Source of the DNA: Gaertneriomyces semiglobifer
Taxonomy: Eukaryota; Chytridiomycota; Chytridiomycetes; Spizellomycetales; Spizellomycetaceae
Assembly: GCA_025558075.1 (NCBI GenBank)
Contig: JAHLKF010000039.1
Span: 28,024 to 92,023 of the forward strand
DNA length: 64,000 bases
Direction: 5' to 3'
The notes under the pieces were generated by a model. That model was not told the origin of the DNA. It made no database searches and saw only the letters and a program-made list of their open reading frames with translations. Shown here piece after piece: positions 1 to 64,000 of this stretch. Positions within the stretch are counted from its first letter, which is position 1. Each line of letters starts with the position of its first letter. A program made the translations under genes and the position numbers.

Positions 1-1460
1 GATACATGCGCATGATGGAGCGTGATCAAAACGCAGGCGCAGATACGTTCACAAGTTCTACCTAACTTATAAAGACGAAACGGTAGAAAAAATAAGGAAG
101 TCACGCGGCGGGGGGGGGGGGGTTGGTGATCTTGATCAAAGAGGGCACACACTAAATTTATAAAGCAGTCATCTCCCCTGGGCCCACTCCTTTCCGACTC
201 CCCAACTCACCTGTTAATTAAAGGTAAGAAAGGAACTTACCAGACGAACAGAGAGTACATACATGCGCATTTCACTCCCACGCGTATCAACCATCAACAT
301 CAACCATCCAGCATTGCCAGACGGTAATGCAATTCAATTCTCCCACGGAGTAGAACACGAACAAAGGGGGTCCTGCCTGAGATTAGAGATGCATCGGCGC
401 GGAGGTTGGGCATTGGTGATGGGGAAGGGGGAGGGTATGAATGGGCGTAATTCGGAGCAAGCGCTTACAATAAACATAACACCGACGGGGGGGGAGTACG
501 TATTACTTCACGTACGACTTTCACCCCTTATCCGTTACATATTACTGACCAAGCCTCGTACTCACACACACACACACAGTCTCTCTCTCTCTTTCTCACT
601 ATCTCGCTCCCTCTCCCCTCTCTCTGTCGTTGTTGCGATCGCCATCCCGTAAACTTTCTCACCCTTCCAACTTCCATCCTTCCACAAACCGCACACCAAC
701 CTACATCCAGAACCCATCCCTTGTGAGGCGGGGAGTCCCTTTGCATCATCAACCCTCCAAACCTCGAAAATGGAATTCTCACCTTTGAAAAGAATACAAA
801 ACATCACATCTTACCAAAAACTCAAAAACAAAGTACAAAGATGGAGAAAGATGGGTGGTACGATTCCTTCCGCGTTACATGTGCGAAAAGAGATAGAGAA
901 GGGTTGGTGTTGAATGGGGCGAGTGTTTTGGAGTTTCTCAACCTTTGTCACCCCCATTCACGAGTTTGGATTCGGAAAACTGCTGGGTAGGGAGGGATGT
1001 CTTTGTAGGAGAGCCGCTGAAATGGAAGGAGCAGCTACGCAGACCTGTGGAAGACCAGAAGGACACTATCAATGAGATCGACTCACTCGCTCAAGAGTGC
1101 ATTCATTCCAACCCCACAGGAACGGGTACATCAAAAAAAAAAGGCAGAATGAACCATGTTTTTCCTAAGGCAGGTGAAGAGAAGGGCTACACACATCAAC
1201 CCTACTAGCTTCATCCCCATTCCCCAAAAGTCCCAAAATAATTAAATCTATTATTTAACACGTGAATCACCAAAGTCACAGCAGCAACAGAACCTATAAA
1301 AGTAGTTTGGGCAACACCGTATCAGCTACGTATATATATACCCCACAATGTCCCCGACCTTCTTCGTATCCGAACGCCTACATAACATTCTCAAAGATAA
1401 ATTAAACATCCACCCTACCCCACGCCCACCAAAGGCGCGTTAACGATCGAGTAACTTAGG
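1..1460. other. Intergenic region with simple repeats
   Basis: No gene is recognised here. The stretch holds a 13-base G run at about 110-122 and a (CA)n tract followed by (CT)n at about 562-600. Short open frames across the microsatellite give only low-complexity peptides. An 87-residue frame at 945-1208 has ordinary composition, but no family or splice context was found for it. Confidence 0.5.
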
Positions 1461-3048
1461 TCACTGTAACGCCAAACTTCGTCCACCCCCTACCCGCTCC
1501 TTACACCGCTCATACTCTGTCAACCGCTTGACGGCATACTCGCAGTACCCAAACTCAAGGTCCGAGATCTCGGCCTGTACGAGCGCCCACAGTGCCCAAA
1601 AGAGGTGTGAGGCGAGCGTGAAGCGTTCAATGTCGTGAAGGAGTGTGGAGATAGCGATCTCCATGGCCGCGGAGAAATCGTGCGGGGTGGTGGTGGTGTC
1701 AGATACGGCGGAAAAGGGATATGGAAGGGGAACCTCGGGACGGATCGATTTTTGATGAAGAATTTCAGAGATGTAGGCGTGGAGAAAGCGGTGTTGAAAT
1801 GCTGGGGACGGGTATTGGGAGTAATCACATTCGAAACCTGTGGAAGAACGGGAACAGGGTTAGTGTTTTAGAAATACAAGAACAATGGAACTCCGTGGAT
1901 GGGTTTCAGGAAAAGCCTCGGTGGGGCGGGTTGTGGTGGTTACGTACCGGCAAATTCACACCAATGATTGGCGATATCGAACGCACGGTAGCTCATACAC
2001 GCATACTCATAATCGATGAAATGCACTCCTACATCATCCTTGGTATCGTCAACGTGTTCACGCGAATCGTCAGAGAACAGAATATTATTGGCCAACAAAT
2101 CATTATGGCAAAACACCACATCGAAACGCCGCTTCTCGCCGTTCAATACTGATATCCCCGTCGCCGTGGTATTCTGAGTGGAAGATGATTCGATCATTCC
2201 TTGAAGGTACTCAAGCTCAGCCGCCAGCCCTTCCCTAGAGATATATCGCGAAACAGCGGCTTGCGTTCCTGGCGAGGTATACTGTTCAGGAATCGATCGC
2301 AACCACGCACGCATGGTCGGAAACAATTGTGGAGTCTTTTCCCCGTTCTTGTGATGGGGATTCTTAGAGATGTCAACACAGTGCCATCGCCCGATGCCCC
2401 GTGCCACTTGCTCTCCCCGCGTCACCATTTCTTGGGTGGTGCATACTCGGCCTTCCATGTACCCATATACTAATCCATTGTTGAAGCGTCCGTAGACGGG
2501 GGATACGAGTCGTTGGGAGGCGAGGGTGAGCATGTTGTGGAGTTCGCGGGAACGGTTGATGAGGAGGTGGGTGGAAGGGCCATAGATGCGGATGAGGAGT
2601 TTGAAGGGCGCGTTGGAGGGAGATGGAATGGAGGTGGTGGTAGATGCAGTTTTGTTGCCGGTATAGGTCACGAGGAGTAACCGGTTGGTGATGCCATCCG
2701 TTAGAGGCGTAATGGTGATACTCTCTGGTAACCCTTGCTCATCATATGTGTCTTTAACACCTTCGAACCAGTCGGGCCATAGCACCCTTAGAATCCGCTT
2801 CACGCCCGGCTACAGAAACGAAAGCAAACCGGGTTACACATTATACGACGCATCATGAGGATCAACGGGTGAACACTTACCACGACACAGTCCCGATCTA
2901 CCCATACATCACAGTATGTCAGCCCTTCAACCACCTCATCCACCTCATCCGTCCTCCGGTCTGTGTCCTTGCTGTAAGGTAATTGGCATACCTCTAGGTC
3001 CGTCCCGATGTCAACTGCTGAATCCGTCTTGTGCTCCGAGGTGAACAT
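1461..3048 (-). CDS. Ethanolamine kinase (three exons)
   Basis: Phosphorylates ethanolamine with ATP, the first step of the CDP-ethanolamine (Kennedy) branch of phosphatidylethanolamine synthesis; expected cytosolic. I read exons 3048-2881, 2809-1948 and 1837-1461, joined by GTAAGT..CTGTAG and GTACGT..CCACAG introns. Family signatures are FTDGITN-like 'LTDGITNRLL', the Brenner-type motif FCHNDLLANNILF, and the choline/ethanolamine kinase motif FIDYEYACMSYRAFDIANHW. The last exon supplies the conserved C-terminal helix with ASHLFWALWALVQA. The start is the ATG at 3048; the reading frame runs further upstream only through non-ATG codons. HNDLLANN rather than the choline-kinase form favours ethanolamine as substrate. 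No lesions are seen. Confidence 0.92.
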
Positions 3049-3835
3049 CTTTAAATGTAGTCTCTCTTTCTCTTTCACACCACTCTCTTCTTACTCTTCA
3101 CTCTCTCTCGCTTCCTCTTCCTCGCACACTTCACCACTCTCACTCTTCACTATACCCCTTCCTCATCACTTTCACAAATCCCACTCGCTGAATTTGCACT
3201 TTCGTGTGCACCGTCCATACAGTCACGTGACAAACCATCGCGCTATCGATAATAGAGTCGTCCAAACGCCCATTGACACACACACTTCCTTTTGCAAGGC
3301 ACTCGACTACGGGCTGCGTACATACAACTCCATTGCACCTTCGAGACTGCACATGCAGAGCGTACTGTGGCTTCGGGCTTTCAACAATCAACGTCAGGTC
3401 CTTTTTTTTTTTGATCCCAGGCGCCCCTGCAATGTGCCGTCGCTCGATAATAAACAAATCACCCAAACGTTTCAAATGAATGGATCAGACCGTCGTCCAG
3501 AAGGCGCACCAATGCAAATGACTTGTTTTTCTTCCTGGGTGAAGTCGTTTCCGTCTGGGAATGGGTGTAGCCGTCCAACCCCCGCGAAAGGGACCCTCTG
3601 GCCTGCTCAGTCGGCGTGCTCGCGTTTCGCTGATCGGCATAAGCCACGATTCTCCCACAGACAGCCTCTCTGCCGAGTCTCCCCATCACAACGGCATAAC
3701 CATACGCCGATGATGGGGGTGTTGGCATAAAACGAACTGACGTTACTCATGGGAACGCTGAGTGGAGCATGTGTGCCACTTATAAGTGCATCGGTTTCAA
3801 CAACCCACCACGGAACACACCTTCCAACTACAGAC
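3049..3835. other. Intergenic region, no gene seen
   Basis: Pyrimidine-rich sequence (many CTCTT runs, about 3050-3170) probably forms the 5' flank of the ethanolamine kinase gene. Open frames here have skewed, low-information composition and no recognisable domain. Confidence 0.4.
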
Positions 3836-4567
3836 ATGTCAGTTAGGATGGCAGCGACAGTCAAGATCTATTCATACATCCACATGTATGACACCGGTTT
3901 TGCTCCCAATTTTACGGGAGACTGTCTGACTTTGAATACCTGTAAACCGCGGGTACGCCGCAGTGCCAAAGTCGGTGACTATAACATTGGACTTGTCTCA
4001 AGGGCGGCTAAACCACCATCACAAAATAAATGCGTTAAGCACGCCTTCCCACGTATTGACCCAGATGCAAACCATCGAGCTACGTTCGTCATGAAAGTCA
4101 CTCGAAAGATTACAATGCAAGCGTATGACCAAAACGTCGAGTTCGCATGCAAGAAACCATGTGTGGATACGACCCAACAGGCGTTTGTCGGCGATAATAT
4201 CTATGATTTTGGGACTGATCCACCGAGAATACGAGAAGGGTTCCATACGAGTCGACTGGACCATAGGCACGACCTTAACGGTGACTACACCCTGATTTCG
4301 GATCCTGGAAACTGGTGGTATTGGGGAAAAGCAGCCAAGGAAGTTCCCCCGAACATCGTACACAAGGATAAGAAAGATCGAGGACATCGGATTTCCAGAG
4401 TGGCACTAGCAAAGTTGGAACAGTGGTTGCAAACCTTCCCTGATGGAAAGCATGGAGAGCCTTGTTCGACATTTAATGTTCAAGAGTACAGGGCCATGGA
4501 GCATGTGTATATGTGTGCCCCAAAATATTGGCAGATGCCTCGCACGTACGATTTACAATCTCATTGA
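3836..4567 (+). CDS. Nmad2-like (nucleotide modification associated domain 2) protein
   Basis: From the ATG at 3836 the product is about 243 residues. It matches the Nmad2 family layout: an N-terminal IYSY strand, then DTGFAPN, TLNTCKPRVRR, VGDYNIGL, a VMKVTRKITMQAYDQ strand-helix, GDNIYDFG, FHTSRLD, and WWYWGKAAKEVPPNI near the C-terminus. An open frame extends 29 codons upstream, but the similarity begins only at the chosen start. Nmad domains are known mainly from phage and bacterial loci linked to hypermodified or damaged bases, so a copy in a fungal genome is unusual. The biochemical role is not established, and I see no intron and no functional partner next to it. Confidence 0.75.
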   Translation: MSVRMAATVKIYSYIHMYDTGFAPNFTGDCLTLNTCKPRVRRSAKVGDYNIGLVSRAAKPPSQNKCVKHAFPRIDPDANHRATFVMKVTRKITMQAYDQNVEFACKKPCVDTTQQAFVGDNIYDFGTDPPRIREGFHTSRLDHRHDLNGDYTLISDPGNWWYWGKAAKEVPPNIVHKDKKDRGHRISRVALAKLEQWLQTFPDGKHGEPCSTFNVQEYRAMEHVYMCAPKYWQMPRTYDLQSH

Positions 4568-5560
4568 TGATCTGGCTAGAAAGAAGCTCTGGGAACGTAT
4601 ATACACTGATGTGCGAATACATACAGACGCCTGTAACAACAAACGCAACGAGATCATTGTAGCATATCAGCTTTTAAAAGTTGCTAACTGACAGAGGGGG
4701 AGCGGATCAGCTCCATTTTACCAGATTACCAATTCTCATCGACGGAAATGTACCACGTCAGTGCAGGTGAGTTTGAGTAACGAATTGCGAGCCATTCCCG
4801 TTGAGACTGGAAGATCTCCCCTCAGAGGGAGGCGCCATCAGTTTCTTTCCCAACGTCAAAAGTCGAACAAAAAAGCTACATGAGAGTCTTTCGCTTTGGT
4901 TATTCGTTTTGGTTGTGCTCCTCCTTATCAGAAGGGTTTCGTAGTTCGCACATTGGCGCTTCCCCGCACGCTATCAACCATCCTCCATAACAGTGGGCAT
5001 TCCAGATACTCTGTGCCATCTGAACCCTTTGACGCCAAGGTACGAATGCAGAAGGGCCCGGGCAACGAGAGTTGCGACCACTCACCATTTCGTTGTCAGC
5101 CTTCATATATACACACTTATGCCGGCCATATACGTAGAAGGCTTGCTTCTGTACATTCATTGATTACTTATTTCTTCCTTATTTTAGAGGGGTTCCATTC
5201 GTGTTTGTTTCTACCTTGCTTGTGGAGGCAGGCAGCCAGCCAAAGGAGGCCGCCCACACTCCAATACCATGCCCCGTGAAGAGAAACGGAAAGAGAGTTG
5301 CGCTCGAAGTGCGTCTTTTATAGGCATGCCACCTACTGTGCCTCTGGTCTCCAAGGTAAACACCTGATTGCTTACGCTTGAATACAATGTTATTCACCGT
5401 CATGGCCTCCCTCGATTCATTCCGTTCAGGAAGGCGTGAGTGCATCACGCCATCAATATTAATCTCCCGAAAGCGTTGTGTGCATGTGCAGTTGCCAAAC
5501 GGGAAACTCGCATGGTCCGCGCGACGCGTTCGAACCAGTCGCAATTACAACGCAACGTGG
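4568..5560. other. Intergenic region, no gene seen
   Basis: Several overlapping frames are open on both strands, but none shows a recognisable domain, coherent splice sites or coding-like composition. The region leads into the repeat nest that starts near 5.56 kb. Confidence 0.4.
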
Positions 5561-5733
5561 GGAAGATGACAAGCAAACCACCTCGTCCAATACCACACAA
5601 GGTCGAGTACTGGATCGGGATGTGGCACACGAACGAATTTTCGATTATAAGAGCAATAATATGAGAAGCCGGCCGTAAAAGCTCATCAAAAAAATCACAA
5701 AAGTACCGAGCCCAGTACATCTATCATTGCAAA

Positions 5734-5825
5734 GCGCACCTCCCCGGAATCGAACTCGCGTTCGCCCGGCTTTACAGTGCTCAAGATGCCCAGGTCTAGA
5801 TATAGACCGCTCGGCTACGGCGGCG
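5734..5825 (-). repeat. tRNA-derived SINE-like copy A
   Basis: Read on the minus strand, it carries an A-box-like TAGCCGAGCGG and a B-box-like AGTTCGATTCC about 50 bases apart, the internal RNA polymerase III promoter of tRNA genes. The anticodon and T arms do not pair properly, so it is a tRNA-like repeat and not a working tRNA. The same sequence recurs at 7621, 7813 and 10511, with a 5' half at 6674. This copy lies just outside the left inverted-repeat arm. Confidence 0.6.
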
Positions 5826-5887
5826 TCTTTGTTTTTAGTAGGAAACATTCGCAAGATTACCCTTCGTCGCAGGGGTTGCGAGGTGTG

Positions 5888-6671
5888 CGACGCGTAGTTT
5901 CCCACGCGTGTGTGCAGATTACGACACCGTTTACATGCGGACAGCAATCAACCGTATCGGGAACAATGAGTCCCTTTGAGTAAGCAGCTGTGCCATTGTT
6001 TTGCAATCTATTTGGTGGCCCAGTTGCTGCTTAGTTGGATGAATTTAGATGACGAATGGCGCCATCGCATCGGCCAAAGGGCTGTCCTCTCGGATATAAA
6101 AGGGGGCCCCCCGTTTGACTCTCCCTCCCCTCAGTTTTCCTTAGTTCGCTTCCCTCAACATCTTCGACTATTAGTGGCCTTCGACTACTGGACATCGCCT
6201 TGTGGACTTCGACAATTGGACTTCGGCTTGTGGACATCGACTACAACAACCTCGACAACATCGCCGTGTGAGCATCGCCGTGTGAGCATCGCCGTGTGAG
6301 CATCGCCATGTGAACATCGCCGTGTGAACATCGACAACCTCGACTTACTGGACTTCGACTTACTGGACACCGCCGTGTGAACATCGACAACCTCGACTTA
6401 CTGGACTTCAACTTGTGGACATCGACTACAACAACCTCGACCACTGGACTTCGACTTCAACAACCTCGACACCAGGAGCTGCTGTGGAAATCAAGGCAAA
6501 ACGGTCCGTGAAACCCGGGCGGCTGGTGAAAGAATGCTTCGTGCATACCTTTCATCAGCAATAACACTTGGAGTTGTGTTATGTATATATAATATATCAT
6601 GTGCTTTATAAACATTAGACTTTGGCTATTTTGTGTTTAATAATATTACATTACTTGAGTTCAAGATTATA
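5888..6671 (+). repeat. Left long inverted-repeat arm of a transposon
   Basis: This arm matches 8669-9356 in reverse orientation. The shared landmarks are ACGCGTAGTTTCCCACGCG at the outer end, GGACAGCAATC, the run around CATCTAAATTCATCCA, a TATAAAAGGGG-like stretch, and TGTTCAAGATTAT-type sequence at the inner end. Internally it contains a minisatellite of ACATCG/CTCGAC units, including a 14-base CATCGCCGTGTGAG unit repeated near 6260-6330. The two arms differ mainly in copy number of these units. Long terminal inverted arms with internal tandem units are typical of large foldback DNA transposons. Confidence 0.7.
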
Positions 6672-6673
6672 TT

Positions 6674-6708
6674 GCCCAGATCTAGACCGCTCGGCTATGG
6701 CGGCGTCT
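6674..6708 (-). repeat. tRNA-derived SINE-like copy B (5' half only)
   Basis: Only the A-box half of the SINE-like unit is present, fused directly to the inner boundary of the left inverted arm at about 6671. This suggests that the arm boundary and the repeat were joined by a rearrangement. Confidence 0.45.
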
Positions 6709-7152
6709 TGTTCTACATAGAAAACATTCCCAGGTAGTCCTTACGCGTCGCAACCCACTTGAGGTACTAAGCGAGCAAATCTCGGCAACCTCATTTGAGG
6801 CATCAGCGTCTCTTCCAAAAACATTAACGAGGCCGGATCATGATCTGCCATGCAAGTCTCTCCCCTGCAGCCGGTCCCTCTCTGTTCAGTAAAGTGCGTG
6901 CTACTGCATGTGCAGTTACAGACACTGTACATGCAAATGAAGACAAGCAAATGAATGGTAAGCATAGTATTTCAGCAGGCATTGGTCTAGCAATTATGCG
7001 CAATTTGGAAGATGTTACCCACGAGCACAGGCGGGTCCATCCCAGGAGCGCTTCGTACCACCGTCCCGGAGGCAGATGCGTAAAGGAAACGATGTGTAAG
7101 CAGCTTGCTCCTCTTGTTCCGCTGGAGCGGCTGCCCGGGAAGGGCAATGTTG

Positions 7153-7752
7153 GAATCCAACCTCAAGCGATGCAAAATTTGGGTGATGTTACCTGCGAAC
7201 ACGGGAAGCGGCCGTTTACATCCTATTCACTTATAGCGAGTTCGTACTCGTGCCCGTGTGAAGGCTAGTAGCATCTCCAGGAAGTTCAGGTCCCTGCAGT
7301 GACCCTACGTCTCCCATCGCCGGGCGTCCCCAGCGTTAATTGGTGGCAGGACACTGAGATATTTACGTAGCATGGTTAGATCTGCATCGGACCTCCAAAG
7401 TCACGCGAAAATCACGGGAGGTGCTTACCTCATATTATGGGTGCTATTAGCAGGCAATCCTGGCGATGGGGCCCGTTGCTCTCTGCCTTTAATTTGCTCT
7501 GCGATTGCGTAAGTGTGAAAATGGGTGAAAATGACCTTCGCATGGCATGTCGCGACGCGTCTGTTCCAATCCCTGCGACGAAGGGTACCCTCTGAGGTGT
7601 TTCCTATGTAAAACAAAGACGCCGCCATAGCCGAGTGGTCTAGACCTGGGCATCTTGAGCGCTGTAAGGCCGGGAACGCTAGTTCGATTCCGGGGAGGTG
7701 CACTTTGCAATGATGGATGCCCTGGGCTCGGTACTTTTGTTATTTTTTGATT
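7153..7752 (+). repeat. 600 bp direct duplication, copy 1
   Basis: Nearly identical to 10043-10642 at a constant offset of 2890 bases, with only a few substitutions. It includes SINE-like copy C. Past 7752 this copy carries an extra 180 bp (a second partial SINE-like unit) before the similarity to the downstream copy resumes at about 7934, matching about 10643 onward to about 8083. Confidence 0.85.
7621..7703 (+). repeat. tRNA-derived SINE-like copy C
   Basis: Starts GCCGCCATAGCCGAGTGG and ends near the B-box-like AGTTCGATTCC. Flanked by AAAACAAAGAC upstream and a T-rich tail downstream (near 7738-7752), where a pol III terminator would lie. The tRNA cloverleaf is not intact. Confidence 0.6.
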
Positions 7753-7812
7753 GATTACGTTGCTGCTCAGGGATGGCCTTCGCATGGCAGGCCGCGACGC
7801 GTCTGTTCCGAT

Positions 7813-7890
7813 GCCGAGTGGTCTAGATCTGGGCATCTTGAGCGCTGTAAGGCCGGGCGAACGCGAGTTCGATTCCGGGGAGGTGCACTT
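7813..7890 (+). repeat. tRNA-derived SINE-like copy D (5' truncated)
   Basis: Lacks the first ten bases of the unit but keeps the A and B boxes and is followed by a T-rich tail. It lies about 190 bases after copy C in the same orientation, with shared flanks, so it looks like a local tandem duplication. Confidence 0.6.
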
Positions 7891-8082
7891 TGCAACGATG
7901 GATGCCCTGGGCTCGGTACTTTTGTTCTTTTTTGATCGAGACATCGTGTCTCTTATATGCATTCTTTGTTGTTTTGCTGCGACAAAACTCGATTTCAGCA
8001 CAGCAGCTAGGGGTTAGAGAACCCATGTATCAACGTGCCTTCTCCATCTGCGCTCTAAGTGAGCCCTGCGAGCGAGTTGGAC

Positions 8083-8718
8083 TCAGTTTGTATCCCCGGC
8101 AGTCGCTCCGGATGCCCTTCTGGCAACGTTTACCTGCTGTAACACCTTCTCCTGGGTGTCCGACCATGATCTACGAGCTGCAGTACCCGTCAAGTAGGTG
8201 AGCAGTCCTGTTGGAGAGCTTATGTCATAGCTGATTGTGCAGAATCGACAGAATTTTTTGCCTCTCTTCATATCAATGACGCTGCAAGTCTCGGTATGCA
8301 TTGGATTGTCGCCCTCCAATGCAAATACGGCACCCACGCACAAGACTGGTTCCCTTGCAATGGCATCAAATGCGTCGACACCTTCTTGGAACGTATCCAA
8401 ATCATTCACAATGGCATGCCCCATTTCCAAGGCTTCGAGGCGATTTGACGTGCATACGAAGTGAGTGTGATAATCCTGCTGGGTTTCCTTATATATATAG
8501 AGCAGGCCAGCTAATTGCAGAAACCAATTGAAATGTCGGTTCCATTTCTTACTACGATTGCCGGAAGCATCATCAATGAAGATAATCAGAGGAACCGACG
8601 CAACAAACAGCCATTTTGAGGACAACCTGAGGACACGCGACGCCAGGACGCTTCCAAAGAGGTCTAGTTTATAATCTTGAACACAAGTAATGATAAAACA
8701 CATAATATTATTCAACAC
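8083..8718 (-). pseudogene. Fragment of fungal transposon protein with GDNPM..FCR motif
   Basis: About 210 residues are open. The middle reads HFVCTSNRLEALEMG, then a QEGVDAFDAIAREPVL segment, then GDNPMHTETCSV followed by KKFCRFC. In large fungal transposon-associated proteins the same order (HF.STSN, EGI.A.D, LGDNPM.SE.., FCR.C) precedes the catalytic part. I therefore call it a piece of that family, tentatively the KDZ-type group. The N-terminal 60 residues are out of register with that pattern, and no catalytic region follows, so this is a decayed fragment lying between the inverted arms. Confidence 0.55.
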
Positions 8719-9356
8719 AAAATAACCAAAGTCTAATGTTTATAAAGCACATGATATATACATAACACAACTCCAAGTGTTATTGCTGATGAAAGGTATG
8801 CACGAAGCATTCTTTCACCAGCCGCCCAGGGTTTCACGGACCGTTTTGCCTTGAGTTTCACAGCATCTTGGTGTCGAGGTTGTCGTAGTCGAAGTCCAGT
8901 AGTCGAGGTTGTTGTAGTCCAGGTTGTCCTAGTTGAGGTTGTCGTAGTCGAAGTCCAGCAGTCGAGGTTGTAGTCGAGGTTGTCGTAGTCGAAGTCCAGC
9001 AGTCGAGGTTGTAGTCGAGGTTGTTGAAGTCGAAGTTGCTGTAGTCGAAGTCCAGTAAGTCGAAGTCCAGGAGTCGAGGTTGTTGTAGTCGATGTCCACA
9101 AGGCGATGTCGAGGCTAACTGAAGGAAAACTGAGGGAAGGAAGCGACGAACGGGGGCCCCTTTTATATCCGAGGGCCCGATGCGATGGCGCCATTCGTCA
9201 TCTAAATTCATCCATCTAAGCAGCAACTGGGCCACCAAATAGATTGCAACACAATGGCACAGCTGCTCTCGCTCATGCTGACTCAAAGGGACTCACTCAT
9301 TGCTCCCGACAGGATTAGATTGCTGTCCACAACGCGCGTGGGAAACTACGCGTCCG
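8669..9356 (-). repeat. Right long inverted-repeat arm of a transposon
   Basis: Reverse-complement partner of 5888-6671. The inner end is at the TTGAACACAAGTAATG region and the outer end at GCGTGGGAAACTACGCG. Internal GTCGAGGTTGT/GTCGAAGTCCAG units form a minisatellite at about 8873-9100. Confidence 0.7.
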
Positions 9357-9402
9357 GACAGCACAGACGCGTCTTGGCCTGCCATGCGAGGTAGGCGGTT
9401 CG

Positions 9403-9640
9403 ATGCATGTTGACCTCGAATGTGTGTACATGTATGGATCTGGACGAGGTGGTTTGCTTTTCATTCAACCACTTACGATAGGTCGATGTTGACCTCGAAT
9501 GTGTGTACATATATGGATCTGGACGAGGTGGTTTGCTTTTCATTCAACCACTTACCATAGGTCGATCTTGACCTCGAATGTGTGTACATGTATGGATCTG
9601 GACGAGGTGGTTTGCTTTTCATTCAACCACTTACGATAGG
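9403..9640. repeat. 79 bp tandem repeat, three copies
   Basis: Three nearly identical units run end to end with period 79, each including TTGACCTCGAATGTGTGTAC and GGACGAGGTGGTTTGC. A diverged piece of the unit (AAGCAAACCACCTCGTCC, reverse orientation) lies at about 5571-5588, beyond the left arm. The inverted structure may therefore once have extended further. Confidence 0.8.
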
Positions 9641-10042
9641 TCGACGGGTAGCACTCAAGGTGCCGTAAGGCCAGAAGGTGGCCGTAACAGCCTTCACCAA
9701 ACAAGCATTCTTTTTGCCCAGGCTGCACAAGCACAATCAGCTGGGCGCTTGTTCTAGCTGGCATCAAATTCGGCTGCTCAAAAGTGAACATCGTACTCCT
9801 CTTCAGTATGGGTGAGAGAAGCAAATTTTGGAAGATAGCCATCCACGAGTACGAGTACATATACAGGTGGGCCTAGTCCATGAGCGCTTAGGATATCATA
9901 TCCAGGAAGCAGATGCGTAAAGTTTACTACGACCAAGAATGCAATGCAAACAATCTAATATATATGTAGCGCGTGCATAGGTGGCTGCCCGGGAAGCACA
10001 ATGGTGGCATCTTGAATCCAAAGAAATATTGATGCCCAAAGG

Positions 10043-10642
10043 GAATCCAACCTGAAGCGATGCAAAATTTGGGTGATGCTACCTGCGAACACGGGAAGCG
10101 GCCGTTTACATCCTATTCACTTATAGCGAGTTCGTACTCGTGCCCGTGTGAAGGCTAGTAGCATCTCCAGGAAGTTCAGGTCCCTGCAGTGACCCTACGT
10201 CTCCCATCGCCGGGCGTCCCCAGCGTTAATTGGTGGCAGGACACTGAGATATTTACGTAGCATGGTTAGATCTGCATCGGACCTCCAAAGTCACGCGAAA
10301 ATCACGGGAGGTGCTTACCTCATATTATGGGTGCTATTAGCAGGCAATCCTGGCGATGGGGCCCGTTGCTCTCTGCCTTTAATTTGCTCTGCGATTGCGT
10401 AAGTGTGAAAATGGGTGAAAATGACCTTCGCATGGCATGTCGCGACGCGTCTGTTCCAATCCCTGCGACGAAGGGTACCCTCTGAGGTGTTTCCTATGTA
10501 AAACAAAGACGCCGCCATAGCCGAGTGGTCTAGACCTGGGCATCTTGAGCGCTGTAAGGCCGGGAACGCAAGTTCGATTCCGGGGAGGTGCACTTTGCAA
10601 TGATGGATGCCCTGGGCTCGGTACTTTTGTTATTTTTTGATC
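10043..10642 (+). repeat. 600 bp direct duplication, copy 2
   Basis: Copy of 7153-7752 with very few differences, continuing to about 10790 with sequence matching 7934-8083. Because this copy lacks the extra 180 bp present in copy 1, it probably represents the ancestral arrangement. Confidence 0.85.
10511..10593 (+). repeat. tRNA-derived SINE-like copy E
   Basis: Same unit as copy C inside the duplicated block: A box TAGCCGAGTGG, B-box-like AGTTCGATTCC, followed by a T-rich tail. Confidence 0.6.
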
Positions 10643-10799
10643 CAGACATCGTTTCTCTTATATGCATTATTTGTTGTTTTGCTGCGACAAGGCACAATTT
10701 CAGCACAGCAGCTAGGGGTTAGAGAACCCAAGTATCAACGTACCTTCTCCATCGGCGTTCTAAGTGAGCCCTGCTAGCGAGTTGGACTCTATGACCCTC

Positions 10800-12908
10800 T
10801 TGCCTCTCTTGCTTAACATCTCTTGGGTCACCTCAGCTGGGAATTCCAGTGTGACTGCTTTCCCGGGGGCATTTCGAGCACCTCGTACTGCCTAGTGATT
10901 CGTCACCGTGCGATCAAGTTGAATCTGACGTTCGGCTGTTAAAGGTGTGGGTGGCAACCGGATTTCGTAGGTTGTCTGAGAGACAGTGTGGAGAAGACAA
11001 CTTGCATTGCTAGACATCCCGCATGCGACCCCTGTATGGGAGTTTAGGGTACCAAAACCATCTGGTAAGTGAAGCAGAAGCAAAAAATATTGGTCTCTGT
11101 TAGGGCACGACACTGGGGGCCAGAATTCACTCATTAGATGTAGCCGCTTCAGTCGTCAAAAGGCGCTGCTCTCCGCACGACAATTAACAAAGCCTCGCTT
11201 CAATAAATTACCAATGGGACATGGATGTTTTACGCCCGCACACGCACGCTAAGGCTGCCAGGCAATGTCATGAACGTTAACATCTGCGGTCGGCAGCTTT
11301 GGATACGCCCTGTCATGGAGGACAAAATGAGGACGGAGTACACCGCTCATTTGCGACAGGTGTCCGGCATCGACATTCGCAACTGTTGCAATCGAGCTGG
11401 AGAATGTCTGTACAAGTGAAAGACACATGCATAAGCGGAAACAAGCACGCTTTAACCTCCTGCTGTAGGGTAAGTGGGAAACTCTGTCACCGCAAGCGGC
11501 CGGCTGGAGGAATGGTGCCTGTAAGGATTGTTATTGTTGTGTTATCATTCCATCGGGAAGCGCGGTTACAGCGAAAGATGAGCGCTGGATGCCTTGCTTG
11601 TCTTTGACTTCCTGTTTATGGTCGATCTGACCCGTTGGCTCCGCCGGGGAGGCAGGTGCATGCACACACAATGGTTGAATTGGAACGTGGGAGACAGAGA
11701 TGGTCATCAAGTGATGCGGTACGTTCCGCCTCATATGACCTCTGATGAGTCCATGGGGATGTCAAAGAGTGTGGAATTGCTGTTTGCCGTATATAATGAC
11801 GCACAAACGTCTGTTGCATTAATGGATGCTGGAGGTTATATTCCGCACAAGCCGCTAGCTGCGTTTTGGTTGAGAAATACGCATTCTCAATGCCCAGTGC
11901 TCAGCGGCTACGCCGTGGCCATCGGGCGGGAGGCACTCTCACGCAGATCTTTCCAGAGCCCGGGTACCTTTCCAAATTCTCATCATAAACGGTTTGCGTC
12001 GGGATTTGAACGCTGCACGCAACTTGCCGTCGCCCTTCACCATGCTGCTGGTTATGAAGCAGAGTCAGCACTGTGAGTCCGCGTACAATGTTTCGGAGAA
12101 TCACGCTGAAGTTATCAAAAAAACAAATGGAATGAGAAACAATGGGACCGCAACGATATGGGAAATGGAGTTGTTACCGACTCTGCCCTACCCGATGACA
12201 ACATGGATCCATCAATGGAACTGAGAAATCAATCATGTTTGAGAATCAGAAGGCACAAACGGGAGTATGCGAGCACCCAGGAGACGCACACCTGGTGTGA
12301 AGCGAAGGCGGAAATTCTGTGTGCCTATCCGGGTTGGCGAGCGCTTGGTAAGAATCCTTGCTCAGGTCCTTTCCACCTCTAAAGCGCAGAAAACGTGCAC
12401 AAAGTTATAAATCAAGTGTAGCTCGCCTCTCCGGCCATGGAACTAAATGCCGTTCAAACTTCGCAGCATGCCGTGTTTTGAATTCATGTTGCGTTACCTC
12501 CGCGAATAGTGCCTGTGCGCAATGTGAACGAACGGCATCACTGTTCTGGAGTGCGTGTACGACGATTTCTGGAAACAGCTACAGCTGGGAAAGGGGCGAC
12601 ATCAACATCGTTCCGTTATCGTTGATTGGCTTTGTTTGTTGAAAGCTGCCGTCCGAGTGACGCCGTAAGGAGCGGATGTACCGGTTGCCTTTCCGTCACT
12701 AATACTCCATTAACAAAAATGAAACTTGGCGAATGTGCGGGTCGCCCTATCTTAAACAAACGAACTGGACATATTCCCGGCATATTGGTAAATTGCGGAC
12801 ACAGTGACAGCGTTTGCTGGACGATGTGTATGTACCTGCACAACAGGTGAGATCGTCTGATCTCGTGAAAGCGTCGACGGACACTACATAACCTCCTGAA
12901 TACAAGCT
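10800..12908. other. Intergenic region, no gene recognised
   Basis: Open frames of up to 160 codons occur on both strands (for example plus 11594-12076), but none shows a recognisable domain or consistent splice pattern. The sequence may be old, degraded repeat. Confidence 0.4.
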
Positions 12909-13622
12909 CTAAGTCGTAAAGTCATAATAAAACATAATGGCATCGGCCCACTCGTGCTCGCGGCCACCTTGTCCATCGTTCTCATCCGTTTGCCGCTTCC
13001 TCAACCGTCCAGCCTTCGGCACTCGACCCACCTCCTTGAATCCCAGATTTCTCCAAATTCTCACACTCGCGATGTTACTCTCAAAAACCAGGTTAAACAA
13101 GCTTGCTCTATATCCTAATTGAGGAGCAAACGTGAGAAATGCCTGGCCCATAGCTGTGCCGATACCAGTGTTGCGGTGTTCAGGATGGGTAATGAAGCCG
13201 GCGTTGCAAATCTACAGCATGGGAAGAAAACAGGAAAGTCGTAATGCTTTGTGAGACTGGAGAAACATATCGCATGTCCATCAAGACATTTGGGAACATA
13301 CATGCGAAGATCGACCTGGAAAATTGGGTTTTATGTAAAATGCGCCCCATACTTCGTCTTCTTCCTGACTCCGCTGGGTCCCTAGTTCTTCCTGTGGACG
13401 CTGCGGCACGGCGATGAACACATCATTGACAAAAAACCAGTCTCCCTGATCACCCGTTATATTTTCATGCGGGTACGTTCGTCCTTCTTCAATGACGTGC
13501 GCAAGAATAGATCGGATTTGGGAGATGTGCGACGGCGTCGGAGAAGGAATGTGTTTGATCCTTATGGAAGTGTCGCCACTAGGAAGAGTGGCATCTATTG
13601 AGAGCACTGGGGATGCTGACAT
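12909..13622 (-). CDS. GNAT acetyltransferase, MPR1-like (two exons)
   Basis: Exons 13622-13302 and 13211-12909 join across a GTATGT..CTGTAG intron of 90 nt. The product has the order AFYIKPNFPGRSSH, ICNAGFI, HRNTGIGTAMGQAFL (acetyl-CoA binding loop), GYRASLFNLVFESN and ASVRIWRNLGFK. This is the signature of the fungal MPR1-type N-acetyltransferases, which in yeast acetylate toxic proline analogues such as azetidine-2-carboxylate and are linked to oxidative-stress tolerance. The insert between 'AGRLRKR' and 'EHEWADAI' is long and hydrophilic. The start is the ATG at 13622; the substrate is not known from sequence. Confidence 0.82.
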
Positions 13623-13865
13623 TTTGGGATCGTGGTGCAAAACCTCTTCAGCAAAGAACACGAATCAACCGAATCAACCGTAGGGTAGCACCCAGCAGAG
13701 ACACGATCGAAAACTTCAAAAACTGTGCGTTGCGCGGCTTTCCAACCTTTCCAACGGACCGTGAACAAACCACTGCTTGTTGCTTAATATCATTACCGCT
13801 GATCTAATACTCTATTGTACGGGGTCCTTTTGTCAATCCTGCAAAGTGAAAGGAACGTCGAGGTC

Positions 13866-14576
13866 ATGTCTGGACCGAAGTACCTCTTGTGCGAGTTTTG
13901 CGGAGCTTTCTACCTAAAGGATGCACACGCAGAAGAGCGGAGGCATGACCAGTACCCAGATGGTTGTGCGGCCGGTATCGATTATGGAGGAAATATCTCC
14001 GACTGTTATTCGTGTTGCGGGAACACTCACCAGATCACTAGTTCTCAGCGATCTAAACATGGACCCAGGGCACGATGTGTTGCGTGCATTGAAAAAGGGG
14101 AGACCGCTAGGTTCAAAAAGTTCGATACTTTCATGAGGGCGGCCAAGACCCCTGCTCATATACTACGGGAAGCAGTAGCGGAAACAGACGTTGAGGCGGT
14201 GGAACGATGCTTGTCAAGAGGTTATGATCCTAACATGAAGCAACAGCTCGTTGAATTTGATGAAATAAACGGCAGATTCTTGCCGATATGGAATGCTGAT
14301 GGATCAGTTTATGAAAGAAATGAGCAAGATCAGCCCACTACGCCGTTGAAATTGGTTGTATTTCGCTTATCAGATTGTACATTGAAGCCCGAAGACTTTA
14401 GGCGATACAAGGTCATCACTCAGGTCCTGTTGGATACAGGTGGGGATCGTGCCGAGGCAGTGCGCTATGCCAAATATCGGTTTGGAGAGGTTTGTTGCGT
14501 CTCGGCGGACAGGGCTACAGGCGGCGACGAGTGTGACGACTGCCACGGTGCCCTCAAAGTTTTATATTCACACTAG
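13866..14576 (+). CDS. Cys-rich and ankyrin-like hypothetical protein
   Basis: A single open frame of about 236 residues from the ATG at 13866. The first 90 residues contain Cys pairs (LCEFCGAFY, CYSCCG, RCVACIEKG) spaced like zinc-binding ribbons. Residues about 105-210 read like degenerate ankyrin units: ILREAVAETDVEAVERCLS with GYDPN, then TPLKLVVFRLS and VITQVLLDTGGD. Cys-rich plus ankyrin combinations of this style occur in giant-virus and algal proteins, but I cannot name a family. No intron is seen. Real coding sequence is likely from length and composition. Confidence 0.5.
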   Translation: MSGPKYLLCEFCGAFYLKDAHAEERRHDQYPDGCAAGIDYGGNISDCYSCCGNTHQITSSQRSKHGPRARCVACIEKGETARFKKFDTFMRAAKTPAHILREAVAETDVEAVERCLSRGYDPNMKQQLVEFDEINGRFLPIWNADGSVYERNEQDQPTTPLKLVVFRLSDCTLKPEDFRRYKVITQVLLDTGGDRAEAVRYAKYRFGEVCCVSADRATGGDECDDCHGALKVLYSH

Positions 14577-16456
14577 TCCCAGGAATACGAAATTAAGCTG
14601 ACGACATACAAAGAAGCGATGTTTGGCATCTTCTCGAAAGGCTTGCAAGAGTGCTTGCTCACAACTGCTGCATTTCCAATCGAGCTCGCTACGCCGCGGT
14701 AGTTCCGTTTCTGACGAAATTGTATGCGTCCCCAGCATGGCGCATCCCGGTATTCCTGAGTGGCCAGCACGCTCAGCCAAGGCGTATACTACCTAGCTTC
14801 GTAGCCTCAATGGGGATGCGGATGTAGTCTACGAATGATGGATACTCGGGCTCGTCCTCAACTCACAACACAATACTGTGGATGCAAGATCAAGAATACG
14901 ATTTTGTACGACGTTCACTGTCCGTTTTTGTCATCAACGCAAGTGGCTGTTATGCTTGTCGAAGATTGAAGGAGTGCTAGGGGTCAAGTTAGCCGTCAAA
15001 GGAGACTCTTCTCCGTCGCAACCAAGACGAACCGCCTGGGAATCGTCGCCGTACGCATCGCCAATGCTTACAGCTGTCGTTTGCGAACAAATGCTTTACC
15101 GTAAACGTCTGATATTGGAAGGCATGAAACAGCGGTCCAATCCATTCACGTATTCAGCGAATGAGTTGGATCACTGTTAGATGAGGATATACTTGTGGCC
15201 GGAGGGGTATGTGCCAGCAACTACTTCATGCGCTGGTCTGTAATCACGCAAGAGTTTAGCATTCTTTTTTCGTGCTGTCATTAGTGGTCGACCCATAGTG
15301 CAAGCTCCCCACACTGTGTCCTCATATGGCCTCCTTTTTTTCTGGCTCTTCCAGGGATCTTCTTTCCGAAGTGTCTCACGATCATTCCGCCGCCGTGCGC
15401 GATGTGACATGGTCCAGACCATTCTGGTCGCAGGTACTTGGCCATCTTCTCGTCGCGCATGATCGCTTTCGCGAGCAGGTCGAGGACTGTGCGCAATATC
15501 CCATCACGACAGGCACGCCCTACAATTTTCTCTTAGGCATCCTGCCAACGGAGTGCCATGTGGTCTAAGCGATATTCGCCCCCGGCAACCTCATATATGA
15601 AGCTCCTTTGGTGCGTGGAGAGCACGCAAAGAATCGAACGGATACCGCGTGGCGACAGTCAGTTTTGGCTTACGCACTGTAGATTGACCAACCATCTGTA
15701 CGTAGACATGCATCCGCACAAAACATATAGACGTGACGAATCTTTCCCAGGCAGGTCAGGGTCGAATCAGTAAACATTTCATGAAAGAGATTCCAGACAT
15801 CACAGTTGTTTCATGAACAGATGGTTTTGAAAGAACGCGTCTGGCGTTGCTAAATGGAACAAGGCGAAAATTGCGATGAGAACAGGGCCATAGCAAGTCT
15901 CTAGAGGTCGTACTGGTTGCATGGTCGTTCCAGGCTGCTGTGTGATTCTCCTGTTGTAAAGAGAAAGCGATACTGTTTAGAGACTCCTAAATGCGAACTA
16001 TGTGTCAAAGGTCGTTCATTTGTTACCGTCTATTCATCGCACATGCCTAATAGACATTACGATGTTGCTCGACGACAAAAGGGATGTGTCCCGATGGTGT
16101 CCCAGACTGCAGTTTAGCTTCTTAAAGAAGGTAGGAACAGCGTTTGTCTAAAGCCATGCATGTACATGTGCCCTGCATGTGGGTGGCTTTGGTGCTTCAC
16201 ATATTGGTTGCATCCGGAGATTCTTCAGTGCGAGGCTTTTTATCCCTACCAAAGCAAGCAAGACATTAGACATTTCTCTATCAGAAAGCGAGAACAGCCT
16301 GGTCATATCGCACTCGAAGGATGTCGTGTAAAGGTCCTGCGAGTGGAAAACGCGAAATGTCGGCCCAGAACTTTTTGAGGCAACATTTGTCAGTTCTACC
16401 AGGATTGGGAGTTGCCATCAACCGAAGTATGAGTTGATAGGGATTTAACCATCAAG
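14577..16456. other. Intergenic region, no gene recognised
   Basis: Scattered short frames show no recognisable domain. Nothing resembling an RNA gene or a repeat family was found. Confidence 0.4.
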
Positions 16457-17720
16457 ATGCGCATGAAGGGGACGATCATCAATGCAGGGCTGCTCGTAAG
16501 TGCGTAAAGAAACGCTTACTTTTGTATTGATTTGGCTTTGAAGGCTCACCACAGTCTCAACAGAAATGGCCCTGTCGCTAGACAAGCTTACCAAACGAGC
16601 GATCCTCCATTTCTCCCCTGATTACCTTCATTTCATTGTTGGAAAAAGCCATCTTATGGAAACGGTGCAGATGTTTGGGCAGATCAAGCAAGTTCGTTGT
16701 GGCCAACTCCCGAAAGTCGTGCGAACCGACTTAAGCCTTACTGATAGCTGTAACCTTGTAGGATAGGATACTGGAAAACTACACTACCACTTCGTATCTA
16801 GCGAACAACATTTGGATCGAGATTTGTGTGCAGCATTTAGTGAAAGGGTTGCGATCAGCGCAACAGGCTTCAGAAGTGGTGTGGAAATTGGCCAAGATCG
16901 ACGGAATGCCATGTTTGAGTTTACGAATCACTACGATGGTAAGCGCTCTTGCATTTTGAGGGTACGTCGCACCCATTGCTTTAACAGTGCCTCAGAGCCG
17001 AACAGGCACACCGATGCACCTTTCCCATTCTATCCCAATACGGGTACTCCATCCCTCCGAATCCAACGCTCTCACTCAACCGGTTCTTCAATCGTACAAT
17101 GTTCACATTCTCCTTCCGCCATTGACCCAATTAAGATCCATCTCGGAACGCCTCACCAAGCTTGCTTCAAGAGTAACAATAAAGGCGAATCTTTCCGGCG
17201 AACTCAAACTCGCCGTAGAGGGCGAGGGCGTACAAGTTGAGACAGGATGGACAGGTCTGGGTGTCCCCGAATTAGGTACGTTGTTCTTGCGTTTTCGTCC
17301 TGGTTCCTCCTCGACGCTGATCCCCACAATTCATTCTTATCACCAGATCCAGAACACTCATCTGCCACCCCAACGCCAACGCTCACTCATCCTACACAAT
17401 TTGCGTCTGTTTTGATTGACATTCGTGATTTCGTGCGCTTTCTAGGAAGCAGCGTCATCTGTCCCCGCAACGTTGTTTGCTGTGCGTATCGTTAGTGTAT
17501 TCCCACCTGCCCGTCACGTCCAAGGAGCGCTGATTGTGTTCCGTGTAGGTCTGGCAGAATCACATGGCCTTATTCTCTACGTTTACCTTGGCGAAGGCAC
17601 TGACGCGGATGATGGCGCCTTCATATATTGTGAGCACTGCCATTACTTCATTATTTCGGGGACCTGATTGACGTTACTCATCACATCGTTTTCTCAGATA
17701 TACCCGCCAGAGCCGTGTAG
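16457..17720 (+). CDS. HUS1: HUS1 checkpoint clamp subunit (seven exons)
   Basis: HUS1 forms the 9-1-1 (RAD9-RAD1-HUS1) ring loaded at DNA damage in the nucleus. Exons read as 16457-16503, 16544-16691, 16762-16938, 16996-17275, 17347-17481, 17549-17629 and 17698-17720, all joining in frame. Family marks in order are MRMKGTIINAGLL, KRAILHFSPDYLHFIV, NYTTTSYLANNIWIEI, HLVKGLRSAQQAS, then IPIRVLHP, LLPPLTQLRSISERLTKLA, SVLIDIRDFVRFL, HGLILYVYLGEG, and a final YIPAR. The first donor (GTAAAG) is the weakest junction; an upstream GTAAGT would break the frame. Introns are 40-76 nt. No lesion is seen. Confidence 0.88.
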
Positions 17721-17850
17721 TCTGTGCATATGTTTAATCAAATGCTATTGTGTATTTATGCCTGCATATCCCTTTTTTTTGCCACCTGGAAATGAAGGTC
17801 ACAATACAATTGGTTGTAGTATCGCAATCTGAAAAAAAGAAAAGAAAAAG

Positions 17851-17922
17851 CTCCCAGACTGGGAATCGAACCCAGGTCTTCCCCGTGACAGGGGGAGATA
17901 CTAGCCACTATACTATCTGGGA
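17851..17922 (-). tRNA. tRNA-Asp (GUC)
   Basis: On the minus strand it begins TCCCAGATAGTATAGTGG. The anticodon loop is CTGTCAC with anticodon GTC, and the end has GGTTCGATTCC (B box) and TCTGGGA plus discriminator G. All seven acceptor pairs match, the T stem pairs CTGGG with CCCAG, and the length is 72 with no intron. A TTTTTCTTTTCTTTTTTT-type T tract follows on the minus strand and serves as the pol III terminator. Confidence 0.95.
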
Positions 17923-18870
17923 CTTGTGGGAATGTGACATATTGATAACAGTTCTATCGATAAAGATTAAGGGAATGCCCGTCCTCTCACAATGACTTTC
18001 CCTCGCAGGATATGTAAATACCCTCCTCAAAATTCACAGGAGCATCAGTGAACGTTCAAAGGTTATTCCAATGGAAATCTCATATGCAAATATACTTTCC
18101 TCCATACTCATCAAAATACGAGATGCCTCGTCCAGATCCACAGCGTTCCCGTTGTTATCCGTCGCATATAACATACAAGTGAAGCAGTAGTTCTGCCGCG
18201 AGGTGACTTACCGAGTCATTTCGTCACTCCAGACAAAGGGCGACGCACCCAACTTTTTTACCCTTTGGCACCTGGTTTCTGTCTTGTAGCTATAAATACA
18301 TCCGCTTGCTGCATTCTCAGCAAACGAACGCTAGGGCAGGCCCCATTCAACTCCTCTCATTCCACTTTTGTAAATACCCCCTTTTTCCCCCAACCCCGCC
18401 GGATATACAAACATTCCCCACCCACCTCGTCTCGGCTTATCCCCCATTGCCCATCCTCTTGGCCACATGCGACGACCGACATAGCGCAAACTCCGCTGTC
18501 CTCACCCGGCCCCCTCCCTGCAACCCTCTGTCACTACAAACCAAGGAAGATACCTACATATTGTATAGTACAATCGCCCCTCTGTCAACATTAGCATTCA
18601 ACAAAGAGTTCTTCTACATGACAGCACTGTGACCATCACAACACCCCGCAACCCTTGTACAGAAGAGAAAGACTCTTATCCTACAGTGCATATAAACCGG
18701 CAAGCAAAGGAAGCCCAAACCCAGTACATATCTAACATATACATAAAAGAAAACAAAAACTGTACAAAAAGACCAAGAATTCATTCAAAGAAAACCCTGT
18801 ACAAAAACGGCCGATAGCCCCCACGACGTATTCATATTCACCAATAGACTCTAAAGAAGATATCACTAGA
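17923..18870. other. Flank of the PUF gene, no gene seen
   Basis: C-rich sequence at 18330-18530 and A-rich sequence at 18700-18870 look like promoter and 5' leader of the downstream PUF gene. No open frame here is convincing. Confidence 0.4.
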
Positions 18871-21800
18871 ATGGCCGATTATGCTTCCGGTGGTGTCGTG
18901 CACCAACCTAAAGCACGAGAAAGGAGTGAGCCGCAAGGCCAGGTATGTCTATATACTTTGCTTGTAAGTGCGCCAGGGTTGCAAAGAATGCACATTCAAA
19001 CCGTCTCCTCAACTCCTACAGCTCGCGGCGCTATTGCAGTCGCATATTCCTCCATCATGGGGTGACGTGGACTCCATGCCCAAAGACATAGGCGGCTCAC
19101 GTTCCTCGTCTGCGCCTCCCGCCGGAATATTGATGCCAGATCGATCAGACGCAGATGATGATTACGCCGCATATTACTACGCCCAGCAGCAACATCAGCA
19201 TCAGCAGCGAATGGATGGTCATCGGCTACCTCCCCCCTCTATCTTTACAGGTACTCCTGCGAATGGTGGGCCGAATGGCAACGCTTGGGGTCTGTGGGCT
19301 CCTCCACCTGCTTCTGCGGGCCCTCGAACCAATGCCCCGTCTGCATCTCATCCCAAAGCGGCGAATAGAACGCGTTTTGAGGACTACCATCACGAGCCGC
19401 TAGCAGACAGTGACGCGGACGATCAAAATCATAGTCGAAGTAACCTCAGTGGGTCGAGCTTGCCGGAGGTTAGAGTATCTGATACGTCTCGCAGCAGTGA
19501 CCAGCGTTTACCTCCCTCTTGGACTGGCTCTGGAGATTTACATCCCAGCAATTCCGGAAAGTATGTGTTCCAGCGCACGCCTAGTCCGTCCTATCTGCTT
19601 ACGGAGCAAATGCGCCATGAACTTGACGCTGCTCTTGATCATGAGCACCAACGTCTATCCAGTTCCTATCATGAAGGAATGTCGTACGACCAACCTCGTC
19701 CGCATCATCCCGCGCACCATGCACGTGCCAACACTGGAGATTTCGTCGATCCCTCAGACTATTCTGCAGACGATGAGAGGTCGCGTATGGCAGCCGTTTT
19801 GAACGCCGCATTGGATAGTAGAGATGAGCTTTTGCCCAACATCACACCCCCGCAGCGAAGCGCCTCAACCCCGCCAAGTTACCAGCAGTTGCGTAACGCC
19901 ATGTTGGGGATTGGTATGAATCAGGGTGGGGAGGCTTTTGAGCACGAACTGGTTATGGAAATGAGAAATATGTCCATGGAGGGGAATGCCATGCGAATGA
20001 ACGGCAAACCACCTAAAATTGCTACAGCTGGGTTCGAACGATTGTACAACGACATGGCCGCGCCTCGTAGTGCCGGCGCTTACCTTGGCGGCGGCGGCAA
20101 TAACACGCAACCGCCCTACAACCGTCGTGACGAGATGTTGGCTGCTCTTGAACTTCAATCCCGGAATGGACCACGTACTCCTGTCTATGATGATGACAAT
20201 TCCCCTATGAACGCTCGTTTCCCGTCTGCCCCACAATCGGCTTATCCCCACCCGCGTAACACATCTTACAGCGAGGACCTAGCCCTCGCCTATGCATCTC
20301 GTCGTGCGGCAGCCGCACAGCATCAAGCTCAACTCTATGATCCCGCGGTTCTTCAAGCACTAGCTAACCTCAACGGCATGCAGCGGATGGACGGTGGTAT
20401 GACCGGTGGCCCTGGTGGGGCAGGTATGTACCCATCACCGCGTGGTGGCATATCCGATAAGAAAGTCCGCATGCTTGCTCAACAGCAAGCGCTTATCCGA
20501 GAACAATTATTACGACGAGAGTACATGTCGCAACTCGCTGCCACCAACGGGATACAGCCCCCCTTGCCTTTTTCCGGTGCCCCACCTATGCCGATTCCTC
20601 CGAACCCCCTTCACGGTCCACGGCGCATGACGTCGCCTGATCCGTCGCACGGAATGCGATCGCCGCTATTGGAGGAATTCAGAAACAACAAGAGCAAGAA
20701 GTATGAGCTCAGGGATATTGTGGGAAGCATCGTGGAATTTAGTGGTGACCAGCATGGAAGCCGGTTCATTCAGCAAAAGTTGGAGACAGCGAACAGTGAA
20801 GAGAAGCAATTGGTGTTTGATGAGATTCTGGGGAACGGACTGCAACTGATGACGGACGTTTTCGGAAACTATGTCATCCAAAAGTTTTTTGAGCATGGTG
20901 AGTTTGCTTGCGGCTTCCGCTTGTATTTTAGTAAGGACAATGACTCACGCGTGAAATTTAAGGCAACCAAATTCAAAAACAAATCCTGGCGAAGCAAATG
21001 GAAGGTCACGTCCTCAGCCTGTCCTTGCAGATGTACGGCTGCCGCGTTGTCCAAAAGGCGCTAGAACACGTTCTCACCACACAACAAGCGTCTCTCATCC
21101 GCGAACTCGATGGTCAAGTGCTCAAATGTGTTAAGGACCAGAACGGAAATCATGTCATTCAGAAAGCCATTGAGCGGGTTCCCTCTCAACACATTCAATT
21201 CATCATTTCCGCGTTTCACGGTCAGGTATACGCCTTAGCCACCCATCCATACGGGTGTCGCGTTATCCAGCGCATCTTTGAGCACTGCAACGAAGCGGAC
21301 ACAGCACCGCTAATGGAAGAGTTGCACCGGTACACGTTGAACCTGATCCAGGACCAATACGGGAACTACGTCGTGCAACATGTCTTGGAGCGCGGCAAAC
21401 CCGTGGATAAGGGCATGATCATCGGGAAGGTGCGCGGAAGTGTCTTGGGATTGAGTAAACACAAATTTGCCAGCAATGTTGTTGAGAAATGTGTTGCGTA
21501 CGGGGGAAGAAAGGATCGAATGCAGTTGATTGAGGAGGTTATCCAGACGAGACCCGATGGGTAGGTGTCCTTGTGTACCCACTGCATGGATTTGTACGCG
21601 TACTGACCTGTCCGGTTTCTTGTTGTGATCAGAACGAGCCCACTGATTCTTATGATGAAGGACCAGTTTGCCAATTATGTCGTTCAGAAAATGTTGGATG
21701 TGGTGGACGCCGGTGAACAGAGGGATATCCTTGTACAAAAGATTCGCCCTCATTTACCGAGTTTGAAGAAGTACACCTATGGCAAGCATTTGATTACGAG

Positions 21801-21914
21801 TGAGTATTCCCTGTGCAGCCTTCATGACCCCTCTGGTTATCAGACATTAATTAATGTTCTTTTCGTTGGCGAGTAGAGGTCGAGAAACTCGTGGCAACAT
21901 ATAACATCCAATGA
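18871..21914 (+). CDS. Pumilio/PUF-family RNA-binding protein (five exons)
   Basis: Binds UGUA-type motifs in mRNA 3' UTRs and controls translation or decay in the cytoplasm. Exons are 18871-18942, 19022 to about 20897, 20963-21560, 21633-21799 and 21877-21914; every junction keeps frame. The N-terminal 600 residues are low-complexity (His/Gln/Pro-rich, Ser-rich). The C-terminal part is a Puf domain with repeats such as [100 protein letters not shown] and [12 protein letters not shown]. These are the xxxxYxxxRVxQ-type RNA-contact helices of about eight repeats. The last exon adds [12 protein letters not shown], the usual Puf end. Intact. Confidence 0.95.
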
Positions 21915-24524
21915 TCCCTGTCTCGTCCAGCGCGACATATTGCACAGTTGATCTACGCATATTTACCATGAACACGGCAAAAGCATAGTTGTAAAGAACA
22001 TGAGGAATTTGAGAAGTTTTGTATAGGACGATGGAACGTTTTTCTGGGTGTTCTGTAACGTTTACTTCACGTTGACTTTAGTAATAGAGGATATTGAATG
22101 TACATGATGGTTGCTAGATGGGTAACTTCTGCACTTGACTTCAATTCTCCAAATCTAAGTTCTGATTTACAAGAACGTCCTAACCCAGCTGGACCCATCA
22201 TCTAAGTATCCCGACTTTCCGATTAAGTTCGCCGGCATGATTATGGCTTACAAGCACGTGCTCCGACCTTCTGTGTCAACATGAACGAAGTTCGATTGTC
22301 GCCTTGATACATATTCCGGTCCTGAACTCTTTTTAAGATATGTTGTGACCAATCCATTTCCGATTACGCCAAAGTCTTTCAACGTTGACGACCGACGGCC
22401 TTGTGAGCGCAGTCACTTGAGTGTTGTTGACTGAGAACGAATCTACATCAGGCAGCTCCTTCCATTGTCCCTCTACAGATCAACACACGATGGTGACGCT
22501 GATTGTACTGGCGGGACCCACGCAAAGCAGAGCCTCCCTCTTCCAAATAATCACGACAGCGTATCAATCATGGCAAAACGCCTACGAAACTCCTGAATGG
22601 CACTTGTTTTGAAGACCACTGTTTCGCCGCCAGTTCAAAACAGCAACGTGCTGGTTGTTGGACGCCCCAAGCGGTTGTATTTCCACCCGCCCAAAACCGC
22701 AACTCTATTGTACTCCGATTCAATGTCCATAAAAAGCCCTATCCACATGCATTCTAAGCCTCTGGTTTTCCTACCACTCCAAGACGGCAACACGGTTAGG
22801 GGCCGATGCCTTTACCCATAGCAGTCCTAGCCCACATTCATTTGAGGCTGCTCCCCGTTTCAGTACCGTTAAAGCACATTCACCCCACTTGCATTCAAGA
22901 CCACTGTCCTTCCGCCAATTTAAGAGCGGAAACATATCCGCCCCGTGGCACATCGTTCATAGGTGCCTTGGCTCACTCGCACTAAAGGCCGTTGTTTTCC
23001 CATCACTCCAAGGGCCAAGGGGAACATGGCCGTTCACAGGCGCCGAATCCACAGCAAAATGTGACCTTGCACATTCAACGAGTCCGCCACCACTACAAAC
23101 CTGACATGTGACCATTTCGGGTTCGTCCTTATACATTTGAGACCACTGTTATTCTACCAGATGTATTGACGCCCCGGTGATTGGATATAAAGTTGACAAA
23201 GGGTTGACGCGGCGGCAAGCACTTGGGGGACGGCTGAGCTCACTCAGTTAATGGAAGTAGAAAAGCATGCTTCATTAAACGATGCGACCGCGCTTGCAAG
23301 TAACAGCACAGAAATTCTCCGAGTGTTAGAACTTTAGGGGTTCTCCAGGATTGGCACGCGTGGTAACAACGCTCAGGACCATCTTTTAGCATCCAACTTT
23401 CCCACTAACACCACTACTAAAAAGCTACCGAAAAGATAGAACAATGGGTAAATGAGTATTAAAGGAATAGGTAAAGCAGGTTTTGGAGACTTTCTCTCGG
23501 CTGTCATATCGATGCGCACACCACAACAAGCCCGACCCGTCCAAACCTCGAGTCATTTTTTTTTTAAAAAATGTAACGAATGCTAGGTGCCTCCCTCGCC
23601 TACGGGCAAAGAGATTGAACTAATTTTGCAGTGGGTCGTACCTTCATGTTTGCGAACGAGAGCGATGGCGGTTTTCCCAAAGGTTATTCTTGCTGATTGC
23701 GGACATGATGCGATCCAGCAACGAGATGAGGTAGACCGAGTATACGCCAGGGTAAGAATTGGTGCCCGTGAATGGGCAACACCACAAGCTGGCGGACATG
23801 TATTGGATGGGACAGAGTCAGTGGAGAAGCTTTCAAAATCCTACTCAACGAAAGACATGTATTCCGATATGGACGCACCCGAAACCACACCCTAGTCCCC
23901 TGACGACAGCGACAGCGGTTTATTATAGTGCTTAACGAAACGTAGCATGCACATTGATTTCGGTAAAGTCCCAACTCAGAAACGTAAAAAACTCTGCGTT
24001 CCTCGTCAATCAGCTTTATGGCGGAGTCCGATGTCGAGGAAGAGGGCTAATGAACCCAAGAGATAAGTTAAGTGTCCATGACTGCATGAAAATCCGTGGG
24101 AGCAAGCCAAGTTCCCGGCGTTTGCAGAATCTGGAGTTTGGGGGTTCATCCCATACATATCAAACTACTGTTTTCCAGAAACAGCAAACAATGGCATTTG
24201 TCCACTGAAGAGCATCAACACATTTGGGAGGCATACGAAGCACTCGATAAACATCTCCGTTATTCTTGGTTTTGATCTCAGATAATACTGAGCAAATGTA
24301 AAGGCAAAGCAGGCCTAGAGGCAAATTAGCAAAGGAAGCTGAGACCGCCCCCAGATAATATGATATGGCAGCGTGAAGGCCTTAGTCGGGGCTCAAAATC
24401 ATTCGCCCTCGCGACGCGGACAGAATGGATATAACGGTTCTTATGCATATCCGGTCCTTAGTAAGATGTGTGCTCTAATCCAACTCTACATCACTTGAAT
24501 ACATCTATCTATGTTTCCCACCTT
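21915..24524. other. Long intergenic region with degenerate repeats
   Basis: No gene was recognised. From about 22603 to 23150 there are degenerate units of roughly 60-90 bp built from variants of CCACTGTTTTCC, CCACTCCAAGAGCGGCAAC and GCCCCG..GGC, too diverged to give a fixed period. The rest (23.2-24.5 kb) shows isolated frames without known domains. Confidence 0.4.
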
Positions 24525-25969
24525 TTACTTAGTAAATTCGTTTTCGCCAACCAATTCCCTCTCCGCATGTTCCTTTTCTAAAGTTTCGCCCATAGCATCC
24601 ACGAACGCTCTCACATCTAGCGGGAACCTTGCACCTTTTCCTGTCAAGTAAACACATGTCAAGAATGGGATGCGGCGCAGCGTACGCCCGGAAAAATGCT
24701 GTACGGTGGAGGAAAGCGTGAACAAATGTCGAGAGGCCGAAATGTGGTGAGAAAGTTGGGTTTGAGACAGATATGTGGAGATATCAGTGGGTGATGGGGC
24801 GTAAAGGGATATTTCGCGGTGGTCAATCAGTGGTTGCTATAATTTGGACCTGAATCATTAGTGTGCAATTAACCCCGGCCATTAACCAACCACTTACCTC
24901 GCTCGCGACAATGCCTTTATTCATTAGCTCGTTAACTCCGCCGGCCAAAATTGCGTACACGGACTTGGTGCTTGGGTATCCCACGAAGCATTTCAGGTCG
25001 GCACGGTCAACAAATGCGCCATCAATGGCTTCCGTAACATTACTAGTCGTCATGACCAATACGTTACTTTTATTTCTTAATCGATCCAGTTGGGTGAGGA
25101 GTGCATTAACGACGCGGATCGAGTCGCTGGGTTCATTGCCCGATAGGGCGGCCTTTCGTGTGGCGGACAGCGACTCAACCTCGTCGATGAGAAGAACGAT
25201 GAACGCATCGCTGGCGAGAATGTGGTCATGGATGGATTGGAAGAGTTTCAATACGAGTTTACCGGATTCAGAAAAATACTTTGAGAAAAGACTAATGAAG
25301 TAAAATAGGATGATTGAGTTTCGGCTGACGATCCACACGCTCAAATTGTCGCACATACCTATGGCTGTTGATTTCAATTAGAGTCCCTCGTGTATACCTA
25401 TCCGCCAGTCTCACGCTCAGCTTCTGAGCCAGCGCCCTACAAAGAGTAGTTTTGCCAGTCCCAGGTGGTCCGTGTAACAGCATCACACGATTGCACCCAA
25501 CAATATTCGCATCCACCCCCTTGTCACTGAACATCATGGCTGTGTAAACATAGTCCAACAGCATCTGTGGAATATTGTCCTGCACATCAAAGATGAGATT
25601 TTCCCAGACAGAAACCAATGATGGCGAGGGTAAATCGGTGGACGTATAAGAGGTAATGGTATCATCATCCACCGAAGGAGTTGGGAAGGCAGATGTCGGA
25701 TGCAGTTGGAAGATGTGGATTTGCAATGTCGTGGTACTTAATTGAAGCACATCCGTGGCGGGATTGATGCCCTGACATTCCGCAACATATATCCATTCAA
25801 CATGGTCGTGCAATGCGTGATTGTCTTCATATTCCTCGGCAGGTAAACGGGTTTGAAGGACGATGCTGGGGTGTGTCGTGCGGAGGAAGTCTTCAACGTG
25901 ACGACGAATGGCATCATACCGGGCGGTAGAGTGTGCGTACAAACAAACTTCCACTACACCAAATATCAT
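24525..25969 (-). CDS. PCH2/TRIP13 AAA+ ATPase (three exons)
   Basis: A hexameric AAA+ ATPase that remodels HORMA-domain proteins (Hop1, Mad2) in the meiotic and spindle checkpoints. Exons are 25969-25359, 25291-24898 and 24836-24525. Motifs are VEVCLYAHSTA at the start, Walker A LLHGPPGTGKTTLC, the diagnostic INSHSLFSKYFSESGKLV created exactly by the first splice, Walker B FIVLLIDEVESL, MTTSNVTEAIDGAFVDRAD (sensor/arginine-finger region), and a C-terminal SGRTLRRIPFL segment. The start ATG at 25969 gives the normal N-terminus; the frame is open upstream through a hydrophobic stretch treated separately. Confidence 0.9.
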
Positions 25970-26382
25970 AAGAAAAGCGCCAACGAGCGGGCCGAAGTAC
26001 TGATTCATATATACCGTGAAGAACGGGGTTGCCATCCATCCCCAACATGCCTCTTCTCCTGAAACCTTTGGCTCTCGTCCAGTGACGTTTGCTATGAGTT
26101 GAAGGACCAAACTTGATCCTGCTCCTGTTCGTGCTGCCGGTGTTGAAGGCCTTTTAAGCTTCTCAACTTTCCCACTGGCCTTGCCCACCTGATTAGATCA
26201 GCGGCGGTATAAAATAACGCGGTACTATGACCCGCCAATACTCCCTCCTCTGCATCTAGCTCTAACTCCACGTAGTGGATCACAGTCCATATGCCGAACG
26301 CTATCAGCCACCTTTGCATGAATATAGAGTGACCGCCGGAACCACCAGGGCAATGGCAGGGCACAGCCAACGACGACAGCAT
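25970..26382 (-). CDS. Possible small membrane protein or alternative 5' exon of PCH2
   Basis: Upstream of PCH2 the sequence is open in two frames with two hydrophobic stretches: one around RWLIAFGIWTVIHYVELEL, the other around ATPFFTVYMNQYFGPLVGAF. They can be joined through a possible 53-nt intron (GTATTG..ATCAG at about 26240-26190). The result would be a small two-span membrane protein running into the PCH2 start, or a 5' exon. The family is not recognised and the structure is uncertain. Confidence 0.3.
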
Positions 26383-27289
26383 CCGACTATCTTACAGGAA
26401 AACCACAGCACTGCAAAAGCCATGCAGATTCGGTGATGCAAAGTCTACGCTGAATTTGAAGTTTCTCGTAGACAGCAATAGGGCGCATGCTATGATGATC
26501 CGTAGAGTTGGCCAACCTGTTGTTTACCAGCACTGTTTCGGGGAGAGCCATTTTTTTTTTATCCGCTAGCTCACTTCAGCCGGCTATTTTTTCTTCGGAA
26601 TACGAAGCCAACGGGAAGTATGCTGTTAGACATGCCAACCCTGGTATGCGATGTCTCATTTTTTGCTCCCGCTGGTACTATTTCCAGCAACATTAAACGA
26701 AGCTGGCAACCATGAAATCCTCCGGGTCCTTGTGATGGGAACGGGACAATGACTGAGGCGGAATCTCTGAAATTGGTCGGCTGGTTTGGGCTGGGAAAGT
26801 TAACACTAGCGTCGCATGGAACATTCCTGTAACTTTTTGCAGCTTCTTCCGAACAATTAAAAAAAATACAGACGTAATCCTGAAGGTTGGCACAAGGGGT
26901 GCCCGACGGGGTACTGCAAATTGGTAGGCTGACATGTGTCCCGTTGCCAACAACATACGGAAAGAGCTGCCATTCCCGATGGCTGAAGTCAGTGTGAGGC
27001 AAATAGTGACCAATTACCGCGAGGTGCCTGTTACATTTCGGTATGGTCGCTTGGGTTTTGAGTGTTGGGCAATGAATGCTGTTTCCCACGGAACAGCGTC
27101 GTGCAAGACAGTCTGAAAGGATCATGTGATGCTGAAGGATTCTTTAACGATAGACTCGACAAGATAGGATTTTGATATAGGTCTATGGGGTTGGTCGAAT
27201 TCGTAGCACAACAAAATCAGAAAGTCCAATATAGCTCTGTTTTATCGAAGCCTGACGACAAGTCGTCTTGTCGTGGGGTTGGAACAACA
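26383..27289. other. Intergenic region, no gene seen
   Basis: A 184-residue minus-strand frame at 26571-27125 has no recognisable features and contains a stretch read from simple sequence. No splice structure or RNA gene is evident. Confidence 0.35.
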
Positions 27290-28422
27290 TCATATCCCCT
27301 TCGCCTCTGCGATGGCATTCTGCGGAGAAGTAGTGAGAAAGTCGTCGAAGCTTACTAGAGACGAATCAGTTACCTCCAATCGTCGGATGGTGTCATCCGC
27401 CTTGGCAATGCGTTGTTCGATGCTATGAATTTCTTGACTGACTACATTGCCTCGACCGCGTTAACTTCCTCGACCTCACATTTTTGGAAGGTAGACATGT
27501 ACTGACCAAAATCGTTAATAACACCTTCGCTGTAGATGTCACCGTTATCTTGCTCGGGAATGGCAGCGTCACCCTTCAGGGTCGGACGCTCTCTTTCTTC
27601 CCCACATTGAACAAAAAAGTCGTGCAACTTTGATAAGGCCACTATCAGATGAAAATCAGCACTGAACGGGTTAACCGTCGAAAGGGCATAACGAGTAATT
27701 CTTACGGTTGCTGTTGGACACATTGGCACGGTTCGCATTTCGACATGTCTCAGACACTACGTATGGGCTGTGTTGGTGTCCGATGCGAACAAAAGGGTTA
27801 ACTGCCAATACCTTTCTCAAGCGTCGTGAATGCCTGATGGCTGGCTTGCTGTAGTGGACCGTGGATTTCCTCATCCCCTACGGCAGCTATCATCTGCGAA
27901 AGAATATCTCGTATTGTAGCCTCCCGGATCATGGCTCCCTTCTGCAGTGCTTTGATAGATGACGCTTGCGAATATCTATTGTGCGGCAACACGTAATCAA
28001 AACTTATGCTGGCACGACAGTTACAGTAGGCCCAAGTTTCCCACCTAAGCTGCGCGATCCGCTCTTGCAAGTCGCCCATCCGTTGGTCTTTTTCCCATGA
28101 TGTAGTGTTCGACGATGCGGCCTGCTGGGATAAGCTATCATCCCATCAGAACATCAGCAGATGTTTCTCAGGCTGTTCCCACCTACTTATTTACAATTCG
28201 CCCATTCTCCGCTAATTGTTCCTTCAATAGTGCGATCTCTTCCAGAAGTCGAGTGAGAGTAGTTTCTTTTTCCTTGAAATTGTTTTCGGCTTTAGAAAGT
28301 CTCTCTAGTACAAGCTCTTTGTCCGTAACGATGGCGCCTGTGGAGGTGACCGTAGAGCGCAACCTGTCCAGAAAGCTTCCCAAATCAAGTCCCTTTCTTC
28401 GAGTTCTCGGTCTGCTGAGCAT
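27290..28422 (-). CDS. Hypothetical coiled-coil protein (multi-exon)
   Basis: Starts at the ATG at 28422. The first exon has heptad-rich sequence (LERLSKAENNFKEKETTLTR, EEIALLKEQLAENGRI) and ends at a GTAAAT donor. An acceptor before QAASSNTTSWEKDQ keeps frame into MGDLQERIAQLR. Further exons include ALQKGAMIREATIRDILSQM, the stretch ALSKLHDFFVQCGEERERP, and a final IEQRIAKADDTIRRLE joined to NAIAEAKGI before the stop at 27290. Middle junctions are uncertain. Family unknown; long coiled coils suggest a structural or tethering role. Confidence 0.5.
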
Positions 28423-28759
28423 TGTGCATTTCCTTGTGAGTTACTCTCCTGGACAAAGACTATTGCATGGTGCATTAGCGGTGTAGCACCCCTGAATGGA
28501 GCATTCAGGGCCATTCCTGTGAGAAAATCAAGCGCGACTTTTCACACAGTAGCATCGTAAAAGGTATATCGCATTCTTGACTTTCAAGACAGATCCATTC
28601 GCAAAGCAATATACTACAAACTTTAGGTAACAAGCAAAAGTCTACATGGCAGCAGCATTGTTTAAAAGAACCTCTAAACCTGAAAGTTGCCGCTTTCAGA
28701 CCGGATATATGTGTTGGCGGCAGCCTACAAAGACCATCAGTTTGCAAAATTAACAATAG

Positions 28760-29886
28760 TCAGCTGGACCACGAACGCACCACCCCAGCTCCTGATCCAA
28801 GGCCAATGCCTACAGCTTCATTCCTGGCATTTTGAAGGGTGTGCCCGCCAGCGCTTTTGTGCCCATGGACAGCCTTCCACATCCAGAGTGACCAAAGCGT
28901 GTTCAAGATCCATCCAGCAAATGCAATAGCCGAGAATACCCCGGCAACGAGTTTTCCGTCAGTAAGCGCGGCCAGCATGTTAATGAAGCCTGCGCTACCG
29001 GATTGCGGAATCCCTACGCACATGTACCCAGCAATCCTGCAACAGGTCAGGACTGGTCAGCTGTGCGATCAACGAGCGCACAATGAGACAACTTACGCAA
29101 CGTGAATGCCTTCAAACAGAAGGAAGATATCTGCGGGATTTTAAAAATTAGCATCAACGATTATCCTTCTCCCCGGGCGGTCAACGCAGCGCTTACAAAA
29201 GTAAAGGCCAGCATTCCTCTGGAAAGCGATATACACGGGACGGTACCACATGTACAATGATCCAGCAGTAATGACGAACATGTACATTAAACTGACACCA
29301 AAGTCGGTGGCGATATTTGGCATGTTGTTAGGATGCGAGATGAGCAGCACAAGGCAAGCAATCATGTTCCAGACGAGAAGTAGCTGAAAGGTATATGGTT
29401 CATTTAGCAACCAGCTGGCATTATAATATGAGAATATGAGGCAAACACACGTACCACTGTTCCTAACCAGAGCTTATAGATCTTATGCATTGTGGCATTC
29501 GCTCCAGGGTCAGTGATCTCTTCATCAATGTCTGCAAACCATAGCAATAAGCAGTGCACAACCTGCCATTAAACATCTTGAGCAAACATACTGTGATAGA
29601 AGAGAGGATAGAACTTTGGCCAGTTTGGAGGATTGAAGCCCTGTTGGCGCATTTGCGCTTGCTCTCTTCTTAGAGTCGCTTCTCTGGCTTCCAACTCTTG
29701 CTCCCGTTTTCTTAAAGCTTCCTCACGCGCTGCAATGCCAGCACTGTCGGAACCGATTGGGGGATACGTCTTTGCATTAGAGCCCGTGTTGTAGTCCACC
29801 GCTTGAAAACCGCTTGATGCATTCGGATCCGCGAATGGATTGTCATTGGCATCGTCAATTGCAAATGGATTTGCTGAAGACATCAT
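28760..29886 (-). CDS. SCAMP family membrane protein (five exons)
   Basis: Secretory carrier-associated membrane proteins have four spans and act in post-Golgi and endocytic recycling. The N-terminus carries NPF repeats (SSANPFAIDD, DNPFADPN) that bind EH domains, then a coiled coil (REEALRKREQELEAREATLR), then PPNWPKFYPLFYH. Splices then give NIDEEITDPGANATMHKIYK, the LLLVWNMIACLVLL span, the cytosolic loop WYRPVYIAFQRNAG, IFLLFEGIHVAIAGYMCVG and the last spans ending WMWKAVHGH. All junctions keep frame (GTATGT, GTACGT, GTAAGC and GTAAGT donors). Start ATG at 29886, with another at 29883. Confidence 0.9.
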
Positions 29887-30947
29887 AGTGGTTTGGCTAT
29901 GCCGATGCCCTCTCTGGTTTTTCTCGGCTGCTGTCAAGTTCTGAGTTTGAAGGAATGAATGAACTTCTTGGCCGTATAGGGACCAGTTGTGGTTCGCGTC
30001 GCTCGTGTCTCGGAAATCTTGGCTTCAGCAAGCCCGCCGAATATACTTATTACGCTTTACTGCCATCGGTGCGAGCTGCTCATAACAATATCTATGTCAC
30101 CCGCGATAGTGTCGGGCAAAGGCCGTCATTGCTGATCGCTCTGTTTGGGTATCGAGCGGGTCGTACAGTGGCGCTAGCCTTATATCTACAGGAATATTGT
30201 CAAGGGACTGGCAGCTGATGGGGGAAAGGACCTATCGGAACCAGAAAGGTGGAATGGTTTGGAGCTTTACTAGATGGATCGAGAATTGGGGGTAGCTGAA
30301 CGGAGCATGACCGCTTGCAAGCTGCTGTTGTCGCCATCCACGTTTACGGACAACCCGTTCCAACCCACCAATCCTTCACAGTGCGAGTTTACCACGACGA
30401 CTTAGAAACCGAAAACGCACTGAAGAACCAGTTGAGTTACTCCGGTTGAAAAATAGAGATAGAGTGGTCTGCGACCTCAAGGGCCGCGCAGTTATGCGTT
30501 CGTTACATTGCAGCAGCTTTCTGTAACGATTCGGTTCAAACCGGACCGTAGAATATGCTTTTAAGGTAGCGGTTGGCATTCCCGCTTTCGCCTGTGACGA
30601 CAGTGACGCTGTCTGGCCATGTACATCAGAGATTTGCAGATGACTCGTGAGATTTCTTGCTCACGTCGCCTCGTGCATCTAAATCATGCCTGCAAAACCA
30701 GCGTGCTCTCGCAAGTATGTAACTAAGTAGCATCCCGTGGACCTCCGATATACATGAGAAGGGCTGCGTCCATCTATAATCGGGCATTCATTCTGCTGCA
30801 GTAACTTTAGTTACTATCAGATTGCAAAGCCGCAGGGGGTCAATCGCCATAGGATTGTCCATTAGCACCTCTTCATTACTATGTGAATAACTTCTTGCTT
30901 GAGCATCATCCGCAGAATCCGTAATGAACAAGTTTTTTATAACGACA
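29887..30947. other. Intergenic region, no gene seen
   Basis: Shared 5' flank of the divergently transcribed SCAMP and NADH dehydrogenase genes. Short frames present have no recognisable domains. Confidence 0.4.
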
Positions 30948-32707
30948 ATGTCATGGTCAAGCCTGCGCGCCTGTCGCAGTCCAGTGAACTGTCGAGATCT
31001 GGTCTATCCGTCGCATAGAACGCCCACACGCCCATACGTGTCAATCGGAAAACCTCAAGGTAAGTAACGAGCGACTCTCTATTGACTATCTTATCTGCAG
31101 AGACTAAAAGGCATCCCTGCATTTCAGGTCGTCTGGTTGTGGTCGGCTCAGGATGGGCAGGCTTGAAGCTCCTAGGTGGCATCAACACTGCCGGCTACGA
31201 TGTAGTGATGGTTTCTCCGCGCAACCACTTCGTTTTCACCCCGCTGTTAGCATCAACGTCCGTGGGCACTCTAGAGTTTCGCGCCATCACCGAACCTGTC
31301 CGGCATCACAACCGCAAGGCTAAATACTTTCAAGCAAAGTGCGACTCGGTGGATCTTGCCAAAAAGGAGATTCATTGTGCTTCTGCTTTACCAGGCATGG
31401 GCCCCTTCACCCTGAAGTACGATAAACTTGTCATCGCAGCGGGTGCATACTCGAACACATTCGGTATACCTGGTGTGGAAAAGTACGGATTTTTCCTGAA
31501 AGAGATAAGCCATGCACAAAGATTACGCGCGCGCATCATTGAATGTTTTGAGATGGCATCAGAGCCCAACTGTACCGAAGAACAGCAGTGGAAGTTACTC
31601 AACTTTGCCGTAGTCGGTGGTGGTCCCACCGGGGTCGAGTTCAGCGCAGAGCTACATGATTTTGTCAAGGATGACTTGCGAAAGCTGTATCCACAGCTCA
31701 TCGACAAGGTTCAGATTACAGTGTACGACGTAGCTGAGAAGATTTTAGGCAGTTTCGACGATGCACTTGCCGATTACGCGGCAAGGAAGTTCCGACGCGA
31801 GGGCATCAAAATCCGCACCAAAACCTTCATTAAAGAGGTACAGGAGAATAAGCTCATACTGCACGACGGCAGCGAGTTGCCGTTTGGATGCTTGGTATGG
31901 GCGACGGGCATCACTGCCACTCCGCTTGTTCGTGCGATGGACGTCGCCAAAACTAAGAACGAGCGTCTCCTTACTGACGAGTACCTGCGCGTTCTCGATA
32001 AAGATGGAAATCCAGTGCCAGGAGTTTATGCTATGGGAGACTGCGCGACTGTAGGAGACTTAGACCTACCGGCAACAGCTCAGGTAGCGACACAACAGGG
32101 TGTATGGCTGAGAAAGCATTTGAACAGTGCGAAAAATGAGGAGTCAGGCAAGGTAAATTGCCGGTTGCATTTCACTCTTCCTCATGCATATACGCTGACG
32201 CTTTCTATTAGCCTTTCAAATATTCTCACATGGGAAGGTACTGTTGGCTCGAACGTTCGGTTCTGCTACTGCTATGTGTGGACGCTAAAAGGTTCACTAC
32301 AATCTCTAGCATGGTCTATGTCGGTGACTGGAAGGCAATTTTCGAGGCTTCGCCTAATAATGTGCGCCGTGGTCTTCGTGGGAGGCTTGCGTGGTTCAGT
32401 AAGTGGCTTGCCTTTACGTGGTTGTCTTGGCTATGAGCTCAAGTCAATGTTATCACCCAGTTTGGCGCAGCGCATACATGGTCAAGTCTGTTTCCGCCAG
32501 GAACATGGTCCTCATTCCCGTGACATGGTAAGCCCTGTCGTACGCAAATTACCTGAACATACGCCTTACGTATTCCGATATTTCCCTTTGGTTTCGATTG
32601 ATAAGGTTTTTAACATGGTACGACATGCTTTGCTGTAACTGAACGGCAGATCGGAAACTAACAATTCCGATTCTAGGGCCTTTGGGCGCGATATTTCCAA
32701 ATTTTGA
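30948..32707 (+). CDS. Alternative (type II) NADH dehydrogenase, mitochondrial
   Basis: A rotenone-insensitive flavoprotein that passes electrons from NADH to ubiquinone without pumping protons. Exon 1 (30948-31059) encodes an Arg/Ser-rich presequence. Exon 2 starts at 31101 and holds the FAD-binding VVVGSGWAGLKLLGG, VSPRNHFVFTPLLAS, the NADH-binding FAVVGGGPTGVEFSAEL, and MGDCATVGD. It ends at 32152. Small later exons supply PFKYSHMG, joined to SMVYVGDWKAIFEA, a membrane-anchoring RSAYMVKSVSARN stretch and the usual C-terminal FGRDISKF. Exact junctions of the last two small exons are less certain. No EF-hand insert is seen. Confidence 0.9.
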
Positions 32708-32734
32708 TCATATTCTCAATGAATATATCTTCTT

Positions 32735-33550
32735 CTATTTACCCGCCAATCCGATGGTGAGATTACCCATTACTCGCTTGCTGATGAGCGCCTGTCGACG
32801 CCGCATATCCTCTTCCCGCGTGACGCGGATTGAATTTTGCTCGTCCTTCGCGTCAGAATATTTCCTGGAAAGAATCTGGCGACCACCGATTTCCGGCCAG
32901 TCACCAAAGGTCTGAACTCCGCCTTCTCGCCGGTATTGCTCAAGCGGAGGAAGGAAGATATCAAAGTGGCGGTTGTTAGTAGTCCGCTTATGTTTAGCAA
33001 GATAGTCCGCAAAGGAATCCGAACTATAACGGAGTGACTTGGTCTCCTGTGAAACTTGGTCATTGAATCTTGCGCGCACGAATGCAATAACCATCCAAAC
33101 ATACAGATGAAATTGGACAACCCGCCGGGATGACCGCGCTCCGAGCTCTCAGCTGCTGCGCTGCCTGTGCAGGATCGAATCCTTCCATCTGGTAATCGCG
33201 ACGCTGGGTAGTAGTCCAGTCGATGTCATTGTTGAGGGGTGTCCATCCGCATGATCTTATTCTGTCAACAAATTAGCATCCGAATTGCGATAAAGGCAAA
33301 CTTACACTGCCTAATACCTCTCCTTGCGACTGGCCACAACTTTTGCTAGCTCTGCTCGGGACTCTGTGGGAATTTTAGGTGTGAAATCGGCCCTATTGGT
33401 GGTGCTATAGTTTGTCTGCACGTATGTTCAAATGGATGAGATGGCTTCTACGCGTGAAGCGCTACCTCATCCTCACCGTATAACCGATATATGAATCCCA
33501 TAAATTGCCAGAATCCCTCTGGCGTCGCATCGTGAGTGTTTTCCTAAAGC
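32735..33550 (-). CDS. Unrecognised multi-exon gene, possibly ciliary/flagellar
   Basis: At least four exons can be joined in frame: TPEGFWQFMGFIYRLYGEDE; then TNYSTTNRADFTPKIPTE; then CGWTPLNNDIDWTTTQRRDY; then, after a 57-nt GTATGT..CACAG intron, ETKSLRYSSDSFADYLAKHK through to the stop at 32735. The recurring short Tyr/Thr/Asn-rich patches and lack of globular motifs resemble microtubule-inner and axonemal proteins. That is only a style match. The first exon may begin further upstream. It is convergent with the GH26 gene at 33680, whose 3' end is close. Confidence 0.45.
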
Positions 33551-33679
33551 GTTCTGTGCGGACGGGGAGAATTTGGTGAAAGATCGGAGTACAATTTGGA
33601 TCTCACATTCTCTCGAAATTACAAAAATCTATTAGGAACAATGCTAAATATAGTAACATAAATTCTACATCTAGTGAGT

Positions 33680-35198
33680 TCACATGAGAAAGCTGGCCAA
33701 CGGGCCCAACATTGAAACAATGAAAGTATATGCCCCTGCACCGAGCGTGAACCCACTGCTGGTCCCAGGTGCTGAGCCTGAAGGTGGATTGTTTGTGTCG
33801 GATACAATGGGCGATTCTTTCGGCATTTCTGTGGCGAAAATGTATCGCGGGAGAATGTTGGACGCGTCCAGGTCTTGTTTGAATGCATTAAGGATGGCGG
33901 TATCGTTGGTTATTTGAAAGTCGCGCATGGTTTCCTCCTCTGGTTTTGTCCACTCAAACAAGCACACCGCTTTCAACAGTGGGTGTGCGTCCAAGAAAGT
34001 GGTATTCGTAATGTACTACAATTGATTCATCTCAGAACTCACATCAAAAACATGGAAGTAGAAGTGAACAAACCTGGCGCCACCAGGCCTGTTTCATGGC
34101 AAGATTGCCAGGCCCTGGTGCAATCTGTGCTATAGGAGTGGTGTCCGCTTGGTTAACTGCAGCACCAGTTCCGTCCGCAACTGGATTGATGCGGTACATG
34201 TGAAACGCAGTGCCCGCTTCAGTAATGATAAATGGCTGTAGAACAATGTAGCTTTTGAATATGGGCTGCAAGGTAGCACCAAATGGCATGAACGTACCTT
34301 TTGCTTCTGTTCGGCGTACATTTGGTAGAAATTGGGCTGTCGAGCTTTGGTCAAACCGTGGATAAGGTTAAAAATTTCGCCCTCAGGAGGGAGCTCATTC
34401 GCCATATACGGATATTGGGACCCAAACCAGTAAGTTGACAGCCCGACCCAGTCCACAAACTCATCTCCTGCAAATGGAGCCTGGTTCAGTCGCACTTCGG
34501 CGAAACCCAACCGAAATTGGACACTTACCAGGGTAGAACGGAGAAAACGGGTCGTCCAGTTCGTTGAGGACCCCATCTTTATTAGTATCTAAGGCGGCAA
34601 ACTCTGCTGCGTCGATGGCAGCCGTCATAGAGTACTTGCCACCTGCGAACGGGTAGCCTCCACCCATATTAGGCGCCCAAATAACGGCAGCTCGATCACG
34701 AGTGAGAAACTGGTTCTCCCGGATTGCACTGACTATTCGCCTCCACATTTGAACAAAAGCCAAAGGTCGTTGGCCATAAGGCTGCCAGCTCCCGTTCATT
34801 TCAGATCCAAGGCGGATCATGACGCCTCTTCCAGCTTTAGCATATCCAGCAAGCTGCTTGACGAATTCGAAGATGTCATTTTCAGTCAAAGCGTCTGGCG
34901 TGACTGTGGGGTACACCGACAAATACAACAGCGCGTTGGTGTTGGTTTGGTCAATGAGAAAAACAGGCGGCGGTTGGTCAAACTTGAGGGGAAGGTCCTC
35001 AGCAAGATGGTACATAGCCAAGTTATGACCAAGTTTCTGGTTCATTTCTTGCGGTGTAGTCTTGCCGGGATGGGTGTCCAGCCATGCACCCAAAACCACT
35101 TTTCCAGCCGACGGTTCAAGAGGAGCACGCTGTGCATTCACACAAGTCGCTGCAGCTGCCATGAGAGCAATGGACGCCGATAACTTTGAGAACAGCAT
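33680..35198 (-). CDS. Secreted GH26-like glycoside hydrolase with GPI-type C-terminus (four exons)
   Basis: Probable beta-mannanase-type enzyme acting outside the cell or in the wall. Exons are 35198-34529, 34467-34298, 34235-34074 and 34015-33680. The product has an N-terminal signal peptide (MLFSKLSASIALMAAAATC) and VVLGAWLD. The acid/base region is GVMIRLGSEMNGSW, where Glu of SEMNG takes the place of HEMNG. The nucleophile region is PFIITEAGTAF, and the end is a hydrophobic tail LGAGAYTFIVSML after a Ser/Pro stretch, as for GPI attachment. An EF-hand-like DTNKDGVLNELDD loop sits between the catalytic motifs. Substrate specificity is not readable from sequence. Confidence 0.8.
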
Positions 35199-36668
35199 GG
35201 CGGCGAGATGCTGGGGACGGTAGTGAATTGATATTCAACAATCCGCAAGAGCTCGAGAAAGGGTATGTTGGATATACAGCAGTATACGTTCGCAGGCTCG
35301 GCTCACGGCGAATCACAAGCGCAGCGGGGCAGGTGGCAAACAGATTCGCGAAGTCAATACCAGCGAATCAAGCCCGAACGTATCCCGTCTCCTCCTAAAG
35401 CCCAACGGTCTTCAATAAATACCCTGAAAAGATTGACGCCCGTTGCCTTCCTGCCTGCTTTTTGTCCACTGCCCGTCGCTGCCCGTGGTAGTCATCAACT
35501 TCTTGTTCTGCCTACGTCAGGTCAAGAATATCCACCGCTACGCGTTGACTGATAACACGGATTTATTAATAGCCCAGGGCTAATAAGTACACAAACACAA
35601 GATATTATCTACCGCTTCGGCAATCGCGTAAACGAACGATGGTTGATGGCGGGCAGTCTGCTCAAAATTCACGCGGCGACCCTTGTTGGGTCATTCCACG
35701 GATGGGCATGGATAAATTGGTGGACAAACCGCGTGACAGGGCTCATCACAGACATGGTTCAAGGTTGATGGTTTCTCACATGCAAACGATATCCATCCAC
35801 CACATGGCAACTCAAAAACTGAACCTGAAGTACAACCAGGGTTACAAGGGAACATGTAACCATCCAAAAACCAAAAAGAAAGAATGAAACTACCAAGCCC
35901 TGAGCACCCTATTTGGCATGGGACTGGCACTGCATCTGCAATATACAATTGTAATATCAAAGGTTGAGGTTTTTTGAGTTCATTTTTGAATAAATGTCTC
36001 TTGTATTTGACTGCCAGGTTGGGGCCTAAGCATTTCAAGTTTGAGCTACAAGAACACACTGCAGGGTAGGAATATGCTGATATATGGCTGCTGTTGTTTG
36101 CTGATTTTAGATGATAGATTTGGTTCTGAGTGGCTAACAACACTGTTGAAACCCCTTCAGCCCAACAGTCAATTCAACTAAATCAACAAGTGTTGCATTG
36201 GCGACAATCTGTTACCGTTGGCTTGCTACATATGGTGTCTGTGTTGTAAAGGGGTCCCGGTGACATACACGTCATAGGGATACCCTAACCAGGGCGCGAG
36301 AGAAGGGGGCATGATAGTTTGTAACACCTTTTTCGGTATCGATAACGCAAAAGTGGGTGCGGCAGCGGAGTAAAATGCGATAAATTTCATACATTTCGGG
36401 AAAAGCGCGTTTTATTATGAAAAGAATGGAAACAATGGAAATGTATGAAAGTTTCGTGAAAGAAATAGAGTTTGGATTGTGCGTGCGACCCAGGGATCGG
36501 AAGACAGTGACTCATAGTACGCCACACAGCCACAAAGAGTTTCGGACACTCTGGTGTCGTTTATGGAAACTCATAGAAGGTTTTGGAATATTTTGAGAGG
36601 GTGTTACCCTACAGAGTCATTTATTAAATAGTCAGGTTGTACGTTGACGAACATTCTTCAACAAAGCT
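35199..36668. other. Intergenic region between host block and element E1
   Basis: No gene is recognised. The left boundary of the virus-like element E1 must lie here or just right of it. A GTAACACC at 36321 is mirrored by GGTGTTAC at 36599, but these are too short to call terminal repeats. Confidence 0.4.
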
Positions 36669-37145
36669 CTACCAGACCATCTCCGCTGACAACATTTCAC
36701 CATAGAAGGAACGAAGATTGTCATGACCAAAGTCCATGATGATGGTACCAAAGAGGGACGCACATATTGCACAAAATAGCAAATGGACTTGAGGTTGATA
36801 TTGCAAGTGTCCGGAAGGTACACCAGGCTTAAAGTAAAGTTCCACATCGTAGAGCAATTTTGGCTTATCAGAACCTTCGAGAATCACATAGGTTTGATAG
36901 CGACGACGCCGAAGACACGAGCCTCTTAACTTGGTGACATATGTTCGTTCATCGAGAACAGGACCTAACAAGCTTCCCATGGGACCAATGCGTTGAGCAA
37001 GACGGGTTCGAAAATGAGTGCGTAAACGCTGTGGAGTAAAAAGCTTCTCGAAGGTCCGAATACGATCATACATATGGTCTTTGGCGCGGATCCCGAAAAT
37101 GAGTTTTCGAAGCTCCACAGGAAGATCGTCAAAGGTCGCTGGCAT
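36669..37145 (-). CDS. F-box-like E1 protein (158 aa)
   Basis: Starts MPATFDDLPVELRKLIFGI, the L-P-x-E-L-R-x-x-I spacing of an F-box that would contact SKP1 of an SCF ubiquitin ligase. The rest is basic (RLRTHFRTRLAQR) with a C-terminal hydrophobic patch LLFCAICASLFGTIIM. It is divergently transcribed from the next gene. A role in redirecting host ubiquitination is inference. Confidence 0.5.
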   Translation of the reverse strand: MPATFDDLPVELRKLIFGIRAKDHMYDRIRTFEKLFTPQRLRTHFRTRLAQRIGPMGSLLGPVLDERTYVTKLRGSCLRRRRYQTYVILEGSDKPKLLYDVELYFKPGVPSGHLQYQPQVHLLFCAICASLFGTIIMDFGHDNLRSFYGEMLSAEMVW

Positions 37146-37178
37146 GGCAGGTTGAGGAGATTGCTATTATGAGGTGCA

Positions 37179-37187
37179 TATAAAAAG
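37179..37187 (+). promoter_or_regulatory. TATA box of the 417-aa-region gene
   Basis: TATAAAAAG lies 38 bases before the ATG at 37225, a usual distance for a leader of about 10 bases. It argues for starting translation at 37225 and not at upstream non-ATG codons. Confidence 0.5.
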
Positions 37188-37224
37188 AGTAGAGTTTGTG
37201 AAATGGAAAAACCAACATGTAACA

Positions 37225-38427
37225 ATGACTGTCGAAGAAAACGTACAAGTACTACACGGTCGTCATGGACGGATATTCAAGATTGAAAATGTCACAAACG
37301 ACGGCCGCTTTGAGATGCAAATGTTTACCGGCATCCATTGGAGTGAAGATACGTTGGACGACGTTAAAGTTCAAAAGGTTCTTACCCAACGATTACCACC
37401 AGAGCTGAGGGAACGTGTTCTGCAATACACTGTGTTGACAATGTTGAAAGGACATGCGATTGCAGAGGCTGCTAGACTGGTAGCCATCAGCCAACCGTTG
37501 TTAAGATGGTTTTTTCGACGGTTCGTCAGGGGTCTTCACACCGTGGATAAAGTCTCTACATTCACCATGATTCACCAAACGTTGCGAACATTCAACATCT
37601 TACACCTTGTCGCCGGAGCCGCTTTTGAAATTACTCGTGAAGAACGAAATTTCGTCGACGACATCTTTGATACGACACTGCAGTACTGTGTTTATCAGTT
37701 TCGGAATAATGCTGATTACTCCCCCTGTAACATTCTTTGCAATTACTATGATCAGGATCTTTCATTACACATTGCAGAACGCACTGTACAACATGTTACA
37801 TCGACTCTGGAAGAAGGTAGCGGCATTGACTCGGAATCGATTCATTCGCAAGATTCGACATGGTCGGAAGATGCACCATCAACGATGCAAGAAGAGGAAG
37901 ACGACGAGGATGACGATGAGTTTATTTTGGACGAATCGGGCGATGATCGTACATTGATGCACCGCCCCTTTGTTCCTTTACGTATCCAAGCATTTGTGAG
38001 ACACAGAAGCATGCGACAGATGATGATTCGAGTGCGGGAACGTCCTACAGGTTATGGTGCGGCAGGCCCCATGCGTTTTAAATCCTTGGGATGGGGCGCG
38101 GGTTCCATTGGCACTACCGTATTGTACGAACGTTCCTACGGGCCGAATCAACCCCACATCGACGCGACCTCATCTCATGTGACAATGGAACCAGTCAAGC
38201 ACCTAATGCATCCGTGTATTGTCATCGGGTTTCAGCAACGTATACCTTACAAGTATGGCGAAAACTGGATCGAATGGTGCCGCTTCGCTGAACTTGTCAA
38301 ACTCAGCTGTGATGACGCTGAACTGTTTTTACTCTACAATGAGGATTCAGTGTTTGAATCAACGTTGACAGGGTTGCTTCCCATTCATCGTCAAAATGTT
38401 TTGCTTTATGTACGTATAGATGAATAA
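37225..38427 (+). CDS. F-box-like E1 protein with acidic linker (400 aa)
   Basis: Start set at the ATG at 37225 because a TATA box precedes it. An F-box-like segment reads LPPELRERVLQYTVL. A long acidic linker (EEEDDEDDDEFILDE, around residue 235) separates an N-terminal helical part from a C-terminal domain with KSLGWGAGSIGTTVLYERS and HPCIVIGFQQRIPY. Family not recognised. It is the second protein in E1 with an F-box-like start. Confidence 0.55.
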   Translation: MTVEENVQVLHGRHGRIFKIENVTNDGRFEMQMFTGIHWSEDTLDDVKVQKVLTQRLPPELRERVLQYTVLTMLKGHAIAEAARLVAISQPLLRWFFRRFVRGLHTVDKVSTFTMIHQTLRTFNILHLVAGAAFEITREERNFVDDIFDTTLQYCVYQFRNNADYSPCNILCNYYDQDLSLHIAERTVQHVTSTLEEGSGIDSESIHSQDSTWSEDAPSTMQEEEDDEDDDEFILDESGDDRTLMHRPFVPLRIQAFVRHRSMRQMMIRVRERPTGYGAAGPMRFKSLGWGAGSIGTTVLYERSYGPNQPHIDATSSHVTMEPVKHLMHPCIVIGFQQRIPYKYGENWIEWCRFAELVKLSCDDAELFLLYNEDSVFESTLTGLLPIHRQNVLLYVRIDE

Positions 38428-38444
38428 ACGACGTACATATATTG

Positions 38445-39152
38445 TTAACCAAAAATCATCGAATACATGGATGTGACATGGTTATCTACAGCTCCACGCA
38501 CACGTTCACGAGTGTACCCATCATGCCATCTTTGTTCAACCTCATGGTTTGCCAACTCTTTCAGTTCCTTCTTGGTCATCTTGGCACCTTTTTGCTCTTC
38601 TTGCTCCTTCACAATGGAGGTGACAAACTTGGTGAACCAGGTTGGGGGCTTGTCCTCTGAAGGATCCAAATTAGGTTCACTCTTTGGTTTGCGGACACGT
38701 TTTGGTTTACTAACACCGTTGCTCACGGTCTCTGTCGGGGGAGACGACACTTGGTCCGAACATCCTTCGGTTTCGGTTTCGGAACGAGGGTCCGACTTGG
38801 TGTCACTGTTTTTGTTTTCGGTGACGGTTTCTTGCTTCCGTTTGCGGGCTTCACGGCGTTTCGCGTTCGCGGCTTCCTTTCTAGCCTTGGCAGCATTAGC
38901 AGCTTCTTCTTCGGCTTTTACTTTTAAAAGTTCTTCCTCACGACGTTTTTGTTCTTCGGCTAGTTTCTCTTGGCGGCATTTCTCGCGAGCTTCCTTCATC
39001 TTTTGTTTTTGTTCCTCTGAAAGAGTCCGCTTAGGTTTCGTTTCAACTGACGCTGATGATGTCTCATCCAGTTTCGTAGGTGGGCCCATCGACTGGGCCG
39101 AAGCGACATACAAGGATGGGGAAGTCTTGGTAGGTGCAGCTGACTTTGGCAT
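38445..39152 (-). CDS. K/E-rich coiled-coil E1 protein ending in IFG
   Basis: Start set at the ATG at 39152 (MPKSAAPTKTS). The central block PKRTLSEEQKQKMKEAREK leads into a long charged helix, then a Ser/Pro/Lys-rich region, and the protein ends YSMIFG. The E2 protein at 57387 has the same order: AKRKMTEKQKAALDAAREK, charged helix, then YDVIFG near the end. The two are therefore probably homologous. Such proteins lie by capsid genes in polinton-like viruses; a virion or DNA-condensing role is plausible. Confidence 0.6.
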   Translation of the reverse strand: MPKSAAPTKTSPSLYVASAQSMGPPTKLDETSSASVETKPKRTLSEEQKQKMKEAREKCRQEKLAEEQKRREEELLKVKAEEEAANAAKARKEAANAKRREARKRKQETVTENKNSDTKSDPRSETETEGCSDQVSSPPTETVSNGVSKPKRVRKPKSEPNLDPSEDKPPTWFTKFVTSIVKEQEEQKGAKMTKKELKELANHEVEQRWHDGYTRERVRGAVDNHVTSMYSMIFG

Positions 39153-39280
39153 GGTGGAGCGGCGTCTACACAAAAAGAATGAATAATCAGGTGTGCACAA
39201 GAAGAAAAAAGAAAACGAGGTATCTATTGCGTCGGACGGTCGTGTGAGGGTGTAAGGTACAGTATGAGGTGCACACTATC

Positions 39281-39928
39281 TCATAATCCTTTCATTTCAT
39301 CAAGGAGCGACCCAACAGACCCCGCCGCAGCATGAGGGATCACCACTCCACCAGATGAAGCCCTGCTACTCGACGCTTGACGTTCCGTCACACTGGTTCC
39401 CTGTGATGGTGGACCGTGATAACGCCCTGTGGGGCCAACCAAACGGATCGTTCGGTATTTCATCCACTTGTCACTAGGAGAGGAGGTCTTCAAGTTAAGC
39501 ACACCACCTTTCATTATTTTACCTGTGCGGTACTCGATACCCTCCATAGGATTGTCTTGATAGGTAACCTTGCGAATTTGATCAACGTTACCACCGTAAA
39601 ATGCGTTTGGAGGACCTTCCGAACGTCCAGCAATGACAGGTGTCGTTCCATGTGGGGGTTGTCGGAGTCTCACAGATGCTGGAGTACGTTTCATGGCTGA
39701 ATCGGTTTGAGCGGCCAACGTATGAAATCTTCCAAAAGGGTAAGGGGCTTGTATCACCGCCTTGACATCGGATTTCCGGAAGTCTTGATAAATGGTTTTG
39801 GCAATGGTAGTACGGGTACGATGTTTTCGCCAGTTGGCAACGGGAAAGTAACGGGTTTCGCAACTTCCAACATTCACACGTTCTATCGGTCTGCGTGGTG
39901 CGTACACGGTAACGTTGTCGATGCCCAT
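39281..39928 (-). CDS. Hypothetical E1 protein, Gly/Thr-rich
   Basis: From the ATG at 39928 the frame gives about 215 residues (MGIDNVTVYAPRRP, APYPFGRFHTLAA, FYGGNVDQIRKVTYQDNP). The frame stays open upstream to 40018, where it overlaps the small membrane-protein gene in another frame. The two may be halves of one gene split by a frameshift near 40000-40040. No family is recognised. Confidence 0.4.
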   Translation of the reverse strand: MGIDNVTVYAPRRPIERVNVGSCETRYFPVANWRKHRTRTTIAKTIYQDFRKSDVKAVIQAPYPFGRFHTLAAQTDSAMKRTPASVRLRQPPHGTTPVIAGRSEGPPNAFYGGNVDQIRKVTYQDNPMEGIEYRTGKIMKGGVLNLKTSSPSDKWMKYRTIRLVGPTGRYHGPPSQGTSVTERQASSSRASSGGVVIPHAAAGSVGSLLDEMKGL

Positions 39929-39938
39929 GAGTGTCACG

Positions 39939-40241
39939 TTACTGTGTCCGGTCGCGCGGTGGAGAATCGTCTGGACCACGCTGGTGCGGATGGTCAACCG
40001 GGGGCGCCGTGGAACCACGCCGGCTCACAGCCTCAACAAGTGTTGTGGTGGTCGCTTTTGTTCCCTTGAAAAGAGCACCTGTGACACTAGCAGTGCGGTT
40101 CGGTGCTTTGATTCCCAAAGCTTCTGATACTCCAAGAAGGACACCCAAAACAACGGTCACAATGGTAAGCCAATCCGGTGCTTTGCAGGTCGTGGCAGGG
40201 TCACCGGAAACGTCCATAGTAGATGTCACGTCACTTGTCAA
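39939..40241 (-). CDS. Small single-span membrane protein of E1
   Basis: About 100 residues with one clear transmembrane segment (WLTIVTVVLGVLLGVSEALG) after a short acidic/Thr N-terminus. The last 20 residues (Pro/Asp/Arg-rich) look out of frame, which fits a frameshift into the next gene. Small membrane proteins of this type accompany virion genes in many polinton-like viruses. Confidence 0.4.
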   Translation of the reverse strand: MTSDVTSTMDVSGDPATTCKAPDWLTIVTVVLGVLLGVSEALGIKAPNRTASVTGALFKGTKATTTTLVEAVSRRGSTAPPVDHPHQRGPDDSPPRDRTQ

Positions 40242-40259
40242 TGTAAATACGCATATTAT

Positions 40260-43200
40260 TTAACACATATCCTCTAAAATACCGTGTCCAAAAGGCCACA
40301 ATTGTTTCGTTTCTTTATCGTACACACCCTTCAACTTGTCTTGATCAAACGTGATCTTTTTGAAAAAACGCCGACTCGTCATATCACGACCCATATGATA
40401 TGTAAAGGTGAATTGTGGCACATCAACGGTTCTATCGGACAAGAGAATCTCCAAGGCGGTGTTGAAACTGAGGATTTTGTTGTGAGCCACTTTGAGGGAG
40501 ACGCCTTTACATTTGAAGGTAGTGTAGCCGTCGTTGCCACGTAACCCATACGTCTTGGGTCCCAAACCGACAAACTCGCGAATCCCCTTATGTTTCTTTT
40601 CAAACTTGTCCACTTCCCAGTCTCCCCAGATATCACCTGCTGGTACAAAATCCTTAGGCATATCGGGTGTCTTTACATAAATGATACTGTCAGTGTCATG
40701 CATAAGAATGTTGGTATCGAGCTTGAGCATTTGCTCTAACAGTAGGAGGCGTCCGTACGCTGGAACAAAGATGGCCGCCGGTATGTAACCCTTATGGAGA
40801 TCAGGCCGGCTTTTTTCCCGATTGTGCTTGTATCGGAACAACGTGTACTCGTCCAAAGCATCATAAGAGCTGATACGGTTTGTATCGTCAGTCACCGTCT
40901 ATAAGAAGCTTGACACATCTTCATCATCTTCTTCATGAACAATGATGCTCTGTTGATGGTCTACAGTCTCAGCATGCTTTCCCCAAGCACTGTTGAAAAG
41001 AATTTTGAATGTCTGTTTGACAGCTGGCATGTTTCGGAACTTGGTGGGGTCAATGTCCATTCCGAACCTTTCTAGGTACTCCTGTTTGAGTCTCTGACCT
41101 TCTTCTTCAGACCGAAGCTCCCCACTGTTGTACAGTTTGAGTTTGTATAATTCGTGCAACAAACCCGACCATTTAGATGGTGCGCGCTTGTACTCGTGAA
41201 GGCGATAGACTCGAGAGATCTTGTATTCACAGGTGACCGCTTTTTGTAACTCGACCGAAGTGAAAACACCCTTGTTCAAAGGTTCCAAGGTCGCCAAACA
41301 CTTGTTTTGTGTATGATCAAAGTGGACAAGGACAGGGTGGTATAAATCTCTTGGAGGTGTCACATCGCAACAGATGATCCCGAAAAAGGTTTCTAGGTAT
41401 TGAGGTGTGGGTTGTTCAGCGTGTTCAATGACATGGATGCGCCGATTACGAGTTCGTTTCCTCTCTTCAATATGACATTTGCACCCATCCAACGGTCGAT
41501 TGAAATGTTTGTAACAAGGATAGAAAGCATCATCGTATATATGTATGATGGGCGGCCCCACCGGATAATCGTTGACCACTTGGACAAAAGGATACATCGA
41601 CACCACATCAATGTAGGAGATGCGCTCTCCACGTTCCCAGTCAGCATCAGAAACACGATGGTGAAACTTGCGAATGTCCGTTCGACCACCGCGGAGCGCA
41701 GCACGGTCAAAGTAATATTCTTCAGCTTCCAAGGCGCACCAGTTGTCGTATGCTGATTGAGCCACACTGTCAGGATCGTCCAGGTCGAGCTCCATCATCT
41801 TACTGTTGTATCGTAAAAACAGATTGTGGACATAACCTGCTGAGGTTGGGTGCAACCATGGGGAGATAGCAAGGTCTTCATCGAACGCTGCCAGGTTTTC
41901 AGTACAAAGATCGTGGTATTTGCGAGCAATCTGAACCAAGACCTCCACGTCCTGTTTACAGTACTTGACTATTTCATGGCGAAAGTTCCAATCGTTGCGC
42001 CCCATCCAAGTAACGTACCAGTCGTTGAATTCCTGTAACTCGGCGGCGTCGCGACAACTGAAACTCAGGTCAAAGAAGCTCTTGTCCGGAATAGGTCCCA
42101 CATAATGTTGATTTTCGGGTGTGTTAAACAGATGAGGGAAATGGCCCTTGTCAACATCCGCATTATTAGGAAAGAAATCATTTGCCAGATCCTTCAAACG
42201 ACCTTTCAAATGGAGCATGGTATCCAGAAAGATCGTATTCCCAACTTGGAGATGCATGAACTTTCCGCCGCGCAAGATCGGTTTGATACTGGTGGCTAAG
42301 CCGGTCATCTTGATTAAAGTGTTGAACAATAACCGTGAGTCGTATCCGCTAGCATTGTGTGCAAGACAAACGTTTTTACCGTCGTTGTGTTGAAGCATGA
42401 AATGAATAAACTCCTCTAGAGAATCCACAACACAGGTGTCGCCAACATGGTCGAAAAGGTTCCGGTAACAGACAAGATTGGGCACTTGAGTTTGTTCCGT
42501 TACGGTGTATGTTCTAACTTTACCCGTCTTTTGATCCAAGACAAAGTTCCCACCCTCATCCGATATGAAATGGAGAGACTCCGTATCCGGCACAGGTACT
42601 AGACAACTCTCAATGTTGTACGCCCAAACCATGTACTGGTCCTTTTCACCCTGCTCACCGTGGGACAGAAAGGTAGGTTTGTGTTGGGTAAAATCTTTCC
42701 ATATGGTACATCGGTGCGATCGTAGTTCTGTAAAATTAACGTCCAGATAGCAAAATTTGCACTTCATCACGTTACATACATGGCGATGTTTTGGTGAATA
42801 AGAGATGCCGCACAAATCGCATATTTTGTTTTCCACGAAACGTGCCATCTTACGAACTTGGGGCTCTCCAGTCTCGTCGCAACAGGAATGTCCAGCAGAT
42901 ATGTAGAAGGTGCTGGAACATCGACTGCACCAGTTCCAGTTCTGAGCTCGTCGCATATGACTGATAAAGGCGGGAGGCGCATCCACAGAAACATAGTGAC
43001 GTTTGACTTCGTCCAAGTGAACATACACAATACGGTTGGGTAGGGCGTCAAAATCATAATCTACCCCTGACCAATCGTGCATCGCCATGGACTTGAGCGT
43101 GGGGATAATCAATACGATACGATAGGTAGAAGAGTCAGGATGTTTGACAAAATCCTCCAACTGGGCAATGGTCACTTCTTGAGACCAACCCAGTTTTGTC

Positions 43201-43847
43201 TGAAACGCTGCAGCTTCACGAACCATAGGTGTACCCCGAACTACCATCATTCTTCCCGAAGGGTACAGATCCGGGCGAGTATAGATGAGGTGGAGCATGA
43301 TCGCCACAGCGGCGCAGGCGACCGGTTGATCATTGTGATAATGGGTGGTGAGAGATGCTTGGCGAACACCTTTAACACCACGCAGACCTCTTTTTGTTCC
43401 CGCACCAACATTCAGAGTATCGCGTTGAATGTAGTAAGAATAGGCGATGGTGTAGATGGTAACTTCGGTTTGTGAATGTACGGCCCGTTCCAACATATCA
43501 TCAAAGCGTCGATCAGTCACATGATGTAACGCTACGCCCGTTTCATTTACTGTTACCGCTGGACCATCCACATTTCTCAGTTGTAAAAATCCATGGACGC
43601 GAGTCATGATTTGAGTTGGTGTCCAATTCGGCAGGTACGCTTGAAGCTCAACAAAGATTCGACTCCGAAAAGATATCCCAAAAAGAGCTCGAACCCGATC
43701 ATCATCAATCGCTTGATCGTTACCCAAACGTATAGCACGCATCGTAATTTCGATAGGACGACCATCTCGTGCACGGCGAACTGTGACCTCATAGGTAGGT
43801 GTCCTGGTTGCAGAAGGTTCAACAACTTGAAATGGTAGTGTACTCAT
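40260..43847 (-). pseudogene. Protein-primed family B DNA polymerase of E1, interrupted by one TAG
   Basis: About 1195 codons from the ATG at 43847. In order: an N-terminal region with a possible OTU-like stretch (NDQPVACAAVAIMLHL ... KRHYVSVDAPP); three Cys/His zinc-finger-like motifs (WCSRC, KICDLCG, KCKFC, each closing with HxC) at about 305-380; Exo I as YNIES at about 410, where the usual Asp is Asn; Exo II AHNASGYDSRLLF at about 496; Exo III YCKQDVEVL at about 629; motif A DVVSMYPF at about 746; motif B KQTFKILFNSAWGK at about 944; then an in-frame TAG at 40901-40899, followed in the same frame by motif C HDTDSIIY. The architecture matches Polinton/adintovirus polymerases. As it stands the product lacks motif C. 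Confidence 0.88.
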
Positions 43848-43906
43848 CGTTGACAATGGTGTGTATTTTCTATTCAAACTATGATACACACAAAATAGTC
43901 GAACAT

Positions 43907-43917
43907 CTTATTTTATA
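43907..43917 (-). promoter_or_regulatory. TATA box of the E1 polymerase
   Basis: On the minus strand TATAAAATAAG sits about 60 bases before the ATG at 43847, supporting that start. Confidence 0.4.
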
Positions 43918-43938
43918 CCAGAACTGAACGAGTAATCG

Positions 43939-44577
43939 CTACTGAGTTCTTTCAAAACTAAGCATATCATCATTGACCACTTGAAATGTATCCGAGGGCG
44001 GGTTGAATGCGTTGAGCGGGACGCTTCTGGAAGGTGCGCCGATCCTAGGTATTAGCTGCATTACAGCAATAGCTTTCGTCGGGTCGATGGTGAGTATTGA
44101 CGCGGTAGGGTTCCGAATGGTGATATGGAGACCTTGCACTTCTCTTGTACCGACACAACCATTGGTGTTTGTTTCATGAGTAAAAGTCTGAAGCACGACC
44201 GAATGGGATGCGTCGGCCACATGTTCGATTTGAACTGTCATACCGCGTGGTACGTGAAACTCCAGACCGAGTGGGATCTCCGCAAAGGAGTAAGGTGTCA
44301 TATGGAATGGTTCTGGAAAGGTCGTCGGGACAAAGAGCAGGAAGGTGTTCATACGATTGTGTTGTTGTAAGGGCCAATGGCACACGGTTGAATCCCGAGC
44401 GTTGACAATCAAGGGGCAGATTTGATCCATTGCAGGGTACAGATACAGGAGAAGTTGGTCTTCACGCACTTCAGGAACGTTCTCGAATGTTTCGCTACCT
44501 AAGAGTTCAAAGAACCGCGCGCGCTCGTACTCGCCGATGACAAGGGTCAAGTCCTCTACGTTAGCGGGGCGAACCAT
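43939..44577 (-). CDS. Hypothetical E1 protein, possible dUTPase-like fold
   Basis: 212 residues from the ATG at 44577, directly upstream of the polymerase on the same strand. The C-terminal half alternates short strands, and one stretch (LHITIRNPTASILTIDPTKA followed by IAVMQLIP) resembles the dUTPase end pattern in which a strand, 'F.I..GD' and 'AQLI' follow one another. The dUTPase catalytic motifs are not visible, so this is only a fold suggestion. Jelly-roll proteins would also fit. Confidence 0.3.
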   Translation of the reverse strand: MVRPANVEDLTLVIGEYERARFFELLGSETFENVPEVREDQLLLYLYPAMDQICPLIVNARDSTVCHWPLQQHNRMNTFLLFVPTTFPEPFHMTPYSFAEIPLGLEFHVPRGMTVQIEHVADASHSVVLQTFTHETNTNGCVGTREVQGLHITIRNPTASILTIDPTKAIAVMQLIPRIGAPSRSVPLNAFNPPSDTFQVVNDDMLSFERTQ

Positions 44578-45234
44578 CTTGTATTGAATTTATGGAGTTT
44601 TTTACAACCGTGTGGGGTGAGCAAAAGGAGGGTTCCAGAGAAAAGGAAAGGATGGGATGCCTACTATCTCATCTGCACACCTCGCCGCTTTTGAGTCTGA
44701 GGTCCAACACCACTGTACATCGTCACCTTCCCCATCATTCCACTCCCGACAGATGGCGGTTGTGGGACTTTCATTGAAATGTCGTACCAGTGTGCCGAGT
44801 GGGTTGCAACGCCGCCACGGTTGGTGCCACGACTCTCCCAAAGAGCACCAAGTTGTCGTTGCTGTCGACGATACCGAGGCCGACGCGTTACTCGAAGGTT
44901 CTTCCGCCTGAACATGTCTTGAACCGTCCCTGACAACATTGTGCATGAAAGAAAAACGAGACAATGTGGGCATCCGTGCTTTTTGAACGGCTGTATATCA
45001 GGTCGTACCAATTTTGTTCTTTTGAGTTCTATACACTTCCACTGATATTGTCGATTCTCATAGAGTAGTATGCTCACTATTTTACGTTGTTTCACGGATT
45101 GGAATATAAAATAACGAAAGGTTCTCTGTGCCCCAGAAGCTTTTTTTCTAGCAAACAACCTTAACCATCAAGAACCCCAGGGTCCCAACAAGAGCAACAG
45201 CAACGTCAGTAATTCTATTTCCCCCATTTGGAAA
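44578..45234. other. E1 spacer with a doubtful small ORF
   Basis: A plus-strand frame at 44657-44911 (84 codons) and an antisense minus frame are both open; neither has a recognisable domain. The rest is A/T-rich promoter-like sequence before 45235. Confidence 0.3.
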
Positions 45235-45818
45235 ATGACTGTTACGACCTTCACACCATCGGCCCTGCTGGAGAACAACCCTGACACCACGTTTCAACCT
45301 GTGACACTCAGTAATCCCAATGCACCTTATCTGATGTTTACCAACCTGACTGTGCGTCCCTTATTGCTCGAGTTGGTGGGACAACTTGCCACAAACACCA
45401 TCAACACGGATAATTGGAGCAATCACACGTTCGGTATTACCGTTATTGCTCAAGACCTTAGTGCTTTGCAAACTCTCTTTGAACGTCTTGAAGGTTGTGT
45501 TACGGACAAAGATGCTGTGGCGTTCCATAGCAAGATAAGGAGAAACACTGGAACGGACGTCTCTTTGACCCCACTGAGACGACACCACGTATCTATGTCA
45601 AAATGACCATTGACACGACAAAGAAGTACTTCAAAGCCAAGAGCAACATCAAACTTGTGCCTGGTGCACCGCCTAAAACCCTTTATGCTGGTATCCCGAT
45701 GATAGTTCACTGTAGTGTTGGGGGTTGGTTCAACAAGGGCATGAAACGCTTTGGAATGAACTTTGCAGCCACAAATGTTGTGTTCCCAGGTCTCGAGGAT
45801 GAGAAGAAGCAGGAATGA
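45235..45818 (+). pseudogene. E1 gene split by a frameshift, possible ssDNA-binding type
   Basis: The first part (45235 to about 45525) begins MTVTTFTPSALLENNPD and the second continues in another frame with IYVKMTIDTTKKYFKAKSNI, YAGIPMIVHCSVGGWFNKG and MNFAATNVVF, to the stop at 45818. The break lies near 45525-45535. Strand-rich repeats and the final acidic tail recall viral single-strand DNA-binding proteins, but the match is by style only. As written, neither part is complete. Confidence 0.45.
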
Positions 45819-45959
45819 CTTAGAACATGCCAGACTGAATGTGAGGGTTGTCAGAACGGTTGGCCGTCACAGAGAGACCACGCGTGTTGTAACAGTGATT
45901 TACTTGTCATGGAATAAAAATTCATTTACTTTAAAGATTAAACTGTATTGCTTTTCCAA

Positions 45960-46913
45960 TTAATTATCCAGAAAGATGTACTGATCAAAATTCTTCATAA
46001 CACGGAGTTTTTTCGGCTTCTTGTAGTTGATGTACATAAAATCATAGTCCTGTTCTGTGCAGTACCTATATGCTTGCACCCACACATCCCAAGTCATTCC
46101 GCAAGTGTTCTCTTCATAAAGCGCTTTCAACTCGGATTCGTTCGTCACTTCAAAAAGAATCAAAGCGGTAAGGTTTACCCGCACGGTTTTGGGGATCTAG
46201 TGGTACAAGTGTTGATATGACACATCGTCGGAGTTAGGTAATCAAAAAACACGCTCGTGTTTTGCTTACCTCACGGTACGCTTGCGAGACCAAAAGCAAA
46301 CTGGCAGACACGTGTCGATGATTCGTGTTCAACATTTTGAACACACTCTGTCGCTTATTGCTGAATAAGGTACTACCTACAAGATCATCAAAAATGATCA
46401 ACCAGCGGTTTGCAAGGTGTTTGGTTCCTCCCAACCCTTCTATTTCTTTGATCATGTCCCGCTGCTCTGTAAGCATGTCATCCAACGTGGACTCATCGTA
46501 TTCGCTGATAAGGTGACTGTCTGGTATATGCGGGTTGAAAGGTTTGTTACCCTGATCGATGATACTGGGTCTTCCCACCACCGGATTTTCACTCTGCCCC
46601 TTCTTCTTTAGAAATTTGAAGAGATGTGTATTTTCGGCTAATAACGGTAAACGGCGGACTGTTTCCCACTTTTCGTCACAGTGCAACGTTGGGCTGAAGA
46701 CCGTGATAACGCGGAAGTAGCCCTGATAGAATTTGAGGATGTTGCAGATAAGCGTTGTTTTCCCACTCCCTTTCGGTGCAATCAGTCCGGCTGTGAATTC
46801 ATGATACGGAAGAACATCGTCGCCAATGGGGGAGGAGGGTGGTGAGCTGTTACAGGTAACGGAATGGGTCGCACCTGTAACTCTTGACGGTGTGAGTGTT
46901 TCCGCGGCGCCAT
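45960..46913 (-). pseudogene. A32-type DNA-packaging ATPase of E1 with one intron and a frameshift
   Basis: Start ATG at 46913 (MAPRKHSHRQ). A one-base shift in the run of C (plus-strand G run at about 46828-46832) separates it from the body, which reads HEFTAGLIAPKGSGKTTLI (Walker A), LIIFDDLVG (Walker B) and SASLLLVSQAYRE. A 73-nt intron (46269-46197, GTAAGC..ACTAG) must be removed to reach IPKTVRVNLTALILFEV and the C-terminal DYDFMYINYKKP. The order is that of the FtsK/HerA-superfamily ATPases that pump DNA into virions of polintons, virophages and NCLDVs. A spliceosomal intron in such a gene is unusual. Confidence 0.82.
46197..46269 (-). other. Spliceosomal intron in the E1 packaging ATPase
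   Basis: Donor GTAAGC follows CGTGAG and acceptor CACTAG precedes ATCCCC; a branch-point-like CTAAC lies inside. Removing it joins QAYRE to IPKTVRVNL, restoring the conserved motif shared by A32 ATPases. Length and signals match the host introns. Confidence 0.75.
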
Positions 46914-47017
46914 GGACTAATCAATGTTTCGTGTTTTTCGTGTTTTTTGTTGTCACCAGGTGTTGTGATCGATCGGGTTGCCGGTACACTCCTACCTTCA
47001 TACTAAAAACGAATGGT

Positions 47018-47025
47018 TATAAAAG
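47018..47025 (+). promoter_or_regulatory. TATA box before the 72-aa E1 gene
   Basis: TATAAAAG sits 56 bases before the ATG at 47081 and follows an otherwise non-coding stretch. Confidence 0.45.
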
Positions 47026-47080
47026 GTCGGTGTCTCCCTTTTCACCTCTACCTACACCTTATCATTTTCTCACAGTCATC

Positions 47081-47299
47081 ATGCCACGTGTTCCATTACC
47101 ACCCCGCGATGTTACCGTGTTGGACAAGACAACTTTCCCATACCATCACATCTCATGTGATATTGTATATCGTGAACGTGTTTCAAAGGAATTCAAGACG
47201 TATTCAACGATAACAACTTTTACCGTCTTTATGAAAACGGAAACACGTTTCAAAGTGCCTACAACCATCATTCAGCAAGCACCATGGGGGATGATGTAA
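47081..47299 (+). CDS. Small hypothetical E1 protein (72 aa)
   Basis: Begins MPRVPLPPRDVTVLDKT and ends QAPWGMM, with a strand-rich middle (YSTITTFTVFMKTET). Preceded by a TATA box. No family recognised. It overlaps the start of the next frame (ATG at 47284) by 16 bases. Confidence 0.4.
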   Translation: MPRVPLPPRDVTVLDKTTFPYHHISCDIVYRERVSKEFKTYSTITTFTVFMKTETRFKVPTTIIQQAPWGMM

Positions 47300-48159
47300 G
47301 CGACGTTGAAACCGTTGTGGTATCGGACGATGACGAAGAGCCAAGTATGATCAATACATTAACGACGCCAGCGCCAGAACCGACAAACCGACATGTTCAA
47401 ATAAATTCATTACCTGAAGTTCGGGTCTTTACACATAACACAGAAAGTGTGCCCCGATCCCTTGTTCGCTCAACGTTAACGGGCAGGCCTTGAAATCGGC
47501 ACTACGTTGCCCTCGCAACGTATCAAGATCTCCTTCGCCAGTTACAACCAATACAGTCACATCCCCTACAAGCCAACCATCATGTACCGCTACAGTTTCG
47601 CAGAGAACTGAAGAAACGGTATGCTCCTTGGAACTACCATCGTATGATGAGTCAGAAGCAAGGTCGTTGGAGCAGCCGTCGCAAGGTGAGGAACCATGGT
47701 TACCGATGCCGGACCTCACTATGTACAAGGACCCTGCGGAGGCAGAAAGGGTACGTCAAAAATACGAGGCGATCAATGCTACCGCAAAAGGGAAACAACG
47801 TGTACCACAAAGGTCGCCACCCCCTCCTGTAACCCCTTAACGAACCGATGGATGTTTTTGCAGAAAAACAGGGAATATATCAACCACAAGAGGATGCATA
47901 TCGTAGGAAGCAGTCGACCCGCTTGGTCCAAACGTTATCGCCAAGATCCACCTTCCCAGTCCGATGTAGTAACCACGGATCATATGATATTGACGGTACG
48001 ATTACAGTAATCAACACAAGTGACATGGATATTGATGGTGCTGCCGCCGCAACGACAGCAACAACAACAGAAACGGTAGAAGAAGAAGAGGAAGATTGGG
48101 AAGAGATCTATGGCAAAGCATCAGAGTGGGCAAATTCGCACCCTTACAGGATGAAGTAG
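47284..48159 (+). pseudogene. Degraded acidic, disordered E1 gene (frameshifted segments)
   Basis: Three consecutive open stretches in different frames (47284-47493, about 47490-47840, 47848-48159) have the same low-complexity acidic, Ser/Thr/Pro-rich character: VVVSDDDEEPS, LELPSYDESEARSLEQ, ETVEEEEEDWEEIYG. The second has no ATG of its own and overlaps the end of the first, as expected when one gene is broken by small indels. It runs directly into the HNH gene. Confidence 0.45.
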
Positions 48160-48880
48160 AAGAAGCTGATGTGCCCACACAACCGGTCTCGGAAGAAGAC
48201 GATGAACTATCCGTGCCTAACGCTACAGCGACTGTGGCTATAGATGCCACACAGTACACCACCTGTACCCCGTTCCAATCCCTTGAGTCTGGGTTTGGTA
48301 ATGACCCACGCTATAACCCGTCATTACGTATGCGTTCAAAATCGGTACATATCTTTGAATCCTCTACGCACCAACCCCTTCAACCACCCAAGATCTACGC
48401 CGATGCACAGGAGTGTGCTGACGCTTACCAAACAACCGTTCAAGCCGTACTGCGATCTTGTCTAGAGAAAGTCAACATCGGGAAGGGTCATTATGCGCAG
48501 TTCTTTGATACCGACCACACGCACGAAATCTGGAAAGAGCATCCGGATTTTCCAGGATACTTTTTCTCTAGCCGGGGTGCTGTCCTTGGAAAAAGTAAGA
48601 AATTTTGGCGCAGCGTGCAAAGGAAGGTTACCGAACGGTAACCCTAAGGCACGAGGGTCAAAACAAAAGTGTTTACGTGCATCGGGCTCTTTATCGGTGT
48701 TTTTTCCCACATGTCAATATTGACAACCTGACCATCAACCACGACAACATGCAAAAGCACGATAACCGTATTGGTAACCTAACACCGATGACACAGCGGG
48801 AAACAATGAACATGCTAGGAGCATGCTCGCACGCATACGTCGACATCGAAAAGCATCCTTACATCAACGACCGGACTTGA
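48096..48880 (+). pseudogene. NUMOD4/HNH homing-type endonuclease of E1, frameshifted
   Basis: The first frame (48096 to about 48600) ends with EIWKEHPDFPGYFFSSRGAV, a NUMOD4 DNA-binding motif. The HNH part follows in another frame as GYRTVTLRHEGQNKSVYVHR, then NIDNLTINHDN and HDNRIGNLTPMTQRE, with the H..N..N metal/active-site pattern, to the stop at 48880. The shift lies near 48600-48625. Such endonucleases are selfish genes common in large DNA viruses. The acidic N-terminal part (EEADVPTQPVSEEDDEL) may belong to the preceding gene. Confidence 0.75.
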
Positions 48881-48983
48881 TGGATCCAAGTCTCCCTGGT
48901 TCTCAGATAGTGTCCTTCTTTACGAATGGATTTTCATATGATAGTGGGCAACAATGACAGTTGTAGCTTTTATTATAGAATCA

Positions 48984-49232
48984 TTACATAACTTTGAAGC
49001 GTTTAGCACTTGAACCTGGCCCCATTGACAGCGTAACTGGTAAAGTCCTTTTGTTTCGGTTGTTTACAAAGTCGTAACGGGCCAAACTCGCCTCGCGTTC
49101 CACTAAAACTCCCAAGGTGACGCACCAAGCAATACCGTTTAAATCCACCTCCATACCCGTACCTCCGTATTTCAGTTGAAGGTCAACAGCTTGCACATTT
49201 CCAGCGCTCGTTGTCACAGTGCAGACCGACAT
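48984..49232 (-). CDS. Small hypothetical ORF at the right side of E1
   Basis: From the ATG at 49232, inside the palindrome, 82 residues are open (SVCTVTTSAGNVQAVDL, NGIAWCVTLGVLVERE, ending SSAKRFKVM). The frame continues further upstream only through repeat sequence. It may be the surviving C-terminal end of a larger virion protein cut by the repeats. No family recognised. Confidence 0.3.
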   Translation of the reverse strand: MSVCTVTTSAGNVQAVDLQLKYGGTGMEVDLNGIAWCVTLGVLVEREASLARYDFVNNRNKRTLPVTLSMGPGSSAKRFKVM

Positions 49233-49264
49233 TGCATATGCAATGTCGGTCTGCACTGTGACAA
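49211..49264. repeat. Perfect 54 bp palindrome
   Basis: Two 27-base arms pair without any mismatch or spacer around the centre GCATATGC; the arm includes CACAGTGCAGACCGACATTG. Checked base by base from 49211 to 49264. Such a sequence can extrude as a cruciform and is a candidate replication or end structure of E1, or a rearrangement joint. Confidence 0.95.
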
Positions 49265-49321
49265 TGGACATTGTTGAGTCATATGGACATTGCTGACTGA
49301 CAATGGACATTGCTGGCTCAA

Positions 49322-49594
49322 AATGGACATTGTTGAAATCTGGGTTAATTTCGCATATTCTTTGCACTGACATTCTCAACCCGAAATGGACATTGCTGGT
49401 TCAAAATGGACATTGCTGAAATCTGGGTTAATTTCGCATATTCTTTGCACTGACATTCTCAACCCGAAATGGACATTGCTGAAATCTGGGTTAATTTCGC
49501 ATATTCTTGCACTGACATTCTCAACCCGCGACCATTCTGGACATTGCTGAAATCTGGGTTGAGTTAGAATATTTTCCTTATGTCAATCTTAACC
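49322..49594. repeat. Tandem repeat, four units of about 62-66 bp
   Basis: Units start with variants of AATGGACATTGCTGAAATCT and end in TCTCAACCCG or TCTTAACCCG, at about 49322, 49405, 49467 and 49529; a 21-base partial unit separates the first two. Each unit has GGGTTAA near its start and AACCCG at its end, so single units can fold back. The last unit is the most diverged. Confidence 0.8.
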
Positions 49595-49599
49595 CGCAA

Positions 49600-50265
49600 A
49601 ATCACCTACCATGTATTATCTAGCGCCTCCTTCCTCTTGACCTTCCAATCCCTCCATATTTCATCGAGTGCCGCCCCTATGAAACTTCCGCGTCCTGCCG
49701 CACCTATCCATGTCCTTATATATGCCTCGTCTTCATCGATAAGTCCAGAACTCTGACATCAGACACTTATCGATAAATCCTCAATGCTTCGCGCATATAT
49801 CCTATGAACCTTATCAAATCAAACGCGCGCGTTCATTTCGTCGATAAACGGCCCTCGCCTATGGCGCTACGGGACTTGTATTCGTCAACGCATTTCCCAT
49901 GTCCTTATATATGCCATTTCATTTACGAATATTTCTGCTAACCCAAATCTTCAAAAACCTCGATTTTTTTCGATCGCCGCTCCTTTGAGAAATTGGGTCA
50001 CCTATTTTCGCCTTTTTACTTTAGTTTCTTCCTGCTTTCTTAAAAAAAACCTTTTCTAAATCCCTTTTTTCTTCCTTTTTTTTAACGCTATATTGCTTTT
50101 CCCGCTGACCCACTTACCCATTTTTCTTCGAAAGAAAAAATAATATACGCCCCTTCACACACTACTTCATAAGCATCTCCATTAAGCAAAAGTATGTTAT
50201 ATACACACAAAATCTATCGAGCCAATCCCTCAACCGGTCTGGGTCAATACAACTTTTACAGGCTT
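49600..50265. other. A/T-rich junction between E1 and E2
   Basis: No gene. An inverted pair ATCGATAAGT (49735-49744) and ACTTATCGAT (49765-49774) lies here, then T-rich tracts at 50030-50160 that may hold 3' ends. The left boundary of E2 is probably in this stretch, but no terminal repeat could be fixed. Confidence 0.4.
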
Positions 50266-50922
50266 TTACTGGCCCCGAGACAACTTTCTAAAATAGCACT
50301 CCTCACAGAACTTGTGGAAGCCGGGTTTCTTGCTTGATGTCATTCGAGGACAGTTTTTTGTCGAACAGGGACGATTTTGTGCATTTTTTGATGTTGCTTG
50401 CTTGAAAGGTACTGGCTTGCTATTTTGATTTTCCTTAGACCAACACGGAGGACATTTTGGTTTCCACTTTCGGTCCTTTTCTTCGCAATAAAACCATTTC
50501 TGACATTTGGTTTGTTCACATTTTTTGTAAGAGTTAAAACATCTATTACAGATTTCGACACTTTTCGCCGTCGATTTTAAATAACGTTTCTTGCACTTTG
50601 GAATCTGACAATCCCATGTCTTTCTTTTGAGGATGCGGAGTTTTTCAAGTGCCAGGTCCCGTTGGGCTTGAGGGAAAAAGTTCTGTATGCATTTGTTGCC
50701 AATAATGAGACGTTTCCCATTTTCACTCGATACCACTTCACATATTTCCTTAATATCATGGGTGCAGATGCATTTGACGACTACGTCACTTTTGTAAACA
50801 TTCTCCACACAAAATTCGAGTATAGCCTCGCGATAGTTGTCATGGTTGGAATGTTTGACTATTTGCTGTCGAAAGATTTTGTGGTAGTACTGAGCGTCCT
50901 GTTCGTCACTATCGTCTGCCAT
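50266..50922 (-). CDS. Multi-zinc-binding E2 protein
   Basis: From the ATG at 50922 (MADDSDEQDAQYYHKIF), 218 residues. An early CICTHDIKEICEVVS with LIIGNKCIQNFF resembles the CICGxxI...IVGxxCI module of NCLDV and PLV proteins. It is followed by at least three Cys clusters (CQIPKCKKR, EICNRCFNSYKKCEQTKC, KCPPCW) and a terminal CSTKNCPR..FCEECY. Likely nucleic-acid binding or transcription related. The frame runs upstream to 51066, but the sequence there is A/T-rich leader. Divergent from the primase gene. Confidence 0.6.
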   Translation of the reverse strand: MADDSDEQDAQYYHKIFRQQIVKHSNHDNYREAILEFCVENVYKSDVVVKCICTHDIKEICEVVSSENGKRLIIGNKCIQNFFPQAQRDLALEKLRILKRKTWDCQIPKCKKRYLKSTAKSVEICNRCFNSYKKCEQTKCQKWFYCEEKDRKWKPKCPPCWSKENQNSKPVPFKQATSKNAQNRPCSTKNCPRMTSSKKPGFHKFCEECYFRKLSRGQ

Positions 50923-51184
50923 TAGAAATACTGCAATTTTTGATTTGGAGTTACCCAAGTGACCCAGTTTTTCCTGTTTTAATATGTAAGTGCAGATGTC
51001 TTTATATATGGTATGTTCAGTCGATAAAATAGATGTAAAATACGCGCAAAAACATCGCATATACATGTGTCTTCTGCATTAGATACCTTTTTTTAGATGT
51101 TTAAAAAAGACATATAAAGGTTAGAGGTTATATCTGTTCTATAGGGGGGTCTGTCAATTTACTTTTCTAATCAAAAGACCTAGA

Positions 51185-53710
51185 ATGAGTTTGGAAGGTG
51201 TCATACTCGATCAATTAAAGTCAGCAAAGGCAAAACTGTTAAAAAAGGGCTTTGTGCCGATTCCAGCACATCCGAAGGAGAAAAGACCTTTGGGCGATTG
51301 GAAGGAATACAATGTATCAGATTGGAATAAGGTTTTAAAGTGTTTACGGGGTGTGAGAAGTAATATTGGGGTTTTGACTGGAGAAAAATCGGGCATAGTT
51401 GTCGTGGATATCGATAAGAAGGAGCCGAAAGAAGATGAAGCGCCCAACGATGACTATAGCGCTGAGACCGGTCTTTCAGATTGGCAGGAAATGATCAAAG
51501 AACATGGGGATCCAAAGACACTCAAATGCAGATCACCGTCAGGTGGCTTGCACTACTACTTTCGATGGGATGATGAATTGGGACAATCAGTAGCGACGAC
51601 CTCCACAAGAGTAATGTCAAGGGCCGATGGACGTTTGTGTGGGATCGATCTTCGTGGCGATGGAGGATTTATTATGGCACCTCCGAGTTCTATCAAAACT
51701 GGAAAGTACGAATGGTTGGATGAAACTGAAATAGCACCCTTGCCCACATGGATTCGGAATAACATCCTCAAAACCTGCAATGGGCTTAAAAAGGCTCGAC
51801 ATGAAACAAAAGTAAAAAATCACTTCATCAATGCTTTCGCAAATGATTCAATAACATTGGAAGATTTTGAGGTCTTCAAAACCTCTCCATATTATCAAGA
51901 TCATGAAGTTGTCAATGTCGATTCGTACAGTCGAATAATTTTGAAAGAAACCAAGGATTTTGACTGTACGATATGCAAGCGTAGACATGTCAACCACAAG
52001 AACCACCCCTTCCTGGTTCGATTTGGTGGTAAATTGTTGTTTGTCTGTCGTCCCAACAATGGAGACCAAAAACATAATGTGATTGTCAAAAAGGAAGAGG
52101 AAACAAGTAATGAAGACGATGTCAAAGATACCCCGCATTATCTGTTGATGTCCGAATTATGGACTATTGCAAAACGAGACTCATTGAAGAAATACAACAA
52201 TTGGATATACAGGCCTCTTGAAAACAAACCATGTGCGTACGTCAAATATCTTTCCTACCAAGAATGGGTGAACAAGGTGTTGAGAAAGAACAAAATCTAC
52301 GTGTCAGCCCCAAAACGACACTTGGATATTCTGAAACACTTGGAGATGTACAACGACCCAGATCTTCCTTTTCTGCAGCGCGACCGCAATGTGATTGCCT
52401 TTCGGAATGGTGCGCTACTTCTTGATACGAATACATTTGTTCCTTATTCTGATGCGACTTTGAAGGGAGTGGCTGCCCGACATTGTATTGACCAAGACTT
52501 TACCAAGAGCGACTATACTCCAATGTTTGATCAAGTTGTCATGCATCAACTGACAGGATACGATCAAGAAGAGCGTAAAAACATTTACAATGTTGTTATC
52601 GGGTTAATTGGACGATTATTCTTTGATGTTGGACAGTATGACAAGTGGGCAGTCGCACTTTTACTATATGGAGAGTCACGCACCGGAAAGTCGACATTAC
52701 TCAATATCATAAAAGCAATGTTCGATATTTCCGAAGTGGCAATACTGGCTGCGAACACTGAGAAGATCTTTGGCTTGGAGAATATCATTGGAAAAGAACT
52801 GCTATTGGTTCCGGAAATACCTCACAATATGAAGGACACATTTGATCCTACGATGCTTCAATCAATGATTGACGGTGACTTTGTCAATGTCGCGGCCAAA
52901 CATGCGAAAGCGACCACTGGTGCCTTTAAAACACCTATTATGATGGCGGGGAACGTGTTTCCTAACTATGATGATAAGAAGGGAGCCATTGTGAATCGTG
53001 TGCCCATTTTTGTGTTTGAAAACTTTGTTACTGATAAAGACACCAGCATTGAGGAAGTAGTCATCAAAAACGAACTGCCAAACCTTATATACAAGTCATT
53101 AAAAATATATTATATATTGAGGGAATCCCACAAGGGACAAAGTTTCTGGGACTTTGCTCCAGTGTACTTTCGAGACAATCAAGAAATTGCAAGAAAAGCG
53201 ACCAATTGGTTGCATCGATTCCTCACTGCACCTGCAGAGGAAAACGCCTCTTCTACGGCTTCGTATTGCGTCAAGAAAAAAGTGCTTCCAGGCGCCGATA
53301 GAATCAAGGTTCATATCGAAGACGTGAAAAAGGCCTTCATGCGTTATATGAAGTTTAATCATCCAGGGCAGAAATATACATGGGACGATAACGATTATTC
53401 GACTTTCAAAAGTCTTGGATATGAGGTCGAGAGAATGCATATATGCAAATCTTGCAACAATCGTGCAAAAGGAGGTAAAGATAAATGTTGTGAGGAATAC
53501 GATTCTGCAAACCGAACAAAGCGCACCTTCATATATGATCTTTTGATTGACCGTAATGAAAAATCGACATCCACATACAAGATCGTCCCAGATGCTGAGG
53601 AAATGACAGTGGATCTGGAACCAACTTCGCCTCCACTTATCAAAAAACGCTCCATTCTTGATGGACTCGCTGGTTCGGGAGCAAAACGATCACGTATCAG
53701 GGACTGCTAG
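51185..53710 (+). CDS. Prim-pol and SF3 helicase replication protein of E2
   Basis: 841 residues. The N-terminal prim-pol domain (PF09250-like) has GFVPIPAHPKEKRPLGDW, the catalytic VVVDIDK at about 72-78, SPSGGLHYYF at about 117-126 and GIDLRGDGGFIMAPPS at about 153-168. A zinc-binding segment (CTICKRRH ... LLFVCR) follows at about 260-290. The C-terminal SF3 (D5-like) helicase has GESRTGKSTLLN at about 497, ELLLVPEIP (Walker B-like) and IMMAGNVFPNY (motif C). It primes and unwinds DNA for replication of the element. No DNA polymerase domain is fused or nearby within E2. The gene is intact. Confidence 0.88.
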   Translation: MSLEGVILDQLKSAKAKLLKKGFVPIPAHPKEKRPLGDWKEYNVSDWNKVLKCLRGVRSNIGVLTGEKSGIVVVDIDKKEPKEDEAPNDDYSAETGLSDWQEMIKEHGDPKTLKCRSPSGGLHYYFRWDDELGQSVATTSTRVMSRADGRLCGIDLRGDGGFIMAPPSSIKTGKYEWLDETEIAPLPTWIRNNILKTCNGLKKARHETKVKNHFINAFANDSITLEDFEVFKTSPYYQDHEVVNVDSYSRIILKETKDFDCTICKRRHVNHKNHPFLVRFGGKLLFVCRPNNGDQKHNVIVKKEEETSNEDDVKDTPHYLLMSELWTIAKRDSLKKYNNWIYRPLENKPCAYVKYLSYQEWVNKVLRKNKIYVSAPKRHLDILKHLEMYNDPDLPFLQRDRNVIAFRNGALLLDTNTFVPYSDATLKGVAARHCIDQDFTKSDYTPMFDQVVMHQLTGYDQEERKNIYNVVIGLIGRLFFDVGQYDKWAVALLLYGESRTGKSTLLNIIKAMFDISEVAILAANTEKIFGLENIIGKELLLVPEIPHNMKDTFDPTMLQSMIDGDFVNVAAKHAKATTGAFKTPIMMAGNVFPNYDDKKGAIVNRVPIFVFENFVTDKDTSIEEVVIKNELPNLIYKSLKIYYILRESHKGQSFWDFAPVYFRDNQEIARKATNWLHRFLTAPAEENASSTASYCVKKKVLPGADRIKVHIEDVKKAFMRYMKFNHPGQKYTWDDNDYSTFKSLGYEVERMHICKSCNNRAKGGKDKCCEEYDSANRTKRTFIYDLLIDRNEKSTSTYKIVPDAEEMTVDLEPTSPPLIKKRSILDGLAGSGAKRSRIRDC

Positions 53711-53922
53711 GTTTCCTCATCACTTTCCGAGTCAGGTACCAGAACATAGTCTTTGACTTCCCGGCGCTTGCTCCAGCATTCGAGACAATAAGGGCGGCCT
53801 TTCATCTTTGGAATAATGGTAGGGCAGTCATCTGTCTTGCACTTTTTGCAGCGATCTGGAATAATTAAATTACCTTGTTTATCGCGCTGGGGTGTGTATA
53901 CGGGGAACGTCTCTTTGGCCAT
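53707..53922 (-). CDS. Small zinc-ribbon protein of E2
   Basis: 71 residues with CKKCKTDDCPT and YCLECW forming one likely zinc site, then an acidic tail DSESDEET. It overlaps the 3' end of the primase gene by 4 bases on the opposite strand. The ending of the protein at 50266 carries a similar CSTKNCPR..KFCEECY pattern, so the two may be related. Confidence 0.55.
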   Translation of the reverse strand: MAKETFPVYTPQRDKQGNLIIPDRCKKCKTDDCPTIIPKMKGRPYCLECWSKRREVKDYVLVPDSESDEET

Positions 53923-54032
53923 GTTGTACTTTCTTTAAATAGGAAATGAGGGAATAAATCACATGTGCGGTTGGAACAGAACTTATACATTCTGTATAAT
54001 GTTTAAATAGGATTTTTGATAGTTCTTTGTAA

Positions 54033-54308
54033 ATGTTCGAATTCAGCGATTCATATTATGATACGCCTAAAGAATGTGTTCAAGTGACGTGTTTAGAGTT
54101 GTTCGACGCATTAAAGCCAGAGTTTCAGGAACAGTTTGTGAAAGATCTTGAAGAGATGAATACGGAAAATGTGGTGGACGAAGGAACATTCAAAGTTCTG
54201 AAATGGTCGCTTCTATTCAATAAACTGAGTTCTCAATACAAGGATCATGTCAAAGTTGAAGAAGCACCAAAGAAAAGAAAGGGCAAGAGCAAAGCACCCA
54301 GCATCTAG
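54033..54308 (+). CDS. Small hypothetical E2 protein (91 aa)
   Basis: Helical, acidic N-terminal part (VTCLELFDALKPEFQEQFVK) and a basic tail (KKRKGKSKAPSI). TTTTTGATAG lies about 17 bases before the ATG. No family recognised. Confidence 0.45.
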   Translation: MFEFSDSYYDTPKECVQVTCLELFDALKPEFQEQFVKDLEEMNTENVVDEGTFKVLKWSLLFNKLSSQYKDHVKVEEAPKKRKGKSKAPSI

Positions 54309-54634
54309 GGTGCTTAAATATACTGTTACTCGGTATATAGGTTTCTATGATGTATTGATGTACATCACAGGAATCCTGTGGAGCATGTTATTAGTCGATA
54401 TGCTCAGACCGGTTACTTGTTGGTTTATGGTGGCTTCAACGTAGTAACAAAAAATGCCTATAAAACAAATCTTAATCAGAACGAGCACTGATTTGGGATG
54501 TAGGGAGCACCTTGATGCTCCCAATCATATGTTCTGAAAAAAAGATTTGTCCTAAACGCAACCTATACATCAGCAAAGACTCCACCAATGCTCAGCGTAA
54601 CATTCTCGTAGTAGTTCACAAGTAAACGAACCGA
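54309..54634. other. Spacer between convergent E2 genes
   Basis: Non-coding; a GGTGCTTAAATA region and an AGCACC..GGAGCACCTTGATGCTCC foldback at about 54487-54520 may mark 3' ends of the facing transcripts. Confidence 0.35.
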
Positions 54635-55744
54635 CTAGGGAAGAACAGTGTCATGAATCGTGGCAATTTTAAGTGACGAATTTGTTCCTTCAAATGACAA
54701 ACCAGCGCTCGAAGACTCGGTACGGTCTTGGAACGACCAGCCAAAGGAGAATTGCTTCTTGTCATAATCAGCAAATGAGATATCCATATCGCCGAGACTG
54801 TCAAAATCAGTCTGCGATAACAGACTGGCGAGCAATGTCTGATTGTCGGTTGTTGAATGCTTGAAGCCGGCTTTCCCGCTGGGAATTGCGGTCATACCAA
54901 GAACAAGACGCCACTCCCTGAGATCCCAAGAGGAATAGTTCAAAGCAGCATCCTTTGTAGTATCAGCATTTGCGTCAACAAACATTGCATCAAATCCCTG
55001 CAAGGATCGCACTCCGGACATATTCAGATTAAAAATATTCTTTTCAGTGCCAGAAGCCGGCACCAGAGCCTGGGTTGTTCTCGTATACTCATAGGAGATG
55101 GCTCGAGTTGCATTAACGAACTGAGGGCTCGGAGTATGATAAGGCATCAAGAGCCTAATGTTGCTGACACGGATTTCGTCCACATTCCCATTTGGGAATA
55201 CGGAGGCTGGGTGTGCAAGGGCGATGGTGAACTCCAGTGTCTGGTCCGGGAGTGCAAACACGTGAAAGAAATTTTTATTCTTAGGATTACAAAAACCAAC
55301 CCATGGATGCATGTTCATGGAGACAGTTGCTCGAGTGTCGAATATATTATCGTTTGAATAACCGCTAAGTTGTCTCAACAATTTCTTATGTCCGGCCGAC
55401 ATGTTCTTGTAGATGCTGCTCAAGAAAGCCGGGTAGTTATGAATTTTCTCAACAACTTGCCCTGCGGCCGTGATAGTCAAAGACTGAATGATGGCCTCAA
55501 GACCGAGATAAGTGTTCTTAATATCGGCACCAGGAGTAATAGCGGTTCCGTTGTTATATGCGGAAACATCCATGGAGAGGACCATTTTTGTAAGGTCAAA
55601 TGATGTCGTGCAAGAATCACATACAATACGGATGGGAGTCGAACTGCGGTCCTTTGAAGAATATTCGGCTTGATCGGTAGGAGAGAAGGTATGTATACCC
55701 TTTCCCAAAGGGTCACCAAATTGCCGAGCAGGAATCTCAGACAT
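54635..55744 (-). CDS. Major-capsid-type protein 1 of E2
   Basis: 369 residues, about the size of PRD1/STIV-type double jelly-roll capsid proteins. It shares with the protein at 57934 the same series of motifs: STPIRIVCDS; TAAGQVVEKIHNYPAFLSSI followed by KKLLRQLSG; FALPDQTLEFTIAL; VDEIRVSNIRLLMP with HTPSPQF; DLREWRLVLG; and a final strand LKIATIHD. The ATPase gene lies directly upstream on the same strand. Capsid identity comes from length, position and the paralogy; the jelly-roll fold itself cannot be proven here. Confidence 0.65.
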   Translation of the reverse strand: MSEIPARQFGDPLGKGIHTFSPTDQAEYSSKDRSSTPIRIVCDSCTTSFDLTKMVLSMDVSAYNNGTAITPGADIKNTYLGLEAIIQSLTITAAGQVVEKIHNYPAFLSSIYKNMSAGHKKLLRQLSGYSNDNIFDTRATVSMNMHPWVGFCNPKNKNFFHVFALPDQTLEFTIALAHPASVFPNGNVDEIRVSNIRLLMPYHTPSPQFVNATRAISYEYTRTTQALVPASGTEKNIFNLNMSGVRSLQGFDAMFVDANADTTKDAALNYSSWDLREWRLVLGMTAIPSGKAGFKHSTTDNQTLLASLLSQTDFDSLGDMDISFADYDKKQFSFGWSFQDRTESSSAGLSFEGTNSSLKIATIHDTVLP

Positions 55745-55807
55745 GGAACGTTTCTTTTGATAATAGAAAACGAGGTAATTTATTAGTGCTGCGTTTAAGG
55801 CCCATGC

Positions 55808-56542
55808 TTATTCTGTGCTCGGTTTTCCCTCGGTGAACACGTCCTCATTCTTTGGTGTCTTTAGATCAATGTAGAGGAATGAATACGGTTCTTTTGTTGC
55901 TCGATCTGCAACATCGATAAACTCGCGTTCAGTGAGGTGACATCTCAGTTCAGGTGCGATCTTTTCATATTGCTTCATATTCAGTCGATAAAGAATGACG
56001 TGTGTGTTATTGACACGCTGCAATGGTGTCATTTGCAGAGTGTCATGGAAGGAGCACATTAATGAAATGCCGCTGTGTCTCGCTCGAGAGTACAGAGTGT
56101 CCAGCATCTCTTTGATACCGCTGGATATTTCTTCATGTTTCTTGAGTTCCTTCTTCGGGTCATTGCCGGTCTGTCTAGCGAGTATTCCATAGTCGTCGAT
56201 AACAATAAGAATGTGTTGTCGTGTTTTGTCTGTTCTGTAGAGCATGCGTTGTTTTTCAAACAAGGCGTTGAGGACATGGTTGGAGACTAAATGAGAAATG
56301 TATACATTGTTCTTTCGCTTAAGGCTGCTCCAAATGGGATCTTCAATGGAGGGTGTAAATATGCACACCGCAGAGTACGCTGGAGCAAGTTTCTCGATAA
56401 GGTTGACTTGACAAGTTGTTTTACCGGATCGTGAAGAGCCGACAATGGAGAGAACAAAGAACTTTCTGGGAAATCCGTTCGGTGTCTTATCAACGAGTTT
56501 TACCTCGTTTTCTTTGGGGATCTTTACCTTGTGAATGTACAT
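55808..56542 (-). CDS. A32-type DNA-packaging ATPase of E2
   Basis: 244 residues: Walker A VGSSRSGKTTCQVNL at about 32-46, Walker B ILIVIDDYG, a GIKEMLDTLYSRARHSGISL helix with CSFHDTLQMTP (sensor region), and the C-terminal YSFLYIDLKTP typical of A32 ATPases. It would translocate genome DNA into the capsid. Intact and intronless, unlike the E1 homologue. It is divergent from the penton-like gene across 53 bases. Confidence 0.88.
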   Translation of the reverse strand: MYIHKVKIPKENEVKLVDKTPNGFPRKFFVLSIVGSSRSGKTTCQVNLIEKLAPAYSAVCIFTPSIEDPIWSSLKRKNNVYISHLVSNHVLNALFEKQRMLYRTDKTRQHILIVIDDYGILARQTGNDPKKELKKHEEISSGIKEMLDTLYSRARHSGISLMCSFHDTLQMTPLQRVNNTHVILYRLNMKQYEKIAPELRCHLTEREFIDVADRATKEPYSFLYIDLKTPKNEDVFTEGKPSTE

Positions 56543-56595
56543 AGCGGATTAATTTCTTCTTAATAGTATAACAAGCAACATATTTTGTCGTCTAT
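56543..56595. promoter_or_regulatory. Shared divergent promoter, ATPase and penton-like genes
   Basis: Only 53 bases separate the two start codons. The interval contains TTTCTTCTTAATAGTATAAC. A very similar core (GTCTTCTTAATAAGACTCG) lies between the divergent genes at 60954 and 61001. Confidence 0.5.
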
Positions 56596-57345
56596 ATGTA
56601 TAGAGAATATATTCTGAATACGGCCATAGTCGGGGACTCGAGCAATGCTACATTCTATATCTCTCCTCCTCAGAGCATCTATGCATTCCGTGTGATCTCG
56701 GTGAATTTCATTCAATCGTGGGACATGATGAATAGTACTAACAATACCATCCTCTTTGCAGAGATGGGCGACACCACTCCACGAAAAGCCACAATCGCAC
56801 CGGGACATTACAATGCGTTTAATATTGGTGCAGCAGTAGCAACTGCAATGTCGGGTGCAGGATCGCAGCCATATACCTGCACCTATGACGAGCGAACTCG
56901 ACGATTGAGGATCGAAACGACAGGAAGTAAAGAGTTCAAACTGATTGAAGGTGCACGAGGTAGCACTGCATACTTGCAACTCGGAATGAGTAAATCGAGC
57001 GAAAGCGGTTACGCATTACCGGGCTTTACTCTGCCTGCTCCTTTGAATCTATCTGCAAGTCAACCGATTCTTCTCACTAGCAGAACTCTGCAAACGTCAA
57101 ACGGAATTACATATGTTGCAGGAATTAACAGTGATATCAACGTACTGGCGTGTATCACACCGGACTCCTTTAATGATGTAGTGTCCTGGGTAAACCCGAG
57201 TGACAAAATGTTCCAGACGGGAGAAATCAGCATGAGTTCTATTGACATCCAATTATTTGACAGCCAAACGATGCAACAAATCAAGACCACTGCTCCAATC
57301 GTTGTTGTTCTTGGTGTGTATGATGATCCTGCAGACCTTTTTTGA
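56596..57345 (+). CDS. Penton/minor-capsid-like protein of E2
   Basis: 249 residues. After an N-terminal strand region (ATFYISPPQSIYAFRVISV) comes APGHYNAFNIGAAVATAM, then CTYDERTRRLRIETT and TAYLQLGM. This is the 'gYYt...l...in' and 'f.y....k.tit' layout seen in penton or minor capsid proteins of polintons and polinton-like viruses. The C-terminal part ends in strands SSIDIQLFDSQT and PIVVVLGVYDD. Neighbours are the ATPase (divergent) and the K/E-rich gene, 41 bases downstream. Confidence 0.65.
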   Translation: MYREYILNTAIVGDSSNATFYISPPQSIYAFRVISVNFIQSWDMMNSTNNTILFAEMGDTTPRKATIAPGHYNAFNIGAAVATAMSGAGSQPYTCTYDERTRRLRIETTGSKEFKLIEGARGSTAYLQLGMSKSSESGYALPGFTLPAPLNLSASQPILLTSRTLQTSNGITYVAGINSDINVLACITPDSFNDVVSWVNPSDKMFQTGEISMSSIDIQLFDSQTMQQIKTTAPIVVVLGVYDDPADLF

Positions 57346-57386
57346 AGTTTTTTTTTCTTGATAGTGTTCAAGAAATCAACGATAAA

Positions 57387-57875
57387 ATGGAAGAAGAACA
57401 GCAAAAATCGATCGCCACAGCCCATCCCGAGGTTGAAGCAAGCGCTGCACAGGACACAGTACATGAAAATGTACAGGATCACGCGGAGGATGCTCCAAAG
57501 GCGAAGAGAAAGATGACTGAAAAGCAAAAGGCGGCACTCGACGCGGCTCGAGAGAAGCGCACAGCGCGATTGCGCGAAATGTCGAAGCAGAAGGCTGAAG
57601 AGGATGAGAAAAAACGGCTTGAGGAGGCCAAGAGACTGCTTCAGGAGGAAAAGGCAAAGAAGAAGGCAGCGCGATTAGCAAAGGCAGCAGCAAAACCACC
57701 CAAGAAGAAGCCAGTAAAAGCAAAGGCGCCAGTTGAACCAGAAGAGGAACATTCACCTCCCAATATAAAGATTCAGCCAACAAATCCAATTGCCTCAAGA
57801 TTATACGATCAGCAGGCCGAGGTCGCATTCAATAATCCTTATGATGTTATTTTTGGAAATACATACAGAAGGTAA
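57387..57875 (+). CDS. K/E-rich coiled-coil protein of E2
   Basis: 162 residues from the ATG at 57387; upstream in-frame codons are non-ATG. AKRKMTEKQKAALDAAREK starts a long charged helix rich in Lys, Glu and Ala, then a Pro/Lys linker, and a C-terminal NNPYDVIFGNTYRR. It parallels the E1 protein at 38445. It lies between the penton-like and second capsid genes, so a virion-core role is likely. Confidence 0.6.
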   Translation: MEEEQQKSIATAHPEVEASAAQDTVHENVQDHAEDAPKAKRKMTEKQKAALDAAREKRTARLREMSKQKAEEDEKKRLEEAKRLLQEEKAKKKAARLAKAAAKPPKKKPVKAKAPVEPEEEHSPPNIKIQPTNPIASRLYDQQAEVAFNNPYDVIFGNTYRR

Positions 57876-57933
57876 AGACATTCCGAGTACTGAATATTTT
57901 TTTAGTTGACATCTTGTAAGAAAACCCTTCAAG

Positions 57934-59181
57934 ATGTCAATTAACAATCAAACTTCCGGTAGTACTTATCCCGTAATTCCTGCAAATTGGATCTATGCAT
58001 CTCGTCAATTTGAGATGAACTCGGACGCTCTCTCTGAAAATGTTATGATTTATCGCCCAGTCAAGGACAGGCATGACTCAAGAGCCGCCGGATCTCCTAT
58101 CAAGGTGGTGATTGACTCTCCAAGTTCCTTTCTAAGGCCGCAAAGAACCTATATGTCATGCAGGATCACTCATTACAATTCAGACAGTTCTCCAAATACT
58201 AGCGTCACATCCAGCGATGTTGGATTGATGTCCCATTTTAGAACAGCGACACTACGAGTTTCGGGAAAGATTGCGGAAGAATACAGTGATTACCCTGAGC
58301 ACTTGAGTCAGCAATATACCTATGAAACTGCTGCAAGACGCAAGTATTTGCGATTGCTCGAAGGGGCTGGAAATGCCGACGCCATTAAGAATGCTAACGG
58401 TTCTGCTATTGTCCGCCATCACTTACGCTTTGGATTGCTTAACAACGTTAATGGGAACCCTTTACCCCTGTGCCTTTGCCCGAACCAGGCGGTGGAATTG
58501 ACGCTTACATTGAACACTCCCCAGCAAGCAGTTACTAATGCACCTAGTGGAGGTTATTTTGTAGTGGATGATGTCCGAATCGTTGCCCAACTGGTAACTC
58601 CAGCAGCCGAGTTCTTATCTTCCGCATGGGCAGGTATTCGAAACGGCAAGTACCTAGAACTAGATTACGTTGCAGGCGTTCAAACCACGAACCCATGTAG
58701 TGGCGCGACTCAAAATAACTTTATTATTCCTCTCAGCAACAGTCGAGTGGTAGGACTGATGCATCGCTTTAGAAGGGATGATGCTTACTCGACTACAACG
58801 GGGGATAAATCATTGATTTATGATAAGGCAAACCTGATCTCTTGGAGATACCAGTTGGGTCAGTGGAGATTGCCCTTGACAGAGGACTTTAAGGTAGAGG
58901 ATGCATTGATCAACGGTGCTTTATCGATGTCGGATTCAGAAAACTATGAAACTGAAGATGTTGACTTTGATAACTTTGACTCGAAGCGCTTTACCATAAG
59001 ACACAATTTCAAATCGATTGATGAAGAGATGTCGAGTGCTTTAAATTTAACAGGGTCAGATGGTAACCTCCGTTTGATCACCACTCATGCAAGCCCACCT
59101 CCCTCAACGAGCGTGTCTCTTCTAACCTCTGTTTTCGTGCATAGGACGCTCTTGATTGGAAATACGATAGATATAGTCTGA
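57934..59181 (+). CDS. Major-capsid-type protein 2 of E2
   Basis: 415 residues, paralogous to the protein at 54635: GSPIKVVIDS; RVSGKIAEEYSDYPEHLSQQ then RKYLRLLEG; LCPNQAVELTLTL; VDDVRIVAQLVTPAAEF; IPLSNSRVVGLMHRF; LISWRYQLGQWRLPL; LRLITTHA. About 28 extra residues follow the last shared strand, giving a hydrophobic tail (LLTSVFVHRTLLIGNTIDIV). It may form capsomers with or instead of its paralog. The gene is intact, with start ATG at 57934. Confidence 0.65.
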   Translation: MSINNQTSGSTYPVIPANWIYASRQFEMNSDALSENVMIYRPVKDRHDSRAAGSPIKVVIDSPSSFLRPQRTYMSCRITHYNSDSSPNTSVTSSDVGLMSHFRTATLRVSGKIAEEYSDYPEHLSQQYTYETAARRKYLRLLEGAGNADAIKNANGSAIVRHHLRFGLLNNVNGNPLPLCLCPNQAVELTLTLNTPQQAVTNAPSGGYFVVDDVRIVAQLVTPAAEFLSSAWAGIRNGKYLELDYVAGVQTTNPCSGATQNNFIIPLSNSRVVGLMHRFRRDDAYSTTTGDKSLIYDKANLISWRYQLGQWRLPLTEDFKVEDALINGALSMSDSENYETEDVDFDNFDSKRFTIRHNFKSIDEEMSSALNLTGSDGNLRLITTHASPPPSTSVSLLTSVFVHRTLLIGNTIDIV

Positions 59182-59287
59182 TTCCACACTTGTGGAGCGA
59201 AAGACCGATAAATGTGAAAACCTTGTTTTTTGATGGATCATAAAATCTATCAAAACACAATGATCATGGTGTTGGGGGACCAACGAC

Positions 59288-59446
59288 TTACTTCATACGT
59301 TTAAGCACGTAGGGTAAAAGTTGGGGAGGGACTTTGCTAAGATCCTTCTTTCCTTTCTTAGGAGGAGGTCTAATTTTTTGTGAGATAGTGGCCCTCCAAT
59401 TGGGGGATGGAGCAATTTTAGACGCTTTCATTCTTTTACCGGGCAT
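59288..59446 (-). CDS. Very small basic protein of E2 (52 aa)
   Basis: From the ATG at 59446 to TAA at 59290-59288. Begins MPGKRMKASKIAPSPNW and contains RPPPKKGKKDLSK, ending VLKRMK. It is strongly basic, as expected for a DNA-condensing core peptide like those of adenovirus-type virions. It sits between capsid protein 2 and the Pro-rich gene, in a 300-base interval that would otherwise look empty. Confidence 0.55.
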   Translation of the reverse strand: MPGKRMKASKIAPSPNWRATISQKIRPPPKKGKKDLSKVPPQLLPYVLKRMK

Positions 59447-59488
59447 TCTATGATATACGGGTATTATCTACTTATAAGCAACACTATT

Positions 59489-60517
59489 TTATTTCTTTCT
59501 GATGTAACCTTTGTTGCTACGAGCATCTGGTGGCCGATAATCCACATCCTTCCTCTTTCGTGTGCTTCGTCTCAAAGCAGGAGGATTTGCAACAACTGGT
59601 GTCGACACCAGCCCCGAGCCTGGGGCAGGCGGGACTAGGGGTGTGGATGCAGTATGAAGCGGTGTTCCAAAAGCCGGCATTTGTGGAGCGGTGGAGACCG
59701 GACCAGGAATATTCTGTTGAGATGCCCGAGGTGTCGGAGTGGGCTCAATTGGTGAATGTATGTAGGCACCTGGAATGGTCACTTGTGGATTCAGCAAACC
59801 TCTGCGTGCTGCAACCGATGTGGGAAGGATTCGCCTTGGAGAAATACCTGGACTTGAGCCGGGAGAAGATGATGCAGAGGAAGATGAAGATGAGGATGCT
59901 GAAAAAGGCGAACCTCCTCCTCCACCAGGAGGCCGCCACCAACCCATGTTTGGATCGTGGTTTGGCACCAAAGGTGCTGCTAGGAGATGCATTCTTACTC
60001 TTGCTTCGTGGTCGTCCTCAACGGGGCGCTTACTCCATGGGCCTGTCGATGGGGCTCGAAGCAGATGGGTTCTGGTGTATAACTCTTCATCACTGTTTTC
60101 CTTTGGAACCTTTGGCCATTTGATTTTTTTAGAATCCGGTTGCTTCGGAGGGTCATATTTAGTTGGCGACGGATATTTCACATTATCAACATCCATTGGC
60201 TCCAACTTGTACTCTGCGGGTTCCGCCTTCACATCAATATCCATGGGGCTTGTTCTAAAATCTTTTGTGACTGAATCCGATGGGAACTGAATAGGAGATG
60301 TTGCATGTGATTGAAGTTCGACCTTGTTGGTGGAACCGATCCGCCCTACTTCTGTAGACGTTTGCGTTCCGGCATCTGTCATGTTGATCGTGTGGTTCTG
60401 TCCTAGAATGACATTCTTTTCCTTTGCATTAGCAACCTCTGGAGCCCGAGGATCTGTTGCTCTTTCGACTTTCTTTGTGGTGTCACGAGAGTTTGATTTT
60501 GTTGCGCTCGCATCCAT
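59489..60517 (-). CDS. Pro/Ser-rich hypothetical E2 protein
   Basis: 342 residues from the ATG at 60517. Largely disordered: PMDVDNVKYPSPTKYDPPKQ, a Gly/Ser run (FSASSSSSSSASSSPGSSPG) at about 210-230, then TPTPRASQQNIPGP and a basic end LRRSTRKRKDVDYRPPDARS. It overlaps the upstream gene (60954) by 115 bases in another frame. No domain recognised; it could be a virion or nuclear-entry protein. Confidence 0.5.
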   Translation of the reverse strand: MDASATKSNSRDTTKKVERATDPRAPEVANAKEKNVILGQNHTINMTDAGTQTSTEVGRIGSTNKVELQSHATSPIQFPSDSVTKDFRTSPMDIDVKAEPAEYKLEPMDVDNVKYPSPTKYDPPKQPDSKKIKWPKVPKENSDEELYTRTHLLRAPSTGPWSKRPVEDDHEARVRMHLLAAPLVPNHDPNMGWWRPPGGGGGSPFSASSSSSSSASSSPGSSPGISPRRILPTSVAARRGLLNPQVTIPGAYIHSPIEPTPTPRASQQNIPGPVSTAPQMPAFGTPLHTASTPLVPPAPGSGLVSTPVVANPPALRRSTRKRKDVDYRPPDARSNKGYIRKK

Positions 60518-60954
60518 CCTGGTTGGTGGAATGCAGAAGTTGTCCCGTCGCTGTTAACTTGAACAGCGACACTTCTAGGCAAATTGATATATCGTCCCTT
60601 TCTTGGAAAGAGATTGCCTTCATCAAGTTCGTCAAAGTATGCTTGTCTTGACTTCTCTTTCTCGACAGCAAGGAATGCAGCAACTGCATCTTTTTCGACT
60701 TTGCTTACATAGTCCGCTTCTCTGAAGCGAGGGTTGCCATTGGGGTTGAACTTGAGATCCGTGGTGACACTTGATACCTCACCTTTAGGGACGAAGAAGT
60801 GATCACGGAATTCTCGATTGAAAGTATTCTCAGGACCTGGCTTCCCATCGATAAACCCATATTGTCGTGCTTGGATGTTGGGAATAGGACGGTCCGGAAA
60901 GCCAGTCGGGTTCCATATCGGCAGTCTTAAATTTTCATTGTAGACAGCACTCAT
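60403..60954 (-). CDS. Hypothetical E2 protein (183 aa)
   Basis: Starts MSAVYNENLRLPIWNPTGFP, followed by a region with REFRDHFFVPKGEV and DLKFNPNGNPRFREADYV and a helical KDAVAAFLAVEKEKSRQAY. The last 38 codons overlap the start of the next gene. Divergent from the small amphipathic protein at 61001 across 46 bases. Family not recognised. Confidence 0.5.
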   Translation of the reverse strand: MSAVYNENLRLPIWNPTGFPDRPIPNIQARQYGFIDGKPGPENTFNREFRDHFFVPKGEVSSVTTDLKFNPNGNPRFREADYVSKVEKDAVAAFLAVEKEKSRQAYFDELDEGNLFPRKGRYINLPRSVAVQVNSDGTTSAFHQPGWMRAQQNQTLVTPQRKSKEQQILGLQRLLMQRKRMSF

Positions 60955-61000
60955 TTTTTTGTATAGTCTTCTTAATAAGACTCGTACAAGATAATTTCAG
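60955..61000. promoter_or_regulatory. Shared divergent promoter with palindromic core
   Basis: 46 bases between two start codons. The core GTCTTCTTAATAAGAC is a near-perfect palindrome (GTCTT..AAGAC) and resembles the interval at 56543-56595. Confidence 0.5.
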
Positions 61001-61303
61001 ATGGCCAATTTTTTCCAAAGAGTGAAGGGCAAAGCCAACACCTTTTTCAAGAATGCACCAGCCAATATAACAAAAGCACGAAATTTCTTTTCAGGAGCAG
61101 TTAAAACCGCTGGAAAGGCAAATCGCTTCATTCAACATGTAAACAAGGGTGTGCAAGAGAATGACGTTTTTGGAGCCAAAGTCAAAGACGTTGGAAAGCA
61201 GGTGTCAGACTTTTCAGATATCGGGTTGAAAAAGATCCAGGATGTTCACGAGAAAGGAAGCAAATTTGCCGATCACGTTGCTCGATTTGATCCAAACGCA
61301 TAA
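61001..61303 (+). CDS. Small amphipathic basic protein of E2 (100 aa)
   Basis: Starts MANFFQRVKGKANTFFKN and repeats Lys/Val/Gly helices (FFSGAVKTAGKANRFIQHV, KVKDVGKQVSDFSDIGLK). Small amphipathic proteins of this sort lie inside virions of adeno-like and polinton-like viruses, where they can act on membranes. No direct homology could be shown. Confidence 0.5.
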   Translation: MANFFQRVKGKANTFFKNAPANITKARNFFSGAVKTAGKANRFIQHVNKGVQENDVFGAKVKDVGKQVSDFSDIGLKKIQDVHEKGSKFADHVARFDPNA

Positions 61304-61338
61304 TATTCACTCCTTGAAGATATAGAGATCTCCCAGAT

Positions 61339-62577
61339 ATGGCAGACATATTTCAGCGAAGAAATTACTTCAAGCCGATCTCTGAAGAGGATGAACGGAA
61401 CTTGAAAGAAATGTTCTATTCCGACATGGCTTTCATGGGACGAGATCGTCTATGGCATTTATTTAAGAGCTGATACCCTGATAGCAAGATATCGCAGAGG
61501 GCCGTGCTAGATTGGTTAAAAAAACAGGAAATCCATCAAAAGATGACTAGGCCTATCGTATCAAAGGGTGGGATACGACCGATTTTGGCTTCGAAGCCAG
61601 GTTCGCTGCAGATTGACACGATAAACATGAGTTCTGTTTCATATAACGGCTACAGTTATATAGTGAATGCTATAGACATTCTCAGTAAGCGACTATATTC
61701 TCGAGCGATTCGGGCGAACACTCAACAAAACATTCGTAATTTTCTTCAATCGCTCGTAGATGATGGAGTGCAAATCAGATCGATCCAAAGTGACAACGGT
61801 GTCGAGTTCCAAGGGATAGTTCAGGAATTTGCAGGATCGAGGGATATCCCATGGCGTTTCAGCAAGGCGGGTTCACCGCAAACAAACGCGCTGGTAGAAC
61901 GCATGAACGCAACACCAAAAAAAATGATCTATTCGTCGATAAAACTTGGAGACCGTAATTGGGTAGAGAGTCTGCCGAAGATTGTCAATAATATCAACTC
62001 GACGGTGTCGTTTGGGGCGGGGCGCAAACTTCTCACACCAGATCAAATTGAACGCAATGTAGAAGAAAGTTATCGAGCGCAGGTTACTCTGAGGACAAAA
62101 GGGCGAGGAGTAAAAGTGCTTCCACCATTCAAAGTTGGGGATCGAGTGCGGCTGCTTATACAAGAGAACACGGACATTCGACGACCATCGAAAACAGGAT
62201 ATTTTGGCGATGAAATTCATACGATCGAGGGAGTTGTTCCGAACCCACACCCGAATTACATGGATGCGTACAAGTTATCAGGACAACAAGGGCTCTTTGC
62301 CGCATACCGACTCCGATTAGTGCCTGAGGGTACTGTAACCACACCATCAACTGTTGAAGATAATGATGACAGCGATCAAGACACTGGAAGCGAAGGAGAT
62401 TATGAGGTCGAAACAATATTGGATAAGCGCACTCGACGCCAACGAAGAGGCCAACCTCAAGTAACAGAGTATCTTGTTCTATGGAGAGGATATGATCGTA
62501 GTGAAGCGACATGGGAGCCGGTGTCAAACCTACAAAACGCTCGAGAGGCCATATATGCGTTTGAAAATACCCACTAG
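61339..62577 (+). pseudogene. Retroviral-type (DDE) integrase with chromodomain, interrupted by UGA
   Basis: The frame starts at the ATG at 61339 (MADIFQRRNYFKPISEEDE), meets an in-frame TGA at 61471-61473, and continues in the same frame with PDSKISQRAVLDWLKKQEIH (HTH/zinc-type N-terminal region). The catalytic core then reads LQIDTINMSS (first Asp), IQSDNGVEFQG (second Asp) and TNALVERMNATP (Glu). The C-terminal chromodomain reads YEVETILDKR ... TEYLVLWRGYDRSEATWEP. Polinton integrases have this design. The stop removes the active site from the N-terminal part, so the gene is probably dead. Confidence 0.88.
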
Positions 62578-62601
62578 AACTACGATGTAAGCGAAAATCA
62601 T

Positions 62602-62621
62602 CGATGTAAGTATTTACATCG
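62602..62621. terminator. Hairpin after the integrase gene
   Basis: CGATGTAA and TTACATCG pair over 8 bases around a 4-base loop, just after the integrase stop. It may mark a 3' end; the repeated GATGTAA at 62583 and 62625 is unexplained. Confidence 0.35.
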
Positions 62622-62642
62622 TTTGATGTAATTTTATTTTCC

Positions 62643-62650
62643 TATATAAG
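62643..62650 (+). promoter_or_regulatory. TATA box of the tyrosine recombinase
   Basis: TATATAAG lies 58 bases before the ATG at 62701. Confidence 0.45.
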
Positions 62651-62700
62651 AGGAAGGTACAAGTGTATAACAACGTCCATTGTTAGTATCAAAATAGACA

Positions 62701-63749
62701 ATGTCAGCCGAAGCAGGAACAAAGCGCAAGTTCTGCGAGTATTCATTGGAGGAAATTGCTCAAATCAAGAAATTACAACCCAACCATAACATTGTTAAGA
62801 CTTTAAAGAACCAACTGTTAGTGGAAGATATCGACGAGATCATTGGTGATCCTCACCTTCTTATTGAGTTTTACCGTAAGCCTTTGAAACACCTGAATGA
62901 GAATTCCTTCGGCAATTATGTGGGCTACATGGCCACATTCTTAAAGCAATGCAACGAGAAAGGTGAACTCGATCAGGAGATGGATAAAGTCATTGAAGTA
63001 CTGCAAAAGGAAGCAAAGGAACTACGGGCTCCTGCTGCTGAAAAACGTACTAAAGGAGAACCTAGTGAGCGTGAATTGAAACAAGGCGTCACCGGTTTCC
63101 AATTCCCAACCATCCTTTCAGCAGTTGAACGGAATTATGAACATGTTGTCAAGGGCTTGTTCTTGAAATCAGAGATCCACAGGCTTCAAAAGCAAGAGTA
63201 CATTGAACTCCTCCGCGGCGTCATTCTGTGTGCATGTACTATGATGCCAAACATCCGCTCCATGTGGACTCGAGTAAAAGTGTCGCCATTCAACACTGAC
63301 ACGGAGGATGGCATTCTCTTCTCGAACGAACGTGCGATTCTGATGTTCAATAGTAACCGAAAACGACAACATGATCCTTACATTCAAGATATTAAGGATC
63401 CCAAATTGTTCCAAATCCTAGTGAAATGGAAGCGGTTCCTAAATCGTCAATTTCCAAATGGGACCACGTACTTCTTTGTGGACTTTTATGGCAATCAGAT
63501 GACACCTCAAAAGTTCACAGGATACATTCAAGAGTGTTGCAACAAGTTGGTACAAAAGAACTTGGTATATCGGATTTGCGACGTATGCAGATTACCGATT
63601 TAATCAACAAGCATGGCAATAATCCGCCATACATCAATGCAATTTACAAGGATTTCCATCATACTCGCCAGGAGTTCGACAGGTATTATAAGACAAACAA
63701 TGTTGACGTAGAACCGGTAGATGATTCCTTCTTTGATGTGGACGAGTAG
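62701..63749 (+). pseudogene. Tyrosine recombinase of E2, frameshifted near the active site
   Basis: The first frame (62701-63603) has an N-terminal helical, Lys-rich region, then the catalytic-domain start (EYIELLRGVILCACTMM, SNRKRQHDPYIQDIKD) and GNQMTPQKFTGYIQECC. The C-terminal catalytic end follows in another frame: GISDLRRMQITDLINKHG then HHTRQEFDRYYKTN, giving the R..H/K..R..H..Y pattern with Tyr in the final YY. The shift is near 63540-63570. As it stands the catalytic Tyr is not joined to the body. The family is the virophage/PLV-type integrase group. Confidence 0.7.
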
Positions 63750-63854
63750 CAGAGTTCGTGTTAGTTACAAAGGCGGTTAGAGCATCCCATAAATAGTTAT
63801 CGATAAATGTGGTTTATCGATAAGGCTTGTCTTTTATTGTGTTTAATACAGGTT

Positions 63855-63872
63855 CAAACGCGAATGCGTTTG
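63855..63872. terminator. Hairpin after the recombinase region
   Basis: CAAACGC and GCGTTTG pair over 7 bases around GAAT. It lies after two TTATCGATAA motifs at 63797 and 63814 and before a T-rich stretch. A 3'-end signal or part of the element end is possible. Confidence 0.35.
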
Positions 63873-63925
63873 TTCTTCAAGTTTATTTTTATTTATTATG
63901 GTCTCCATAAGTAAATAAAAAGGAG

Positions 63926-64000
63926 ATGCCAAAGCGATACGTTTATCGAGCAGTAGCAAAGAATCTGGACGGAACGGAAACAGTTGTCGAGTCCAGATTA
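63926..64000 (+). CDS. Partial ORF running off the window
   Basis: Opens with the ATG at 63926 (MPKRYVYRAVAKNLDG) and stays open to the last base. Too short to assign; it may be another E2 gene or the first flanking gene. Confidence 0.35.
   Translation, partial: MPKRYVYRAVAKNLDGTETVVESRL

Follow-up and report, generated by a model that had tools for sequence, protein, structure and literature searches.

A polinton-like virus with palindromic ends integrated in the genome of the chytrid Gaertneriomyces semiglobifer

Analysis of a 64,000-nucleotide stretch of the Gaertneriomyces semiglobifer genome (contig JAHLKF010000039.1; hereafter the window) revealed a genuine endogenous polinton-like virus (PLV), E2, inserted into an older element of the Polinton type, E1. 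The window is best explained as carrying the leftmost 14.8 kb of a PLV insertion whose full size is about 23–24 kb. The contig ends within the element, leaving the right end of this copy unassembled on its own contig, and complete relatives, of which this genome contains six, measure 23.0–24.3 kb; the "compact 14-kb block" with a "near-complete" gene set of the original prediction is thus a copy cut by the contig end. E2 is one of a large population of such elements in this fungus, apparently recently mobile: the A32 ATPase has 35 matches in the host's own genome, and all six complete palindrome pairs enclose one. The search for chytrid relatives also disclosed homologs of E2 proteins in several genera. 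What is new here is the palindromic ends, chytrid PLVs as such being already known; the suggestion of a new lineage in fungi was overtaken by a Spizellomyces punctatus PLV group described in PMC7805220, and by a homolog of the E2 369-aa protein already named as the hexon of a Powellomyces MELD virus. Taken jointly, we hold it to be probable that E2 is a capsid-coding PLV with palindromic ends that enters by a DDE integrase, would be copied by fold-back and may be excised through its palindromes.

E1 (positions 36299–49211; left boundary approximate, left end multi-copy) is a pPolB element with matches to PF03175 DNA_pol_B_2 (E = 1.2e-33, 40899–43889) and Pox_A32 (E = 2.7e-6, 46234–46686). E2 was inserted into it with a 5-bp duplication, CTCGT, the left copy of which lies at 49207–49211 and the right copy on contig C32, where it follows the right end of E2. 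Four E1 copies show the uninterrupted target site with a single CTCGT, one of them with an adjacent mismatch, and because they run through it continuously, E1 and E2 as one large virus was ruled out. The C35 element is flanked by the duplication ACGAT and has its uninterrupted site at C7:28322; other 5-bp duplications were CCGTG and AACGG on C21 and CTCGT on C38. Where both flanks of a complete element were read in place, three of five had an exact 5-bp repeat, one had 4 bp (ACGG, C6), and one (C31) had none and inverted flanks; inverted copies of the flank also border the C35 element. CG is present in 8 of 10 duplications, compared to 20% of the 5-mers in the window. Terminal inverted repeats with a target-site duplication, which serve to recognize PLVs, were observed. 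Entry by a DDE integrase is well supported, since 5'-TG...CA-3' ends and a 5-bp duplication are the outcome of a retroviral-type integrase and the element encodes such an enzyme with a chromodomain. This chromodomain, together with the CG-containing targets, makes chromatin- or methylation-guided insertion testable.

That the genome contains both target-site duplications and uninterrupted sites supports integration into the host at the level of the assembly, in favor of the original prediction that a PLV resides in a fungal genome, which gene content and capsid fold also bear out. Contamination or an assembly product, in which fungal contigs had been fused with a free virus or other foreign DNA, would fit the six contigs that end at the same element base and the excess of left junctions (seven) over right junctions (one). 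A 1.5-kb comparison showed no differences in E2 for C19, C30, C34, and C47 and 98–100% identity for C2 and C59, while the E1 flanks vary from 86 to 99.7% per 300 bp (59% in one C19 window), a pattern expected of a collapsed repeat; between C59 and the window, 3.5 kb of sequence contained three indels and lacked substitutions. Against an artifact, the 5-bp duplication is precise, its uninterrupted counterpart occurs four times on other contigs, and complete elements are internal to C6, C21, C31, C35, and C38, so that we consider an artifact of this kind highly improbable. The location of E2 copies at contig ends also prompted the idea of a chromosome cap, which was rejected: five contig ends examined carried no telomere repeat, and complete copies lie inside contigs. 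TTAGGG had 597 matches in total, and among those listed, runs occurred on C4, C9, C11, and C13, those on C9 and C11 extending to the contig end. That six contigs stop at one element base is better explained by an assembly that broke within a repeat than by the telomere idea.

E2 starts with a perfect 52-bp palindrome with TG...CA ends (49212–49263), of which a single strand is predicted to fold at -30.9 kcal/mol (z -12.5), and subterminal tandem repeats of TGGACATTG units occupy 49259–49597. The complete relatives have a palindrome of 49–66 bp at each end, immediately inside the duplication where one is present, and most element ends overall are perfect or near-perfect palindromes of this length with TG...CA termini. 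Their outer 12 bp are constant and their interiors family-specific, yet these interiors remain symmetric; 23 of the 28 element-associated palindromes examined are perfect. A search pattern that leaves the interior unconstrained was found 41 times in the 20.9-Mb genome, and its reversed form not once; the pattern occurred once in the GTDB species genomes (257 Gb of prokaryote DNA) and was absent from IMG/VR. Exact matches to the E2-type inner end carried the full palindrome in 11 of 13 cases, the two exceptions being C42 and C65. Reduced ends also exist: at its right end, the C6 68014 element retains the first 12 bp only, the E2-like copy at C6:639122 has no palindrome, and half of one is found at C35:89656. 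No published report of palindromic PLV ends was found in a literature search of incomplete coverage, so we make no claim of their absence from print.

Eight palindromes stand alone, four with exact 5-bp flanking repeats (chance 3.9e-10) and four without. These lone copies, and the E2-type ends that lack a palindrome, could suggest that each palindrome is a tiny inverted-repeat insertion in its own right that lies at an element end by chance. This explanation is very doubtful, as the 5-bp repeat in complete elements with duplications brackets the whole 23–24-kb unit and not each palindrome, and neither palindrome nor element is present at the uninterrupted sites; among the element-associated palindromes examined, none was itself bracketed by a 5-bp repeat. 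A more serious alternative, although still an unlikely one, regards the palindrome as a circle junction: a circular episome with one palindrome would be nicked by the integrase at CA on opposite strands flanking it, fill-in would give a palindrome at both ends, and the tyrosine-recombinase-like protein would reverse the reaction. This scheme accounts for TG...CA on both sides, for the C35 element having the same palindrome at either end, and for lone palindromes with duplications, and needs no replication hairpin. It does require a staggered integrase cut of 50 bp, for which we know of no precedent, and leaves unexplained how palindromes stay perfect despite interiors that differ between families. 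Nor does it explain why the central base differs between the ends of the element at C6 678337–702586. In odd-length palindromes (12 ends in two families), a hand tally showed that the central base varies only between A and T, and the two ends of that element have opposite states; these flips could instead be ordinary changes.

The gene content of E2 agrees with a PLV. From the left, it encodes a 266-aa cysteine-rich protein (50266–51066, - strand) with no family match in profile searches, and an 841-aa protein (51185–53710, + strand) in which a primase-polymerase (PF09250, 3.6e-26) is fused to an SF3-type helicase (PF19263, 4e-11). The replication protein is thus of the Prim-Pol and DUF5906/P4-type helicase kind and not pPolB, as in PLVs, with relatives in Phlyctochytrium, Gaertneriomyces, and Rhizophlyctis; the primase-helicase of the C35 copy is a different one. 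A conserved 91-aa frame (54033–54308, +; 81% identical in C35) precedes the 369-aa capsid paralog (54635–55744, -) and a 244-aa A32-type packaging ATPase (55808–56542, -; PF04665, 7.1e-7, above the cut-off), the latter also expected of a PLV. A 249-aa protein (56596–57345, +), 98% identical in C35 with a pN/pS of 0.07, is a penton candidate by position only, and profile and sequence searches gave it no family match and no meaningful sequence match. It is followed by a 177-aa lysine/alanine-rich protein (57342–57875, +; 83% identical in C35, no family match), the 415-aa capsid protein (57934–59181, +), a 342-aa low-complexity protein (59489–60517, -; open frame 89% identical in C35), an overlapping 183-aa frame (60403–60954, -; 93% over 156 residues in C35, one stop in the alignment), and a 100-aa small basic protein (61001–61303, +; 99% identical in C35, pN/pS 0.03). 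The integration enzyme typical of PLVs is encoded at 61504–62577 (+), an RVE-type DDE integrase (PF00665, 1.4e-10) with a C-terminal chromodomain (PF00385, 3.3e-15), whose PDB matches include chromodomains and PFV integrase. A tyrosine-recombinase-like protein (62701–63749, +) is named from a motif, its profile searches having given no supporting match, and its frame is broken in the window and intact in C35. At 63926–64000 (+), the contig end cuts a gene start with a product of about 95–100 aa, to judge from open frames of 102 (C35) and 100 (C59) codons. The gene list of the original prediction therefore stood for the capsid paralogs, ATPase, Prim-Pol/helicase, and integrase, with penton and tyrosine recombinase remaining candidates. 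An Rfam search yielded a single tRNA and nothing else.

A predicted structure model shows the 415-aa protein to be a capsid protein of the double-jelly-roll type, as had been anticipated for both large proteins. Its 369-aa paralog was folded alone and gave a model too poor for use, and belongs to the same fold family by profile homology (hhalign to alignment A2, E = 3.4e-60). This paralog is C-terminally short compared to relatives (alignment A1), and is 57–60% identical by alignment (55–58% by BLASTP) to three S. punctatus proteins and 55% identical over 97% to 'hexon [Powellomyces chytrid fungus MELD virus 5]', one of six such taxa (viruses 1–6) in the database. A PDB sequence search with both capsid profiles gave no match. 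The right arm of the complete relative examined closely encodes an additional 1773-aa fibre-like protein with two F5/8C domains, a gene present in many copies, and the C35 copy has an inner inverted repeat of about 860 bp. E2 might also be an ordinary Polinton/PLV-type transposon that moves within genomes only, its capsid genes being passengers with no virus stage. The many chromosomal copies agree with this, as does the lack of any IMG/VR relative to four E2 protein queries and one fibre query, each searched via a few short peptide patterns, and to two pattern scans. We regard a purely transposon existence as improbable, given the strong purifying selection on the ATPase, 249-aa, and 100-aa proteins between the window and C35 copies (pN/pS 0.08, 0.07, 0.03, and 0.20 for the four genes computed), the recurrent fibre-like gene, and the homologs in several chytrid genera. 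The virion shell of the PLV would be made of the two double-jelly-roll paralogs and filled with DNA by the A32 ATPase, and the long F5/8C protein would act as host-attachment fibre.

In the cycle we propose, linear DNA ending in 5'-TG...CA-3' would enter the chromosome by means of the chromodomain DDE integrase. As a primase-helicase is present and a protein-primed polymerase absent, the ends are likely copied by hairpin fold-back, which would regenerate exact palindromes. Recombination between both terminal palindromes, possibly performed by the tyrosine-recombinase-like protein, may then remove the element and might leave one palindrome behind, flanked by the former 5-bp repeats. The palindromes fit covalently closed hairpin ends, as judged from integrated copies. 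The joint scheme of two recombinases, in which the DDE integrase inserts linear DNA with hairpin-derived palindromic ends at CG-containing sites, the primase-helicase copies by fold-back, and the tyrosine recombinase resolves or excises with single-palindrome scars, is offered as tentative.

To our knowledge, how PLVs without a protein-primed polymerase maintain the ends of a linear genome is an open question. The G. semiglobifer genome provides a record bearing on it, with dozens of palindromic ends, complete elements that agree in size, target sites free of an insertion, and scars of a single palindrome, and the palindromic ends suggest an unexpected route for such viruses to enter, copy in, and leave chromosomes. 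One large protist survey of such elements excluded fungi by design, according to PMC10120064. Here, DNA elements with capsid genes are numerous in an early-diverging fungus, and some of them lie within others.

Mriyaviruses possess an HUH endonuclease–SF3 helicase fusion; no HUH domain was detected among the proteins scanned, and the N-terminal domain of the E2 helicase protein is Prim-Pol. E2 resembles Polinton/Maverick elements in its RVE integrase, A32 ATPase, double-jelly-roll capsid, and inverted terminal repeats, and differs in its 5-bp duplication, its palindromic ends, and the lack of a detectable pPolB: none was found among the E2 and C35 proteins scanned (the right arm of the window copy is missing), and the window's one PolB is that of E1. 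Instead of the 6-bp duplication of Polintons, 5 bp were found at C21 (two), C38, C35, and the window copy, and 4 bp at C6. RVE integrases usually duplicate 6 bp and PLVs 5–6 or about 4–6 bp, according to the accessible text of PMC12220804, which mentions neither hairpin nor palindrome. Ginger/Gypsy-type integrase transposons share a Gypsy-like DDE integrase and 5'-TGTNR termini with E2; TDD-4/5 make 5-bp duplications, and Ginger1 targets CCGG (75%) or CCGT/ACGG (24%). Unlike E2, they are small cut-and-paste elements without capsid genes, and no terminal palindrome is mentioned in the accessible part of PMC2836005. The S. punctatus PLV group (Bellas & Sommaruga 2021, PMC7805220) is likewise integrated in a spizellomycetalean chytrid, E2 being likened to it through single S. 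punctatus proteins only; in the accessible text of that study, 52% of the group carry a chitinase, three of all the integrated elements studied have 5–7-bp duplications, and hairpins are not mentioned. Trimcap PLVs of the same study have three capsid paralogs per genome compared to two in E2, both more than one, and the Powellomyces viruses, with the hexon of MELD virus 5 resembling the 369-aa protein, are known here by database names. Although E2 differs from the hairpin-ended large DNA viruses (pox-, asfar-, and chloroviruses) in being integrated, in its 23–24-kb size and 5-bp duplications, and in that its hairpin is proposed where theirs is reported, it shares with them, as far as the accessible part of PMC11814242 describes, a terminal fold-back sequence with inverted repeats and an NCLDV-like capsid fold.

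E2, the polinton-like virus (PLV) at the right end of the window, lies within E1, an older Polinton proper at 36241-49211 (left boundary approximate) that carries a viral-type PolB (PF03175, E 1.2e-33) and an A32-like fragment. E1 has many copies in the genome, and the window copy is split into several frames. The left end of E2 is a perfect 52-bp palindrome (49212-49263) with CTCGT just before it; together with one base on each side, it is the sole perfect palindrome with arms of at least 12 in the window. The window (C39:28024-92023, from a 20.9-Mb assembly of 66 contigs) stops at the last base of its contig, and the opposite E2 end was located at the start of contig C32, followed by CTCGT and then more E1. 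A single CTCGT, without interruption, was present in four E1 copies (exact on C1, C7, and C38, and with one mismatch on C20), which are 97-99.8% identical to both E2 flanks. A search with the right flank returned five matches, namely these four copies and C32. The ends of E1 start AGAGAAGGGG or close to that, and no palindrome of the E2 kind was found in five end stretches and the window. A 57-bp sequence left of E1 (36242-36298) was also found alone elsewhere, and three times on C6 at 3.9-kb spacing.

The gene list of the original prediction proved real for the most part. Profile matches backed the Prim-Pol/helicase, the A32 ATPase, and the chromodomain integrase, and the structure predicted for the 415-aa protein is a double jelly roll, whose structural neighbours are NCLDV, virophage, and PRD1-type capsid proteins; the 369-aa protein is paralogous to it. 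The 249-aa protein is a penton candidate by position and conservation only. The "tyrosine recombinase" is a candidate by its catalytic motif only. Named relatives of both capsid proteins were chytrid only, as were all named Prim-Pol relatives above 42% identity, which appeared alongside unnamed metagenome proteins. The proposal of a compact 14-kb unit did not hold, as the element continues beyond the window and a pair of palindromes encloses a complete relative on C35 (91630-115205).

A query with the E2 ATPase gave 35 matches in its own genome: eight full-length at ≥90% identity (six identical in protein), seven full-length at 63-73%, five fragments of close copies, and fifteen at 26-32%. Six contigs (C2, C19, C30, C34, C39, and C47) break off at one shared E2 base, past which C59 extends the element by a further 1,443 bp. 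Left E1-E2 junctions were seen on these seven contigs and a right junction on one (C32); across the seven, the E1 flanks differ, and E2 varies little or not at all from the palindrome inward. This pattern may reflect a repeat collapsed in the assembly, or invasion at E1 with copying of the chromosome arms.

The right arm of the C35 copy, missing from the window, contains a 420-aa frame and a 1773-aa protein (length taken between stop codons) in which two F5/8 type C domains were recognized (PF00754, E 1.1e-12). The same arm holds a response-regulator receiver domain fragment (C35:108339-108938; PF00072, E 1.3e-11), to our knowledge unusual in elements of this kind. In the left arm, an 824-codon frame (92879-95350) of other sequence that shares the helicase family (PF19263, E 6.9e-19) occupies the position of the E2 Prim-Pol frame (window 51185-53710), and no match to the E2 Prim-Pol turned up in those stretches of C35 that were searched. 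The remaining genes compared share 81-99% identity, so the two copies differ by a swap of the replication gene. One of these genes, the 183-aa frame, has a stop in the C35 copy. The four genes computed show a strong excess of synonymous over non-synonymous change, with pN/pS of 0.08 (ATPase), 0.07 (249-aa), 0.03 (100-aa), and 0.20 (integrase).

A palindrome pattern starting TGTCACAGTNCA, in which only the outer 12 bp per side were forced, matched 41 palindromes in the genome; the reversed pattern matched none there. The palindrome pattern had no match in IMG/VR and one among 84,980 prokaryote species genomes. Flanks and symmetry were read in detail for 36, the other five being E2 left ends on C19, C30, C34, C47, and C59, whose left flanks were read separately. 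Of the 36, 28 adjoin element sequence and eight stand alone; 23 of the former and two of the latter are perfectly symmetric. By interior sequence the palindromes form several families, 49 to 66 bp long, so both arms have changed together. Besides C35, palindrome pairs bound complete elements at C6 678337-702586, C21 208585-232812, C21 232949-255938, C31 95887-120214, and C38 38781-62205, for six elements of 22,990-24,328 bp. Each encloses an A32 ATPase match, and because four of these are only ~27-32% identical to the E2 ATPase, the palindrome-bounded architecture is shared beyond E2's own family. A full palindrome accompanies 11 of 13 exact E2-type inner-end matches (exceptions on C42 and C65) and is lacking from an E2-like copy at C6:639122; the element from C6 68014 retains just 12 bp at its right end, and C35:89656 is half a palindrome. 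At C6:654037, an E2-type copy appears to have been invaded by an element of another PLV family, the end of which bears a perfect palindrome of its own, giving an element within an element. The C35 element lies between inverted flank copies (C35:89687-92542 and 114293-117148) with 2.86-kb arms, 100% identical, as does the C31 element (95887 and 120158; 20 bp read), which may be due to fold-back at the palindrome, to terminal-repeat exchange, or to the assembly.

The duplications and uninterrupted sites carry our main claim. Both flanks were read in place for five complete elements. Exact 5-bp repeats border three of these (CCGTG, AACGG, CTCGT), a fourth shows a repeat of four bases (ACGG), and C31, with its inverted flanks, has none. 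Uninterrupted sites settled the C35 and window copies, bringing 5-bp duplications to five elements; for C35, ACGAT is framed by the outermost left junction and the right junction, and its uninterrupted target occurs once, on C7. Exact 5-bp repeats also flank four of the eight lone palindromes (ACGTT, CTGGG, GCGGT, GTGGG; chance 0.0015 each); the other four lack one, with C2:866463 matching 4 of 5 bases. CG occurs in 8 of 10 duplications, including the 4-bp one, versus 20% of window 5-mers (P 8.9e-5); the ten do not all count as separate observations of a single enzyme. A 1.2-kb dispersed repeat (C7:28321-29514 and copies) is a recurrent insertion target, with at least three insertions (C35 ACGAT, C21 CCGTG, C21 AACGG).

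The TG...CA ends and the short duplication, taken with a Gypsy-like integrase, point to integration by the element's own DDE integrase; the combination is known, Gypsy and Ginger termini being TGTNR (PMC2836005). The outer 12 bp do not vary across families and are best interpreted as a predicted end-recognition site of this integrase. The palindromic interior calls for a second cause. A terminal hairpin copied by fold-back would yield perfect palindromes with no per-base selection, leaving the interior free to drift, and would fit a genome that encodes a primase-helicase but no protein-primed polymerase. The palindrome could instead be the junction of a circular episome, opened by integrase nicks on either side, which explains nearly as much. 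For the hairpin, the central base of the two odd-length families, counted by hand outside-in at 12 ends, was T in eight and A in four (4 + 2 per family); C and G were absent, and the two ends of the C6 678337-702586 element differ, one having T and the other A. This may be the flip-flop expected of a hairpin or a simple change.

The original suggestion of a possible new PLV lineage in fungi needs correcting: PLVs in chytrids are already known (PMC7805220), and chytrid relatives, the Powellomyces MELD viruses, are already named in databases. Several capsid genes per element (PMC7805220) and 5-7-bp duplications (PMC7805220, PMC12220804) are likewise known. Within the literature searched, the following are new: palindromic PLV ends, lone palindrome scars, uninterrupted sites that reveal a PLV nested within a Polinton, a full-length form of 23-24 kb encoding a long fibre-like protein, and the exchange of a PLV replication gene. 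E1, which has PolB, lacks such palindromes at its ends where read, whereas most ends of E2-type elements are palindromic. Recombination between two such ends, for which the recombinase-like protein is the obvious, if unproven, candidate agent, would leave a lone palindrome between 5-bp repeats, comparable to the solo LTR left by recombination.
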